Below, piece after piece: positions 1 through 64,000 of a stretch of 64,000 bases of DNA; the stretch's first letter is position 1, and each line of letters begins with the position of its first letter. The position numbers and the translations under genes were made by a program. The notes under the pieces are model-generated. The model was not told where the DNA came from. It made no database searches and saw only the letters and a list, made by a program, of their open reading frames with translations. Source of the DNA: Mesostigma viride (lineage: Eukaryota > Streptophyta > Mesostigmatophyceae > Mesostigmatales > Mesostigmataceae); the NCBI GenBank assembly GCA_009746045.1, contig RPFO01001781.1, forward strand, positions 1 through 64,000, written 5' to 3'.

Positions 1-1191
1 TGTCATCAAGGCAGTCAACACTCAGTATGCACAGGGGAGATCCCTGATCTGGACAAGTTAGTGCACAGCCAGTTCCTCCATCCCTCAGCCTTTGGGCTGG
101 GCAAGTGGGACATAGCCATGCACTCACCCCACCAAATCTCCCATGTCATACAAGAATGCAAAACACAAAAAGGGTTTACCAAGTGGCTGATGGCCATTGT
201 CCACCAAGCCAGGCAGGAATGGGTCCTGCCCAACCCCAAAAACCCTCAATACAAACCGCCTGTCACCCCCTCATGGGACGTGCCAGAGGGAGCCAAAAAG
301 CTCAGATTAAAATTTGTTCTCAAACAAAAACCACAAAAAGTGGGCTCCCCAATCTTCCATGCCAGACCATGTGTCACAGAATTAAAGGGGACATCCACAC
401 TGCCAAAAGGGGAAACATATACACCTGGGCTGCAACAAACCTCACTCAGGATCATGCTCTCCCTATTCCTCCACAACCTCAATGCAGGCCAAGACTATGT
501 CTGCAAAGCCACTGACATTAAAAGGGCCTTCCTCAGGGGGGACCCAGAAAAGGCTGAATCTGTGTGGAAAGGGAAGGTGTACGTGGTAGACACCCCAGCT
601 GTGTGGAAACCTTACATTGATGAGCCCCACCTTATCATCAACATTGGGGTGGAAGGGCTTGTCAGTGCCCCCAAAATTTTCAGAGACTCAGCAGAGGAAG
701 TATTCAAAAAGCTCAAGGCCACGTATGATGACCTGGACCCATGCTTTTTTGTTGTACCCACCCCCTCTGGACTGCTGTTCTTTGTGTGGCATGGAGATGA
801 CCAACTCATTTGTGGGCCTAGAGCTGAGGTGGAAAAATTTATTCAGCAGGTCCAGGAATCATATGAGATTGGCAAACAGGTGGAATTGAGCACAACCCCC
901 ATCCAGTTCTGTGGCATCATGTTGCAGCTGCACAGGCAGCCAGATCAATGGGTCTGCTCTCTCTCTCCTCCTGCAGAATATATTCAAGATTGTCTAGATC
1001 TGCTGCATCACACCTGCCTCCCCTTACACATGTGTGCCACTGTTCAGGGCAAACTGGGGTGGTGGTCAGCCATCTGTGGGGCTCCCTTAGCTGTCATCAG
1101 CAGGGTCACCCATGATGTTCTAGTCAAAATCAAATGCAGTCACATCAGGAAGTTGATCCATGACTGCCCCCCCTCATCCTCCATGGCCTGA
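1..1191 (+). pseudogene. Cop1 reverse transcriptase (partial, left-truncated)
   Basis: Reverse transcriptase domain of a copia-type polyprotein, which copies element RNA into cDNA in the cytoplasmic particle. The frame is open from base 1 without a stop, so the true start is outside the window and the ATG at 61 is internal. Motifs seen: LRLKFVLKQK, ATDIKRAFL with the first catalytic Asp (near 517), and FVWHGDDQLIC with the catalytic Asp pair near 799. HGDD stands where many copia RTs have YVDD; Cop2 also has HGDD. The frame ends at TGA 1189-1191 just after a run of seven C (1167-1173). Reading one base back restores RNase H, so the stop is a frame break and not the natural end. Confidence 0.8.
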
Positions 1192-1721
1192 ATCTGATGG
1201 AAGACATCCACATACACAGTGTCATGGACAGCTCCATGGAGAGCAGAACAATCAATCAGATGGGGGCACGGGAATCAGGGCTGTTTTTTCTCACCAACAG
1301 GTCAGATTACATGTCCCTCACTTCCTGGTACAGCAGGCTACACCGCAGAAAACCTGGCAGCAGCAACTCAGCTGAATGTCGTGCTGTGGTGTCTGCTGCA
1401 TTGCATGCTCGTTCCCTGCAGCACATGCTCACCTGGCTACAAACCCAGGCAGGCAGCACATGCAATGTCATCTCACATCTCTATACTGACAGCCAATCTG
1501 TGATCAGTTTTCTAACCAAGAAATCTGTCTCTGCTGCTGTCCACACTGACCTGGATTGGGTGATCCTCAAACAGGAGGCCACTTATTTTTCCAGCTGGAC
1601 TCATGTGGAGGATGAGGACAACCCAGCAGACGCTCTCACGAAGCTGCGGGATGCTGCTAGCCAACAGTACCAGCTCCTCTTTCAGAACATGAACCCCTAT
1701 GATATCAGAGTCAGTGTTTGA
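1170..1721 (+). pseudogene. Cop1 RNase H domain (frame-shifted from RT)
   Basis: Copia-type RNase H that degrades the RNA template during reverse transcription. It is in frame 3 while the RT is in frame 1. The frames join across C7 at 1167-1173, where the text downstream (PLILHGLNL, then MDSSM) aligns with Cop2 residues about 775-792. Catalytic residues visible: Asp in MDSSM, Glu in SAECRAV, Asp in LYTDSQSV, and the C-terminal copia signature EDNPADALTKL. It ends RVSV-stop; Cop2 ends VGLSV-stop, so the C-terminus is natural. One lost C explains the break. Programmed -1 slippage on C7 cannot be excluded but is less likely. Confidence 0.78.
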
Positions 1722-1894
1722 ATAAATGACTGGCCATAGCACAGTACACAACCACCACACCCCCTTACCACAGCGATAGCTGCTGGGCGCCATAAAATTC
1801 AACACATTCGTTGTGGGGTGTGAGTGCTGGCTAGGTCAGATTTGTATCCATTTGCAGCTTGAGGACACAAGCTTTGTATCCATTTACTTAATGT

Positions 1895-2008
1895 GTGCTT
1901 CAGTAACTGGCCAAACCAGCCAGCTGTGTACACCTTATTTAATGTGCAATATAACACCTGGCCAGAACAGCCAGCTGTAACCAACCTGGCTCAACCAGCC
2001 ATGTCTCT
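1895..2008 (+). repeat. Short direct repeats in the Cop1 3' untranslated region
   Basis: Three imperfect copies of a ~25 base motif (CTGGCCAAACCAGCCAGCTG, then CTGGCCAGAACAGCCAGCTG, then CTGGCTCAACCAGCCATG) lie between the RNase H stop and the probable LTR. They are palindromic in part (CTGGC...GCCAG). Nothing else is recognisable in 1722-2045. Confidence 0.6.
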
Positions 2009-2045
2009 TTTGTACCCCTAATCAACTTAAAAACAATAACAATAA

Positions 2046-2568
2046 TGTTGGGGGTGCAGACCTGCATTAAGAAATAAATAATAAAACAATACTGGAGTTA
2101 GTCTCCATGCTTTGCTGTAGACTAAGTCTCAAAGGCATTGTGAATACAACGTATGAATAAGCCTTGTAAACCTACGTTGGTATGTGAATATAAATACCAC
2201 GTGGGCTATACAGATAGGAATGCTAGTCGAGTCGCATACGTTTCCCTAGATAGGTACTTTGGGTACTGAGGTACGTGACAGATGTCAGTACCCAGTATAC
2301 GTAGTGTCCTGTCATTGGACGGTACTAGAGTATCCTAGATAGGGACCGTACTGCAGCGTGCATTGATTTGTGATCGCACGATGCAGTGACTAGACTGCTA
2401 CCTGTCATCGTGTGGCCTCGGGCCAACGGTCTGCACCCAACGGTCACTGGCGGCGCAGCCGGTGAGAGGAACGTTGATAAAGGGTAAACCTATTTTCTAA
2501 TGAACCAAGCAATTCATTGCTCCAAGCCTTCAGTGTTCTCAAGCAATATATCCCACCGCATTCTAACT
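2046..2568 (+). repeat. Probable Cop1 3' LTR, truncated at its right end
   Basis: Starts TGTTGGGGGTGCAGACC, a typical copia LTR start, 324 bases after the RNase H stop. It contains a TATA-like GTGAATATAAATACC near 2182. The end is lost at 2568, where the sequence switches to a Cop2 LTR fragment. The preceding tract is A-rich and not a clean polypurine tract, so the start is inferred. No second copy is in the window. Confidence 0.45.
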
Positions 2569-3060
2569 GAATTAGGTGCTGAACCTACGACGGTATTGGA
2601 TTAATACGTCGTACGCAGGAAATAGGAACCTTAACCTGTGGTCTGTTGGTACCGCAGGCCTACTAGTCCTGGACTTCTAGGTGCAGATGCAATAATCACT
2701 GTGGTGACTGTACTCTGTGGTCACTGTGCCTGTATGGCAGACCTACTGTATAGGATCTGGGCGCTGTACAGGTTGTGAATACTGTACTGGGAGTGTTAAT
2801 ACTGAGCAGGCCTCTTAGGCTGCTCAGGACTAGCAAAGCACAGTGCACAAGTATATAAAGAATAGGCCAGTGCCAATTGGGCATCTCTTGCGAGCCCGCC
2901 TCACGTGTGTTGCCTTGACTTGGCAAACGCTTGTACAAGCCTCAAGTGTGTGAGCGCTGTAACATTATCCAATTTTAACAAAGCTCCGTTTCCAACCAAA
3001 TTCACACATTGCTGCATTGCAACCATATCCTTCACATTGCGTTTCATAAGAACGTTAACT
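2569..3060 (+). repeat. Cop2 LTR fragment (last 492 bases of the LTR)
   Basis: Matches Cop2 3' LTR positions 46950-47441 almost exactly and ends GTTAACT. It is followed by ATTACGG, the Gyp1 LTR sequence into which Cop2 inserted, exactly as at 47442. A TATA box (GTATATAAAG, 2851-2860) lies inside. The first ~210 bases of the LTR are missing and replaced by Cop1 sequence, so this is the left duplication junction and not an independent insertion. Confidence 0.85.
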
Positions 3061-3659
3061 ATTACGGCCGTAAATAGAGGCCTTACGTTCTTGGTAGCCT
3101 CAGCTACTCCGAAACAATCCGTGGTTACGGCTGTTGTCGTTCCTACGTTTACGTGCGGTTAGGACCCTTTTGACTGGTTGTTACCTGGTCCAGTGACATA
3201 TCAATTGTTCAGTATTGTGGGCCGGTGCAGTCGTGCCGCGCTGCGTACTTTAGGGCCTGGACCGTTGGCACTCTGTGTGGTCTGGACCAGCGCCGCCCCA
3301 CGTGGCATTAGAGTGCGTAGATCTAACCTACCTGTGATCGTACGGGCGAGGGCCATGTTTGGCCCGAGCACGCACGAGTCTGTCGGCCAATTTAGGTGTT
3401 GCAATTTCCTTGTGTTGACAGTTCGACCTTTGATATGGCTTGTTATAGCTAGTCGAACCATGGATGTACGTTATTGCCAGTAATGTCTAAGTAAATGTGT
3501 CCATTGCTTAGTATGGAAACAATTATCGGAAAGCATTAGAGTCGGGAGTTCAACGATCTTTCAAAATGCAGAACAGGGTTCCTTCTTCTACCAGGTTAGT
3601 TAGTCTAGGACAGGTTAGATCCTGGGGTCGAGGTAGAGTAGAAGAACCGGGTCGTAACA
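3061..3659 (+). repeat. Gyp1 5' LTR (copy 1, first 26-31 bases displaced)
   Basis: Direct repeat of 11121-11719. The complete LTR begins TGTTACGGCGCGTAACA and ends GGGTCGTAACA. Here the first bases are absent because Cop2 sequence joins at the ATTAC target site (3061-3065). Short reading frames inside are not protein-like in context. Confidence 0.88.
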
Positions 3660-3660
3660 A

Positions 3661-3672
3661 TGGTAATCGAGG
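3661..3672 (+). promoter_or_regulatory. Gyp1 primer-binding site (TGGTAATCGAGG)
   Basis: TGGTAATCGAGG starts two bases after the LTR end (…GTAACA), the standard place for pairing with a tRNA 3' end. TGG matches the CCA end of tRNA. The tRNA species was not identified. Confidence 0.65.
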
Positions 3673-4782
3673 AGCTAGTTTAGGGAACCCCGACAAAGCT
3701 CTCCATAACAATCTATACACGGCGTTGGCACCCCGCGACCTAGACGGTGCTGCCTGCAATGATGAAGGTAATTTAACAGGTATTGGTTGAGTCGCCTGTT
3801 AGACGCCTAGATACCGTGCTGCCTGCAGTCCAGGACACCTTCTAGACGAAGTTAGACTTGATCGCCGCGGGCTGTGTGCATAGATAGATACATTACCTAC
3901 TCAGTCCATAGAACCTACGCATTTAGCATAATTAGGGTTGCTGTTTCAGTTCCGGCACCAGTAGGGTTGCTGGTCCGGTGTTGGCCTACCTATTATCGGT
4001 TTGCTGGGTGCTGTCTTGGCACATGTAGTGGGACGATTAGCGTCCTTGTTTTCTACACCTTTTGTACCTGGCTGCGATTCTTTATCCTATGAATGTATGA
4101 ATGCTAAACTGGAATGTATCTTCATTAAATTCTACTGTCTATCATACACGACCCCAAGTTGAGACCCCTCGCGGGGTTCGTCAGTCATCGTCTACCCCTA
4201 CCGTATGAAGCTCAATTATCCTTTACATTAATGTTGTCAACCGTGCTTGATAGCTCTACCTTCTTAGGGGGGGAGGAAAGGACCATTCGGGCGCCATCTT
4301 TCAACGACTCCCATATCAGTGTTGGGTGTCCTGCGTCATATACCATGGTTTTTATTTTCTGCCGCATTTGTTTGTTGTTTCTTCCTTTGGTTTATCGCGT
4401 CTGTCATGGTCTTTTTCTGGGGAAACCTCTTGCAGTTCCTAGATTTGCCTCCCTAGCTAGGTAGTATAAACCTGGTATTAATATGATTATCATCATGATT
4501 ATTATTATTATTACTAGAGACGGATCCCCTACCTACCTGTAGTTGTGGTTGGGTTGTGATACGTCCTCCTGCCCATCCCCCGACTACCATCGCCCTGCCT
4601 AGTAAGGTAGTGTCTACCCTTCTTGCAATGCCTCCCCACTCTACCACCCGTGGCATGGTTCCCCAATATCCTACGTCTACTACTCATATCCCAGATAGCG
4701 TCCTTGTATTGACTTTGGTTCTTTTACCCTTAATTCCTATTACCTTGTTCAAGGAAAGGTAAAATAGCACCTTCTATTACAA
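3673..4782 (+). other. Gyp1 leader, no recognisable gene
   Basis: 1.1 kb between the PBS and the first gag-like ATG. Only short frames without family resemblance are seen. It contains an (ATT) microsatellite at about 4488-4515. The copy at 48054-49163 is nearly identical, so conservation here reflects recent duplication and not function. Confidence 0.6.
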
Positions 4783-5890
4783 ATGGCCTCTCAATCTTCC
4801 CCTGGTCGCGGTTTACCCGCTATCAATCATCGTGCTTGTGCTAGTGGTAGTGACCCTACTAGTACACATCTTCCTTCTACCCATGTTTATGCTACCCCTG
4901 TTGGTAATAAGCCGTAAGCGTGAGTCCATGGATACCTTACCCTACAGGCAGTGATGCCTAGGCTTCCTACCCAGTCTCCCTTTACCCCTGCGTACCACAT
5001 AGGTAATCGTACGCCTATGGATGCACCCCTGCGCCTATGGTGCACCACTACCTATAAAGTACGTCAGCATGCTAGGTTAGCTAGTGCTGCACACGGGCAG
5101 CTCCCTCCTACGTCTACTAACCCTGCCCCAGCTTCTGTTGCTGCTCCTACCCTGTTGGGTGTGGCACCTACAAGTAAATGGTCGTACGCATGCTCCTATA
5201 TAGGTCCTTCTGGTAGACCTACTGCCGTCCCCATGCGTCCTCCTGCCCTTTTGCGCAGCCTACCATTGCCTATGAAACCTGATCGGTCTTCCCCTACCCC
5301 TGCCTTCAATGTACAAGGTAACCCTACTGATACCCCTAAGGTTAGGGCTGCCCAGCAACGGGCCAGTGAGCCAATACGTCCTCCCCCTGTCACTATACTT
5401 CTTCCCTTCCTGCAGCCCCTACCTCTGGTGCTGTACCCCCAAGACGTTCTTTCCTAGCTCCTTTTGGCCCTTCTGGTCACCCTTTTGCCCTACCCTTGCG
5501 CCCACCTTAACTTGGGATTATCCTATCGCTGCCTATGAAAATTTTCAGGTTTTTCAGATGCCCTCTCGCGTAGCAAATTTTGAAGTTAATCAGGATTGTA
5601 GCACTATGCTATTGGATGATAGAACTATGTTCATTTGGCATATTCTTCGCTTAGGGAAGGTTATCAACGTGTCTACCATTCATTATGGTTATCAGCCTGA
5701 GGGCTTGGTTCAGGCTAAGCCCCTACCTACAACCTACCCTATCTATGCCCCAACCTTGGTTCTTCCACGCTTTGTGTCAGTAGAAGAAAGTGGTCCTATG
5801 GCTATGTAGCTACGATCCCTCGCACCTTCCCGAGCTTAACCATCCCTACCTGTATTCGTTATATACCCAAGCCAAATTATAAGGCTACCC
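4783..5890 (+). pseudogene. Gyp1 gag-like domain, upstream degenerate paralogue
   Basis: Begins ATG GCC TCT (MASQSSPGRG) like the second paralogue at 6418 (MASNHSLGGG), then runs into stops and frame changes. Pro/Thr/Ala-rich text follows, then (about 5510-5870) a segment clearly paralogous to 6925-7265: YPIAAYENF versus YPDTAYEAA, MPSRVANFE versus APSRVAELE, LPRFVSVEESGP versus LPPFVSDEDGGP. This shows a tandem duplication of the gag-like domain with decay of the first copy. The identity as Gag is inferred from its position before the protease; no zinc knuckle was seen. Confidence 0.5.
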
Positions 5891-6417
5891 CTTAAGTATT
5901 CGCCTTCTTTGTGTGTATTAAGTTTGTGCGTATTCGCCTTCTTTGTGTGGCTATTTTTACTCACTAACCTTCATAACTTTATCCTTTCTCCTACCTCAGA
6001 AGCAGTTGGATCTTGGTGTTGTAGATCTTGCTGCCCTTGATTTTCCCCCACCATCCTGTTTGACAACTCTTATGTCACGTGATTCTCCTCATGTGGTTTT
6101 TCCTCCCCACTCTTATACAAGGATTTCCCTTGTTAATGTGAGAGGGGAGGGGGCACAATAGATAGTTACCTGAATGCAAACCCCTATAACATTAGAGTTT
6201 GGTTCCTTGTCCATTACGGTTACAAAGAAAGAGTAAATTATTATTTCCTACTCAGTGGAGTAGTTGCATGTAACTTTTCTGCTTTATGATTTCTTACCCA
6301 TTTTGGTGGTTGAGTGTTTTCTTTTGTGACTACCTTTGTTGTTTTCTTTTACTTACTTTTTAAGGCATCTTCCTACTTTCATGTACCTTGTTCATAACTT
6401 TACCTTATTTTTCCATA

Positions 6418-7301
6418 ATGGCTTCTAATCATTCTCTGGGTGGTGGTATGTCACCTATTTCCCTACGTATGTCAGGTAATATGGTGGAGATGTCCACTAA
6501 CACGGATTTACCTTCTACTAATAATGTTAATACTAGACGGGACTCATTGGATAATGTGCACCATCTTCCCCCTCAAGGTGATTCCCTACGTACTAGAATA
6601 TTACCTCCTGCTACCCCTTCCTTCTACTTGCGTCGTACCCCTTCTGGAGCCCCTCTAACTTATGAGGAGCGGGTACGAGTTACTAGGGCTCAAAGAGAAG
6701 CATCCCTCCCCCTACATATACCCCAGCCCCAGTGGCTACAGCAGCCCCTACTGATAATGCAGCTCCTACTACTGCAGTTCGTGTTGTCCCTACTGCTCCT
6801 TCTGTTATTACTACCTCATATGTGCCTCCTTATGGTTTGGGTCGCAGTCAGGCTCCTATGGGCCCTAGTGGTCGTCCCAGCGTTGTGCCCAACGGTCCCC
6901 CTGTCGCCTGGTCCTACCCTGATACCGCTTATGAGGCTGCACAAGCTCCTTCGCGTGTGGCTGAATTAGAAAAAAATAGTGATTTTAGTACCATGCCCTT
7001 ACATGATAAGAATTATGACCACTACGCCTACTCGTCTGTTAGGGAAGAATATACTATTCCATACATGTATGGTCATGCTCCTGAGGCTGTGGCCCCTTCC
7101 AACCCTCTGGTTAAAACCTATCCCAGCCCCAGGTTCTTACCTCCCTTTGTATCGGATGAGGATGGTGGGCCTATTGGTACATATGACCGTGCCCACCCCC
7201 CTAAGCCCCCCTCTCTACCTTTGTTTGCTAATATCCCTAAGTTGGATGTCTACTCCCCAACAATTCTTTACCTTTGTCATGCTACTAACTCAGAATTCTG
7301 A
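6418..7301 (+). pseudogene. Gyp1 gag-like protein, second paralogue (frameshifted here)
   Basis: Pro/Thr/Ser-rich N-terminus followed by a conserved block (YPDTAYEAA through DEDGGPIGTYDRAHPP). In this copy the frame breaks near 6709, where copy 2 reads CTGCCCCC and this copy CTCCCCC plus nearby changes; the duplicate at 50802-51686 is open throughout (about 294 residues from this Met). The Met at 6418 is preferred over 6388 because the upstream paralogue also starts MAS. The 5'-proximal position suggests Gag, but no known domain is recognised. Confidence 0.5.
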
Positions 7302-7639
7302 GTCCTGGCAAAACCATAATAGGTGGCGCCTACCTGATTCAGTGCTAGTTCCACACTACCTTACTACCTGTATCACGTCTGAACTAGCTACTATTATGAG
7401 GAAGAATCCTCCTACGTTGAAGAACTAGATATATGTGATACTGGTTCGTCTTCTATTGCTGACACCCCGATCACTCTTGATGTCGGTGCACTTACCATTA
7501 CACTGTCTACGAACACATAATTTGAAAACTTTTGCTTGCAAGTATTTATTACTACTGTGGATGCTGACAATACCTTACCACTATGTGTTAGACTCCTGAT
7601 GTTTTTAAACGGTGGTCTAAGTTACTGTTCCTTCTACCG

Positions 7640-8040
7640 TTGTGGACCCTTTCCTACATTGTGATGACCTTCTTGATGTATTGTTGGTTCTTATGGATAC
7701 TGGGGTAACTAGCTTCCTTGTGAGCAAGGCTAGTTTAGAGATTAGGTTTAACCCCTACCCCACATCGTGCTCCTATCAACGTGCATTATTCTGATGGACG
7801 TACTAGCCATTACTCTGGTACGGTCATTTCACCCCGGATGATACAAGGTCGCCCTATCAGTCTTGTGGCTACCATAGGCCCCATCACTAATTATTAGGAT
7901 TAGAGGGGCACCCAGCTATTACGTTTATTACTAATTTCTGTACCATGGTTGTCTGGTTCCCTGATGGTACTTATTATGGGATACCCGATCGCCCCTACAA
8001 AGTTGAAAAGTCCTTGGTTGATACTACTTTTGTGCCTATA
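7640..8040 (+). pseudogene. Gyp1 aspartic protease (retropepsin-like) remnant
   Basis: Retropepsins cleave the Gag-Pol polyprotein. Visible: LLVLMDTGVTSFLVSKA with catalytic DTG at 7696-7704. A stretch with VHYSDGRTSHYSGTVI follows, and, after a frame change near 7900, LLGLEGHPAITFITNF, which resembles the ILGxDxL flap-to-end motif. Two stops and at least two frame breaks make it inactive. The same damage is in the copy at about 52025-52430. Confidence 0.6.
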
Positions 8041-8685
8041 TATCTGAACCTACCGTATGTCCCCTATTGGATGTATTAGTGTCTCGTGATGAATTTACAA
8101 TGGATACCAGGCTCGTGATGAATTTAAGGATCATGGTTATTTATGGTGTGTGTTTCTCCAATTGGTGGTGGAAATGGCGGACTCACCTACCAAATTCTGT
8201 ACGTGTACAGATCCTATTGCGATAGCAGGTGTTACCTGGGATGAAATTGAACTTACTATAGGTATATGGTTGTTGCTGATGAGTCTTAAGTTTTTATGAA
8301 CAGACTCCCGCCTACCCACCTCCTCGTTTTGTGCTACAATGCATGTGTAGTAGTTTAAGGATAGTGCACACCCTACCCATGTCCCAGACGCTGAATTGTA
8401 TGCCTACTACCTTTTGCACATTGCTGTTTGCATGTCTGTTCTTCTCTCCCATGTGGGGCTGTCCCTTAACCCTAGTGTGAGGGCACACCTATTGGCTTTG
8501 TGGGGGGGAAGGAACTGAAAAATTTACTCCATGTTCCACTTTATATAGTCATGTGTCTACCAGAGCCGGTAAACTCTACTGTGCTGTAGAGCCTTCAGGT
8601 CCTCTATTGTTTGGCAAAGTTGCAGTACTAAGATACGACTGCTGCTACCCCTACCTTTGACATGGAACGCTAATTAGTCGGTTTA
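8041..8685 (+). other. Gyp1 interval where RT/RNase H would be expected
   Basis: About 650 bases between protease and integrase remnants. A Ty3 RT plus RNase H needs roughly 1.3 kb or more, and no xxDD box or RNase H motif is legible on either strand. Inferred deletion or extreme decay. Confidence 0.45.
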
Positions 8686-8995
8686 ACGCTACTGAGCCTG
8701 AGGCACTTGCTGCTACTGCGTCCCACCCGCAAGAGTTTGGTCGATACCCTTGTAGATTCCCAAGTGGCTTTCTCTATGTGTTAGGAAAGGAAGATCCCCT
8801 GCAGTGGCGCCTCTATGTGCCTCCTATCTGCCCTGCTGGTCTACTGGTTACATGACTTGTATGCCCATCATTGTAACAAGCGTGTCCTTGACTTGGTCAC
8901 TCGCCCTATGACTGGCCTTCTTGGTCCAGTGATGCATAAGAGTAGGTGCGAACTTGTGAATCTTGTCAGGAGATAATACCTACGCGAGACAGATA
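8686..8995 (+). pseudogene. Gyp1 integrase zinc-binding (H2C2) domain remnant
   Basis: After a linker reading FLYVLGKEDPLQWRLYVP, a one-base frame change leads to LHDLYAHHCNKRVLDLV (His pair near 8851 and 8866). Another frame change leads to VRTCESCQE (Cys pair near 8954-8966). This is the H-H-C-C arrangement and spacing of the integrase N-terminal finger of Ty3-like elements. No DDE core follows; the next sequence is Val/Ala/Pro-rich. Frame breaks make it non-functional. Confidence 0.6.
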
Positions 8996-9105
8996 GCAAG
9001 TTTCCGCACCCTTCCCTTTTGGGCTCGCATCTCTACTCTGCATTGGCGATCGGTCTTGGGTAGCCTACTTTGGGCTGCCGGTTGCACCGCTAACAACGCC
9101 GCCTG

Positions 9106-10065
9106 GTGTGCCCACCTACTGCGCCGCCAGTTGTGATGCCTTCCGCTGCTCGCGCGTTGCCTTCCGTTGCTGGTGCGACGCCATCCGTTGTTGGAGAGAC
9201 GTCGTCTTCCGTGGCTGTCGCTACTCATTTCGACAACGATGCGCTGTTGGGCGACTCGAGCCCGCTGTCCACAGTCGCGGTCGCGTCATCTAAGTCACTA
9301 CTGTTGCGCCATTGTGCGACCCTGTTGCGCCACTGTGCGCGCCCGTCGCGCCCTTGTGGGACCTGGGCGACCCAGTTGCCGCGGCTGTCGCCCCTCCATG
9401 CGACCCTGTCGCCTTGTCGTCCGCTGTTGTTGCGCTGACGAGCGACCCTTACATGCCTGTGCGCGCCCCTGTCGCGTCCCCAGTCGACTCTGGTGCGACG
9501 CCGTGCGAGTCTGTTGCACCGCTTCCCGATCATGTTGCTACGTCACGCGCGTTTGTCGCACCGTCTCCCGACTCTGTGGCGCCGTCGTCCGGCATCTGAC
9601 AATTCGTGGTGCCGCCTACCTCTGCATGCCACGCCTACTTGCGCCTCTGTGGCGTCGGTTTGCGCCCCTAGCGCTCCTACGAGCGCTCATGTCGCGCACC
9701 CTTGCGACGTTGTCGCGACGTCAGGAGTCATCGGCGCGTCACCCCGCAATCCTGTTGTGGCCATGCGAGAGTATGTCGCGGTGCCCGAGGTACCTGTCGC
9801 CCCTGCGTGCGACCCTATTCCTACCTCCGTGGCGCCTCCGGTTGAACCTGTGGCGACCGCGCTGTCTACGGGTTCTGCGTCGTCTTCTTCCGGCAGTGTT
9901 GTGCCGCCGCCTATGGCTGCCGTGCCCCTGGCTGGCCCCACCGACGCTGCTGCTGCGCAGAGTGCGCTGCCCGCGGATGGTGCTGGTCACTCCTACCGTC
10001 ATCTCACCGCGCTGGAGTTGGCGGAGCAGGTGCGCTTGGTGATCGAGTGGCTGGCTGGATGCTGA
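9106..10065 (+). pseudogene. Gyp1 Val/Ala/Pro-rich repetitive reading frame, broken
   Basis: No family recognised. Across three successive frames the sequence keeps one composition: repeated CDPVAP, CAPVAP and SPDSVAP-type motifs. It ends in a less repetitive helix-like tail (LTALELAEQVRLVIEWLAG). Breaks lie near 9293 and 9600. An overlapping Arg/Cys/Leu-rich frame (9167-10042) is open but looks like its shadow. GC is higher than in the rest of Gyp1, and the segment lies after the integrase remnant where additional ORFs occur in some LTR elements. Function unknown; this may be captured DNA. Confidence 0.4.
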
Positions 10066-10151
10066 TGATCCGCTCCGCGGCCTTCACCTAGCGCCTTGAC
10101 ATTCTATCTGATCCAGCGCTGCCGCTGGATTCTGACAGGCCGTCGTACCAT

Positions 10152-10699
10152 GTGGTGTTGTTGTATATGCTGCTGTACAAGGCCTACCGCGGTTTGGGAC
10201 GCTTGATGGCCTGCGCCGCTGCCCGGTCAGGGGTCGGATGCCTACAGTGCCCCCCCCCGCCCCGTGCCAGCGCTAGTGGTCCCCTGTCCACCAACGCGCG
10301 ACAGGATCTCCGCATCTTAGAGGATCGTGAGATTCGGCACATCCGGATGTGGCATGCCAACGTGGATCTGCTGTCTGTTGCATCTGTTCTTCTCCACGTT
10401 GGTGCGCCCTCGGCTGACCTGTGCGAGCCGTCTCTATCTGCGTGTACTCTGCCTCCTGGCATTGGAACCCTTTTTCCTGATTGTTCGAGTGTAGCCATTT
10501 TGATTAGGCTTGTATGCTCATTGTGATCACCCAACATCAGTGTTACTGGGCTTTCCTGGTTTTGTTTCCTACCGTTGTGTGGGAGGATGCCTACCTTACC
10601 ATTGGCCGCCATGACAACGACGAGGATGTCGTTCATTACCGCGCGTACTTGGATGTGCTGATCGCGACGCGCAGGACCTACCAGGCTGATGGCCAATAG
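10152..10699 (+). pseudogene. Gyp1 3'-terminal reading frames of unknown function
   Basis: Two consecutive frames, 10152-10526 (LYMLLYKAYRGLGRL, then ILEDREIRHIRMWHANVDLL) and 10514-10699 (IGRHDNDEDVVHYRAYLDVL). In the duplicate the first frame reads through differently because four bases are missing near 54764. No domain recognised. Charged, helix-rich text suggests former coding. Together with 9106-10065 it forms a ~1.6 kb block between the integrase remnant and the 3' LTR. Confidence 0.35.
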
Positions 10700-11084
10700 A
10701 TAGAGGGCTCTAGGCCCGACCTGAGGGTGTTGTCCCTCCGGTATATAGAGTCGCCCTCTATGCTTGGCCAGTTGGTTGGTTATCCTTGGTTGTTGGTGTG
10801 AGTATTGTTTCCTACGCGTGTCCTGCCTAGTGCCGTCCCTCCCGGCAAGCCTCCGTGCAAGGCAGTTAGGGGAGCCTCACACCCGGCGTGGTGCTGGTGA
10901 TCCCTACACCATTTGGGGTGGACCCGAGGTTAACATATTTGCGCTGGGAGCCCTGGGTGGCTATAGTTGATTGTGTTGGGTTATAGTTGGGTGCGATAGG
11001 TTTTTTATTCCTACCGACCTACCTCTGTTTATGATCCAGTGTTTATGCTCTCCTGACGTAGGGAGAGGACTCCCTACCTTTTAT

Positions 11085-11094
11085 GGGGGGGAGG
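11085..11094 (+). promoter_or_regulatory. Gyp1 polypurine tract
   Basis: GGGGGGGAGG-type purine run (after TTTTAT) abuts the LTR start TGTTACGG, the expected site of plus-strand priming. Confidence 0.7.
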
Positions 11095-11719
11095 TGTTAC
11101 GGCGCGTAACAAACTGTGTTATTACGGCCGTAAATAGAGGCCTCACGTTCTTGGTAGCCTCAGCTACTCCGAAACAATCCGTGGTTACGGCTGTTGTCGT
11201 TCCTACGTTTACGTGCGGTTAGGACCCTTTTGACTGGTTGTTACCTGGTCCAGTGACATATCAATTGTTCAGTATTGTGGGCCGGTGCAGTCGCGCCGCG
11301 CTGCGTACTTTAGGGCCTGGACCGTTGGCACTCTGTGTGGTCTGGACCAGCGCCGCCCCACGTGGCATTAGAGTGCGTAGATCTAACCTACCTGTGATCG
11401 TACGGGCGAGGGCCATGTTTGGCCCGAGCACGCACGAGTCTGTCGGCCAATTTAGGTGTTGCAGTTTCCTTGTGTTCACAGTTCGACCTTTGATATGGCT
11501 TGTTATAGCTAGTCGAACCATGGATGTACGTTATTGCCAGTAATGTCTAAGTAAATGTGTCAATTGCTTAGTATGGAAACAATTATCGGAAAGCATTAGA
11601 GTCGGGAGTTCAACGATCTTTCAAAATGCAGAACAGGGTTCCTTCTTCTACCGGGTTAGTTAGTCTAGGACAGGTTAGATCCTGGGGTCGAGGTAGAGTA
11701 GAAGAACCGGGTCGTAACA
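11095..11719 (+). repeat. Gyp1 3' LTR (complete, 625 bp)
   Basis: Begins TGTTACGGCGCGTAACA and ends CGTAACA, giving TGTTAC...GTAACA inverted ends. It matches the 5' LTR over 599 bases with about six substitutions. It is followed by TATAG, the target-site duplication seen at both ends of the intact copy (36693-36697 and 56105-56109). Confidence 0.9.
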
Positions 11720-12448
11720 TATAGATTCCGATCTAGAAAGTGTCCAGGCCCGGACAAAGAAGCAGGCTGCCGGCAGAATATTCTTGTTGACCAGTTCCAG
11801 GCTGACAAGTCCAGTGCGCGCCGTCATGGCGCCTTTTGTAACTGCCGCGGTTTCTTGGCCACCCCTCCACAACTGTCCAGCGCGCCCGTAGTCTGCCGCG
11901 GCTTCTTGGGGCAGTTTCTTGGGGCCACCTCCCGCCCCGCCACCCCCGCCCTTCCACCAACGATTTTCGCCGCTGATTTAAATTAATCCGACGGTGAAAC
12001 CGGCTTCGACCAAAATATTTAAATTAATCCGACGGTGAAACCGGCTTTGACCAAAATATCTAAATTAATCCAACGGCGACCGGTAAGCAGCCAAAAGTAT
12101 TTAAATAATATTTTATTTATATTTGTCCGACCTGTGAAATTTTTGCCGACGACGGAGGGGAGGGAACGACCAAAATAATTTGGCTTGATGTCACCCCTCC
12201 TCTGACGACGGAGGGGAGTGAACGACCAAATTTGGCTTGATGTCCCCCCTCCTCTGACGGACTTCTATAAAGCAATCGACAGCTCTCGACCTCTCGTCAA
12301 GCCCGATCCAGCTGCAGCAACAAGTCGCCCGAAGTCCATTTTCCCGGCCAGATTGTCAGAAGTATCGATACACCTGCCCAGGAAGAAGTAAATAGTTTGA
12401 TCAAAGTATCTACATTTGTGGCAGAAATTAGATACTGACTAGACTAGA
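11720..12448 (+). other. Spacer between Gyp1 and Cop3 with short tandem repeats
   Basis: No gene seen. It contains about three copies of a ~41 base motif (TAAATTAATCCGACGGTGAA) at 11978-12075 and two of a ~55 base motif (GACGACGGAGGGGAG) at 12149-12255, followed by a TATA-like CTATAAAG near 12266. The block resembles a promoter or a non-coding element, but nothing shows transcription. It starts with the TATAG target site of Gyp1. Confidence 0.5.
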
Positions 12449-12782
12449 TGTTGTGGAGTTGTACGGAATGAGTTTTCCGTCAAGGAATAATTAGTCCTTG
12501 TGTTAGCTGGTTTGCTACTTGGACAATTTTGTTGTGATTGGTCATAACTTGTGTAGACCACGTGGTGGACACGCAGTGAACACACGTGGCGTGTGGCATG
12601 CACACTCTGCTAGTGTCCGCTAGCTCGTCATTTGTATATAATGACGTGACCATTTTCATTCGGGCTCTCTCACTATCTCGCACTGCTTCCAGCAGCTGGT
12701 TCTCTGGCCGAGGCCAACATTTTCGAGGATGAGCAACTTTGCCGTATGATATTATAAGGAATAAACTTTTATTATTCTGACA
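12449..12782 (+). repeat. Cop3 5' LTR (334 bp)
   Basis: Starts TGTTGTGGAGTTGTACGG and ends TTATTCTGACA directly before a TGGTAT PBS, the textbook copia boundary. A TATA box (GTATATAATGACG, near 12636) and AATAAA-like GGAATAAAC near 12768 suggest U3, R and U5. The end is fixed by the PBS; the start by the TG and usual length. No 3' partner is in the window. Confidence 0.82.
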
Positions 12783-12793
12783 TGGTATCGGAT
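12783..12793 (+). promoter_or_regulatory. Cop3 primer-binding site (TGGTATCGGAT)
   Basis: TGGTATCGGAT follows the LTR end with no gap. It resembles the TGGTATCAGAGC site for initiator tRNA-Met common in plant copia elements but differs after eight bases. Confidence 0.7.
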
Positions 12794-13069
12794 TTATCAT
12801 ACGCATCCGGTTCGCGGTCTTTCTACCTGCGTTAAAACCGTTTCGGTGCGCACCTGGCCGGTGCTGCTCCACTGTTGCCACTGGATATTTTGGCAAATTT
12901 CGCCTTTTTTGGTACGTTTTGCCTCGGTCGTAGCGCCTACCAGCCTCGACTATCGAAGACCTGCGTTCGGTTCCCGGCAGGAACCGGATTTACTTTTTAC
13001 TCTATTGGCTACGCGGGTGTTGCCAGCCTTTTTTGAGGCGATCTTGGGGGTCGACGCAGACTTGCATTT

Positions 13070-14449
13070 ATGGCAACCACCAGATCTGCTACGGCAGCCG
13101 CCGCTGCTGCCGCCGCTGCCGCTGTCACAGCCAACAACGCATATGAGGAGGAGCTGGCCGCTTCTCTCGCTTCTGCTACCCGCGACCTAGGCGCTCATGC
13201 TATGTTGCCCCCGGGTGAGGCGGGTACGGGTCCGCCCGGCGCTCGGCTGGCCGCCGGCCCGGGCTTTGCGTCGTATGACGAGTGTAAAGCTCTTTTGCGC
13301 GATGTTCGGTCGGTTCCTGCCTTTGATGGCAGGGACCATCTCCACTTTCCATCCTTTTTGGATCATTTTACTGCGCACGTCGACCTGTTTCCCGGGCTCC
13401 TTGATGTACTCGAGGGCCGTCGGCATGACGAGCCGCTCGACCGCCTGTTGTACGTGGCTCTGCTGGGCCGCCTGGCGGGAGACGCCAAGGAGCGCGTGCG
13501 CCTCCTGGCCCCGGAGCAGCACCGCGGGAGCGCCGCCATGGCGGATTTAGTCGAGCGCTACCGCGATTCAAAGGTCACCGAGTTGTTGCGGTTGTCCCTC
13601 CGCAAGCAGCTGTCGCAACTTGCACAGGCTTCCCGCGAGGGTGTCGACCCGTACCTTACCCGGTCGGAGCTCCTCTACGCACGGGACCAAGTCGCCCATG
13701 TAGACCTCCCTTTGGAGGTCTTCTTGGCCAGCGTATTGAGTGGCCTTCGTGCCGAGTACCGGGCGCTAGTGGTAGCTCTGCGCCTGGGGGCGGAAACGAC
13801 CATTGCTGGTCTCCGTCACCGCCTCCTAGAGGTGGAGGACCTCCTCACCGGCGGCTACCTCGCGCCCGACGCCCCGGCCTCTGGCCAGGCCTTTCACACC
13901 TCCGGCCGGGGGCGCGGTCTGGGGCGGGCGGGCGGCCGCGGTGGCCGCGGCAACGGCGACGGCAATTACGGCACCGGCCCGGGCCACAGCAACGGCAATG
14001 CCGCCAACACTGGGAGGGGCCGTGGGGGGCGCGGGGGGCGCGCTGGCCCTCACTCTGGTGATCGAGGTGGTGGCAGTGGGGGGGGGGCAATGGGCGGGGC
14101 CGCGGGCCCCCTTGCCCGGTCTGTGATAAGCCGGGTCATACCGTCAACACGTGTTGGACGAAGTACCCTGCCCAGCGTCCCTCCCACGTCCGTGACGGCA
14201 ACTCCGCGCACGCTAACCACACCGCGGCAGATACTCCTCCGCCTCCTCCGGTGGATCCGACGTACGCCTATGCCACTGGCGCTGGCTACGGGTCCTCTCC
14301 TCTTGGCCGGCCGATCCAGCATCTGCGCCCTGGAGGGGGCCTCCAGGCGTGTGCCACAGAGGCCCTGGCGTCTCGCTGCCCAGCTGCCGCATCGCCGACA
14401 GCTCCTGCGCAGGAATGGGTCATTGACAGCGGCGCGAGTCGCCACATGA
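13070..14449 (+). CDS. Cop3 Gag
   Basis: Capsid-forming Gag of a copia element. ATG at 13070 in context TTTATGG. An Ala-rich N-terminus (poly-Ala near residues 8-18) is followed by a helical capsid region (about 70-260) with FDGRDHLHFPSFLDHF and LRKQLSQLAQ, then a Gly/Arg box (about 275-345). The real frame leaves this ORF at a G10 run (14078-14087): reading one base back continues the Gly/Arg box and gives the CCHC knuckle in the pol frame. Residues after about 340 here are therefore out of frame. One missing G is the simplest cause; -1 slippage is possible. The copy at 57455 has an extra one-G deletion near 58296. Confidence 0.75.
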   Translation: MATTRSATAAAAAAAAAAVTANNAYEEELAASLASATRDLGAHAMLPPGEAGTGPPGARLAAGPGFASYDECKALLRDVRSVPAFDGRDHLHFPSFLDHFTAHVDLFPGLLDVLEGRRHDEPLDRLLYVALLGRLAGDAKERVRLLAPEQHRGSAAMADLVERYRDSKVTELLRLSLRKQLSQLAQASREGVDPYLTRSELLYARDQVAHVDLPLEVFLASVLSGLRAEYRALVVALRLGAETTIAGLRHRLLEVEDLLTGGYLAPDAPASGQAFHTSGRGRGLGRAGGRGGRGNGDGNYGTGPGHSNGNAANTGRGRGGRGGRAGPHSGDRGGGSGGGAMGGAAGPLARSVISRVIPSTRVGRSTLPSVPPTSVTATPRTLTTPRQILLRLLRWIRRTPMPLALATGPLLLAGRSSICALEGASRRVPQRPWRLAAQLPHRRQLLRRNGSLTAARVAT

Positions 14450-15831
14450 CGCCCCATCTCGAGGACTTTGGCCCCGGTCTGTCACATGAGGCGCAGCTGC
14501 CCATTACTGGCTCAGGTGGCAACATGACGGCTCACGGCTGGGGGGCTGTGAACCTGAGGCTGGGATCCCACGTGATCCCGCTGTATGACTCCCTTTACGT
14601 CCCGGCCCTTCACGCGCGATTGCTGTCCGTTCATGGGTTACTGGCTGCCGGACATCATGTGGATTTTGCGGCCTGCAGCATTACTTTCCAGGAGCACGGT
14701 CGTGCTGTCAGCTTCCCACTAGAAGCAAGGGACGGCTTCTACCTCCTATGCGCCCCGGCTGACTACGTCCTGGCGACGAAGGTCCAGGCTGAAGAGGAGA
14801 TGAAGTGGCATCTCCGCCTGGGTCATGTAAGCCGCAACCGCATCGCCCGCCTGCAAGCCATCCCGGACTCCGGCATGTCTGTGCCGGCGGGCCCTGCGGC
14901 GCCCCTCTGCCCTGCCTGCCCGGCTGGGCACATGCGCCGCTGCAGCTTCCCGCCAAGCGACCGGCCCCGTGAAACCGTGCCGCGTCGTCACTTGCACTGC
15001 GATCTGTTCGGGCCTATGCGGACGCCTGCTCACGGCAACATGCGGTACGTCCTCGGCCTAACGGACGAGGCCACCCGGTTTCGTTGGACCTACCTTTTGC
15101 CCACCAAGGACGCAGCCCCCGCCAGCTTGCGCACTTTCCTTGCCCGGGAGGTCAAGCCTTTCCGCCAGGGCGACATCACACTGCGTTCGGATAACGACAG
15201 TGTCTTTCAAGGCGGTCCCTGGCGCAATGTCTGTGCCGAGTTCAGCGTCCACCAGGAATTTTCCTCGCCCCACGTTCCCCAGCAGAACGGTGTCGCTGAG
15301 CGTTCGTGGGGCGTTACGGCCAGCATGGCCATCAGCCTGCTCGCCCATGCCGGGCTCGCCAAGGAGTTCTCGCGTTTGAGGGGGTTCGCGTTTGAGTGCG
15401 CGACATTCCTCCTGAACCGGATGCCTTGTGTCAGCAACGCAGACTCGGCGACGCCCTACTACCTGCTGAATGGCCGTCACGCTTGCCTGACGCACTTGCG
15501 CATATTTGGCTGCCACGCGCACGTCCTCGTGGAGGAGGCCCAAGAGAAGCTGTCTCCCCGCACGGAGTTAGCTGTCTTTGTGGGCTACCACCTGGAGTCT
15601 CCGGGCTACCGCTTCTGGCTGCCCGACCAGCGGAAGGTGATCGTCCGCAAGCACGCGTGGTTTGACGACTCAGCAGTGGCGGTCTCGGCCATGGCCGGCC
15701 CGGCAGTACCTTCCGGTGGCTCCTTACGACACGCCGGGGCCTTGGCCCCCCGTAGCCCGTTTTTTGGCTGCGGATGTCTTTCCGGAGGAGCTGCTTGTTA
15801 CATCCCGATCCGGATGGTGCGAAAGATCTAA
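14062..15831 (+). CDS. Cop3 Pol: zinc knuckle, protease and integrase (RT missing)
   Basis: Open in frame 1 from 14062; no true start, as it should be joined to Gag at G10. Seen in order: CCHC knuckle CPVCDKPGHTVNTC (14113-14154); aspartic protease WVIDSGASRHM (catalytic Asp 14425); GAG-pre-integrase WHLRLGHVSRNRIARL with CPACPAGH; and the integrase DDE core with Asp at 15001 (HCDLFGPM), Asp at 15190 (LRSDNDSVFQ) and Glu at 15298 (QQNGVAERSWG). The last two are exactly 35 residues apart, as in D,D(35)E integrases. The C-terminal integrase region (LSPRTELAVFVGYHL) is present. It ends at 15831 with a foreign tail, before any RT. Confidence 0.85.
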   Translation, partial: SRWWQWGGGNGRGRGPPCPVCDKPGHTVNTCWTKYPAQRPSHVRDGNSAHANHTAADTPPPPPVDPTYAYATGAGYGSSPLGRPIQHLRPGGGLQACATEALASRCPAAASPTAPAQEWVIDSGASRHMTPHLEDFGPGLSHEAQLPITGSGGNMTAHGWGAVNLRLGSHVIPLYDSLYVPALHARLLSVHGLLAAGHHVDFAACSITFQEHGRAVSFPLEARDGFYLLCAPADYVLATKVQAEEEMKWHLRLGHVSRNRIARLQAIPDSGMSVPAGPAAPLCPACPAGHMRRCSFPPSDRPRETVPRRHLHCDLFGPMRTPAHGNMRYVLGLTDEATRFRWTYLLPTKDAAPASLRTFLAREVKPFRQGDITLRSDNDSVFQGGPWRNVCAEFSVHQEFSSPHVPQQNGVAERSWGVTASMAISLLAHAGLAKEFSRLRGFAFECATFLLNRMPCVSNADSATPYYLLNGRHACLTHLRIFGCHAHVLVEEAQEKLSPRTELAVFVGYHLESPGYRFWLPDQRKVIVRKHAWFDDSAVAVSAMAGPAVPSGGSLRHAGALAPRSPFFGCGCLSGGAACYIPIRMVRKI

Positions 15832-16186
15832 TCTAGTATAAGGTGCAGTTTAATAAGCCGGCATAGCCGCGCATCCGCGTACCGCGATAGCAAGCAAAGA
15901 TCGCAGTAAATTGACTAACTGAGCAGCGGTTTATCCTCAGCTAGGCCTTATAGCATGATTAATTAATCTAGCTATATAACACGGCATGTCATGAGGCAAA
16001 TGGCATCCGGATTAGTGCCCCTTGGTCTAGAGAGTCGTCAACACTCGTTTCATTAATCATCAAACCAAAGAGAGAGAGTCCATCGTCCTCAGACCAATTT
16101 CACCTAGCTGCGCTACCAAGCTAGCAAGTTGGTGTGCAGGCGCGCCGACATGCGCGCCGATCTTCCAGATACTGCCGTCAAGCCCC
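15832..16186 (+). other. Unassigned sequence between Cop3 and a gypsy remnant
   Basis: AT-rich, no coding signal. It may include the outer part of the minus-strand LTR next to it. Nothing else recognised. Confidence 0.4.
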
Positions 16187-16461
16187 AATAGGTTCTGTAT
16201 GACGTCTAGGGCCGGCCCGGCCCCTAGAAGATCTCGTACTTCTGGCTAGGCCCAAAATAACTGGTCCGAAACACACAAAGTACCAAATAAACACACAAAG
16301 TCCCGAACTTAGGACATATTCCCAAATAAGTCCCGAATTGAGTCCTATCGTCCGGCGGACTATGAAAGCGAGCTATCGAAAGTCCCAAACGAATAACAAA
16401 TGACTTTCGACTTATTTATTGAAGGCATTGTTACGCCCATACAAAGGTCTGGGCCGTAACA
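16187..16461 (-). repeat. Probable LTR of a minus-strand gypsy-like remnant
   Basis: Read on the minus strand, a purine-rich tract (GGGGAAGGGAGGAG) abuts TGTTACGGCCCAGACC, a PPT-to-LTR junction like that of Gyp1. The LTR would run leftwards from 16461. The end at 16187 (GACGTCATACA) is only a guess based on an ACA end. No second LTR was found. Confidence 0.4.
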
Positions 16462-16792
16462 CTCCTCCCTTCCCCAGGGGACGATAGCTATATCGTCCAG
16501 GCTTGGGGCGCACGCAACAAGACAATTAAACAAACAAACAAACAAGAAAAAAAGAAGCTCTTGCAAGCAAAACAAGCAACACACAAAAGCGACAATTGCC
16601 CAGGCTGGGCAGTCAGCTATAGAGAACAATAGTACAAAATCGGCCATGGGGATACTATGTCCCAACCCCTGTTCGCCAGCGGGTTAGTAAAGCCAATTCT
16701 CCCCGGCGTTGCCACACAAGGACAATTCCTTGATAACCGATGGGATGCTGTCGCCATCCCGTTGCAAGCCATCCATGAGGAGGTCGCGACCC

Positions 16793-17740
16793 TCACATTC
16801 CTCCAATGCTGGGGCCCACCCCTCCCGACCGCGCCTTCCGTTGACGATACTCGTGGAGTACCTGGCGACCCCGCTCACCAATTTCCTCGAGGATCTTCCC
16901 GGGGTTAGCGAGGTGATCCGCATTGTATGCTAGCTGGTATTCGTTCACGTTGGTGCGCGTTTGAGCGAGGTCTACCCACGTCCCGGTGAACCAGTACGAC
17001 ATGAATGCGGCCAGGTATTGCGGGTGCGTGAACATGATTGTGCCCGCGTTCCAATCAATAACCCCACATCCATGCTCCGCAAAGAAACCTCCCGCCATGG
17101 TCAACACTACGACGCGCACCTGGAGAGCGTTGAAGCGAAAGCCCGGAGCCCTCACAAAGTTGGGCACAACCCAGTCGAGGAATGCCTCTCCCTCGCACGG
17201 AGCATACTTGGGACAGTCAACCTTTCGAGGTTTACCATCTACCATGTATTTTGGCAGCTCCCGCTTGGGGCCGTAACGCGTACCAGAACCTTCTGGCGTC
17301 GATTCTAGGCAGTCCTGGGGTCGCGGGGCCGCCCTCCCTGGGTGCAAGTCGAAGCAGACTAGCTCGCGCATGGAGCCTCGCTCCACATACGCATGAGTTC
17401 CTGCCTCAAAGTGCAGCGGTTGCGATCGATGATAGTCCGCGCTGTCGACGGCCACGAACGGCGATGGTGGGAGTTCAATGTAGACAGGAACACCCCGAAA
17501 CTCGCGTAAGGGGCGTACTCGTTGTGGGCCGGGAAACGCGCTGACGTAAGCGCCCACCGTCCATGGCGCCGGTCGAGCCACCGCCTGTACGATCAAAGAC
17601 ACCTGCGCGGGAGATATAAAGCCCACCGCTGGTATCGGGCCACGCCTCTCTGGTATATGGGCGCGGGACGTCTCCACGCGGGCCACCCGCTCGGAGTAAG
17701 TTCGAGCTTCTCGGCGCGGACTCTGGGAATCCGCGGACAC
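16793..17740 (-). CDS. Gag-like protein of a minus-strand retroelement remnant (tentative)
   Basis: A 315-residue frame that is actually open back to a TGA near 17810 without an ATG; the first codon used here is GTG, so the start is unknown. The C-terminal half has the pattern of retrotransposon Gag: a Trp-rich helix (FMSYWFTGTW) followed by TRTNVNEYQLAYNADHL, which fits the Q-x-x-S/N-V-x-E-Y-x-x-x-F/Y-x-x-L core. The N-terminal half is Arg/Pro-rich and unrecognised. No zinc knuckle follows; the stop at 16793 is about 330 bases from the probable PPT, so pol has been deleted. It might instead be a host gene exon. Confidence 0.4.
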   Translation of the reverse strand: MSADSQSPRREARTYSERVARVETSRAHIPERRGPIPAVGFISPAQVSLIVQAVARPAPWTVGAYVSAFPGPQRVRPLREFRGVPVYIELPPSPFVAVDSADYHRSQPLHFEAGTHAYVERGSMRELVCFDLHPGRAAPRPQDCLESTPEGSGTRYGPKRELPKYMVDGKPRKVDCPKYAPCEGEAFLDWVVPNFVRAPGFRFNALQVRVVVLTMAGGFFAEHGCGVIDWNAGTIMFTHPQYLAAFMSYWFTGTWVDLAQTRTNVNEYQLAYNADHLANPGKILEEIGERGRQVLHEYRQRKARSGGVGPSIGGM

Positions 17741-17952
17741 CTCGTTCGTACATGCGCGACGTCTAACTTCTACTGGGCATCCGGTTCCACTTGGGGCCGT
17801 TTCTGGTTGTGCTCAATAACCTCGGAACCGAGCTTGGTCAGGTCGGTCGAGCCGCCCGTTCGCCGGGTCGGTCCCGTCCCGACAAGAACCGTCATTCCCC
17901 CGTTCCCTGGGTCCGAATGGTTCGCACGTACGCGCGCGACTAGGAACTCGCT

Positions 17953-18290
17953 ACTGAGAAAACTGAGATTTCCTGAGATTTCCTGAGATTTCCTGAGAAA
18001 AAAACTGAGATTTCCTGAGATTTCCTGAGATGTCCTGAGATTTCCTGAGATTTCCTGAGATTTTCCTGAGATTTCCTGAGATTTCCTGAGAAAGTGACCT
18101 GAGATTTCCTGAGATTGGCCTGAGAAAATTGGCTTTTTCTCAGGAAATCTCAGGAAATCTCAGGGCTAAGTGGAAACTGAGATTTTACGTGGACACTGAG
18201 ATTTTTTTTTCTCAGGCTGAAAATCTCAGGGCATTTTCTCAGGCGCTTAAAATCTCAGGGCATTTTCTCAGGCATGCCATTGCCAGAATT
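17953..18290 (+). repeat. CTGAGATTTCC tandem array with inverted second half
   Basis: From 17966 the unit TCCTGAGATT repeats about a dozen times, then switches at about 18130 to its reverse complement (AATCTCAGGA), so the block can fold into a long hairpin. The same array, inverted, is at 63730-64000. It lies at the outer end of both F arms. Confidence 0.85.
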
Positions 18291-18754
18291 AAATGTGTAT
18301 TCTAACAAGCATAACACCATCATGCAATAAATCCAACAATTCATTAATGAATTAAATACGTTATTAGCACATCTTGTGGTATTAGGCGTGGCATTCATGG
18401 CATCACGCTGTTTGATGGTAATGAACTTATGTTTCATTGTGGCATTCTGTGACTCATCATTTCAATACCATCAAAATATAAAACATCGACTCAAAACTGC
18501 TCTCATCCTATTTCTGGATTGCTAGCTGATGGCTCATGGCCATATAACAGCTGGCATGCCAGAGCCCAGCAACGGTGGTTTCACTCAATATTGATGTGTA
18601 CGTCTTCTCGTCGAGCTTGTATGCTCCACGATCTGCATCAAGTCATCCCCCAAAGAAAGAAAGCATACAGAAAGCAAGGAGTTAAATTTACAAACATGAT
18701 AATAATGCCATATGCAACATGATATTCCAAGAATGATATAGAAGGCGGGCATGC

Positions 18755-19062
18755 TGCCATGCATTGCGTGACTTTGTGCAGGCGTGCAGCTAGGTGTGCG
18801 TGCGTGGGCGAGTGCGTGCAGTTGTGCATGAGTGCGTTTGTGCAGGCGTGCCTTGGCGGGTGGGTTGATGGCTGTGTGCAGGCGTGCGTGCGTGAGTGGG
18901 TGCGTGAGAGTGTGCAGCTATGTGTGCGTGTGCGTGCACTTGTGCATGTGCGCGTTTGTGCAGGCGTGCCTTGGTGGGTGGGTTGATGGCTGCGTGCAGG
19001 CGTGCGTGCGAGGGTAGGTGCGTGGGAGTGTGCAGCTAGGTGTGCGTGCGTGCAGTCGGTGG
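18755..19062 (+). repeat. TG/GC-rich minisatellite in F-L
   Basis: Imperfect tandem copies (~130-170 bases) of a G/T-rich sequence containing GTGCAGGCGTGC and GGGTGGGTTGATGGCTG. The complement is at about 62900-63235. Long frames across it are a result of low complexity. Confidence 0.7.
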
Positions 19063-19173
19063 GCTTGGTGAAGTCTCCGGGGTGTCGCTGTGGACATGGG
19101 TGGGGCACTGGACTCGTGGGTGATACCGTTGTGGGAGGTGAATTGGGTGGGTACTCGTGGTCCTGGGTATTGT

Positions 19174-19176
<3 letters not shown>

Positions 19177-19207
<31 letters not shown>

Positions 19208-19231
19208 GGACTATTGGGCCCCCCCCCCCCC
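19177..19231 (+). repeat. (GT)n microsatellite and poly-C run
   Basis: About 15 GT units at 19177-19207, then a short linker and a run of about 13 C at 19219-19231. The matching (AC)n and G run is at about 62733-62790. Confidence 0.9.
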
Positions 19232-20927
19232 TTTGGCGGGGGTCATGGGGGACATTGTTATGGGTTGATTATGTAGTAGTTGTGAGTCGCAGTTGTAGGT
19301 AGCTCGTGCGTAGGTCACAGGTTCGTGTGAGGGTTGGGGATGCTTGGGTTGCGTGGGTGGCTTGGGTATGGTACGTAGGCGGGCTTGCCGGTGGTCGGTG
19401 CAGCAGTGTCAGTTATGGTTGAGTGGACAGCTGATTGGTTGCCCCGGAGGCCGGGGTGGATGGTTATGCTTCACGTGGATGGTGGGGTGGAGTCATCGTA
19501 TGTTGGGGCAGCGGGGGGCGGGGTGGGCGGGGTGCAGTGGTGTAGGGGAACCTCGTTGTGGGGCGGTAGGTTTGTTTAGTAGGTGGTTTGTTATGTTGGT
19601 GTGGAAGGTGGTGTATGTAATACGGAAGGGTGGTAGTCAGATAGGTTGGTTTGGGGGGACTCAAGGTGGATGGTCGGGTGGGTCATCGGATGGTTTGGGG
19701 GAGGAGGGCGGTGTTAAGGTGTTGTGGGGGACCTCAGCGTGGGGGCGAGAGTAGTCCGTAGTCAGGTGGGGATGGATAACGGCATGTGGATGTCTGTGAC
19801 GTATATTTGTGGGTGGGGCGGGTATGGAACAGGCAGGGGAGTGGGGCGAGTGGGAGTTAGCGGGGTGGAGGGTGCTGGCATTGTGGCGGGATGGTTGGAG
19901 GCACACGGACACACGTAATGGCAAGAGTAACTGCATGCATAGCAACATTGGACCAGCTGTTCCTAGAACATCTGCAACCCTCAGCATGCAACAACCAACA
20001 GCAACTGACAACTGCCGACAGTGACAACGTTAGCAAGATGTGACGCCAAGTCCACTGGAGACCCCGATGTAATTTCAGGTGGTTCCCAGTCCTGCCGTGT
20101 ACTTCACTTAATTCGGGGCCGCACACTTCGTTTGGTGCAGCAAGGGCTCGTGGCCGGTATGGTGGTAGCCGGTAGGCTTGATTGCCATGGATATCCGGCG
20201 TGGCGGAGGGGCCGCAGGGAGCGAGGCACCATGGAGGAGGCGATGGAGCGATTGAAGAAATGTAGGCAGTAGCCCGGTGCCCAGCAGCAGCGGAAGTGGA
20301 AATATTGCTTGACGCGGTGCGTGCGGTGGGATGGGTAGGCACTGCCTGCCATCACCCGGACATTTCCTGTTACGGCACAGCCCGCAGTCGGCCATATTGG
20401 AGCAGACGGGCCTTGCTGCGAATCGAGGGCGTGATATTGCACGGGAAAAATCATGCCGAGAGTCTCAGGGCGTCTCGCATGGCGACAGCTGCAGCGTGAG
20501 GGCCGACAAGCTCGAGATGCAGGTCTCGTCGGTACATGTGGGCCACTGGTGAGGTCGCCAATGTGATGGAGCCCTCTCCATCGTGCCAGTCGGACATCAC
20601 TCAACAGCCAACAACGATCTTTTGTGCGACCAGCAGCCTCCGAATTCCCCAAGTCCGGACTCCGGACGCAGCGCCCCTCTCCAACGGACTGCACGCGGAA
20701 ATTTGAAATTCAGCCCGAAGGGCACGCGCCGCGCCAGAGCTGGCACAGGAAGTGGACGTTGCACGTGAATTGGAGAACCGTGACAAAGACCAAGGCGATA
20801 ACGGCAGGTACGCAGCCTTGGCAGCGCCATAATTTTACTTGGACACCATGCGCGGTGCTGTAGGCAGCCATATATATATCATTCACAGTGACTCGATGTA
20901 AAGTCGGGTGGTGTAATAGCGACATCA

Positions 20928-20960
20928 CCGGGCCCGCTACGTTTTTTGTAGCGGGCCCGG
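20928..20960 (+). other. Perfect GC hairpin with T-rich loop in F-L
   Basis: CCGGGCCCGCTAC and its complement GTAGCGGGCCCGG flank a GTTTTTT-type loop. The mirror copy at 60921-60956 keeps the stem, with one base altered, while its loop length differs (an eight-A run instead of T6). A stem conserved despite loop change may reflect folding, or just recent duplication. Confidence 0.7.
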
Positions 20961-21171
20961 CACCAACCAAGTGACGTGACTCTGCCAGATGATGATTTGA
21001 TAACGCAGATGATTTGATAACGCAGTTCAGCATTATCAAACGTGAACGTCAAGCACTCAATCGGCGAGTTTTTCGTGAGCCAGGAAGCGCTCTTCTCTAG
21101 GTATTCCTGTGGTTTCGCAGTTCCCTACATCTTGTGAGGTACATAGGGACAGTTTAGGTGAGAATACCAGG

Positions 21172-21172
<1 letters not shown>

Positions 21173-21221
<49 letters not shown>
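21173..21221 (+). repeat. (CT)n microsatellite
   Basis: About 24 uninterrupted CT units. The mirror tract in F-R (60637-60700) is interrupted GA. Confidence 0.95.
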
Positions 21222-21224
<3 letters not shown>

Positions 21225-21763
21225 CACTATCTCACTTTCTCGGTCCAAAAATCAAGCCATCACTCACAAACAGCCACGCGACTGCTGTGCTCTCACGCCG
21301 TCTCATTACACACAACTGATTTAGGTAATGCAACGTTGTCGGCGCGTCAAGGCGTCGGGTTTTCATCTCACTTACAATCGTTGTGTGTTCCCTTTGCTGC
21401 TTTGCTGGATAACGCATGTTTCCCTTGCATGCAGGCAATCTACCTAACACAACCATGGCGCACACATCGGCCAGCCCAGCATGGCGGGGAGGGCACCTGC
21501 GGACACAGATTTTGTAGGCTCTGAGCCCTCATCACATCGCTGTAGCACTGGACAGTCTCCTGCGGTAAATTTCTAGAAAGTCGTCCATTAATTTCAGCAA
21601 TGATCGCTGGGACAGCCCTACGCGGATGTTATACTGCATTTGTAAGATGCTCGTGGCTGTGCATCTTGCCCGCCACCCTCGGACTGTGATTGAGTGCACT
21701 TCTCCTTCATGTGTTTTGTCAGTACAGTTTGTCATGCTAATGTAATGCAGAAAACCGCGATTC

Positions 21764-21789
21764 AGGCAGCAAGGTAGCAGCCATGTTGA

Positions 21790-21821
<32 letters not shown>

Positions 21822-22627
21822 ACTTGGTTTAGGTGGTCTTTTGAACTTGTTGATTTTAATGAAATAAGTTTACCTGTGCGTGGTGTTGATTTGTCAGTTT
21901 GCTACGCCTTTGGTTGTCATGTTGACGTTTGTCATGTTAACATTTGTGGACATTTTGTCATGTTAACAATTTTGGAGGATCAAGCCAGGTACGGCAACGT
22001 GTTTGCATGTCGTTTGCACGGGAATCTGTCGTTTATACATCCATTTTACACGAGTGTATCAGTGCCTCTTGCAGCAGGTTTCCATGCCTGCTGTATGAGT
22101 GCTATTAGCCCCATATCTGCTCAGTTTGTGGTGTTCCTTTGGAGGATGCCATTCCGTTAGTGCTGGTTTAGCACTTCTTTGTTTCCCAGCACTTTTTACA
22201 GTCCTATGTGGCTGTATACAATGCATACGTGTGTCATTTCATGGATGGCTGCTTACGCGCGCGTAACCCACACACGTAAGTGAGCGCATTATATAGGTCA
22301 GATGGGCTATCCGTGCGGTCTGACCCAAGGAAAGCATGGTGGCACTATCTATTGACATTGTCCAACCCCAGAATAATTTTTTAGAACCCTCCCTGCAGGG
22401 GTAAACTACTAAGGGGATTTCCCTTGCCTGAAAATGATCGTCTTTTGTCCAACTTTGGCAGTAAATATCTTGCAAAGCACTGAATCCAGACTCGGGATAT
22501 TATTGCATTTTCTAAAAGCCCTTGAAGTGTAGATACTCCTAGCACCTTGGTTGGGGGTATTTGGAGTTGTGGCCTATGAGTTATGATTTTTTCCATTTTC
22601 AGGGGTCTAAAAATGCCAAAATGGACG
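21764..22627 (+). other. Unassigned sequence between F-L and the E array
   Basis: No gene or element recognised; an (ATG/GAT)n microsatellite lies at about 21795-21823. Confidence 0.5.
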
Positions 22628-22694
22628 CTTAAAATGGACAGCAAAATGGCGTCCCCTGCCATTTGCAGTTCTCCGAGCAAAGTTTGCGAATCCC
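22628..22694 (+). repeat. Detached fragment of the E repeat
   Basis: 67 bases (GCTTAAAATGGACAGCAAAA onward to GTTTGCGAATCCCCAA) that match 23238-23305 and 26441-26508 inside E units. It lies just before the first E unit, indicating an earlier rearrangement of the array. Confidence 0.75.
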
Positions 22695-22725
22695 CAAGAC
22701 AACAAAACACAGGGAGGGTGGGTGG

Positions 22726-23777
22726 GCAAGAAAAAAGACCTTCCCCTTCCTCGCAAGGTCCCTAAAAAGACGACACAACACGCTACATGGCAACGCCCCT
22801 AAAAAAAATCCCAGCCTTACTGACACAACTAATGTCAGACCGGCAACTACGAAATGTCAGCAAAATGATTCGAGTCAGAACTTTTAACTACACTAGTCGC
22901 CAATCAAAGGCAGTTTCAGGCCAGCATACAAAATTAAAAGGCCTTATAAATACGACCTTTTTAACCGCCTGAACAACAACGAAAACTGCCCGTAACTAAT
23001 CACCCAGTTACAAAATCCAAACTGATTATCATCCGCTAAAAACGGCCCTAGTCGCCGGCCATGCCAGCGAAACTGGAACCCCAAGAGCGTGCCACGTAAT
23101 CTTTGCCGCCGTCAGGAACACTTCGATTGCGGCGTTCGTTCTCGCCCATTATAAGAAACTATTTTCAGAGAAATCCGATTCGTGTATCCATTGCTCCCAC
23201 TCCACCAACTTCTTATTGAAAACATTAAGTGGTCGCTTAAAATGGACAGCAAAATGGCGTCCCCTGCCATTTGCAGTTCTCCGAGCAAAGTTTGCGAATC
23301 CCCAACTCCCCCACGCCTGGCTGACTCAAAGCCGCTCCCCTCTCTCCAAGGACCGCGTGTCCATCGAGAATGCCCTGCCGCAATGGACCCCGTTTTAACA
23401 CCAGCAGCTGTGGATGCATTGATGCACTGTTATAGGTAACCACATTCTCGCGAATTGACCCTTTGCAGGGCCCGCCACCGACCCCAAAGAAGGCCTCCCC
23501 TCTGATGATCGGCAACAGGAGTTGTTGTTGTTGCGAAGACAAAGCAGAAGACGCAGCGATCAAGCAATTACCGAAACCCCAAGTTTCGTTTCTCACTATA
23601 TTTCGCCACGACCCCTTTAGGAGAGCATCGTCCTTGACAGGGGGCACACCCCCGCACCTACCATGCTAACAGATTTACCGTTAGGCATATAATCAAGGCC
23701 GCATATCAGCCCTCACCCCCAGCGCCGAGACCGCGCGCCAAACAACGGTGTGAGTGAAAATATTTTTAAATTCATTA
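22726..23777 (+). repeat. E unit a (partial)
   Basis: Matches 25929-26980 with only scattered differences (for example CCCCTGCC versus CCCATGCC). It ends at the TA where element H inserted. Confidence 0.85.
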
Positions 23778-25497
23778 ACTCGTCGTCTGTCCCTGGTCCT
23801 CTACGGAGGACTGAGTTGAACTCAGTCCTCTCTAGAGGACCGAGTTTTTGGGTTTCGTAGAAAATTCGCCCCGGTCAGAATGTTTGACAAAAAAATTCTC
23901 TCAAAATTTATTCAAATACTACGTGAAAAGATCTTTCTTGGACATATTTTTGGGATTTTTTTGGATTTGGTATGCGCGGCTAACTGTACGGTCAAAGTAC
24001 AGGTGGTAAGGGTACTTTTCCACGTGAAACGCGAGTTCCGGAAATGCACGACCTAGCCATGGCGGCTCGCGCCCATGCATGCAGTTTACGTTTGCGGACG
24101 AGTTAGCCGTCCAAACTCAGTAAATAGATTTAACATGCCCTAAAGATGATATAAATCAATTTTTAGCTCGCGGGGATGCGATTTACCCGGTGTCGGCACT
24201 GTTCTTGCTGGAAAAAACTGCGATAAGGCAGGTCGACGGAATTGATTACTGCGCTTGCTTTCCGGCGCAATTTCAATGGCTGATAGGTTTCTTTCTACAT
24301 GTTAACATGAGTTGCATTAGAATATATTGAGTGACAGTATAGATTTGATGATCTCGACCATTCTGTCACGTCATGGTCTATGTGCCGCAAAGTGCCACTT
24401 TTGCGGGCACCGCCTGGGCCAAGGTAACGCCAGCCGTGCCAGGTAAAGCCGGATAATCGTTGCCTCTTCGTTCCTTGATGTTCGTACATGAGTTTAAGCT
24501 TGCGAGGCGTTGTCAGGTTCAAGTCTTGATGCTCTTTCTTGACCGTTGCCTGCCCCTCTCTAAAACCCCCTTTTCAGATGATGTTAGCAGGCATTTGCCT
24601 TAACCCAGTGTAGTTGTGCAGGGTTTTAGGAGCTGTGCAGGTTTAAACACCTTCATAGATGTTAGTTATTCTTTTGCTACGTTCATACTGCATGATTGTG
24701 TGGCCACGGGCTGCGTCAAGGGTGCATTCAAGCTTTTACGGGTGAGTGAAAAGTCTTGGTGACAAACCACTGCCATCATGTGCCAGCAACTATGTTGGCC
24801 ACATCATGGCAAGGCAAAACAGTTATAGCCATATCTATTGTTGTTTGAAACAATGGAAATATGCTTAACCTACCCATTATATTGGTGGTTGACACTTATA
24901 ACATAACCCTTTGTTGGTAGGTATCCAAGCCCATTCCCTACATGCATGCATAGGCTCTCACTACATGATAAGGCATGATATACCTGAAGTATGATGATGC
25001 AAGTGTGTTGTCCTGTAATGCTTGAAGGGAAATGAGTTGATTGGGATGGTTGGTGGCCACGGTGATGTAGTATGACCGCACTTACATGCTAGCAAAGTTA
25101 GCAAAAGCCCCATTCCTCTCCTGAGGACTGAGAGTTTTTTAATTGTTTCAGGCAGTTGCAGTGGCCAAATGGAGCCCAGTTTTTTGCCACGCTTCAAGAA
25201 CTATGTTGTTTACATGCCTATATTTTTTCTTCATGCACCAGGATTTGATTGAATTTTTCCCACTCGTTCTTATCCCGAAAAATGCAAATTCGCGAGGGGC
25301 GCCCAACGTCCGTGTAATTTTCAGGTGTTCGGGTCAAGTTTTCACATATGCAGTATTTTTGCCAACAAAATGATATCTAGTACACCCCAGATCCACATCA
25401 AAACATTTGGGATGGACCCCCCACCTAGTCGCTACACGCGGTTGAAAATTGTCAACTCAGTCCTCCTGTGAGGACTGAGTTGGGACAGACGACGAGT
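23778..25497 (+). mobile_element. H: 1.72 kb TIR element with TA target duplication
   Basis: Interrupts the E array: the intact joint reads TTTATTAAAATTATCG, here split by TA | ACTCGTCGTCTGTCC ... GGACAGACGACGAGT | TA. The terminal inverted repeat is about 15 bases, followed in both ends by AACTCAGTCCTC/GAGGACTGAGTT palindromes that make the ends hairpin-like. TA duplication fits Tc1/mariner-type or other TA-targeting transposases. No transposase frame is visible, so it would depend on an enzyme supplied elsewhere. Confidence 0.82.
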
Positions 25498-25499
25498 TA

Positions 25500-26980
25500 A
25501 AATTATCGCCACGACCTCAACTGGTCCAACCCGGAGCGCAAGCATCCCCAGGTACGAACCAGCCCAAGGCAGGCCAGCCAACGTCACAGAACCTTAACCC
25601 GAAGCGCAAGCATCCTCAGGTACAAGGCTGCCACGCAGGCCAGCCCTTCCGTTTCGACAAGCAGATCTTCCCCTTCATATCCGATCTGAATATTGCACTA
25701 GCGCAGCCCAACCTCCTGCGCAGATTCCCAACCATCCGGACCCAGTTCCAAAATGAGAATCAGTCCGGACACTTGGCAGCCGCTGTGACTTCCGTGAAAC
25801 CAGAAGCTCAGGGGCTGCCGCCCGTCTGTTAATTTAATTAAGCCCTGCGCCCGAGCGGGCACAAGGCCGGGGAGGCGTCGGCATTCCTTGCATCACCATA
25901 GCCTCGGCCAACGCGTGCCCAGCGTCATGCAAGAAAAAAGACCTTCCCCTTCCTCGCAAGGTCCCTAAAAAGACGACACAACACGCTACATGGCAACGCC
26001 CCTAAAAAAAATCCCAGCCTTACTGACACAACTAATGTCAGACCGGCAACTACGAAATGTCAGCAAAATGATTCGAGTCAGAACTTTTAACTACACTAGT
26101 CGCCAATCAAAGGCAGTTTCAGGCCAGCATACAAAATTAAAAGGCCTTATAAATACGACCTTTTTAACCGCCTGAACAACAACGAAAACTGCCCGTAACT
26201 AATCACCCAGTTACAAAATCCAAACTGATTATCATCCGCTAAAAACGGCCCTAGTCGCCGGCCATGCCAGCGAAACTGGAACCCCAAGAGCGTGCCACGT
26301 AATCTTTGCCGCCGTCAGGAACACTTCGATTGCGGCGTTCGTTCTCGCCCATTATAAGAAACTATTTTCAGAGAAATCCGATTCGTGTATCCATTGCTCC
26401 CACTCCACCAACTTCTTATTGAAAACATTAAGTGGTCGCTTAAAATGGACAGCAAAATGGCGTCCCATGCCATTTGCAGTTCTCCGAGCAAAGTTTGCGA
26501 ATCCCCAACTCCCCCACGCCTGGCTGACTCAAAGCCGCTCCCCTCTCTCCAAGGACCGCGTGTCCATCGAGAATGCCCTGCCGCAATGGACCCCGTTTTA
26601 ACACCAGCAGCTGTGGATGCATTGATGCACTGTTATAGGTAACCACATTCTCGCGAATTGACCCTTTGCAGGGCCCGCCACCGACCCCAAAGAAGGCCTC
26701 CCCTCTGATGATCGGCAACAGGAGTTGTTGTTGTTGCGAAGACAAAGCAGAAGACGCAGCGATCAAGCAATTACCGAAACCCCAAGTTTCGTTTCTCACT
26801 ATATTTCGCCACGACCCCTTTAGGAGAGCATCGTCCTTGACAGGGGGCACACCCCCGCACCTACCATGCTAACAGATTTACCGTTAGGCATATAATCAAG
26901 GCCGCATATCAGCCCTCACCCCCAGCGCCGAGACCGCGCGCCAAACAACGGTGTGAGTGAAAATATTTTTAAATTTATTA
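25500..26980 (+). repeat. E unit b (complete, 1481 bp)
   Basis: The only uninterrupted unit; it defines the empty target for both H and I. Contains CCCCAGGTACGAACC, the site occupied by I in unit c. Confidence 0.85.
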
Positions 26981-27043
26981 AAATTATCGCCACGACCTCA
27001 ACTGGTCCAACCCGGAGCGCAAGCATCCCCAGGTACACTATAC

Positions 27044-27385
27044 TATAAATTTACGGCCCGTACACGTATACGGAAATTTTTACGGGCCGTAAATTTTGCG
27101 TTCGTACGCATATACTTACCACTCGTATACTGGCCGTAAAATTTACTACCGTATACTTTTTCTAGTAAATTTTACGGTAGTAAATTTTACGGCCAGTATA
27201 CGAGAAAAAATTTACGGTAGTAAATTTTACGGCCAGTATACGAGAAAAATTTACGGTAGTAAATTTTACGGCCAGTATACTAGAAAAAGTATACGGTAGT
27301 AAATTTTACAGCAAGTATACTAGAAAAAGTATACGGTAGTAAAAGTTTACGGCCAGTATACTGGACAAGTATACGGGCCGTAACC
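27044..27385 (+). repeat. Left GTATAC/TTTACGG arm of element I
   Basis: Dense alternation of GTATAC, TTTACGG and their complements, with five near-copies of TTTACGGCCAGTATACGAGA. It is able to form many alternative hairpins and is the counterpart of 32460-32891. Confidence 0.8.
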
Positions 27386-27960
27386 TTGTGATTTGTCCAA
27401 CCTAGTGTATTGTGATTTGCGTTGTCATTTGACTTCATGGAAACATCATGTGGCAATAATTCAAATTAATTAATCAATTATCAATCATTCAAATTAATGA
27501 AGAAACACATTATACTACTAAGAAACACACTAGTTGAATTAACCCTTATCAATCATTCAAATTTCCCAGAGCATCAGCTCCACGACGTACGCGAAAATAT
27601 GCCGAGCTATGGCTGCCGAGAATGCTCATAACTTTCGACTCAGGCCATGAAATTTAGTCGGGTTTGTTGCATTCGACTCGTCTTCTGATGACAAACACGC
27701 TGGTATAATTTCCGGCAGCTATCGTCCCCGATTTCGTACGTTCTCGACCTCGGCCTGCCCAGCAGATATCGCTATTTTCGACTCGATATGGCGGCATTCC
27801 CTTCGTGAATAGCACGCCTGCGCCCCCCGCCCCAGCATTCGACATCTTCCCCGTAGCTATGGAGGCCCCAACAACACCTGCCGCCCCAGAAACCCGGTCG
27901 CTGGACGACGTTCTTGCCGCAGCCAGCCCTTTCGTCGGCATCGCTCCCGCCGCTCCCAAG
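27386..27960 (+). other. Unique segment inside element I
   Basis: No family recognised. An Ala/Gly-rich 117-residue minus-strand frame (27654-28007) overlaps it, but extends into the polypurine array and is not convincing as a gene. Confidence 0.4.
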
Positions 27961-29775
27961 TAGCCAAAGGAACTTAGGTAATGCAACGAGGGAGGGAAGC
28001 TAAGCAAGGGAGGGGAGGAAAGCTACTAAGGGAGAGGGAGGAAAGCTACGGGCATTAAGCTATGGGATATGAAAGGGGAGGGGAAGGAAGCTAAAGGAAC
28101 TTAGGTAATGCAAGGAAGGAGGGAAGCTAAGAAAGTGAGGGGAGGAAAGCTACTAAGGGAGAGGGAGGAAAGGGAAGGGCATTAAGCTATGGGATATGGG
28201 AGGGGAGGGGAAGGAAGCTAAAGGAACTTAGGTAATGCAAGGAAGGAGGGAAGCTAAGAAAGGGAAGGGGAGGAAAGTTACTAAGGGAGAGGGAGGAAAG
28301 GGGAGGGAAGCTAAGATGGGAGGGGAGGGGAAGGAAGCTAAAGGAACTTCGGTAATGCAAGGAAGCCCCCAAGCTAAGAAAGGGAAGGGGAGGAAAGCTA
28401 CTTAGAAGGGAGAGGGAGGAAAGGGGAGGGAAGCTAAGGGATGGGAGGGGAGAGGAAGGAAGCTAAAGGAACTTAGGTAATGCAAGGAAGGAGGGAAACT
28501 AAGAAAGGGAAGGGGAGGAAAGCTACTAAGGGAGAGGGAGGAAAGGGAAGGGCATTAAGCTATGGGATATGGGAGGGAAGGGGAAGGAAGCTAAAGGAAC
28601 TTAGGTAATGCAAGGAAGGAGGGAAGCTAAGAAAGGGAAGGGGAGGAAAGTTACTAAGGGAGAGGGAGGAAAGGGGAGGGAAGCTAAGATGGGAGGGGAG
28701 GGGAAGGAAGCTAAAGGAACTTCGGTAATGCAAGGAAGCCCCCAAGCTAAGAAAGGGAAGGGGAGGAAAGCTACTTAGAAGGGAGAGGGAGGAAAGGGGA
28801 GGGAAGCTAAGGGATGGGAGGGGAGAGGAAGGAAGCTAAAGGAACTTAGGTAATGCAAGGAAGGAGGGAAACTAAGAAAGGGAAGGGGAGGAAAGCTACT
28901 AAGGGAGAGGGACGAAAGGGAAGGGCATTAAGCTATGGGATATGGGAGGGGAGGGGAAGGAAGCTAAAGGAACTTAGGTAATGCAAGGAAGGAGGGAAGC
29001 TAAGAAAGGGAAGGGGAGGAAAGTTACTAAGGGAGAGGGAGGAAAGGGGAGGGAAGCTAAGATGGGAGGGGAGGGGAAGGAAGCTAAAGGAACTTCGGTA
29101 ATGCAAGGAAGCCCCCAAGCTAAGAAAGGGAAGGGGAGGAAAGCTACTTAGAAGGGAGAGGGAGGAAAGGGGAGGGAAGCTAAGGGATGGGAGGGGAGAG
29201 GAAGGAAGCTAAAGGAACTTAGGTAATGCAAGGAAGGAGGGAAACTAAGAAAGGGAAGGGGAGGAAAGCTACTAAGGGAGAGGGACGAAAGGGGAGGGAA
29301 GCTCAGGGATGGGAGGGGAGGGGAAGGAAGCTAAAGGATCTTAGGTGCTGCAAGGAAGGAGGGAAGCTAAGAAAGGGAAGGGGAGGAAAGCTACTAAGGG
29401 AGAGGGACGAAAGGGGAGGGCATTAAGCTATGGGACATGGGAGGGGAGGGGAAGGAAGCTAAAGGAACTTAGGTAATGCAAGGAAGGAGGTAAGCTAACA
29501 AAGGGAAGGGGAGGAAAGCTACTTAGAAGGGAGAGGGACGAAAGGGGAGGGAAGCTCAGGGATGGGAGGGGAGAGGAAGGAAGCTAAAGGAACTTAGGTA
29601 ATGCAACGAGGGAGGGAAGCTAAGCAAGGGAGGGGAGGAAAGCTACAAAGGGAGAGGGAGGAAAGGGAAGGGCATTAAGCTATGGGATATGGGAGGGGAG
29701 GGGAAGGAAGCCATAGGAACTTAAGTAATGCAAGGAAGGAGGGAAGCTAAGAAGGGAGGGGAGGGGAGGGAAGCT
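27961..29775 (+). repeat. Polypurine tandem array with 373 bp higher-order period
   Basis: Plus strand almost entirely A and G with sporadic CTA/CTT. The basic unit is about 120-125 bases (GGAAGGAAGCTAAAGGAACT, then TAGGTAATGCAAGGAAGGAG). Three units form a higher-order repeat of 373 bases, seen from identical blocks at 28187, 28560 and 28933. Later units are diverged. Confidence 0.9.
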
Positions 29776-31110
29776 AGCGGCCCACATGCATCTCTCCCTC
29801 GACAAGGAACAAGCGCATGCACCCACCCACCCCACATGCACCCCTCCCTTTACAAGAAACAAGCATGTGGGCCCACCTACTGCAATGCATCCCTCCCTTG
29901 ATAAAGAACACACACATGCACCCACCCACCGCGCATGCATCCCTCCCTTGACAAGGAAGAAGCATGTGCACCCACCCCACCTGCGTCCCTCCCTTGACAA
30001 GGAACAATTTCATGCACCCACCCACCCACATGCATCTCTACCTTGACAAGGAACAAGAGCATGCACCTACCCACCGGGCATGCATCCCTCCCTTGACAAG
30101 GAACAAGCATGTGTACCCACCCACCCCACATGCATCCCTCCCTTTACAAGAAACAAGCACGTGAACCCACCTCATGCACAAGCATCCCTCCCTTGATAAG
30201 GAACAAGCACGTGCACCCACCCACCCCACATGCACCCCTCCCTTTACAAGAAACAAGCATGTGGGCCCACCTACTGCAATGCATCCCTCCCTTGATAAAG
30301 AACACACACATGCACCCACCCACCGTGCATGCATCCCTCCCTTGACAAGGAAGAAGCATGTGCACCCACCCACCCCACCTGCGTCCCTCCCTTGACAAGG
30401 AACAATTTCATGCACCCACCCACCCACATGCATCTCTACCTTGACAAGGAACAAGAGCATGCACCTACCCACCGCGCATGCATCCCTCCCTTGACAAGGA
30501 ACAAGCATGTGTACCCACCCACCCCACATGCATCCATCCCTTTACAAGAAACAAGCACGTGAACCCACCTAATGCACAAGCATCCCTCCCTTGATAAGGA
30601 ACAAGCACGTGCACCCACCCACCCCACATGCATCCCTCCCTCGACAAGGAACAAGCGCATGCACCCACCCACCCCACATGCATCCCTCCCTTGACAAGGA
30701 ACAAGCGCATGCAGCCACCCACCCCACATGCAGTCCTCCCTTTACAAGAAACAAGCACGTGCACCCACCTACTGCACATGCACCCCTCCCTTGACAAGGA
30801 ACAAGCGCGTGCACCCACCCACCCCACATGCATCCCTCGACAAGGAACAAGCGCGTGCACTCACCCACCCCACATGCATCCCTCCTTTGACAAGGAAAAA
30901 GCACGTGCAACCACCCACCCCACGTGCATCCCTCCCTTGACAAGGAACAAGCACGTGCACTCACCCACCCCACATGCATCCCTCCTTTGACAGGAAAAAG
31001 CACTTGCACTCACCCACCCCACATGCATCCCTCCCTTGACAGGGAAAAAGTGCGTTCACCCACCCACCCACACGCATTCCTCTCTTGACAACGAACAAGC
31101 ACGTGAACCT
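29776..31110 (+). repeat. ~51 bp minisatellite with ~394 bp higher-order period
   Basis: About 25 units of CATCCCTCCCTTGACAAGGA, then ACAAGCACGTGCACCCACCC and ACCCCACATG, with variants. A block of several units recurs about 394 bases later (CATGTGGGCCCACC at 29864 and 30258). Because the unit is near 51 bases (17 codons), frames stay open on both strands; that is a consequence of the period, not evidence of coding. Confidence 0.9.
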
Positions 31111-32459
31111 ACCTACCCACTAGCATGGCACGAAGGCATACCATACAATAGCATGGCGTTGCCAAAGCGAAAAAAGAGATCTCGGTGGGGAGAAATTGCC
31201 CAGCAAAACTGACAACCATGCAAGGCAAAAAACTTGAATAACTTACGGTGGACATCGGCACATAATGAGTAGCCCAGATGTGCCGGGTGTAGAGTAAACG
31301 AGGCCGAAAATGTCGTGTAACTCAAAGGCATCTTTAGTAGCCTGTCAAGCGACGGGAACGAGTGGAAACCTGAAGAATGGCAAAAGACATTAAGTCGACT
31401 GCCATACATAAAAGATAGAGAATCAGTAGTACACAGCTCCCCTCATGGAGCAGTAAGCAAATGAGCGATGATTAACAAAGTGTGAGACAGATAGCCGATG
31501 CGACTCCTTGCGACTAAACGTGGCATGCATATGCGGGCGCTGATTAGGAACATTGGCTTACTTTGTTTAGCGTAATGCGATTGCAGTAGCTTCGTGAAAT
31601 GCCGCATGCGCACGATGTCACGAAATTTAAATTTCCTTTAGGAACAAAGACGAACAAATTGATGTAGCTGGCTAAGGACTACGCCATGGTAGGCTAGCTG
31701 TATCGGAGAGAGCGCTGTAGATGGCTGGAAAAATGATAACTCAATCATGCTAAACTGCGGCTCCAAAGGCTTGTCCTAGTGCGCCTTTGGCTTTCTTCTT
31801 CTTCAGGCGCAATAAGCCCGCGATTCTTTTTTAGTCCAAATATTCTTTCACCACTACTGACCGGCTGGCGACTGCAAATCGGCATGGCCGGCTAATTATG
31901 AGGCAAGCGTTGCAAGGGCAGACGCTTGTGATCGTTGATAAATTCGAAAAATCGTTCTCGCCCGGCGCGGCGGTTCACAACTCCCCACCTGCAAACTCGA
32001 CTAGCACAGGTACGGGGGCGTTCCTGAAACCAGTCCCGTACACGCAACCGTTCTATCCGGCCCTCGGCAAATATAGAATCTCTGCTGCACTTCCGCGGCG
32101 TGGGACACAACAACAACAACAACAACTTCCGCGGCGTGGGATTCAACTAACTAACTAACTAACTTCCGCGGCGTGGGAACCAACAACAAGAACAAGAACA
32201 AGAACAAGAACAAGAACAACACGCAACCGCTCTGTGCCGTACCTAGAACGGGACGAGTACAAGACCGTATCGGCCAGTATAGATTCTCTGCTGCCCATGT
32301 GCGGCGTGGGACACAACAACAACAACAACAACAACAAGACCCTAACCGGGGACTGTTTCGGTTACGGCCCCGTACTAGGCTCGGTTCGGTGTACGCGGCG
32401 TGTACGTAGCGTGACATTAATTCTAGTGGACGCCAAGTGGACGTAAAAAATGGCCTGTA
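31111..32459 (+). other. Second unique segment of element I
   Basis: No gene recognised. From about 32060 it holds three copies of TTCCGCGGCGTGGGA-type sequence, each followed by a short array: (CAA)n at 32107-32127, (CTAA)n at 32144-32163 and (AAGAAC)n at 32181-32220, then another (CAA)n at 32313-32336. Related TATAGATTC...GCGGCG sequence recurs at 35220-35520. Confidence 0.5.
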
Positions 32460-32891
32460 AGGCATACGACACAAAGTATACTTGCCGTAAAGTTTACGGC
32501 CCGTATACTTTGTGTCGTTTACGGTAGTAAATTTACTGCAGCATACGACACAAAGTATACGGGCCGTAAAGTTTACGGCCCGTATACTTTTTGTCGTATA
32601 CTAAAGTAAAATTTACTAAAGTATACGACAAAAAGTATACGGTAGTAATTTTTACGGCCCGTATACTTTTTTTCGTATACTAAAGTAAACTTTACTAAAG
32701 TATACGACAAAAAGTATACGGGCCGTAAAGTTTACTAAAGTATACGACAAAAAGTATACGGGCCGTAAACTTTACGGCCCGTATACTTTTTGTCGTATAT
32801 TGAAGTAAAGTTTACGTAACGTATACGGAGCCCGTATACGTTTACGGGCCGTATACGGGGCCCGTATACGTGTACGGGCCGTAAGTTTATA
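32460..32891 (+). repeat. Right GTATAC/TTTACGG arm of element I
   Basis: Repeated GTATACGACAAAAAGTATAC and its complement in alternating orientation, ending CCGTAAGTTTATA before the GTAC duplication. Several perfect palindromes of 30 bases or more are present. Confidence 0.8.
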
Positions 32892-33725
32892 GTACGAACC
32901 AGCCCAAGGCAGGCCAGCCAACGTCACAGAACCTTAACCCGAAGCGCAAGCATCCTCAGGTACAAGGCTGCCACGCAGGCCAGCCCTTCCGTTTCGACAA
33001 GCAGATCTTCCCCTTCATATCCGATCTGAATATTGCACTAGCGCAGCCCAACCTCCTGCGCAGATTCCCAACCATCCGGACCCAGTTCCAAAATGAGAAT
33101 CAGTCCGGACACTTGGCAGCCGCTGTGACTTCCGTGAAACCAGAAGCTCAGGGGCTGCCGCCCGTCTGTTAATTTAATTAAGCCCTGCGCCCGAGCGGGC
33201 ACAAGGCCGGGGAGGCGTCGGCATTCCTTGCATCACCATAGCCTCGGCCAACGCGTGCCCAGCGTCATGCAAGAAAAAAGACCTTCCCCTTCCTCGCAAG
33301 GTCCCTAAAAAGACGACACAACACGCTACATGGCAACGCCCCTAAAAAAAATCCCAGCCTTACTGACACAACTAATGTCAGACCGGCAACTACGAAATGT
33401 CAGCAAAATGATTCGAGTCAGAACTTTTAACTACACTAGTCGCCAATCAAAGGCAGTTTCAGGCCAGCATACAAAATTAAAAGGCCTTATAAATACGACC
33501 TTTTTAACCGCCTGAACAACAACGAAAACTGCCCGTAACTAATCACCCAGTTACAAAATCCAAACTGATTATCATCCGCTAAAAACGGCCCTAGTCGCCG
33601 GCCATGCCAGCGAAACTGGAACCCCAAGAGCGTGCCACGTAATCTTTGCCGCCGTCAGGAACACTTCGATTGCGGCGTTCGTTCTCGCCCATTATAAGAA
33701 ACTATTTTCAGAGAAATCCGATTCC
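32892..33725 (+). repeat. E unit c, right part (truncated)
   Basis: Resumes unit c after element I and follows unit b to AGAGAAATCCGATTC, where it changes to unrelated sequence at about 33726. Confidence 0.85.
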
Positions 33726-34370
33726 CGGACTATGGGTTAAGGCGTGAACCCAACTTAAGGCGTGAATGACTCTACTAAATTCTACTAATTTGAACTAAAG
33801 ATACTCAAACATAGTATTCTGAACTACTTTGAACTAAGAACGCCGGAATTCAATTCGACCCAACTTAAGGTGTGAACCCAACTTAAGCCAACCCAACTTA
33901 AGGCGTGAACTGCCGAACAGTAGTGACTGTACAGTACTTGGTAACAGGGTTTTCACACTCGGGTTTTTTTCGGTCGAATTGTTTGGACGCTCTGGCGAAA
34001 TTCGGCGGACTTTCGGCCAAAAGTGGTATGCGCCGGAACAGGGCCGTGCACGCGCCGGCCGGGGCTTGACACGCTGTACGGGCTGCGAAAAAATGGCAAG
34101 TTGTTTTCGGCTGTTTCCGTGGGCGGGACAGACAATCATGTTCAGACTTGGGCATGCGAAGGGAATTTCAACCGTCCAGGTGGACGCATCCTATTGGGTC
34201 GGACAAGCGAAAATTACGCTGGTATCGAGCGGAATCAGTTCTAGTAATAGGACCTGTTTTTGTCGGGCCGGTGCGCCTCGTGTGTGAAAACCTGTTGTTA
34301 CGTCAGGGGGGGTGGAAAAAAACAAGAAAATTTACATCATGCTGGACTCGAGTAGATCTCGCGAAAACAA
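33726..34370 (+). other. Unassigned region with a short repeat
   Basis: Four copies of CCCAACTTAAGGCGTGAAC or a variant at about 33748-33910. The remainder shows no recognisable gene. Confidence 0.4.
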
Positions 34371-34376
34371 GTAGAG

Positions 34377-34500
34377 CTTTCCTCACTGGACCCGAGTGCG
34401 GAAAGCAGCCCGAGGCGGCCCGAGTGGTGCGAAAAGCAGACCGAGTGGCGACAAATTGCTTTCCGCACTCGGGTCCAGTGAGGAAAGCGGCTTGTCCACT
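34377..34500 (+). repeat. K1: hairpin element with 31 bp perfect stem
   Basis: 34377-34407 (CTTTCCTCACTGGACCCGAG onward) is the exact complement of 34457-34487, separated by a 49 base loop. It is followed by GCTTGTCCACTTTTT-type sequence, which is the complement of the left flank of K2. Probably a member of a small foldback family. Confidence 0.7.
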
Positions 34501-36040
34501 TTTTTAGCCCACGGACCGGAATCTAAGGATATTTGACAGATTTCGGTGATCTAAGAGATAGAATCTTCTCTGTAAGTCTTAGAATTCGCACTAACACAAG
34601 AGAATATCAGTCGCCACTCAAAGAATCGGATCTACCCTGGATCTACTCGGGTTTGGAGCTCCGAAACATGGAAACGTAGTGTTTAGTGCCAGGTGGTTGG
34701 GGCGCAGTGAATCCCAGGTTCTTGGGGCGCGACAGCCGTAGATTTCAGATCTTAATGACGGTTACGCAATCTTGACCTTAGCTTGCACCCTGGCATCTCG
34801 TCGCGGGTCCTCAACGCTTCGCCGCCCTGGGCCTGCCGCTGCGATGGAAGATTCATGACCCAGGGATCCAGGATCTTCCTGAATAACCCACAGTTGTGTA
34901 TCAGCCTGTAGTTTGCGATTCCACGAAGCTGGGCATCTATCCGGTCCATCCGTACCATCACCAGAGAAGGAATCAGATTTGGGCAGATTTGCTGGTGCGG
35001 AAGTTTGGAATCTATTAGGGGTGTACGGCAATCAAGTGAATGCAAGGCTAGAATCCCGTTGCAGCCATCCGTCTACATGAATCCAGGTACGTCTTCTGAC
35101 AGGATTTAGGTATTCCGGTTTCGTAACTCCCCGGGCCCTTGTTAGTTGGTCCACGTCATATTGCCCCGATAAGTACCACCGGTACTCAAATCCGCGGCTC
35201 CATGTATATACGGCCCCCGGCCACTATAGATTCTGCGCGGCCCATGAGCGGCGAATCCCAGGGAGTCCCCGGACGTATAGTAAGTCCCGAGGATACGAAA
35301 GATTCTGCGGTTGACAAGAACCTGGTGGAATCTTTCCGTATCCCGCTCCCGCTCCCGCGCCCATACAGCTGACTGACTGTAGCCGGTGCCCTAAATCCCC
35401 GGGTACATTCAAGTGTATGAAGCCAAGTGTTGTAACGGAAGATTCCGCCGTTAACCAGAGGGAATCGTTCCCGCTCCCGTGTGGGAACACCACCACCACA
35501 ACAATAGATTCCGTCGTGGATCCTGGCGGACGGAAGATTCCATCAGCGCTCCCAAGAAACTGGGTTGCTTAGCGCCGATCCAACGGTCAGAAACGCCCAC
35601 AAAAAAAAAAAGGCGACGCCCAGACGTAAAAAAAAAAACTGAAGCCCAAGAGGGAAAAAAAAAAAACGCCTCATAAAAAGCGCCAAAACAGAGCGCCCGC
35701 TAAACCCGTCGACTGACGTCCCCCCCCCCCCCTACGCTAGGCTCGCCCACCCGCCTCCCTCACCTCTCCGCGCCGCTTAAACCTCCTCCGCTTGCCATGG
35801 CCTCGTACTGGGTTTCTGGAGTCGAAATCGGACGGTGGAAAATCTCATCCACGGCTGATAATTAAATGGCGCGCGCCGAGGATAAACATTTCAAGGAAAG
35901 GCTAAACGTCTCAAGGAAACTTTTCGAACTTTAAAAGTGACATCCTACGGCTCGAAACGGCGGGCCGAGATCTAGACGGTTGAAAATGCGCGTGCGACAA
36001 GCAATTTGTTCCCCCCGTGACAATAAACGAAATGGCGCAC
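34501..36040 (+). other. Unassigned 1.5 kb region
   Basis: A 97-residue minus-strand frame (34752-35045) has no recognisable family. At 35220-35520 four TATAGATTC or GGAAGATTC motifs with GC(G)GCG follow one another, related to those inside element I. A-rich and poly-C runs lie at 35605-35670 and 35720-35732. No supported gene. Confidence 0.4.
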
Positions 36041-36052
36041 TGCTTACCACCA

Positions 36053-36235
36053 AAAGTGGACAAGTGTAGCTTGTGTCACTGGACCCGAGTGGGACCAGCG
36101 CTATAGTGGTCACGAGGGCCGACTTGTAGTCATGAGGGCCGCATGGCCCGAGTGGCTACAAGTCGTCCCGAGTGGCCACTAGAGCGCTGCGTCCCACGAG
36201 TGTCCAGTGATACAAGCAGCTTGTCCAACAAGCTT
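36053..36235 (+). repeat. K2: second hairpin element of the K family
   Basis: Imperfect palindrome. The left arm has AAAAGTGGACAAG, then CACTGGACCCGAGTGGGAC and CGCTATAGTGGTCA; the complements are CCACTAGAGCGCTG, GTCCCACGAGTGTCCAGTGA and GCTTGTCC on the right. The core ACTGGACCCGAGTG is shared with K1. Confidence 0.7.
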
Positions 36236-36310
36236 GTGGGACAAGTGCGGAACTTGTACCACTGCAGTGGGACAAGTGCGGAACTTGTACCACTGCAGTG
36301 GGACAAGTAC
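36236..36310 (+). repeat. Tandem 33 bp repeat, itself palindromic
   Basis: Two full and one partial copies of GTGGGACAAGTGCGGAACTT, then GTACCACTGCA, directly after K2. Each contains CAAGTGCGGAACTTG. Confidence 0.8.
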
Positions 36311-36692
36311 GAACTGGTAGATTTGTCCCCGAGATTTGGTCAGAATTGGTCCAAAGCAATTAATTTTTCATTTCTCGCACCATCGTGTCCGTAGATGGAC
36401 ATGAAATAAAGACGTTACGGAAACTACACCCTACACGTGCCCCGACTGCGTCGGGGGTTCAGTTTCCAGGGAGGCGGGGAAGTTGCTTTTGAACCAGATT
36501 GCAGTACCTACCTGTTGTTTGTCCGCGTGAAAAGTTCAGTGATCCGCTTGAATAATAACCGCCTCGCGGAAATAAAAAAGGGAGAATCCACCATCTTCCG
36601 GAGCAGTCCGGAGCCATGATTGAATCTTCAGGCCTTGTTCAGGCTGCCATTTTAGTAGAGATTGTCTCCCGGAACCAGAGTGGGCCAGACAA

Positions 36693-36697
36693 TATAG
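36693..36697 (+). other. Target-site duplication of Gyp1 copy 2 (TATAG), left
   Basis: TATAG directly precedes the Gyp1 LTR start TGTTACGG and is repeated right after its 3' LTR at 56105-56109. This proves that 36698 to 56104 is one insertion including the nested Cop2. Confidence 0.88.
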
Positions 36698-36728
36698 TGT
36701 TACGGCGCGTAACAAACTGTGTTATTAC
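36698..36728 (+). repeat. First 31 bases of the Gyp1 5' LTR
   Basis: TGTTACGGCGCGTAACA through TGTTATTAC; identical to 11095-11125. Ends at the ATTAC target of Cop2. Confidence 0.88.
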
Positions 36729-37430
36729 AGTTAACGCCAAGCGCATTGGCGTGATCCTGATTCGGCATTTCTCTGCGATTCCAGCGGCACCGGAACGAGT
36801 TCATTCCGACAAGTATCAAGAAAGTTATGGCGTTCCGACTTCCCGGTCGCGCGCGAGCGCGAGCCGGCTGTTCTTCTAAGTCGGACGTGAATATTTGCCG
36901 ACGACATATGGGGTCGACAGTAATTCCTGGGCTGACAGGATTTAGGTGCTGAACCTACGACGGTATTGGATTAATACGTCGTACGCAGGAAATAGGAACC
37001 TTAACCTGTGGTCTGTTGGTACCGCAGGCCTACTAGTCCTGGACTTCTAGGTGCAGATGCAATAATCACTGTGGTGACTGTACTCTGTGGTCACTGTGCC
37101 TGTATGGCAGACCTACTGTATAGGATCTGGGCGCTGTACAGGTTGTGAATACTGTACTGGGAGTGTTAATACTGAGCAGGCCTCTTAGGCTGCTCAGGAC
37201 TAGCAAAGCACAGTGCACAAGTATATAAAGAATAGGCCAGTGCCAATTGGGCATCTCTTGCGAGCCCGCCTCACGTGTGTTGCCTTGACTTGGCAAACGC
37301 TTGTACAAGCCTCAAGTGTGTGAGCGCTGTAACATTATCCAATTTTAACAAAGCTCCGTTTCCAACCATATTCACACATTGCTGCATTGCAACCATATCC
37401 TTCACATTGCGTTTCATAAGAACGTTAACT
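36729..37430 (+). repeat. Cop2 5' LTR (702 bp)
   Basis: Starts AGTTAACGCC and ends AACGTTAACT, so the ends are a 7 base inverted repeat without the usual TG...CA. TATA box GTATATAAAG at 37221-37230. Boundaries are fixed by the ATTAC duplication and by the identical length of the 3' LTR. Confidence 0.9.
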
Positions 37431-37523
37431 CAAATTACAAACAGTCTCAACGGAACGGCCAGGAGGGTCGTTGCTGGTTGCGGTGTGCAGCGTTGACGAC
37501 GCGAGAAGCTCGTCCGGTGGTGA
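37431..37523 (+). other. Cop2 leader with presumed primer-binding site
   Basis: CAAATTACAAACAGTCTCAAC follows the LTR; it does not begin TGG, so the primer is unclear (possibly an internal tRNA site or self-priming). It runs to the first ORF. Confidence 0.4.
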
Positions 37524-38243
37524 ATGGTGCAGGAAGAACAACGGCAGCAGAATTTCCGGTTTCGGCAGTCTGCTGGGGGTTCAATTTCGCCTGAATTGCG
37601 TCGTGTCGTTCGAGATCTATCTTTATTGCTTGCAGATCGTCCACCTGTTAATCGCGGCTTCGTGCAATTCATCGACGACCAGGTCGAGGATTGGGAGCGA
37701 ATTCTGCGGCACGTCCAAACCATCGTCATTCCGGAGCACCGGAGCATCGACGACATCGAGCAAGAGCTTCACGGTTTGGTTGGCATCCAGACGGTGATTA
37801 CAGCATTAACTGAGCGGGTGCGTGCGGAGTTGGCGGCTAGGCGAGGAGAGGCTGCGGAGGCAGCTGGTGCAGTGCGACACGAGTTCGTGCCGGCAGCAGC
37901 GGGTGCAGGTGTACCACGTACTTTCGCAGGCGTAATCGGCGACGAGGGTGTTGCAGCGGGACCAGTTCGACGTGAACGACGCGGAGCGGAGCACTACAGG
38001 CGGCTTGCAGAGGTCGAGGCGGCAGCGGAAGCCATCACCGGAGGACAGCGTGCGGCACGAGTCGGCAGGTTTCCGGAGCGAGCAAAGGTTCCGTTTCAGG
38101 AACTGCCCCAACCCCTTCGCGTTCGTGTGACGCGTTTGGAAGAGTTTGCCCCTCTTGGCTATGATAGTGACCTTGAGGTGGGAGCAGTGGGCGTCGCTGG
38201 GCTAGGCGACGAGGCGCTTGGCGACCACGAGGTGCCAAGATAA
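37524..38243 (+). CDS. Cop2 ORF1, 239-residue protein of unknown function
   Basis: Open frame from ATG 37524 to TAA 38241-38243, between LTR and gag, where most copia elements have nothing. It is rich in Arg, Glu and Ala. Residues about 20-110 (RVVRDLSLLLADRPPVN, then IDDIEQELHGLVGIQ and LTERVRAELAARRGEAAEAA) look strongly helical, possibly coiled coil; the rest is Ala/Gly/Arg-rich. No catalytic motif, signal peptide or membrane segment. It could be an N-terminal part of Gag or a separate nucleic-acid-binding protein. It is separated from gag by 302 bases containing GACAGCGACAGCGACAGCGA. Confidence 0.55.
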   Translation: MVQEEQRQQNFRFRQSAGGSISPELRRVVRDLSLLLADRPPVNRGFVQFIDDQVEDWERILRHVQTIVIPEHRSIDDIEQELHGLVGIQTVITALTERVRAELAARRGEAAEAAGAVRHEFVPAAAGAGVPRTFAGVIGDEGVAAGPVRRERRGAEHYRRLAEVEAAAEAITGGQRAARVGRFPERAKVPFQELPQPLRVRVTRLEEFAPLGYDSDLEVGAVGVAGLGDEALGDHEVPR

Positions 38244-38545
38244 ATCCGCGGGGTGCCAACGACGGGTTGTCACCTGTCTACTATACTAACGGTGACGATT
38301 CTGTCATCGCGGGCCGACAGCGGGTCGACGACGGCGCAGCGGGTAGCAGGGTGCCAGAGCTGATTGTGGTGAGCGACAGCGACAGCGACAGCGACAAGGA
38401 GAACCAGGACGCGCCTGCGGGCGACCGTGGTGGTCTTGACTGAGTGGTAACACTTGGCATTTTCCTTTCTTGTTCAGTAGCTTATATTGCTTTAATTGCT
38501 GCTTGGCCACTTGGCTGGCTGTAGCAGATCTGAACAGAGGCCATC
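38244..38545 (+). other. Cop2 spacer between ORF1 and gag
   Basis: Contains a (GACAGC)n tract at about 38373-38396. No separate gene. A lost frame joining ORF1 to gag cannot be excluded. Confidence 0.4.
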
Positions 38546-39628
38546 ATGAGTGAGGGAGCTATTGACCAACAAGCGCGCCTTATGGGCTTTGCGCGGCGCG
38601 GCGCTGGGATGGATGGACGCGATGGACGCGGTGGACGCGATGGACGCGGTGACGGCCAGGCGCTGGGAGACCAGGCTGCGCTGCCAGATGATCAGAGCCA
38701 AGCATCGCAGGGCGGTCAGAACGCGCCAGCTGCAGATCAAGCGGCACCTAAGCGACCGACCGTGGCTGAGGGGTACACGGTGCTAGGCCAGTTTCAGTCC
38801 ATCAAGGACAATTGGCAGCCCCGGGACGCTGAGAGGATGTTAGAGGACATGAGCTTGTACACGGACATCTACACCGGTGACAAGCTTCGCATCCTGGCGT
38901 CTAGTGCCTACATAAGGCAGTCGGCGAGGCGGCTGTTCAAGTTTGTTCGGGAGCGACACACGGCGGGAGACACCTGGGCGGCGTTTATGACGCGACTCAG
39001 GGTGTTCCTGAGTGACAAGAGGACCATAGATGGGTCTCACCTGAAGCAAGAGTACCTGGACTACAAGCCCATCAAGGGGCAGCTAGTGGTCCACGCCTTT
39101 GAAGACTTCGTCAAGCTGAGGGAGGACGCCATGGCCAAGGGATTCTTCGTTGCAGATCGGATGGCCATGGGCGACTTTCTCAAGTCGCTGCAGCTGGATC
39201 CGGTCACCATGGATAATGTGACCATCCACATGCGACAGGTCCATGGCTGGGCAGCCATGACGGACCAGTTGTATGAGTGTTTCAGCGGCAAATACGTAGG
39301 TGGTAAGCGCCCACGTCAAGGGGACGAGGAGGCCGCTGAACCTGCGGTTAAGTCCATGAGGGGATCGGGCCACGGGGCCCAGCGTCCTCGAGAGGGCCTG
39401 AGGCCTCTTCAAGGGGTCGAGGAAGGTCCAGGAGGGGGCGTGACAGAAGGGCTGGACGGGGGACACCGCCGAAGTCGGGGCATCCACAGTCCCAGTTTGA
39501 CTTCAAGAGGGTGGGTGGTCCTCCCAAGGCTGGGCCCAGCAGTGGGACCTCACGGGACATCAGTCAGGTGGAATGTTATTTCTGCCAAGGGAAGGGTCAC
39601 TTCAGGAATGAGTGTCCCTCGTACCTGA
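38546..39628 (+). CDS. Cop2 Gag
   Basis: Starts at ATG 38546. Gly/Asp/Arg repeats (DGRDGRGGRDGRGDG, residues about 23-38) precede a helical capsid-like region (about 80-250) with KLRILASSAYIRQSARRLF, TWAAFMTRLRVFL and an AFEDFVKLREDAMAKGF helix. The tail after about residue 290 is out of frame: the -1 frame gives FDFKRVGGPPKAG and then the zinc knuckle CYFCQGKGHFRNEC (39577-39618). One missing base near 39435 explains this. Gag would package element RNA in cytoplasmic particles. Confidence 0.7.
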   Translation: MSEGAIDQQARLMGFARRGAGMDGRDGRGGRDGRGDGQALGDQAALPDDQSQASQGGQNAPAADQAAPKRPTVAEGYTVLGQFQSIKDNWQPRDAERMLEDMSLYTDIYTGDKLRILASSAYIRQSARRLFKFVRERHTAGDTWAAFMTRLRVFLSDKRTIDGSHLKQEYLDYKPIKGQLVVHAFEDFVKLREDAMAKGFFVADRMAMGDFLKSLQLDPVTMDNVTIHMRQVHGWAAMTDQLYECFSGKYVGGKRPRQGDEEAAEPAVKSMRGSGHGAQRPREGLRPLQGVEEGPGGGVTEGLDGGHRRSRGIHSPSLTSRGWVVLPRLGPAVGPHGTSVRWNVISAKGRVTSGMSVPRT

Positions 39629-39780
39629 GGCAGGAAGGTCAGAGCAAGCCAGCTCAGGGGGCAGCAAGGACAAGGCTGGTCCATCCCAGGATAAGGGCAA
39701 GGGCAAAGCTGCTGATCATTGACTTAAGCCTGCACACATCCCTGTACCCTGGAGGGTGCCCCCAGGGGTGTGTAATGTAG
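39511..39780 (+). CDS. Cop2 Gag C-terminus with CCHC zinc knuckle
   Basis: Frame -1 to gag. It contains CYFCQGKGHFRNEC, a perfect C-x2-C-x4-H-x4-C nucleocapsid knuckle that binds element RNA. Basic residues follow (RTRLVHPRIRARAK). It belongs to the gag ORF at 38546 and is not a separate gene. No protease motif (D-T/S-G) follows in any frame up to the integrase, where copia elements normally have one. Confidence 0.75.
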   Translation: MGGPPKAGPSSGTSRDISQVECYFCQGKGHFRNECPSYLRQEGQSKPAQGAARTRLVHPRIRARAKLLIIDLSLHTSLYPGGCPQGCVM

Positions 39781-40253
39781 CTGCTAGTGACGGCAGTGAG
39801 GGGCAGCCCCATGCTCTAGTGACAGAGCCTATTGGACACGATGGGGCAAGCTTGGTTACCACAGAGAGTATGCCAGCTGTAGCTGCAGTGGTTACTCGCC
39901 AACGTGCCCGCCATGGCGGTGCTGAGCCTGAGGTAGGACCTGGTGATGTGGACCCAGGTGGATCTCAGAAGCATTCTGACCGTGCAGGACTGGCACAGGA
40001 TGGTCAGGATGAGGATAGGGCTGGAGACAGTCTGACAGGCACGACCCTGGTGCCTCCTGTACATAAGGGATCTGTACATACCTTGAGTGCTAATAATGAC
40101 AATAAAAGATTTTCTCTCTTGTATGACATTGCCTCAAGGTTGCATACCATGTTTGGCCATGCAGCTCAGTCTTTGCAAGTTGCTAGACGGCTGGGAGAAG
40201 TGAGTTGTACTCCATCTGCCAACAGGTTGCTCAAGCTTGCAAGTGCAGGCTAG
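39756..40253 (+). pseudogene. Cop2 linker and integrase zinc-binding (GAG-pre-integrase) region
   Basis: Another -1 frame step. An acidic, low-complexity linker (EPEVGPGDVDPGG) leads to LYDIASRLHTMFGHAAQSL. This matches the H-x3-5-H start of the GAG-pre-integrase finger (LWHxRLGH in other copia elements). The expected Cys pair appears in the next frame (VAQACKCRLVARKPKQ, about 40235). Fragmented by frame breaks. Confidence 0.5.
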
Positions 40254-40515
40254 TTGCTAGAAAGCCCAAGCAGTCTCATGCCAGGACTCCTATTTTGCAG
40301 CCAGGCCATGTGCAGGTAGATATTCAGAGAATCAGGGGTTTGAAGCTGCTGGTGGCAGTGGACAGATATACCAAGTACAAGACCCTAGAGATCCTGCCTG
40401 ACATGGAGAAGCCTACATTAATTGCTGCTCTGAAGTTGACAAGGAGCAGGTACCCTGGGTTGGAGTTGTTGCAGTGTGACATTCAGTTTGAGTGCTGTGA
40501 GAATGTTAAAGGCAT
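40205..40515 (+). pseudogene. Cop2 integrase core, first part (D,D)
   Basis: Integrase inserts the cDNA into chromosomes. After CKCRLVARKPKQSHART come VQVDIQRIRGLKLLVAVD (catalytic Asp at 40319) and LELLQCDIQFECCENVKG (second Asp at 40478). The reading frame stops soon after 40516, where a GT begins an insert. Continuing at 43146 after removal of 40516-43145 restores an in-frame integrase with the third residue Glu at 43249 (GQQGVVERA). Confidence 0.7.
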
Positions 40516-41017
40516 GTGTGATTATTATGGGGACTTAAATTAATAATTTGTAGGTGGTGAATCATTGCCGACTTAAGCGTCAGGAGCCAGGAAATTTTTT
40601 TATTACGTCCATGTGGTGTGGCTTTCCATGGCTACCTCAAGGTAGCGTGTACATTGGTAATTATGGTAGGTGAGTGGTGGCGGCGGCCCGGCCTGGTATG
40701 CGCATGGGCCGACAATGGGTCGATAACGACAGCTGGTATGTTGGAACATGGTGCATGCGCATGCATGACTCGGTACGGCATGGTATGACATGCACATGAC
40801 ACAATACTATAATCTGGTGAAGATAGTGACCAATGGTCCTAGTGCCATTGTACAACTTGGCACATAGTCATAGTGTCCGTTCACGTAGGACAAATCCCAC
40901 TTAGGTACTACTATCCGAGCATATCTATTTGTTAATTAGGGCTCGAATACAGTTGCCCGTATTATAGATTTCTGCACGGTCAGCATAATGGGCATATTCA
41001 AGACAGGATTCTTGACA
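40503..41017 (+). repeat. Cop2 internal direct repeat A (515 bp)
   Basis: Nearly identical to A' at 42667-43179 (differences: a CGGC deletion and two added bases near the start). Both contain the GT...AG insert plus a few flanking bases of integrase on the left and 34 on the right. Because integrase sequence is included on both sides, A and A' are not LTRs of a nested element. Confidence 0.85.
40516..40983 (+). other. GT...AG insert in the Cop2 integrase (introner-like candidate)
   Basis: 468 bases starting GTGTGATT and ending CGGTCAG, flanked by CAT on both sides (GGCAT | GTGTG...GTCAG | CATAATGGG). Removing it joins GGC-AT to C-ATA-ATG in frame and yields a continuous integrase text (NVKGIIMGIFKTGF). 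The inside has stops in all forward frames. It may be a spliceosomal intron created by insertion with a 3 base target duplication, or a plain mobile insertion that happens to have these ends. No terminal inverted repeats. Confidence 0.5.
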
Positions 41018-42666
41018 CCCTCCTTGCACATGATGCTGTCTATAAATACAAACGCTAGATCCTGGGCGAGGGTAGTCGGGTACCTAAGTGGATTCCCTCC
41101 TTACACGACACCCTGGTCTTGATATAAAACAGCAAGAAAAATGAAGGCAAGGTTGTGTAGCCCCATATTGTCACATGGAGTGCGCCACACGAGGGTGGAG
41201 CCAAACTGGAAACAGGCTCTTAAACTGTAAAGACTGGTTGCTCAGTGTTGAGTCTGGATGCAGACTGTAGCCGGTACTGGTTGATGCCAGGGTTGCAGCT
41301 GGAAACGTTGGGTACTGGTAGCTGCTGGTAAACCGGTGACGTCAGCTGTTGTGTGTGCACACACGATCTATGCTGTGTGTGGGTACAGTGTCTTGTGTGG
41401 TGCTCAGGTAGTGCTACTTTGACTTGTTTGCCAACAGGTTTTGATGCAACTTACTGCAACTACTACAAGGTGAACTGTGACGTGAGGATGTAGAGCTGGT
41501 TGCTGGACTGCTACTTGCTAGCTAGACAAGTGCGTGCAGCTGACTGCAGCTACTATCTACTCTACGCCTGTGGTGGAGAGTCATGCATGTGCTGCTGGGT
41601 GCTACTACTTCTCCTTGCTGGCTAGGCAAGTGTGGGTAGCTGCCTGCATGGACTATGCAGTGTACTCTGTTCCTGCTGGTGTTGCCTGCTGTGCTTGTTG
41701 ATGCCAGTGTGATGGTGCTGATGGGACTGTGCTGTTACTGCTGCTTACATTATGGGGCAACTGGTTGCTAGTGGGTGTCTAGTGCTGGCACGTGATAATG
41801 CAACTAGCTGTTACTGCTGCTAGTGGTGCCTGCAACTAGTTAAATGTGGCTGAATTATAAAACTGCAACTAGTGCTGAAAACAACGTGGGGGTTAGTGAG
41901 CACCCTCCTTAGTGTGGTGTGCAGCTGTGTCAGCAGGCTGGCCTTGAGAGCAGGACCCAGGGAATGTTCCCTTTTTTCTTGGAAACTTGGAGCATGGCAG
42001 GCTCTGGGCTCTTGAAGTGATGACCGTTTAAAAAGAATTCCGGTTTAAAAGAATGCGCCCAAAAGAATGTTGATGCCACGCGAAATGGTGCCGGTACAGA
42101 AAGAAAGACCGGTTCTCATGAAAAATTCTTGAGGTAAACAGCTCCGCCGATTTCTCGTCGATGCTCACAGCTCGCGCGGCTCAGTGGGAGCCCGTCAGTG
42201 ACCCCGCGCCGATTGAACGCACTGCACTCGGCCAAAAATGTGCTGCCAGGTAAAAAATCACTGGCGCTGCCTGGAACCAGAGCCGGCACCTTTTGAGTGC
42301 CAGGCTTCAGTGCCGACGTCCCCATCACCGAAATGTTGGCGTTTGATCAGTTTCGGGCATATATAAGTATAAAAGCGTAGATCTGGCCTGCGCACCGGAG
42401 CTTGGGAAATTCTTGACGGATTTTAGCAACGGTAGGTGTCACCCCGAATATTTGGTGTTACCACACATTGAAGTAAGTCGATTGAAAACCTTGAATTTCA
42501 CGGTAGCATCTGCGCCATAATCATGGTCGTATCAAGTACAAGAATTCGACCAAGCTGCTCCGTATATGAAAATATAAACTATGATCAAGGCGCTCAATAA
42601 AATGTGAGCTGCCGCTTAGAGGTTGGTTAATTCCGTTGAAAGATCTTGCCCCGGACCTCCGATGCC
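41018..42666 (+). other. 1.65 kb foreign segment between the A repeats
   Basis: No similarity seen to the rest of Cop2. It holds TGCTGCTACT/CTGCTGG-rich low-complexity sequence (41430-41900) and, near 42355-42375, TATATAAGTATAAAAGCG, a promoter-like stretch. No supported coding. Its presence between duplicated integrase pieces suggests repair-associated insertion or recombination between two Cop2 copies. Confidence 0.45.
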
Positions 42667-43179
42667 ATGTTAAAAGGGCATGTGTGATTATTATGGGGAC
42701 TTAAATTAATAATTTGTAGGTGGTGAATCATTGCCGACTTAAGCGTCAGGAGCCAGGAAATTTTTTTATTACGTCCATGTGGTGTGGCTTTCCATGGCTA
42801 CCTCAAGGTAGCGTGTACATTGGTAATTATGGTAGGTGAGTGGTGGCGGCGGCCCTGGTATGCGCATGGGCCGACAATGGGTCGATAACGACAGCTGGTA
42901 TGTTGGAACATGGTGCATGCGCATGCATGACTCGGTACGGCATGGTATGACATGCACATGACACAATACTATAATCTGGTGAAGATAGTGACCAATGGTC
43001 CTAGTGCCATTGTACAACTTGGCACATAGTCATAGTGTCCGTTCACGTAGGACAAATCCCACTTAGGTACTACTATCCGAGCATATCTATTTGTTAATTA
43101 GGGCTCGAATACAGTTGCCCGTATTATAGATTTCTGCACGGTCAGCATAATGGGCATATTCAAGACAGGATTCTTGACA
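42667..43179 (+). repeat. Cop2 internal direct repeat A' (513 bp)
   Basis: Second copy of A. It carries its own GT...AG insert (42682-43145, 464 bases) and runs into the intact pol ORF. Confidence 0.85.
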
Positions 43180-45993
43180 GAGAACCTGCCAGAGTTTCCA
43201 GAGTTGCTGATTACACCCAGGGAGAGCCACGGCCAGCAAGGGGTGGTGGAGAGAGCCATCCAAGAGATCAAGACCGTGCTGCTGGTGGAGAGGATTCCAA
43301 GGACGTCATCTGCCATTGTGACATCTGCATGGCTACGTTCTGTGGAGGATAGGCTGAACCTCAGGACTCCCATGTTCTTTGGTGACATTGCCATCAATCC
43401 TCTTATGCTGCATACCAGGATGCTGCCAGCTGATGCTGAGCAGGCATGGAAGGAGAAGCTAGAGGCCAAGTTCCTCAAGCTGAGGCAGAAAGACAAGGGC
43501 TGGAGTGTCCTAGAACCTAACGTTGGACAACAGGTTGTTGTGTGGAAGGAACCAAGCTTTCCAGGGAAACGTGGCAGCTGGCATGATGGGGTGGTGACCC
43601 GAGTAGAAGCCGCTGGCCATAAGTGCTGGGTGGCCATTGATGGCTCCCAAGCAGTGCACCGTCTGTCCTGGTCAAAGATCCGTCCCCGGGGAGGTAATCA
43701 AGGAGGCCTCTTCCAGGTGCCCGTTGGTGTACAAGGCGGGGGTGACGTGGAACTTCCTGATCAGGGTGCTACAGCTGTATCGAGCCCTCAGGGTGACCCT
43801 GGCCCGGCCCCTGGGGTAACTTCACATACGGTGGTTGGGCAAGCAGGCGGACAGTCTGCACCTCCGGAACGGCCCGACACCAGGCCTAGGGGTGTGCGTC
43901 TATCAGATATTGTACAGGCTTTGCAAAGAGCCAAGAAGGAGCCTAAGGTGTCCAAGCTTGTCCAGTTGGATGAACCTGAGGTAGCTGCCATGGAGATAGA
44001 TACCAATGCACAGGTTTCTGTCATGGGACCTCAGCATACAGGAGAACTGCTGGTCGGAGAACCAAGTTGCCCCTGGGTGTCTGATTTCAGTGGTAGGACG
44101 CATCTAAGGGTGTTGGGAGAGGTTACTGCCCCTGTCATGGGTGTGGATGTGACCTTCCTTGTCCTAGAGGACTATGATGGCCCTGTGATTTTGGGTCAGA
44201 ATTTTCTGGGCAATCCTGGGATTTCTATCAGAGCTACAGCTCTGAAAAGAGATGGCTGGGGGATGATTCCCCTAGAAAATTTCAGGACAACATTTCCAAT
44301 CAGGTGCAGGGCCAAGCCGGTCAAGGGTGTAAAATGGGATGAAGGGGAGGTGCCCCCAGCAGCCAGTTTGGTGATCCCAGCTGTGTTGCACCCCAGCAGT
44401 ATTGGCATAACTCACAGGAGCCTTGCTGCACACTCTCCTTTGACATATGACCAGCTAGTCCAAGAGATGAGCTCGCCTACTTTGTTTGAGGCTTGGAAGC
44501 TCGCCTTCTCCAAGGCATTGGAGGAGTGGTTGCAGTTTGAGTGTGCTGCACCAACAGACAGACGTCCCCCAGCATCAAGGAAGCTGGCTTTGAGATTTGT
44601 GCTGAAGAGGAAGGTTGTGGATGAGGTATCAGTGCCCCATGTCAGGCCTGTCCTGAATGAGTATCACGGCACGGGGAGTCTGCCAGGAGAGGAGCTGTAC
44701 ACGCCAGGGATGTTACACGACACATGGAGAATTTTGCTATGTCTCTACGTGGGGTTGCTGAACAGGGGAGCAGCTATGTCATCAGTGCTGCTGGACTTCA
44801 AGAGGGCATTTTTAAAATCTGATCCAGAAGTGGCCAGGAGGGTGTGGAAGCAGGATGAGCCTTACTGTGTTGAGGTGCCTGCCATCTGGAAGCTGGAGCT
44901 GCATCAACAATTCCTGGTTATTCTGAAGGGCCTGGAAGGACTCAGGTCGAGCCCAATCATCTGGAGGCTCACGCTGCAGGAAGCTCTGATCAGTGAGTGT
45001 GGCTTGAGAGTGTCTTCAGTTGATCCCTGTTTGCTGCTGGCCCAATGGGAGGGTCTGCCAGTGTATGCTAGTTTGCATGGAGATGATCTGCATTTGCTAG
45101 CCCCCACGACCTGGCTGAAGAAGTTTATTCCTGTCATCAGTGGCGAGTTTTCACTGGGCAAGGAGCTGTGGCAGGAACCCAACAAGCCTGTAGTGTTCTG
45201 TGGAATGCAGGCTACCCTGTTCAGGAGGGATGGGGAGTGGAGTATCAGGCTTCAGGCTGGAGGAGATTATAAACAGACCATTGTGAAGGCCTTGCCAGAG
45301 AAGATCACCCAGGCTGCAGGACCTGAGTTGAGAGGCATGTGGGCCTGGTTTGCCAGCATCTGTGGTCCGTCTTTGATGGTCCATAGCAGAATGCCTGATG
45401 AGGTGCTTGAGGATGAGAAGCCTCGAGTCATAGCCCGGTTGGTGGAGAGTACCCCTGATCTGATTTTGTCTGGGATTGACTTTGCCCAGCCTATCACCTT
45501 GGAGATCTTTGTTGACAGTTCCATGGATGCTCGCCAGGTTACCAAGGTCAGGGGGAGATCTGCTGCTCTGTTTGCTTTTTATCAGAGCAGGGCAAGTTTG
45601 TTCAGCTGGTACAGCAGACTGCAGAAGAGGGTCTGTATCAGTTCAGATGTGGCAGAATGCAGGGCCATATGCGAGGGGATCCAGTCCAGCTTGTACATAA
45701 AGGAGTTAATGCTGGAGCTGGCTTCAGTTACCCCTTGGACCTTGCAGATGGAGACGTTGTTGCTAACAGACAGCATGGGTATGGTCCAGTTTGTTCACAA
45801 GCAGCTGGCCAGAAGCCGGGACCTGGATTATTTGTTGCTGAAGGAGTTGGCCAGTTTGGTTGACTTGAAGCATATCCCTGGCGAGGAGAACCCTGCTGAT
45901 GCATTGACCAAGCTGCCACACAAGGCCCCAGCCCAGTACAATGTACTGAGGAAGCTCATGAATGCTGACTGTCAAGTCGGTCTATCTGTCTAA
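43150..45993 (+). CDS. Cop2 Pol: integrase C-terminus, retropepsin-like domain, RT and RNase H
   Basis: 947 residues, fully open; the ATG at 43150 is probably internal to integrase. Order: integrase catalytic Glu34 (GQQGVVERA); an SH3-like integrase C-terminus at about 120-180 (VGQQVVVWKEPSFPG, then WHDGVVTRVEAAG); a retropepsin-like domain at about 270-375 with MEIDTNAQVSVM (Asp284, Asn286 where Gly is usual) and PVILGQNFLGNPGISI (346); RT at about 450-760 with LDFKRAFL (Asp549) and LHGDDLHLL (Asp645-646); RNase H with VDSSMDA (Asp789), AECRA (Glu836), LLTDSMG (Asp874) and HIPGEENPADALTKL (His908). The protease position between integrase and RT, and DTN, are unusual. Likely produced as part of a Gag-Pol fusion. 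Confidence 0.88.
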   Translation: MGIFKTGFLTENLPEFPELLITPRESHGQQGVVERAIQEIKTVLLVERIPRTSSAIVTSAWLRSVEDRLNLRTPMFFGDIAINPLMLHTRMLPADAEQAWKEKLEAKFLKLRQKDKGWSVLEPNVGQQVVVWKEPSFPGKRGSWHDGVVTRVEAAGHKCWVAIDGSQAVHRLSWSKIRPRGGNQGGLFQVPVGVQGGGDVELPDQGATAVSSPQGDPGPAPGVTSHTVVGQAGGQSAPPERPDTRPRGVRLSDIVQALQRAKKEPKVSKLVQLDEPEVAAMEIDTNAQVSVMGPQHTGELLVGEPSCPWVSDFSGRTHLRVLGEVTAPVMGVDVTFLVLEDYDGPVILGQNFLGNPGISIRATALKRDGWGMIPLENFRTTFPIRCRAKPVKGVKWDEGEVPPAASLVIPAVLHPSSIGITHRSLAAHSPLTYDQLVQEMSSPTLFEAWKLAFSKALEEWLQFECAAPTDRRPPASRKLALRFVLKRKVVDEVSVPHVRPVLNEYHGTGSLPGEELYTPGMLHDTWRILLCLYVGLLNRGAAMSSVLLDFKRAFLKSDPEVARRVWKQDEPYCVEVPAIWKLELHQQFLVILKGLEGLRSSPIIWRLTLQEALISECGLRVSSVDPCLLLAQWEGLPVYASLHGDDLHLLAPTTWLKKFIPVISGEFSLGKELWQEPNKPVVFCGMQATLFRRDGEWSIRLQAGGDYKQTIVKALPEKITQAAGPELRGMWAWFASICGPSLMVHSRMPDEVLEDEKPRVIARLVESTPDLILSGIDFAQPITLEIFVDSSMDARQVTKVRGRSAALFAFYQSRASLFSWYSRLQKRVCISSDVAECRAICEGIQSSLYIKELMLELASVTPWTLQMETLLLTDSMGMVQFVHKQLARSRDLDYLLLKELASLVDLKHIPGEENPADALTKLPHKAPAQYNVLRKLMNADCQVGLSV

Positions 45994-46721
45994 AAGCTGA
46001 GAGCTGGGTGCTTAAGTCTCTGGATATCAGGCTGGGAGCTTGATTGTACATAATCCTGAGCACACCTTGAGGGGTGAGACATGTCTCTGGTGTGGGAATG
46101 TCTGACATTGTCTCTGATGGAGAGATGTCTATCTGGGGTTTTCATCTCAGTCTGAGGTTTCCCCAGATCTGTGGTTTGTGGGCGGGGTTCGATTCCCTGG
46201 TGCCGTCTTAAGGCGGAGTTTCACGGACTGGCTGACCCATCCACCATGCTGGTGAGGTGGCGACAGGTCCCCTGATTTTCCACGGTTGGAACGAGTATAG
46301 GAGCTTGTGTTTGCATGTGCTTCGCGTAGATGTTGTGTCTGGTTCGATAAGGGGCAGCAGACCGGCGCCGACTCCCGTCTGGGGGTCAGCAATGTTTTCT
46401 GATGAGCTGTTGTGGGTGATCTGTGGGGTTTCGCCTAAGGTCCTGAAGGTTGTACATACTTCTCAAGTTCTTAGCTGAACACCTATGGGCTGCCACAGTT
46501 GGCCAACCTCTTGTACATGGGTAACACAACGAGCCTCCCGTAAAGGGATAGGGACTCATTGTAATTTGTTTGTGCTCCTGAACCAGTATGGGTGCTATGT
46601 ACATAGAATAAGGAATCCAAGCTGACTGTCATGCCCAGTGGGTTGTGACTTGTAGTCGGGGAGGATGTCCAGTACCCATTGTGTGTGTTTGTATGTAGAC
46701 TTGTGTGAGCTGCTACAGCTC
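45994..46721 (+). other. Cop2 3' untranslated region
   Basis: No gene supported between the RNase H stop and the PPT. Short frames lack any family resemblance. Confidence 0.6.
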
Positions 46722-46739
46722 AAGAAAAGAAAGGATTGG
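46722..46739 (+). promoter_or_regulatory. Cop2 polypurine tract
   Basis: AAGAAAAGAAAGGATTGG directly before the 3' LTR (AGTTAACG). Confidence 0.8.
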
Positions 46740-47441
46740 AGTTAACGCCAAGCGCATTGGCGTGATCCTGATTCGGCATTTCTCTGCGATTCCAGCGGCA
46801 CCGGAACGAGTTCATTCCGACAAGTATCAAGAAAGTTATGGCGTTCCGACTTCCCGGTCGCGCGCGAGCGCGAGCCGGCTGTTCTTCTAAGTCGGACGTG
46901 AATATTTGCCGATGACATATGGGGTCGACAGTAATTCCTGGGCTGACAGGAATTAGGTGCTGAACCTACGACGGTATTGGATTAATACGTCGTACGCAGG
47001 AAATAGGAACCTTAACCTGTGGTCTGTTGGTACCGCAGGCCTACTAGTCCTGGACTTCTAGGTGCAGATGCAATAATCACTGTGGTGACTGTACTCTGTG
47101 GTCACTGTGCCTGTATGGCAGACCTACTGTATAGGATCTGGGCGCTGTACAGGTTGTGAATACTGTACTGGGAGTGTTAATACTGAGCAGGCCTCTTAGG
47201 CTGCTCAGGACTAGCAAAGCACAGTGCACAAGTATATAAAGAATAGGCCAGTGCCAATTGGGCATCTCTTGCGAGCCCGCCTCACGTGTGTTGCCTTGAC
47301 TTGGCAAACGCTTGTACAAGCCTCAAGTGTGTGAGCGCTGTAACATTATCCAATTTTAACAAAGCTCCGTTTCCAACCAAATTCACACATTGCTGCATTG
47401 CAACCATATCCTTCACATTGCGTTTCATAAGAACGTTAACT
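46740..47441 (+). repeat. Cop2 3' LTR (702 bp)
   Basis: Matches 36729-37430 with about three substitutions (for example GACGACAT/GATGACAT, GGATTTAGG/GGAATTAGG). Followed by ATTAC (47442-47446), the duplicate of 36724-36728. TATA box at 47232-47241. Confidence 0.92.
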
Positions 47442-48040
47442 ATTACGGCCGTAAATAGAGGCCTTACGTTCTTGGTAGCCTCAGCTACTCCGAAACAATC
47501 CGTGGTTACGGCTGTTGTCGTTCCTACGTTTACGTGCGGTTAGGACCCTTTTGACTGGTTGTTACCTGGTCCAGTGACATATCAATTGTTCAGTATTGTG
47601 GGCCGGTGCAGTCGTGCCGCGCTGCGTACTTTAGGGCCTGGACCGTTGGCACTCTGTGTGGTCTGGACCAGCGCCACCCCACGTGGCATTAGAGTGCGTA
47701 GATCTAACCTACCTGTGATCGTACGGGCGAGGGCCATGTTTGGCCCGAGCACGCACGAGTCTGTCGGCCAATTTAGGTGTTGCAATTTCCTTGTGTTGAC
47801 AGTTCGACCTTTGATATGGCTTGTTATAGCTAGTCGAACCATGGATGTACGTTATTGCCAGTAATGTCTAAGTAAATGTGTCCATTGCTTAGTATGGAAA
47901 CAATTATCGGAAAGCATTAGAGTCGGGAGTTCAACGATCTTTCAAAATGCAGAACAGGGTTCCTTCTTCTACCAGGTTAGTTAGTCTAGGACAGGTTAGA
48001 TCCTGGGGTCGAGGTAGAGTAGAAGAACCGGGTCGTAACA
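47442..48040 (+). repeat. Gyp1 copy 2, 5' LTR remainder
   Basis: Continues the LTR after Cop2, from the repeated ATTAC to GGGTCGTAACA. A PBS (TGGTAATCGAGG) follows at 48042. Confidence 0.9.
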
Positions 48041-48053
48041 ATGGTAATCGAGG

Positions 48054-49163
48054 AGCTAGTTTAGGGAACCCCGACAAAGCTCTCCATAACAATCTATACA
48101 CGGCGTTGGCACCCCGCGACCTAGACGGTGCTGCCTGCAATGATGAAGGTAATTTAACAGGTATTGGTTGAGTCGCCTGTTAGACGCCTAGATACCGTGC
48201 TGCCTGCAGTCCAGGACACCTTCTAGACGAAGTTAGACTTGATCGCCGCGGGCTGTGTGCATAGATAGATACATTACCTACTCAGTCCATAGAACCTACG
48301 CATTTAGCATAATTAGGGTTGCTGTTTCAGTTCCGGCACCAGTAGGGTTGCTGGTCCGGTGTTGGCCTACCTATTATCGGTTTGCTGGGTGCTGTCTTGG
48401 CACATGTAGTGGGACGATTAGCGTCCTTGTTTTCTACACCTTTTGTACCTGGCTGCGATTCTTTATCCTATGAATGTATGAATGCTAAACTGGAATGTAT
48501 CTTCATTAAATTCTACTGTCTATCATACACGACCCCAAGTTGAGACCCCTCGCGGGGTTCGTCAGTCATCGTCTACCCCTACCGTATGAAGCTCAATTAT
48601 CCTTTACATTAATGTTGTCAACCGTGCTTGATAGCTCTACCTTCTTAGGGGGGGAGGAAAGGACCATTCGGGCGCCATCTTTCAACGACTCCCATATCAG
48701 TGTTGGGTGTCCTGCGTCATATACCATGGTTTTTATTTTCTGCCGCATTTGTTTGTTGTTTCTTCCTTTGGTTTATCGCGTCTGTCATGGTCTTTTTCTG
48801 GGGAAACCTCTTGCAGTTCCTAGATTTGCCTCCCTAGCTAGGTAGTATAAACCTGGTATTAATATGATTATCATCATGATTATTATTATTATTACTAGAG
48901 ACGGATCCCCTACCTACCTGTAGTTGTGGTTGGGTTGTGATACGTCCTCCTGCCCATCCCCCGACTACCATCGCCCTGCCTAGTAAGGTAGTGTCTACCC
49001 TTCTTGCAATGCCTCCCCACTCTACCACCCGTGGCATGGTTCCCCAATATCCTACGTCTACTACTCATATCCCAGATAGCGTCCTTGTATTGACTTTGGT
49101 TCTTTTACCCTTAATTCCTATTACCTTGTTCAAGGAAAGGTAAAATAGCACCTTCTATTACAA
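48054..49163 (+). other. Gyp1 copy 2 leader
   Basis: Same as 3673-4782; no gene recognised. Confidence 0.6.
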
Positions 49164-50278
49164 ATGGCCTCTCAATCTTCCCCTGGTCGCGGTTTACCCG
49201 CTATCAATCATCGTGCTTGTGCTAGTGGTAGTGACCCTACTAGTACACATCTTCCTTCTACCCATGTTTATGCTACCCCTGTTGGTAATAAGCCGTAAGC
49301 GTGAGTCCATGGATACCTTACCCTACAGGCAGTGATGCCTAGGCTTCCTACCCAGTCTCCCTTTACCCCTGCGTACCACATAGGTAATCGTACGCCTATG
49401 GATGCACCCCTGCGCCTAATGGTGCACCACTACCTATAAAGTACGTCAGCATGCTAGGTTAGCTAGTGCTGCACACGGGCAGCTCCCTCCTACGTCTACT
49501 AACCCTGCCCCAGCTTCTGTTGCTGCTCCTACCCTGTTGGGTGTGGCACCTACAAGTAAATGGTCGTACGCATGCTCCTATATAGGTCCTTCTGGTAGAC
49601 CTACTGCCGTCCCCATGCGTCCTCCTGCCCTTTTGCGCAGCCTACCATTGCCTATGAAACCTGATCGGTCTTCCCCTACCCCTGCCTTCAATGTACAAGG
49701 TAACCCTACTGATACCCCTAAGGTTAGGGCTGCCCAGCAACGGGCCAGTGAGCCAATACGTCCTCCCCCTGTCACTATACTTCTTCCCTTCCTGCAGCCC
49801 CTACCTCTGGTGCTGTACCCCCAAGACGTTCTTTCCTAGCTCCTTTTGGCCCTTCTGGTCACCCTTTTGCCCTACCCTTGCGCCCACCTTAACTTGGGAT
49901 TATCCTATCGCTGCCTATGAAAATTTTCAGGTTTTTCAGATGCCCTCTCGCGTAGCAAATTTTGAAGTTAATCAGGATTGTAGCACTATGCTATTGGATG
50001 ATAGAACTATGTTCATTTGGCATATTCTTCGCTTAGGGAAGGTTATCAACGTGTCTACCATTCATTATGGTTATCAGCCTGAGGGCTTGGTTCAGGCTAA
50101 GCCCCTACCTACAACCTACCCTATCTATGCCCCAACCTTGGTTTCTTCCACGCTTTGTGTCAGTAGAAGAAAGTGGTCCTATGGCTATGTAGCTACGATC
50201 CCTCGCACCTTCCCGAGCTTAACCATCCCTACCTGTATTCGTTATATACCCAAGCCAAATTATAAGGCTACCCCTTAA
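49164..50278 (+). pseudogene. Gyp1 copy 2, upstream gag-like paralogue (degenerate)
   Basis: Same broken domain as 4783-5890. An extra A near 49418 and an extra T near 50143 relative to copy 1 change frames: the terminal frame here runs 49691-50278 and ends differently. Paralogous to 51310-51650. Confidence 0.5.
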
Positions 50279-50801
50279 GTATTCGCCTTCTTTGTGTGTA
50301 TTAAGTTTGTGCGTATTCGCCTTCTTTGTGTGGCTATTTTTACTCACTAACCTTCATAACTTTATCCTTTCTCCTACCTCAGAAGCAGTTGGATCTGGTG
50401 TTGTAGATCTTGCTGCCCTTGATTTTCCCCCACCATCCTGTTTGACAACTCTTATGTCACGTGATTCTCCTCATGTGGTTTTTCCTCCCCACTCTTATAC
50501 AAGGATTTCCCTTGTTAATGTGAGAGGGGAGGGGGCACAATAGATAGTTACCTGAATGCAAACCCCTATAACATTAGAGTTTGGTTCCTTGTCCATTACG
50601 GTTACAAAGAAAGAGTAAATTATTATTTCCTACTCAGTGGAGTGGTTGCATGTAACTTTTCTGCTTTATGATTTCTTACCCATTTTGGTGGTTGAGTGTT
50701 TTCTTAATTGTGACTACCTTTGTTGTTTTCTTTTACTTACTTTTTAAGGCATCTTCCTACTTTCATGTACCTTGTTCATAACTTTACCTTATTTTTCCAT
50801 A

Positions 50802-51686
50802 ATGGCTTCTAATCATTCTCTGGGTGGTGGTATGTCACCTATTTCCCTACGTATGTCAGGTAATATGGTGGAGATGTCCACTAACACGGATTTACCTTCT
50901 ACTAATAATGTTAATACTAGACGGGACTCATTGGATAATGTGCACCATCTTCCCCCTCAAGGTAATTCCCTACGTACTAGAATATTACCTCCTGCTACCC
51001 CTTCCTTCTACTTGCGTCGTACCCCTTCTGGAGCCCCTCTAACTTATGAGGAGCGGGTACGAGTTACTAGGGCTCAAAGAGAAGCATCCCTGCCCCCTAC
51101 ATATACCCCAGCCCCAGTGGCTACAGCAGCCCCTACTGATAATGCAGCTCCTACTACTGCAGTTCGTGTTGTCCCTACTGCTCCTTCTGTTATTACTACC
51201 TCATATGTGCCTCCTTATGGTTTGGGTCGCAGTCAGGCTCCTATGGGCCCTAGTGGTCGTCCCAGCGTTGTGCCCAACGGTCCCCCTGTCGCCTGGTCCT
51301 ACCCTGATACCGCTTATGAGGCTGCACAAGCTCCTTCGCGTGTGGCTGAATTAGAAAAAAATAGTGATTTTAGTACCATGCCCTTACATGATAAGAATTA
51401 TGACCACTACGCCTACTCGTCTGTTAGGGAAGAATATACTATTCCATACATGTATGGTCATGCTCCTGAGGCTGTGGCCCCTTCCAACCCTCTGGTTAAA
51501 ACCTATCCCAGCCCCAGGTTCTTACCTCCCTTTGTATCGGATGAGGATGGTGGGCCTATTGGTACATATGACCGTGCCCACCCCCCTAAGCCCCCCTCTC
51601 TACCTTTGTTTGCTAATATCCCTAAGTTGGATGTCTACTCCCCAACAATTCTTTACCTTTGTCATGCTACTAACTCAGAATTCTGA
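50802..51686 (+). CDS. Gyp1 copy 2, gag-like protein (intact frame)
   Basis: Open frame of about 294 residues from ATG 50802 (304 from 50772). Residues about 1-100 are Ser/Thr/Asn-rich with RRDSLDNVHHLPPQ and LTYEERVRVTRAQREAS; a Pro/Ala/Thr linker follows (TYTPAPVATAAPTDNA). A conserved block (about 175-275) is shared with the decayed upstream paralogue. No CCHC knuckle or known domain. First-gene position in an LTR element suggests a Gag function. This is the only long frame of Gyp1 that survives, and only in this copy. Confidence 0.5.
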   Translation: MASNHSLGGGMSPISLRMSGNMVEMSTNTDLPSTNNVNTRRDSLDNVHHLPPQGNSLRTRILPPATPSFYLRRTPSGAPLTYEERVRVTRAQREASLPPTYTPAPVATAAPTDNAAPTTAVRVVPTAPSVITTSYVPPYGLGRSQAPMGPSGRPSVVPNGPPVAWSYPDTAYEAAQAPSRVAELEKNSDFSTMPLHDKNYDHYAYSSVREEYTIPYMYGHAPEAVAPSNPLVKTYPSPRFLPPFVSDEDGGPIGTYDRAHPPKPPSLPLFANIPKLDVYSPTILYLCHATNSEF

Positions 51687-52021
51687 GTCCTGGCAAAACC
51701 ATAATAGGTGGCGCCTACCTGATTCAGTGCTAGTTCCACACTACCTTACTACCTGTATCACGTCTGAACTAGCTACTATTATGAGGAAGAATCCTCCTAC
51801 GTTGAAGAACTAGATATATGTGATACTGGTTCGTCTTCTATTGCTGACACCCCGATCACTCTTGATGTCGGTGCACTTACCATTACACTGTCTACGAACA
51901 CATAATTTGAAAACTTTTGCTTGCAAGTATTTATTACTACTGTGGATGCTGACAATACCTTACCACTATGTGTTAGACTCCTGATGTTTTTAAACGGTGG
52001 TCTAAGTTACTGTTCCTTCTA

Positions 52022-52430
52022 CCGTTGTGGACCCTTTCCTACATTGTGATGACCTTCTTGATGTATTGTTGGTTCTTATGGATACTGGGGTAACTAGCTT
52101 CCTTGTGAGCAAGGCTAGTTTAGAGATTAGGTTTAACCCCTACCCCACATCGTGCTCCTATCAACGTGCATTATTCTGATGGACGTACTAGCCATTACTC
52201 TGGTACGGTCATTTCACCCCGGATGATACAAGGTCGCCCTATCAGTCTTGTGGCTACCATAGGCCCCATCACTAATTATTAGGATTAGAGGGGCACCCAG
52301 CTATTACGTTTATTACTAATTTCTGTACCATGGTTGTCTGGTTCCCTGATGGTACTTATTATGGGATACCCGATCGCCCCTACAAAGTTGAAAAGTCCTT
52401 GGTTGATACTACTTTTGTGCCTATATCTGA
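52022..52430 (+). pseudogene. Gyp1 copy 2, protease remnant
   Basis: Same DTG motif (LVLMDTGVTSFL, near 52079) and the same stops as copy 1. TATATCTG in copy 1 is TATCTG here near 52423. Confidence 0.58.
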
Positions 52431-53073
52431 ACCTACCGTATGTCCCCTATTGGATGTATTAGTGTCTCGTGATGAATTTACAATGGATACCAGGCTCGTG
52501 ATGAATTTAAGGATCATGGTTATTTATGGTGTGTGTTTCTCCAATTGGTGGTGGAAATGGCGGACTCACCTACCAAATTCTGTACGTGTACAGATCCTAT
52601 TGCGATAGCAGGTGTTACCTGGGATGAAATTGAACTTACTATAGGTATATGGTTGTTGCTGATGAGTCTTAAGTTTTTATGAACAGACTCCCGCCTACCC
52701 ACCTCCTCGTTTTGTGCTACAATGCATGTGTAGTAGTTTAAGGATAGTGCACACCCTACCCATGTCCCAGACGCTGAATTGTATGCCTACTACCTTTTGC
52801 ACACTGCTGTTTGCATGTCTGTTCTTCTCTCCCATGTGGGGCTGTCCCTTAACCCTAGTGTGAGGGCACACCTATTGGCTTTGTGGGGGGGAAGGAACTG
52901 AAAAATTTACTCCATGTTCCACTTTATATAGTCATGTGTCTACCAGAGCCGGTAAACTCTACTGTGCTGTAGAGCCTTCAGGTCCTCTATTGTTTGGCAA
53001 AGTTGTTGCTGCAGTACTAAGATACGACTGCTGCTACCCCTACCTTTGACATGGAACGCTAATTAGTCGGTTT

Positions 53074-53386
53074 AACGCTACTGAGCCTGAGGCACTTGCT
53101 GCTACTGCGTCCCACCCGCAAGAGTTTGGTCGATACCCTTGTAGATTCCCAAGTGGCTTTCTCTATGTGTTAGGAAAGGAAGATCCCCTGCAGTGGCGCC
53201 TCTATGTGCCTCCTATCTGCCCTGCTGGTCTACTGGTTACATGACTTGTATGCCCATCATTGTAACAAGCGTGTCCTTGACTTGGTCACTCGCCCTATGA
53301 CTGGCCTTCTTGGTCCAGTGATGCATAAGAGTAGGTGCGAACTTGTGAATCTTGTCAGGAGATAATACCTACGCGAGACAGATAGC
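53074..53386 (+). pseudogene. Gyp1 copy 2, integrase H2C2 finger remnant
   Basis: LHDLYAHHCNKRV and VRTCESCQE in separate frames, as in copy 1; same breaks, so the damage precedes the duplication. Confidence 0.58.
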
Positions 53387-53495
53387 AAGTTTCCGCACCC
53401 TTCCCTTTTGGGCTCGCATCTCTACTGCTGCATTGGCGATCGGTCTTGGGTAGCCTACTTTGGGCTGCCGGTTGCACCGCTAACAACGCCGCCTG

Positions 53496-54456
53496 GTGTG
53501 CCCACCTACTGCGCCGCCAGTTGTGATGCCTTCCGCTGCTCGCGCGTTGCCTTCCGTTGCTGGTGCGACGCCATCCGTTGTTGGAGAGACGTACGTCTTC
53601 CGTGGCTGTCGCTACTCATTTCGACAACGATGCGCTGTTGGGCGACTCGAGCCCGCTGTCCACAGTCGCGGTCGCGTCATCTAAGTCACTACTGTTGCGC
53701 CATTGTGCGACCCTGTTGCGCCACTGTGCGCGCCCGTCGCGCCCTTGTGGGACCTGGGCGACCCAGTTGCCGCGGCTGTCGCCCCTCCATGCGACCCTGT
53801 CGCCTTGTCGTCCGCTGTTGTTGCGCTGACGAGCGACCCTTACATGCCTGTGCGCGCCCCTGTCGCGTCCCCAGTCGACTCTGGTGCGACGCCGTGCGAG
53901 TCTGTTGCACCGCTTCCCGATCATGTTGCTACGTCACGCGCGTTTGTCGCACCGTCTCCCGACTCTGTGGCGCCGTCGTCCGGCATCTGACAATTCGTGG
54001 TGCCGCCTACCTCTGCATGCCACGCCTACTTGCGCCTCTGTGGCGTCGGTTTGCGCCCCTAGCGCTCCTACGAGCGCTCATGTCGCGCACCCTTGCGACG
54101 TTGTCGCGACGTCAGGAGTCATCGGCGCGTCACCCCGCAATCCTGTTGTGGCCATGCGAGAGTATGTCGCGGTGCCCGAGGTACCTGTCGCCCCTGCGTG
54201 CGACCCTATTCCTACCTCCGTGGCGCCTCCGGTTGAACCTGTGGCGACCGCGCTGTCTACGGGTTCTGCGTCGTCTTCTTCCGGCAGTGTTGTGCCGCCG
54301 CCTACGGCTGCCGTGCCCCTGGCTGGCCCCACCGACGCTGCTGCTGCGCAGAGTGCGCTGCCCGCGGATGGTGCTGGTCACTCCTACCGTCGTCTCACCG
54401 CGCTGGAGTTGGCGGAGCAGGTGCGCTTGGTGATCGAGTGGCTGGCTGGATGCTGA
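53496..54456 (+). pseudogene. Gyp1 copy 2, Val/Ala/Pro-rich broken frame
   Basis: As 9106-10065. An extra A near 53591 alters the first frame. A 341-residue Arg/Cys/Leu-rich frame (53408-54433) is open here, but its composition suggests an antisense-like shadow of the VAP-rich text. Confidence 0.38.
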
Positions 54457-54542
54457 CGATCCGCTCCGCGGCCTTCACCTAGCGCCTTGACATTCTATCT
54501 GATCCAGCGCTGCCGCTGGATTCTGACAGGCCGTCGTACCAT

Positions 54543-55086
54543 ATGGTGTTGTTGTATATGCTGCTGTACAAGGCCTACCGCGGTTTGGGACGCTTGATGG
54601 CCTGCGCCGCTGCCCGGTCAGGGGTCGGATGCCTACAGTGCCCCCCCCCGCCCCGTGCCAGCGCTAGTGGTCCCCTGTCCACCAACGCGCGACAGGATCT
54701 CCGCATCTTAGAGGATCGTGAGATTCGGCACATCCGGATGTGGCATGCCAACGTGGATCTGCTGTTGCATCTGTTCTTCTCCACGTTGGTGCGCCCTCGG
54801 CTGACCTGTGCGAGCCGTCCCTATCTGCGTGTACTCTGCCTCCTGGCATTGGAACCCTTTTTCCTGATTGTTCGAGTGTAGCCATTTTGATTAGGCTTGT
54901 ATGCTCATTGTGATCACCCAACATCGGTGTTACTGGGCTTTCCTGGTTTTGTTTCCTACCGTTGTGTGGGAGGATGTCTACCTTACCATTGGCCGCCATG
55001 ACAACGACGAGGATGTCGTTCATTACCGCGCGTACTTGGATGTGCTGATCGCGACGCGCGGGACCTACCAGGCTGATGGCCAATAG
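54543..55086 (+). pseudogene. Gyp1 copy 2, 3'-terminal frames of unknown function
   Basis: As 10152-10699. Lacking four bases present in copy 1 (CTGTCTGTTGC versus CTGTTGC), the first frame continues as NVDLLLHLFFSTLVRPRL, a plausible amphipathic helix, and stops at 54881. It is uncertain which copy has the ancestral frame. Confidence 0.35.
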
Positions 55087-55479
55087 ATAGAGGGCTCTAG
55101 GCCCGACCTGAGGGTGTTGTCCCTCCGGTATATAGAGTCGCCCTCTATGCTTGGCCAGTTGGTTGGTTATCCTTGGTTGTTGGTGTGAGTATTGTTTCCT
55201 ACGCGTGTCCTGCCTAGTGCCGTCCCTCCCGGCAAGCCTCCGTGCAAGGCAGTTAGGGGAGCCTCACACCCGGCGTGGTGCTGGTGATCCCTACACCATT
55301 TGGGGTGGACCCGAGGTTAACATATTTGCGCTGGGAGCCCTGGGTGGCTAGTTGATTGTGTTGGGTTATAGTTGGGTGCGATAGGTTTTTTATTCCTACC
55401 GACCTACCTCTGTTTATGATCCAGTGTTTATGCTCTCCTGACGTAGGGAGAGGACTCCCTACCTTTTATGGGGGGGAGG

Positions 55480-56104
55480 TGTTACGGCGCGTAACAAACT
55501 GTGTTATTACGGCCGTAAATAGAGGCCTTACGTTCTTGGTAGCCTCAGCTACTCCGAAACAATCCGTGGTTACGGCTGTTGTCGTTCCTACGTTTACGTG
55601 CGGTTAGGACCCTTTTGACTGGTTGTTACCTGGTCCAGTGACATATCAATTGTTCAGTATTGTGGGCCGGTGCAGTCGCGCCGCGCTGCGTACTTTAGGG
55701 CCTGGACCGTTGGCACTCTGTGTGGTCTGGACCAGCGCCGCCCCACGTGGCATTAGAGTGCGTAGATCTAACCTACCTGTGATCGTACGGGCGAGGGCCA
55801 TGTTTGGCCCGAGCACGCACGAGTCTGTCGGCCAATTTAGGTGTTGCAGTTTCCTTGTGTTCACAGTTCGACCTTTGATATGGCTTGTTATAGCTAGTCG
55901 AACCATGGATGTACGTTATTGCCAGTAATGTCTAAGTAAATGTGTCAATTGCTTAGTATGGAAACAATTATCGGAAAGCATTAGAGTCGGGAGTTCAACG
56001 ATCTTTCAAAATGCAGAACAGGGTTCCTTCTTCTACCGGGTTAGTTAGTCTAGGACAGGTTAGATCCTGGGGTCGAGGTAGAGTAGAAGAACCGGGTCGT
56101 AACA
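55480..56104 (+). repeat. Gyp1 copy 2, 3' LTR (625 bp)
   Basis: Preceded by a GGGGGGGAGG PPT (55470-55479) and followed by TATAG (56105-56109), the right target duplication. Confidence 0.92.
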
Positions 56105-56109
56105 TATAG

Positions 56110-56833
56110 ATTCCGATCTAGAAAGTGTCCAGGCCCGGACAAAGAAGCAGGCTGCCGGCAGAATATTCTTGTTGACCAGTTCCAGGCTGACAAGTCCAGT
56201 GCGCGCCGTCATGGCGCCTTTTGTAACTGCCGCGGTTTCTTGGCCACCCCTCCACAACTGTCCAGCGCGCCCGTAGTCTGCCGCGGCTTCTTGGGGCAGT
56301 TTCTTGGGGCCACCTCCCGCCCCGCCACCCCCGCCCTTCCACCAACGATTTTCGCCGCTGATTTAAATTAATCCGACGGTGAAACCGGCTTCGACCAAAA
56401 TATTTAAATTAATCCGACGGTGAAACCGGCTTTGACCAAAATATCTAAATTAATCCAACGGCGACCGGTAAGCAGCCAAAAGTATTTAAATAATATTTTA
56501 TTTATATTTGTCCGACCTGTGAAATTTTTGCCGACGACGGAGGGGAGGGAACGACCAAAATAATTTGGCTTGATGTCACCCCTCCTCTGACGACGGAGGG
56601 GAGTGAACGACCAAATTTGGCTTGATGTCCCCCCTCCTCTGACGGACTTCTATAAAGCAATCGACAGCTCTCGACCTCTCGTCAAGCCCGATCCAGCTGC
56701 AGCAACAAGTCGCCCGAAGTCCATTTTCCCGGCCAGATTGTCAGAAGTATCGATACACCTGCCCAGGAAGAAGTAAATAGTTTGATCAAAGTATCTACAT
56801 TTGTGGCAGAAATTAGATACTGACTAGACTAGA
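56110..56833 (+). other. Spacer between Gyp1 and Cop3 (copy 2)
   Basis: Same short tandem motifs as 11720-12448; no gene seen. Confidence 0.5.
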
Positions 56834-57167
56834 TGTTGTGGAGTTGTACGGAATGAGTTTTCCGTCAAGGAATAATTAGTCCTTGTGTTAGCTGGTTTGC
56901 TACTTGGACAATTTTGTTGTGATTGGTCATAACTTGTGTAGACCACGTGGTGGACACGCAGTGAACACACGTGGCGTGTGGCATGCACACTCTGCTAGTG
57001 TCCGCTAGCTCGTCATTTGTATATAATGACGTGACCATTTTCATTCGGGCTCTCTCACTATCTCGCACTGCTTCCAGCAGCTGGTTCTCTGGCCGAGGCC
57101 AACATTTTCGAGGATGAGCAACTTTGCCGTATGATATTATAAGGAATAAACTTTTATTATTCTGACA
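56834..57167 (+). repeat. Cop3 copy 2, 5' LTR (334 bp)
   Basis: Same boundaries and TATA box as 12449-12782. Confidence 0.82.
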
Positions 57168-57454
57168 TGGTATCGGATTTATCATACGCATCCGGTTCGC
57201 GGTCTTTCTACCTGCGTTAAAACCGTTTCGGTGCGCACCTGGCCGGTGCTGCTCCACTGTTGCCACTGGATATTTTGGCAAATTTCGCCTTTTTTGGTAC
57301 GTTTTGCCTCGGTCGTAGCGCCTACCAGCCTCGACTATCGAAGACCTGCGTTCGGTTCCCGGCAGGAACCGGATTTACTTTTTACTCTATTGGCTACGCG
57401 GGTGTTGCCAGCCTTTTTTGAGGCGATCTTGGGGGTCGACGCAGACTTGCATTT

Positions 57455-58510
57455 ATGGCAACCACCAGATCTGCTACGGCAGCCGCCGCTGCTGCCGCCG
57501 CTGCCGCTGTCACAGCCAACAACGCATATGAGGAGGAGCTGGCCGCTTCTCTCGCTTCTGCTACCCGCGACCTAGGCGCTCATGCTATGTTGCCCCCGGG
57601 TGAGGCGGGTACGGGTCCGCCCGGCGCTCGGCTGGCCGCCGGCCCGGGCTTTGCGTCGTATGACGAGTGTAAAGCTCTTTTGCGCGATGTTCGGTCGGTT
57701 CCTGCCTTTGATGGCAGGGACCATCTCCACTTTCCATCCTTTTTGGATCATTTTACTGCGCACGTCGACCTGTTTCCCGGGCTCCTTGATGTACTCGAGG
57801 GCCGTCGGCATGACGAGCCGCTCGACCGCCTGTTGTACGTGGCTCTGCTGGGCCGCCTGGCGGGAGACGCCAAGGAGCGCGTGCGCCTCCTGGCCCCGGA
57901 GCAGCACCGCGGGAGCGCCGCCATGGCGGATTTAGTCGAGCGCTACCGCGATTCAAAGGTCACCGAGTTGTTGCGGTTGTCCCTCCGCAAGCAGCTGTCG
58001 CAACTTGCACAGGCTTCCCGCGAGGGTGTCGACCCGTACCTTACCCGGTCGGAGCTCCTCTACGCACGGGACCAAGTCGCCCATGTAGACCTCCCTTTGG
58101 AGGTCTTCTTGGCCAGCGTATTGAGTGGCCTTCGTGCCGAGTACCGGGCGCTAGTGGTAGCTCTGCGCCTGGGGGCGGAAACGACCATTGCTGGTCTCCG
58201 TCACCGCCTCCTAGAGGTGGAGGACCTCCTCACCGGCGGCTACCTCGCGCCCGACGCCCCGGCCTCTGGCCAGGCCTTTCACACCTCCGGCCGGGGCGCG
58301 GTCTGGGGCGGGCGGGCGGCCGCGGTGGCCGCGGCAACGGCGACGGCAATTACGGCACCGGCCCGGGCCACAGCAACGGCAATGCCGCCAACACTGGGAG
58401 GGGCCGTGGGGGGCGCGGGGGGCGCGCTGGCCCTCACTCTGGTGATCGAGGTGGTGGCAGTGGGGGGGGGGCAATGGGCGGGGCCGCGGGCCCCCTTGCC
58501 CGGTCTGTGA
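57455..58510 (+). pseudogene. Cop3 copy 2 Gag (extra frameshift)
   Basis: As 13070-14449, but one G is missing in GGCCGGGGCGC (near 58296; five G in copy 1). The Gly/Arg box is therefore read as Ala/Val/Thr text from residue ~282 on. The G10 break is present as well. Confidence 0.72.
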
Positions 58511-59357
58511 TAAGCCGGGTCATACCGTCAACACGTGTTGGACGAAGTACCCTGCCCAGCGTCCCTCCCACGTCCGTGACGGCAACTCCGCGCACGCTAA
58601 CCACACCGCGGCAGATACTCCTCCGCCTCCTCCGGTGGATCCGACGTACGCCTATGCCACTGGCGCTGGCTACGGGTCCTCTCCTCTTGGCCGGCCGATC
58701 CAGCATCTGCGCCCTGGAGGGGGCCTCCAGGCGTGTGCCACAGAGGCCCTGGCGTCTCGCTGCCCAGCTGCCGCATCGCCGACAGCTCCTGCGCAGGAAT
58801 GGGTCATTGACAGCGGCGCGAGTCGCCACATGACGCCCCATCTCGAGGACTTTGGCCCCGGTCTGTCACATGAGGCGCAGCTGCCCATTACTGGCTCAGG
58901 TGGCAACATGACGGCTCACGGCTGGGGGGCTGTGAACCTGAGGCTGGGATCCCACGTGATCCCGCTGTATGACTCCCTTTACGTCCCGGCCCTTCACGCG
59001 CGATTGCTGTCCGTTCATGGGTTACTGGCTGCCGGACATCATGTGGATTTTGCGGCCTGCAGCATTACTTTCCAGGAGCACGGTCGTGCTGTCAGCTTCC
59101 CACTAGAAGCAAGGGACGGCTTCTACCTCCTATGCGCCCCGGCTGACTACGTCCTGGCGACGAAGGTCCAGGCTGAAGAGGAGATGAAGTGGCATCTCCG
59201 CCTGGGTCATGTAAGCCGCAACCGCATCGCCCGCCTGCAAGCCATCCCGGACTCCGGCATGTCTGTGCCGGCGGGCCCTGCGGCGCCCCTCTGCCCTGCC
59301 TGCCCGGCTGGGCACATGCGCAAAAAGAGAGAGATGAATCGCGGTTTTCTGCATTAA
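58446..59357 (+). pseudogene. Cop3 copy 2 Pol, truncated and fused to F-R sequence
   Basis: Contains the CCHC knuckle, protease (WVIDSGASRHM) and GAG-pre-integrase (WHLRLGHVSRN). After CPACPAGHMR the frame enters F-R and stops 12 codons later. No integrase core. Confidence 0.78.
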
Positions 59358-59823
59358 TTAGCATGACAAACTGTAGCTGACAAACACATGAAGGAGAAGT
59401 GCACTCAATCAGCAGTCCGAGGGGGCGGCAAGATGCACAGGCCACGAGCATCTACAATGCAGTATATACATCCGCGTAGGGCTGTCCCAGCGATTCATTA
59501 TGCTGAAATTATGGACGACTTTAGTTAAGTAATGCAATACGCATTACTTTTTGCATACTTGCAAGTATGCAAAAGTAATGCGTATTGGCATTACTTAACT
59601 AAAATTGGGTCCGCGTGGGGAAATCCGGCGTTTCCGCACACACCGCTCCGTTACCGAGGTGACTCGATTAATTACGACTCGGCTATTCCCAGCCTCGCGC
59701 CGAATTCCTATTATCGACTTGGCCTACCCGGCCTCCGCAAACATAGAAATCCCACAAATATTTCGACTTAACGCTCTCGCCTCCCAGGACTACCGCGCCG
59801 CAAATATTTCCGTGCCTCCGAGA

Positions 59824-59850
59824 GGATTCGAACCCGGTACCCCATCGGGG
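59824..59850 (-). other. tRNA-like B-box segment in the J left arm
   Basis: On the minus strand: GGGTTCGAATCCTCTCGGAG, then GCA. GGTTCGAATCC equals the RNA polymerase III B-box consensus, and CTCGGAGGCA looks like a tRNA acceptor end. A matching 5' acceptor or D arm is not seen, so this is not a complete tRNA gene. Confidence 0.5.
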
Positions 59851-59964
59851 GGAAGGGAGCGAACGCCAAACTTAAGTTAAGTATGCAATACGGCATTCAC
59901 TTTTGGCATACTTGCAAGTATGCATCTTAAGTTACTTACTAAGATTGGCGTTCGCTTCCTTGGG

Positions 59965-59992
59965 AGTACCGGTTCGAATCCTCTCGAGGCAC
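59965..59992 (+). other. tRNA-like B-box segment in the J right arm
   Basis: GTACCGGTTCGAATCCTCTC, then GAGGCA; inverted partner of 59824-59850. Both point outward from the centre of J. Confidence 0.5.
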
Positions 59993-60636
59993 GGAAATAT
60001 TTGCGGCGGTAGGCCCTGGGAGGCCGAGTCGAAATATTTGTGGATTTCTATGTTTGGGGAGGCCGGTAGGCCAATCGAAATAGAATTACGGCGTGAGGCT
60101 GGGAATAGCCGAGTCGTAATTAATCGAGTCACCTCGGTAACGAGCGGTGTGTGCGGAACGCCGGATTTCCCACGCGGCCAATTTTTAGTTTAAGTAATGC
60201 AATACGGCATTTACTTTTGCATACTTTGCAAGTATGCAAAAGTAATGCGTATTGCATTATAACTACTTTCTAGAAATTTTACGCGCAGGAGACTGTCAGT
60301 GCTACAGCGATGTGATGAGGGCTCAGAGCCTACAAAATCCCTGTGTCCGCGGTGCCCTACTCCCCCCATGCTGAAGCTGGCCGATGTGTGCGCCATGGTT
60401 GTGTAGGTAGATTGCCTGCATGCAAGGGAAACAATGCGTTATCCAGCAAATAGCAGCAAAGGGAACACACAACGATTTGTAATGAGATGAAAACCCGACG
60501 CCTTGACGCGCCGAAACGTTGCATACCGTAAATCAGTTGTGGTAATTGAGCGGCGTGAGAAGCACAGCCAGTCGGCGCTGGCTGTTGTGAAGTGATGGCT
60601 TGATTTTTGGACCGAGAAAGTGAGATAAGTGGACAG

Positions 60637-60665
60637 AGAAGAGAGAGAGGAGAGAGGAAGGAGAG

Positions 60666-60700
<35 letters not shown>
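60637..60700 (+). repeat. (GA)n microsatellite in F-R
   Basis: Interrupted GA tract, mirror of the (CT)n at 21173-21221. Confidence 0.9.
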
Positions 60701-60702
<2 letters not shown>

Positions 60703-60920
60703 CCTGGTATTCTCAACCTAAACTGTCCCCTATGTACTCACAAGATGTAAGGGAACTGCGAAACCACAGGAATACCTAGAGAAGAGCGCTTCCTTGCTAC
60801 ACGAAAAACTCGCCGATTGAAGTGCTTGAGCGTTCAGTTTGATAATGCTGAACTGCTTAATCAAATCATCTGCGTTATCAAATCAATCATCTGGCAGAGT
60901 CAACGTCCCACTTGGTTGGT

Positions 60921-60956
60921 GCCGGCCCGCTACAAAAAAAACGTAGCGGGCCCGGT
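60921..60956 (+). other. GC hairpin in F-R
   Basis: GCCGGCCCGCTAC and GTAGCGGGCCCGG around an A-rich loop; mirror of 20928-20960. Confidence 0.65.
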
Positions 60957-62732
60957 GATGTCGCCTATTTACACCACCCCGACTTTACATGCGAGTCACT
61001 GTGAATGATATATATATGGCTGCCTACAGCCACCGCGCATGGTGTCGCAAGTAAAATAGGCGCTGCCAAGGCTGCGTACCTGCCCGTTATCGCCTTGGTC
61101 TTGGTCACGGTTCTCCAATTCACGTGCAACGTCCACTTCCTGTGCCAGCTCCTGGCGGCGGCGCGTGCCCTTCGGTGCTGAATTTCAATTTCCGCGTGAG
61201 TCCGTTGGAGAGGGGCGCTGCGTCCGGAGTCCGGACTTGGGGAAATTCGGAGGCTGCTGGTCGCACAAAAGATCGTTGTTGGCTTGTTGAGTGTGTCCGA
61301 CTGGCACGATGGAGAGGGCTCGCAATCACATTGGGCGACCTCACCAGTGGCCCACATGTACCGACGAGACCTGCATCTCGAGTTGTCGGCCCTCCACGCT
61401 GGCGAGCTGTCCTGCCATGCGAGACGCCGCTGAGACTCTCGGACAATAATTTTCCCCCGTGCAATATCACGCCCTCAGGATTCGGCAAGGCCCGTCTGCT
61501 CCAATATGGCCCGACTGCGGGTTGCCGTAACAGGAAAATGTCCGGGTGATGGCAGGCAGGCCTAACCCACCCACCGCAACGCACCGCGTCAAGCATATAT
61601 TTCCACTTCCGCTGCTGCGGGCACGCGGGCTACTGCCTACATTTCTTCAATCCGCTCGCATAGCCTCCTCATGGTGCCTCGCTCCCTGCGGCCTCCTCCG
61701 CCACGTCATCCCGGATATCCATTGCAATCAAGCCTACCGGCTACCACCAATACCGGCCACGAGCCCTCTGCTTGGCACAAACGAAGTGTGCGGCCTCCGA
61801 ATTAAGTGAAGTACAAAGCGGCAGGACTGGGAACCACCTGAAATTACATCGGGGTCTCCAGTGAACTTGGCGTCACATCTTGCTAACGTTGGTCCACTGT
61901 CGGCAGTTGTCAGTTGCTGTTGGTTGTTGGCATGCTGAGGGTTGGCAGAATGTTCTAGGAACAGCTGGTCGCAATGTTGCTATGCATGCAGTACTCTTGC
62001 CATTACGTGTGTCCGTGTGCCCTCCACCATCACCGCCACAAGCCAGCACCCTCCACCCGCTAACTCCCACTCGCTCCCACTCCCTGCCTGTTCCTACCCG
62101 CCCGCACCCACAAATATAGACGTCACAGACATCCCATGCCGTTATCCATCCCCCGCACGTCTGACTACGGACTACTCTCGCCCCCCACGCTGAGGTCCCC
62201 CACACAACCTTAACACCGCCCTCTCGCTCACCCCAAACCATCCGATGACCCCCCGACCATCCACCTTGAGTCCCCCTCAAATCCAACCTATCTGACTACC
62301 ACCCTTCCGTATTACATAACACCACCCTTCCACACCAACATAACAAACCACCTAACTAAACAAACCTACCGCCCCACTAACGAGGTTCCCCTACAAACCA
62401 CTGCACCCGCCTACCCCGCGCCACCCCGCTGCCCCAACATAACGTGACTCACCCCACCCATCCACGTGAAGCATAACGCATCCACCTCCACCCCGGCCCT
62501 CCGGGAGCCAACCAATCAGCTGTCCACTCAAACCATAATGACACTGCTGCATACGCGACCACCGGCAAGCCGCCTAACGTACCATACCCAAGCCACCCAG
62601 CCGGGCAACCCAAGCAGATCCCAAAACCCTCACACGACCTGTGACCTACGCAAACGAGCTACCTACACTGCGACTCACAACTACTACATAATCAAACCCA
62701 TAACAATGTTCCCCATGACCCCCGCCAAAGGG

Positions 62733-62790
62733 GGGGGGTCCCCCCAATTAGTCCAACAACAACACACACCACACACACACACACACACTC
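62733..62790 (+). repeat. Poly-G and (AC)n tract in F-R
   Basis: Mirror of 19177-19231; shorter than in F-L. Confidence 0.85.
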
Positions 62791-62899
62791 TACAATACAT
62801 CAGGACCACGAGTACCCACCCAATTCACCTCCCAACAACGGTATTCACACCACGAGTGCAGTGCCCCACCCATGTCCACAGCGACACCTCGCGGAGATT

Positions 62900-63235
62900 T
62901 CACCAAGCCCACCTGACTGCACGCACGCACACGCTAGCTGCACCACTCCCACGCACCTAACCCTCGCACACGCACACGCCTGCACGTCAGCATCAACCCA
63001 CTCCACCAAAGGCCACGCCTGCACAACAGCGCCATGCACAAGTGCACGCGCAACACGCACACATACTGCACACTCTCACGCACCCACTCACGTCACGCAC
63101 GCCTGCAAAAAGTCCCCCATCAACCACCCCCAAGCACGCCTGCAACAAACGCACTCATGCATCAAACTGCACGGCACTCGCCCACGCACGCACACCTAGC
63201 TGCATCGCTGCACAAGTCACGGCAATTGCATGGCA
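62900..63235 (+). repeat. AC/GC-rich minisatellite in F-R
   Basis: Complement of 18755-19062, with CACGCACGCC and CACGCCTGCA motifs repeated imperfectly. Confidence 0.7.
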
Positions 63236-63729
63236 GCATGCCGCTTCTATTCATTCTTAGGAATATCATGTTGCATATGGCATTATTATCATGGTTGTAA
63301 ATTTAATCACTCCTTGCTTTCTGTATGCATATTCTTCTTTGGGGGATGACTGATGCAGATTGTGGACAATACAAGATCGACGCAGAAAGACGTACACATC
63401 AATTGATGAAACCACCGTTGCTGGGCTTGGCAATGCCAGCTGTTATATGGCCATGAGCCATCAGTGCTTAACCAATCCAGAAATAGGATGAGAGCAGTTT
63501 TGAGTCGTGTTTATATATTTTTGATGGTAATTGAAATGATGAGTCTAAGAAAAGCCACCAATGAAACATAGTTTCATTACCATCAAACAGCGTGATCCTA
63601 TGAATGCCACGCCTATACCACACAAGATGCTGCTAATATTATTTAATTCATTAATTGAATTGTATGGATTTATTGCATATGGTGTTATGTTGTTAGAATA
63701 CACATTTAATTCTGGCAATGGCATGCCTG

Positions 63730-64000
63730 AGAAAATGCCCTGAGATTTTAAGCGCCTGAGAAATGCCCTGAATTTTCAGCCTGAGAAAAAAAATCTCAGT
63801 GTCCACGTAAAATCTCAGTTCCACTTAGCCCTGAGAATTCCTTGAGATATTTCCTGAGAAAACGCCAATTTTCTCAAGGCCAATCTCAGGAAAAATCTCG
63901 CGTCACTTTTCCAAATCAGGAAATCTCAGGAAATCTCAGGAAATCTTCAGGAACATCTCAGGAAATCTCAAGGAAACATCTCAGGAAATCGAATCTCAGT
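63730..64000 (+). repeat. CTGAGATTT array in F-R (runs off the window)
   Basis: AATCTCAGGAA units and their complements in two orientations, mirror of 17953-18290; continues past the window end. Confidence 0.82.

What the first reader, a model, noticed from the sequence alone, without database searches (positions are those of the whole stretch)
43150..45993. Copia-like element with protease between integrase and RT, and a DTN active site
Ty1/copia elements are ordered gag-protease-integrase-RT-RNase H. In Cop2 no D-T/S-G motif is legible between the zinc knuckle (39577-39618) and the integrase (40205 on). A well-formed retropepsin-like block instead lies after the integrase C-terminus: MEIDTNAQVSVM at residues 282-293 and PVILGQNFLGNPGISI at about 344. 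Gly to Asn in the catalytic triplet is unusual and could mean a dead or divergent protease. Together with ORF1 and LTRs lacking TG...CA, this suggests an undescribed lineage.
Basis: partly seen in the sequence, partly recalled or inferred. Interest (0 to 1): 0.75.

Follow-up and report, generated by a model that had tools for sequence, protein, structure and literature searches.

The report
Retrotransposons with misplaced, glycine-less protease
A large lineage of jumping elements in a green alga carries a protease-like domain after its integrase instead of before it, and the glycine normally found in that kind of protease active site is replaced by asparagine, glutamine or glutamate in every family looked at, which matters because that glycine is thought to be nearly indispensable.

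The parts
36724..36728 (.). 5' target-site duplication ATTAC
   Evidence: repeated at 47442-47446
36729..37430 (+). 5' LTR of Cop2, 702 bp, AGTTAAC...GTTAACT
   Evidence: direct repeat with 46740-47441, 3 mismatches
37524..38243 (+). ORF1, 239 aa, no Pfam match
38546..39628 (+). gag ORF, 360 aa; its last part is out of frame in this copy
   Evidence: compare frame in L003
39574..39615 (+). zinc knuckle CYFCQGKGHFRNEC
   Evidence: read; zf-CCHC 1.9e-5 in L002 and 7.8e-5 in L003
39720..39722 (+). UGA between gag and pol, same frame on both sides in L002-L006
39756..40503 (+). start of pol: spacer, HHCC and first two catalytic Asp of the integrase; frame broken in this copy
40504..43179 (+). nested LTR-type element, not part of Cop2 (LTRs 40504-41017 and 42668-43179, TSD GAGAA)
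43180..43761 (+). rest of the integrase (catalytic Glu 43249-43251) and SH3/Agenet-like stretch 43564-43689
   Evidence: alignment A3; Agenet 0.059 here, 0.0058 in L002
43978..44295 (+). retropepsin-like block: DTN 43999-44007, flap-like DFSG 44083-44094, ILG 44188-44196
44536..45435 (+). copia-type reverse transcriptase, motif C HGDD 45076-45087
   Evidence: alignment with Cop1, P0001; RVT_2 in relatives
45436..45966 (+). RNase H-like part, by position and alignment only
   Evidence: no Pfam match
46722..46739 (+). purine-rich tract before the 3' LTR
   Evidence: read
46740..47441 (+). 3' LTR of Cop2
47442..47446 (.). 3' target-site duplication ATTAC
1..1191 (+). Cop1, second family of the lineage, cut off by the contig start (RT part)
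   Evidence: 34% identical to P0001 over 381 aa; RVT_2 1.3e-5

Best explanation
Cop2 belongs to a lineage of LTR retrotransposons with copia-type RT in which pol is ordered integrase, protease, RT, RNase H. Gag and pol of Cop2 are one frame separated by a UGA, so Gag-Pol is probably made by stop-codon readthrough (inferred). The protease-like domain is an ILG-type clan AA (retropepsin-like) domain inserted between integrase and RT, which replaced the LLS-type protease that copia elements carry between gag and integrase (inferred). Its catalytic triplet has lost the glycine and is D-T-N, D-T-Q or D-T-E. It is kept under purifying selection and most likely still dimerises and cuts Gag-Pol with an unusual active-site loop (inferred; about 0.6 that it is catalytic). 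Shown: order, triplets, copy numbers, selection. Moderately supported: the fold. Not shown: activity.
For: Order: uninterrupted 1185-1196 aa pol frames of Cop2, 47 of the 48 scored matches having open frames of 1160-1229 aa with no stop inside; P0001 62-63% identical and Cop1 31% identical with the same order; Cop3. Triplet: 8 of 8 PR families non-Gly, Asp and Thr invariant in 8 of 8, also FSG and LG; 1,022 pattern hits, 0 with Gly codon; a wider pattern asking for a codon beginning with T or G found 2 places, one of them Cop1c with DTE, against 157 for the reversed control. Constraint: dN/dS 0.10-0.23 in 9 of 11 PR pairs; Cop2/Cop1 identity is 38% in PR, 33% in RT, 28% in integrase. Fold: PF13975 in 6 of 8 PRs, best 4.5e-4, and PF12382 and PF13650 as further aspartyl-protease models for Cop1c; AlphaFold model from 6 family rows, no templates, pLDDT 67-82 in blocks 31-100, Foldseek best match human DDI1 RVP domain, 9 of 31 rows retropepsins, VIA-align 50 of 50 rows retropepsins. 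ILG versus LLS and known integrase positions: passages of PMC2774666.
Confidence: 0.72

Rival explanations
1. Pseudoprotease: a retropepsin-fold domain that lost activity with its glycine and is kept as a folding, dimerisation or substrate-binding module, maturation being done by a host protease or not needed.
For: Gly is replaced in 8 of 8 families; HIV-1 protease tolerates almost nothing there (PMC13098228, passages).
Against: Asp and Thr of the triplet and the hydrophobic-LG loop, which make up the active site, are invariant in 8 of 8 PR families down to about 35% identity; nothing seen requires them in a dead domain.
Confidence: 0.3
2. Not a retropepsin at all: a conserved domain of other origin whose DTx-A and LG motifs resemble one by chance.
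For: No profile match reaches a curated cut-off; control test negative; DUF6898 matches at 0.0018 in Cop3a.
Against: Matches to three different aspartyl-protease Pfam models, covering nearly the whole PF13975 profile in P0001, Cop1b and Cop1c; the template-free model retrieves retropepsins; triplet to LG distance 65 in Cop2, P0001 and Cop1.
Confidence: 0.12
3. A single degenerate copy or rearrangement, the order being an accident of the nested insertion in this window.
For: This copy is broken by a nested element and frame breaks.
Against: The order is present in uninterrupted copies and in divergent families.
Confidence: 0.01

Closest known systems
Ty1/copia elements (Pseudoviridae)
   Same: RVT_2-type RT, integrase before RT, 5-bp TSD, CCHC gag
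   Different: [quoted passage not shown] here PR follows integrase, triplet lacks Gly, ILG/LLG, LTR ends AG...CT, RT motif HGDD
GalEa copia elements, also of red algae
   Same: copia RT, zinc-finger integrase; DTG-type variation of DSGA noted (DTGC; PMC3587641 passages)
   Different: standard PR-INT-RT order and a Gly in the triplet
Gmr1-type Ty3/gypsy and PVCV caulimovirid (other displaced integrases)
   Same: show that integrase position can change
   Different: Gmr-1: integrase after PR; PVCV: integrase before gag; neither is gag-IN-PR (PMC2774666 passage)
Clan AA retropepsins with ILG (Ty3/gypsy, DDI1, retroviral proteases; Pfam PF13975)
   Same: DT and ILG motifs at retropepsin-like distance, flap-like FSG, predicted fold
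   Different: third triplet residue Asn, Gln or Glu; 8 of 8 local PF13975-type proteases read from this genome have DTG

Membership tests
Ty1/copia | RVT_2-type RT | tested here: met
   RVT_2 E 1.3e-5 to 1e-4 in Cop1 copies, 3e-7 in P0005, about 2e-4 in P0003 and P0004, 0.014 in P0001, all below the cut-off 31.6 bits; no match in Cop2 itself, which aligns to them at 56-74%
Ty1/copia | order PR-IN-RT-RH | tested here: not met
   IN-PR-RT-RH in Cop2, Cop1, P0001
Ty1/copia | LLS-type protease with D-S/T-G | tested here: not met
   D-T-N/Q/E with ILG or LLG
Ty1/copia | 5-bp target-site duplication | tested here: met
   3 of 3 copies read at both ends; two further 5' fetches missed the LTR start
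Ty1/copia | LTR termini TG...CA | tested here: not met
   AG...CT
Clan AA retropepsins | retropepsin fold | tested here: inconclusive
   PF13975 6 of 8 below cut-off; one moderate model, 50 of 50 listed rows retropepsins; other job and profile test negative
Clan AA retropepsins | D-T/S-G triplet | tested here: not met
   0 of 8 families, 0 of 1,022 pattern hits
Clan AA retropepsins | hydrophobic-hydrophobic-Gly (ILG) motif | tested here: met
   ILG or LLG in 8 of 8
Clan AA retropepsins | aspartic peptidase activity as a dimer | not testable with these tools
   needs protein

The most novel reading that the evidence does not exclude
A retrotransposon lineage acquired a second-source retropepsin between integrase and RT and then evolved a working aspartic protease in which an amide or carboxyl side chain (Asn, Gln, Glu) stands in for the universal triplet glycine, perhaps taking part in catalysis.
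Probability: 0.4. Interest if true: 0.87.

Novelty: new variant of a known kind. Interest (0 to 1): 0.72.

Why it matters
Published surveys list five integrase positions in LTR retroelements, none of them gag-integrase-protease (PMC2774666 passage); this would be a sixth. The triplet glycine of aspartic proteases is treated as near-universal and in HIV-1 protease as intolerant of change. A natural, abundant and constrained set of D-T-N, D-T-Q and D-T-E domains makes the role of that glycine directly testable, and shows a protease module being moved and replaced within an LTR element.

Tried and rejected
Tried without result: Pfam and PDB with the whole pol; viral contigs and genome contigs with the pol alignment, no relative; phage records, none; Cop1 single-sequence protein search, none at E 1e-3; PDB profile search with the PR alignment, one chance match; AlphaFold on Cop2 PR with 4 rows, unusable, and its Foldseek list; hhalign and hmmsearch against 8 local retropepsins, not above shuffles or sliding windows. 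BFVD list: weak, with caulimovirid, bracovirus and retroviral protease rows among phage rows, best E 0.10.

Rejected: an artefact of the nested insertion (order present in uninterrupted copies); a D-T/S-G protease hidden elsewhere in gag, ORF1 or pol; dinoflagellate or red-alga host, considered early from composition only and replaced by the 100% match of the Mesostigma viride protein P0003.

Not done: the search of the host genome with P0001 itself (unanswered, not asked again); no tree of RT against named copia clades, because no named reference elements were at hand; no tRNA primer test of the primer-binding site.

Full report
What is there. The ORF at 43150-45993 is the second part of the pol of an LTR element, Cop2, with 702-bp LTRs (36729-37430 and 46740-47441, 3 mismatches) that begin AGTTAAC and end GTTAACT, flanked by a 5-bp duplication ATTAC. 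Two other copies, read at both ends, have GTGCG and CGTTG.

Copies without the insertion. A search of the window's genome scored 48 of 9,655 candidates; 47 are other copies at 99% identity with open frames of 1160-1229 aa and no stop inside. In L002 the pol frame runs 760-4314 (1185 aa from its first start codon; 1196 from the stop): spacer, HHCC, D, D, E integrase, SH3/Agenet-like stretch, linker, DTN block, RT, RNase H. In L003 gag, with its zinc knuckle, ends in one UGA and pol goes on in the same frame; the same UGA is seen before pol in L002, L004, L005 and L006 (in L005 the sequence upstream is not gag-like). Readthrough is an inference.

Relatives. The first database search gave one protein, P0001 (62% identical, same order, same EIDTNAQVSVM). 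The window itself begins with a second family, Cop1 (34% identical to P0001 over 381 aa); 105 of 6,516 candidates were scored in the genome. Fetched Cop1 copies have zinc knuckle, integrase, SH3-like stretch, IDTQAQVSVI...NTLLGEPF, RT and RNase H in that order. Cop3 was found through an RT codon pattern with 115 hits: integrase, then VDTNAEVSVM block, then RT, in a frame-broken copy and two shorter pieces. Cop1b (L038, DTQ) and Cop1c (L084, DTE) were read around PR only. Cop4, the family of a Mesostigma protein, has an integrase C-terminal-like stretch, VDTNSQVSVI block and RT start.

Triplet. In 8 PR families the third residue is N (Cop2, Cop3a, Cop3b, Cop4, P0001), Q (Cop1, Cop1b) or E (Cop1c); invariant are D, T, VS, V.DFSG, two further G, E.Y.G, LG, and a few more. 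The DNA pattern for DT-x-AQV-S/T/R-V has 1,022 hits (522 + 500; reversed control 2), and every row listed reads Asn or Gln; with a Gly codon it has 0. A wider pattern for codons beginning with T or G gave 2 places, one of them Cop1c and one apparently chance, against 157 for the reversed control. Eight conventional proteases read from the same genome all have DTG.

Constraint. PR dN/dS for 11 family pairs: 0.10-0.13 Cop1/Cop1b, 0.13 and 0.15 Cop1c with Cop1 and Cop1b, 0.22 Cop1c/Cop2, 0.18 and 0.23 Cop2 with Cop3a and Cop3b, 0.16 Cop3a/Cop3b, 0.22 and 0.15 Cop4 with Cop3b and Cop1, but 0.47 Cop4/Cop2 and 0.53 Cop2/Cop1. dS is about 1 or more throughout, so these are rough. PR identity between Cop2 and Cop1 (38%) is not lower than that of RT (33%) or integrase (28%).

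Compared with what is known. Passages of PMC2774666 say that all known Ty1/copia genomes have integrase downstream of PR, that five integrase positions are known, and that with very few exceptions copia PRs keep LLS while ILG predominates elsewhere. Cop2-type elements have copia-type RT but ILG and a new order, which suggests replacement of the protease from another source. PMC3587641 and PMC2806351 (passages) describe the usual order in crustacean, red-algal-related and diatom copia elements. PMC13098228 (passages) counts D25, T26 and G27 of HIV-1 protease among positions where 15 or more substitutions are null-like. Strings such as INT-PR-RT or gag-int-pr gave 0 papers in the held library; other searches listed none that I recognised as describing this, from titles and abstract starts.

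Host. P0003, a EukProt protein labelled Mesvir1 (Mesostigma viride), is 100% identical over 414 of 414 residues at G000:C2134. The assembly has 439,911,974 bases; the published Mesostigma viride genome has 441,847,188, with 60,339 LTR elements (PMC6947507 passages). A green-type RuBisCO large subunit is present (its type judged from recall). Two Prorocentrum lima proteins also belong to the lineage; P0006 has the second half of PR directly followed by RT, and P0004 is 86% identical to P0003 over 277 aa, which may be contamination or transfer.

Noticed in passing
window 40504-43179: Nested LTR-type element with 514/512-bp TG...CA LTRs and TSD GAGAA, no long coding ORF seen, inserted in the integrase.
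   Followed up: partly
window 45076-45087 and relatives: RT motif C reads HGDD in Cop2, Cop1, Cop3, P0001, P0003, P0004 and P0005 instead of the usual YxDD (usual form recalled).
   Followed up: partly
window 39720-39722; L002-L006: Single in-frame UGA between gag and pol of Cop2; in Cop1 (L029) gag and the knuckle-pol frame differ instead.
   Followed up: partly
P0003 versus P0004, P0006: Prorocentrum lima (dinoflagellate) transcript proteins 86% identical to a Mesostigma protein: contamination or horizontal transfer.
   Followed up: no
window 36729-47441: Cop2 LTR ends form a 7-bp perfect inverted repeat AGTTAAC...GTTAACT.
   Followed up: yes
window 13070-15831 and 57455-59357: Conventional copia element parts with DSGA and LLS, Pol_BBD before rve, a control for the usual order.
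   Followed up: partly
window 18019-21584 and 60262-63990: Inverted repeat of about 3.8 kb at 91% identity.
   Followed up: no
window 28001-30000: Extreme skew (GC skew 0.56, AT skew 0.56), purine-rich on the + strand.
   Followed up: no
window 32464-32827: Stretch with many overlapping self-complementary matches.
   Followed up: no
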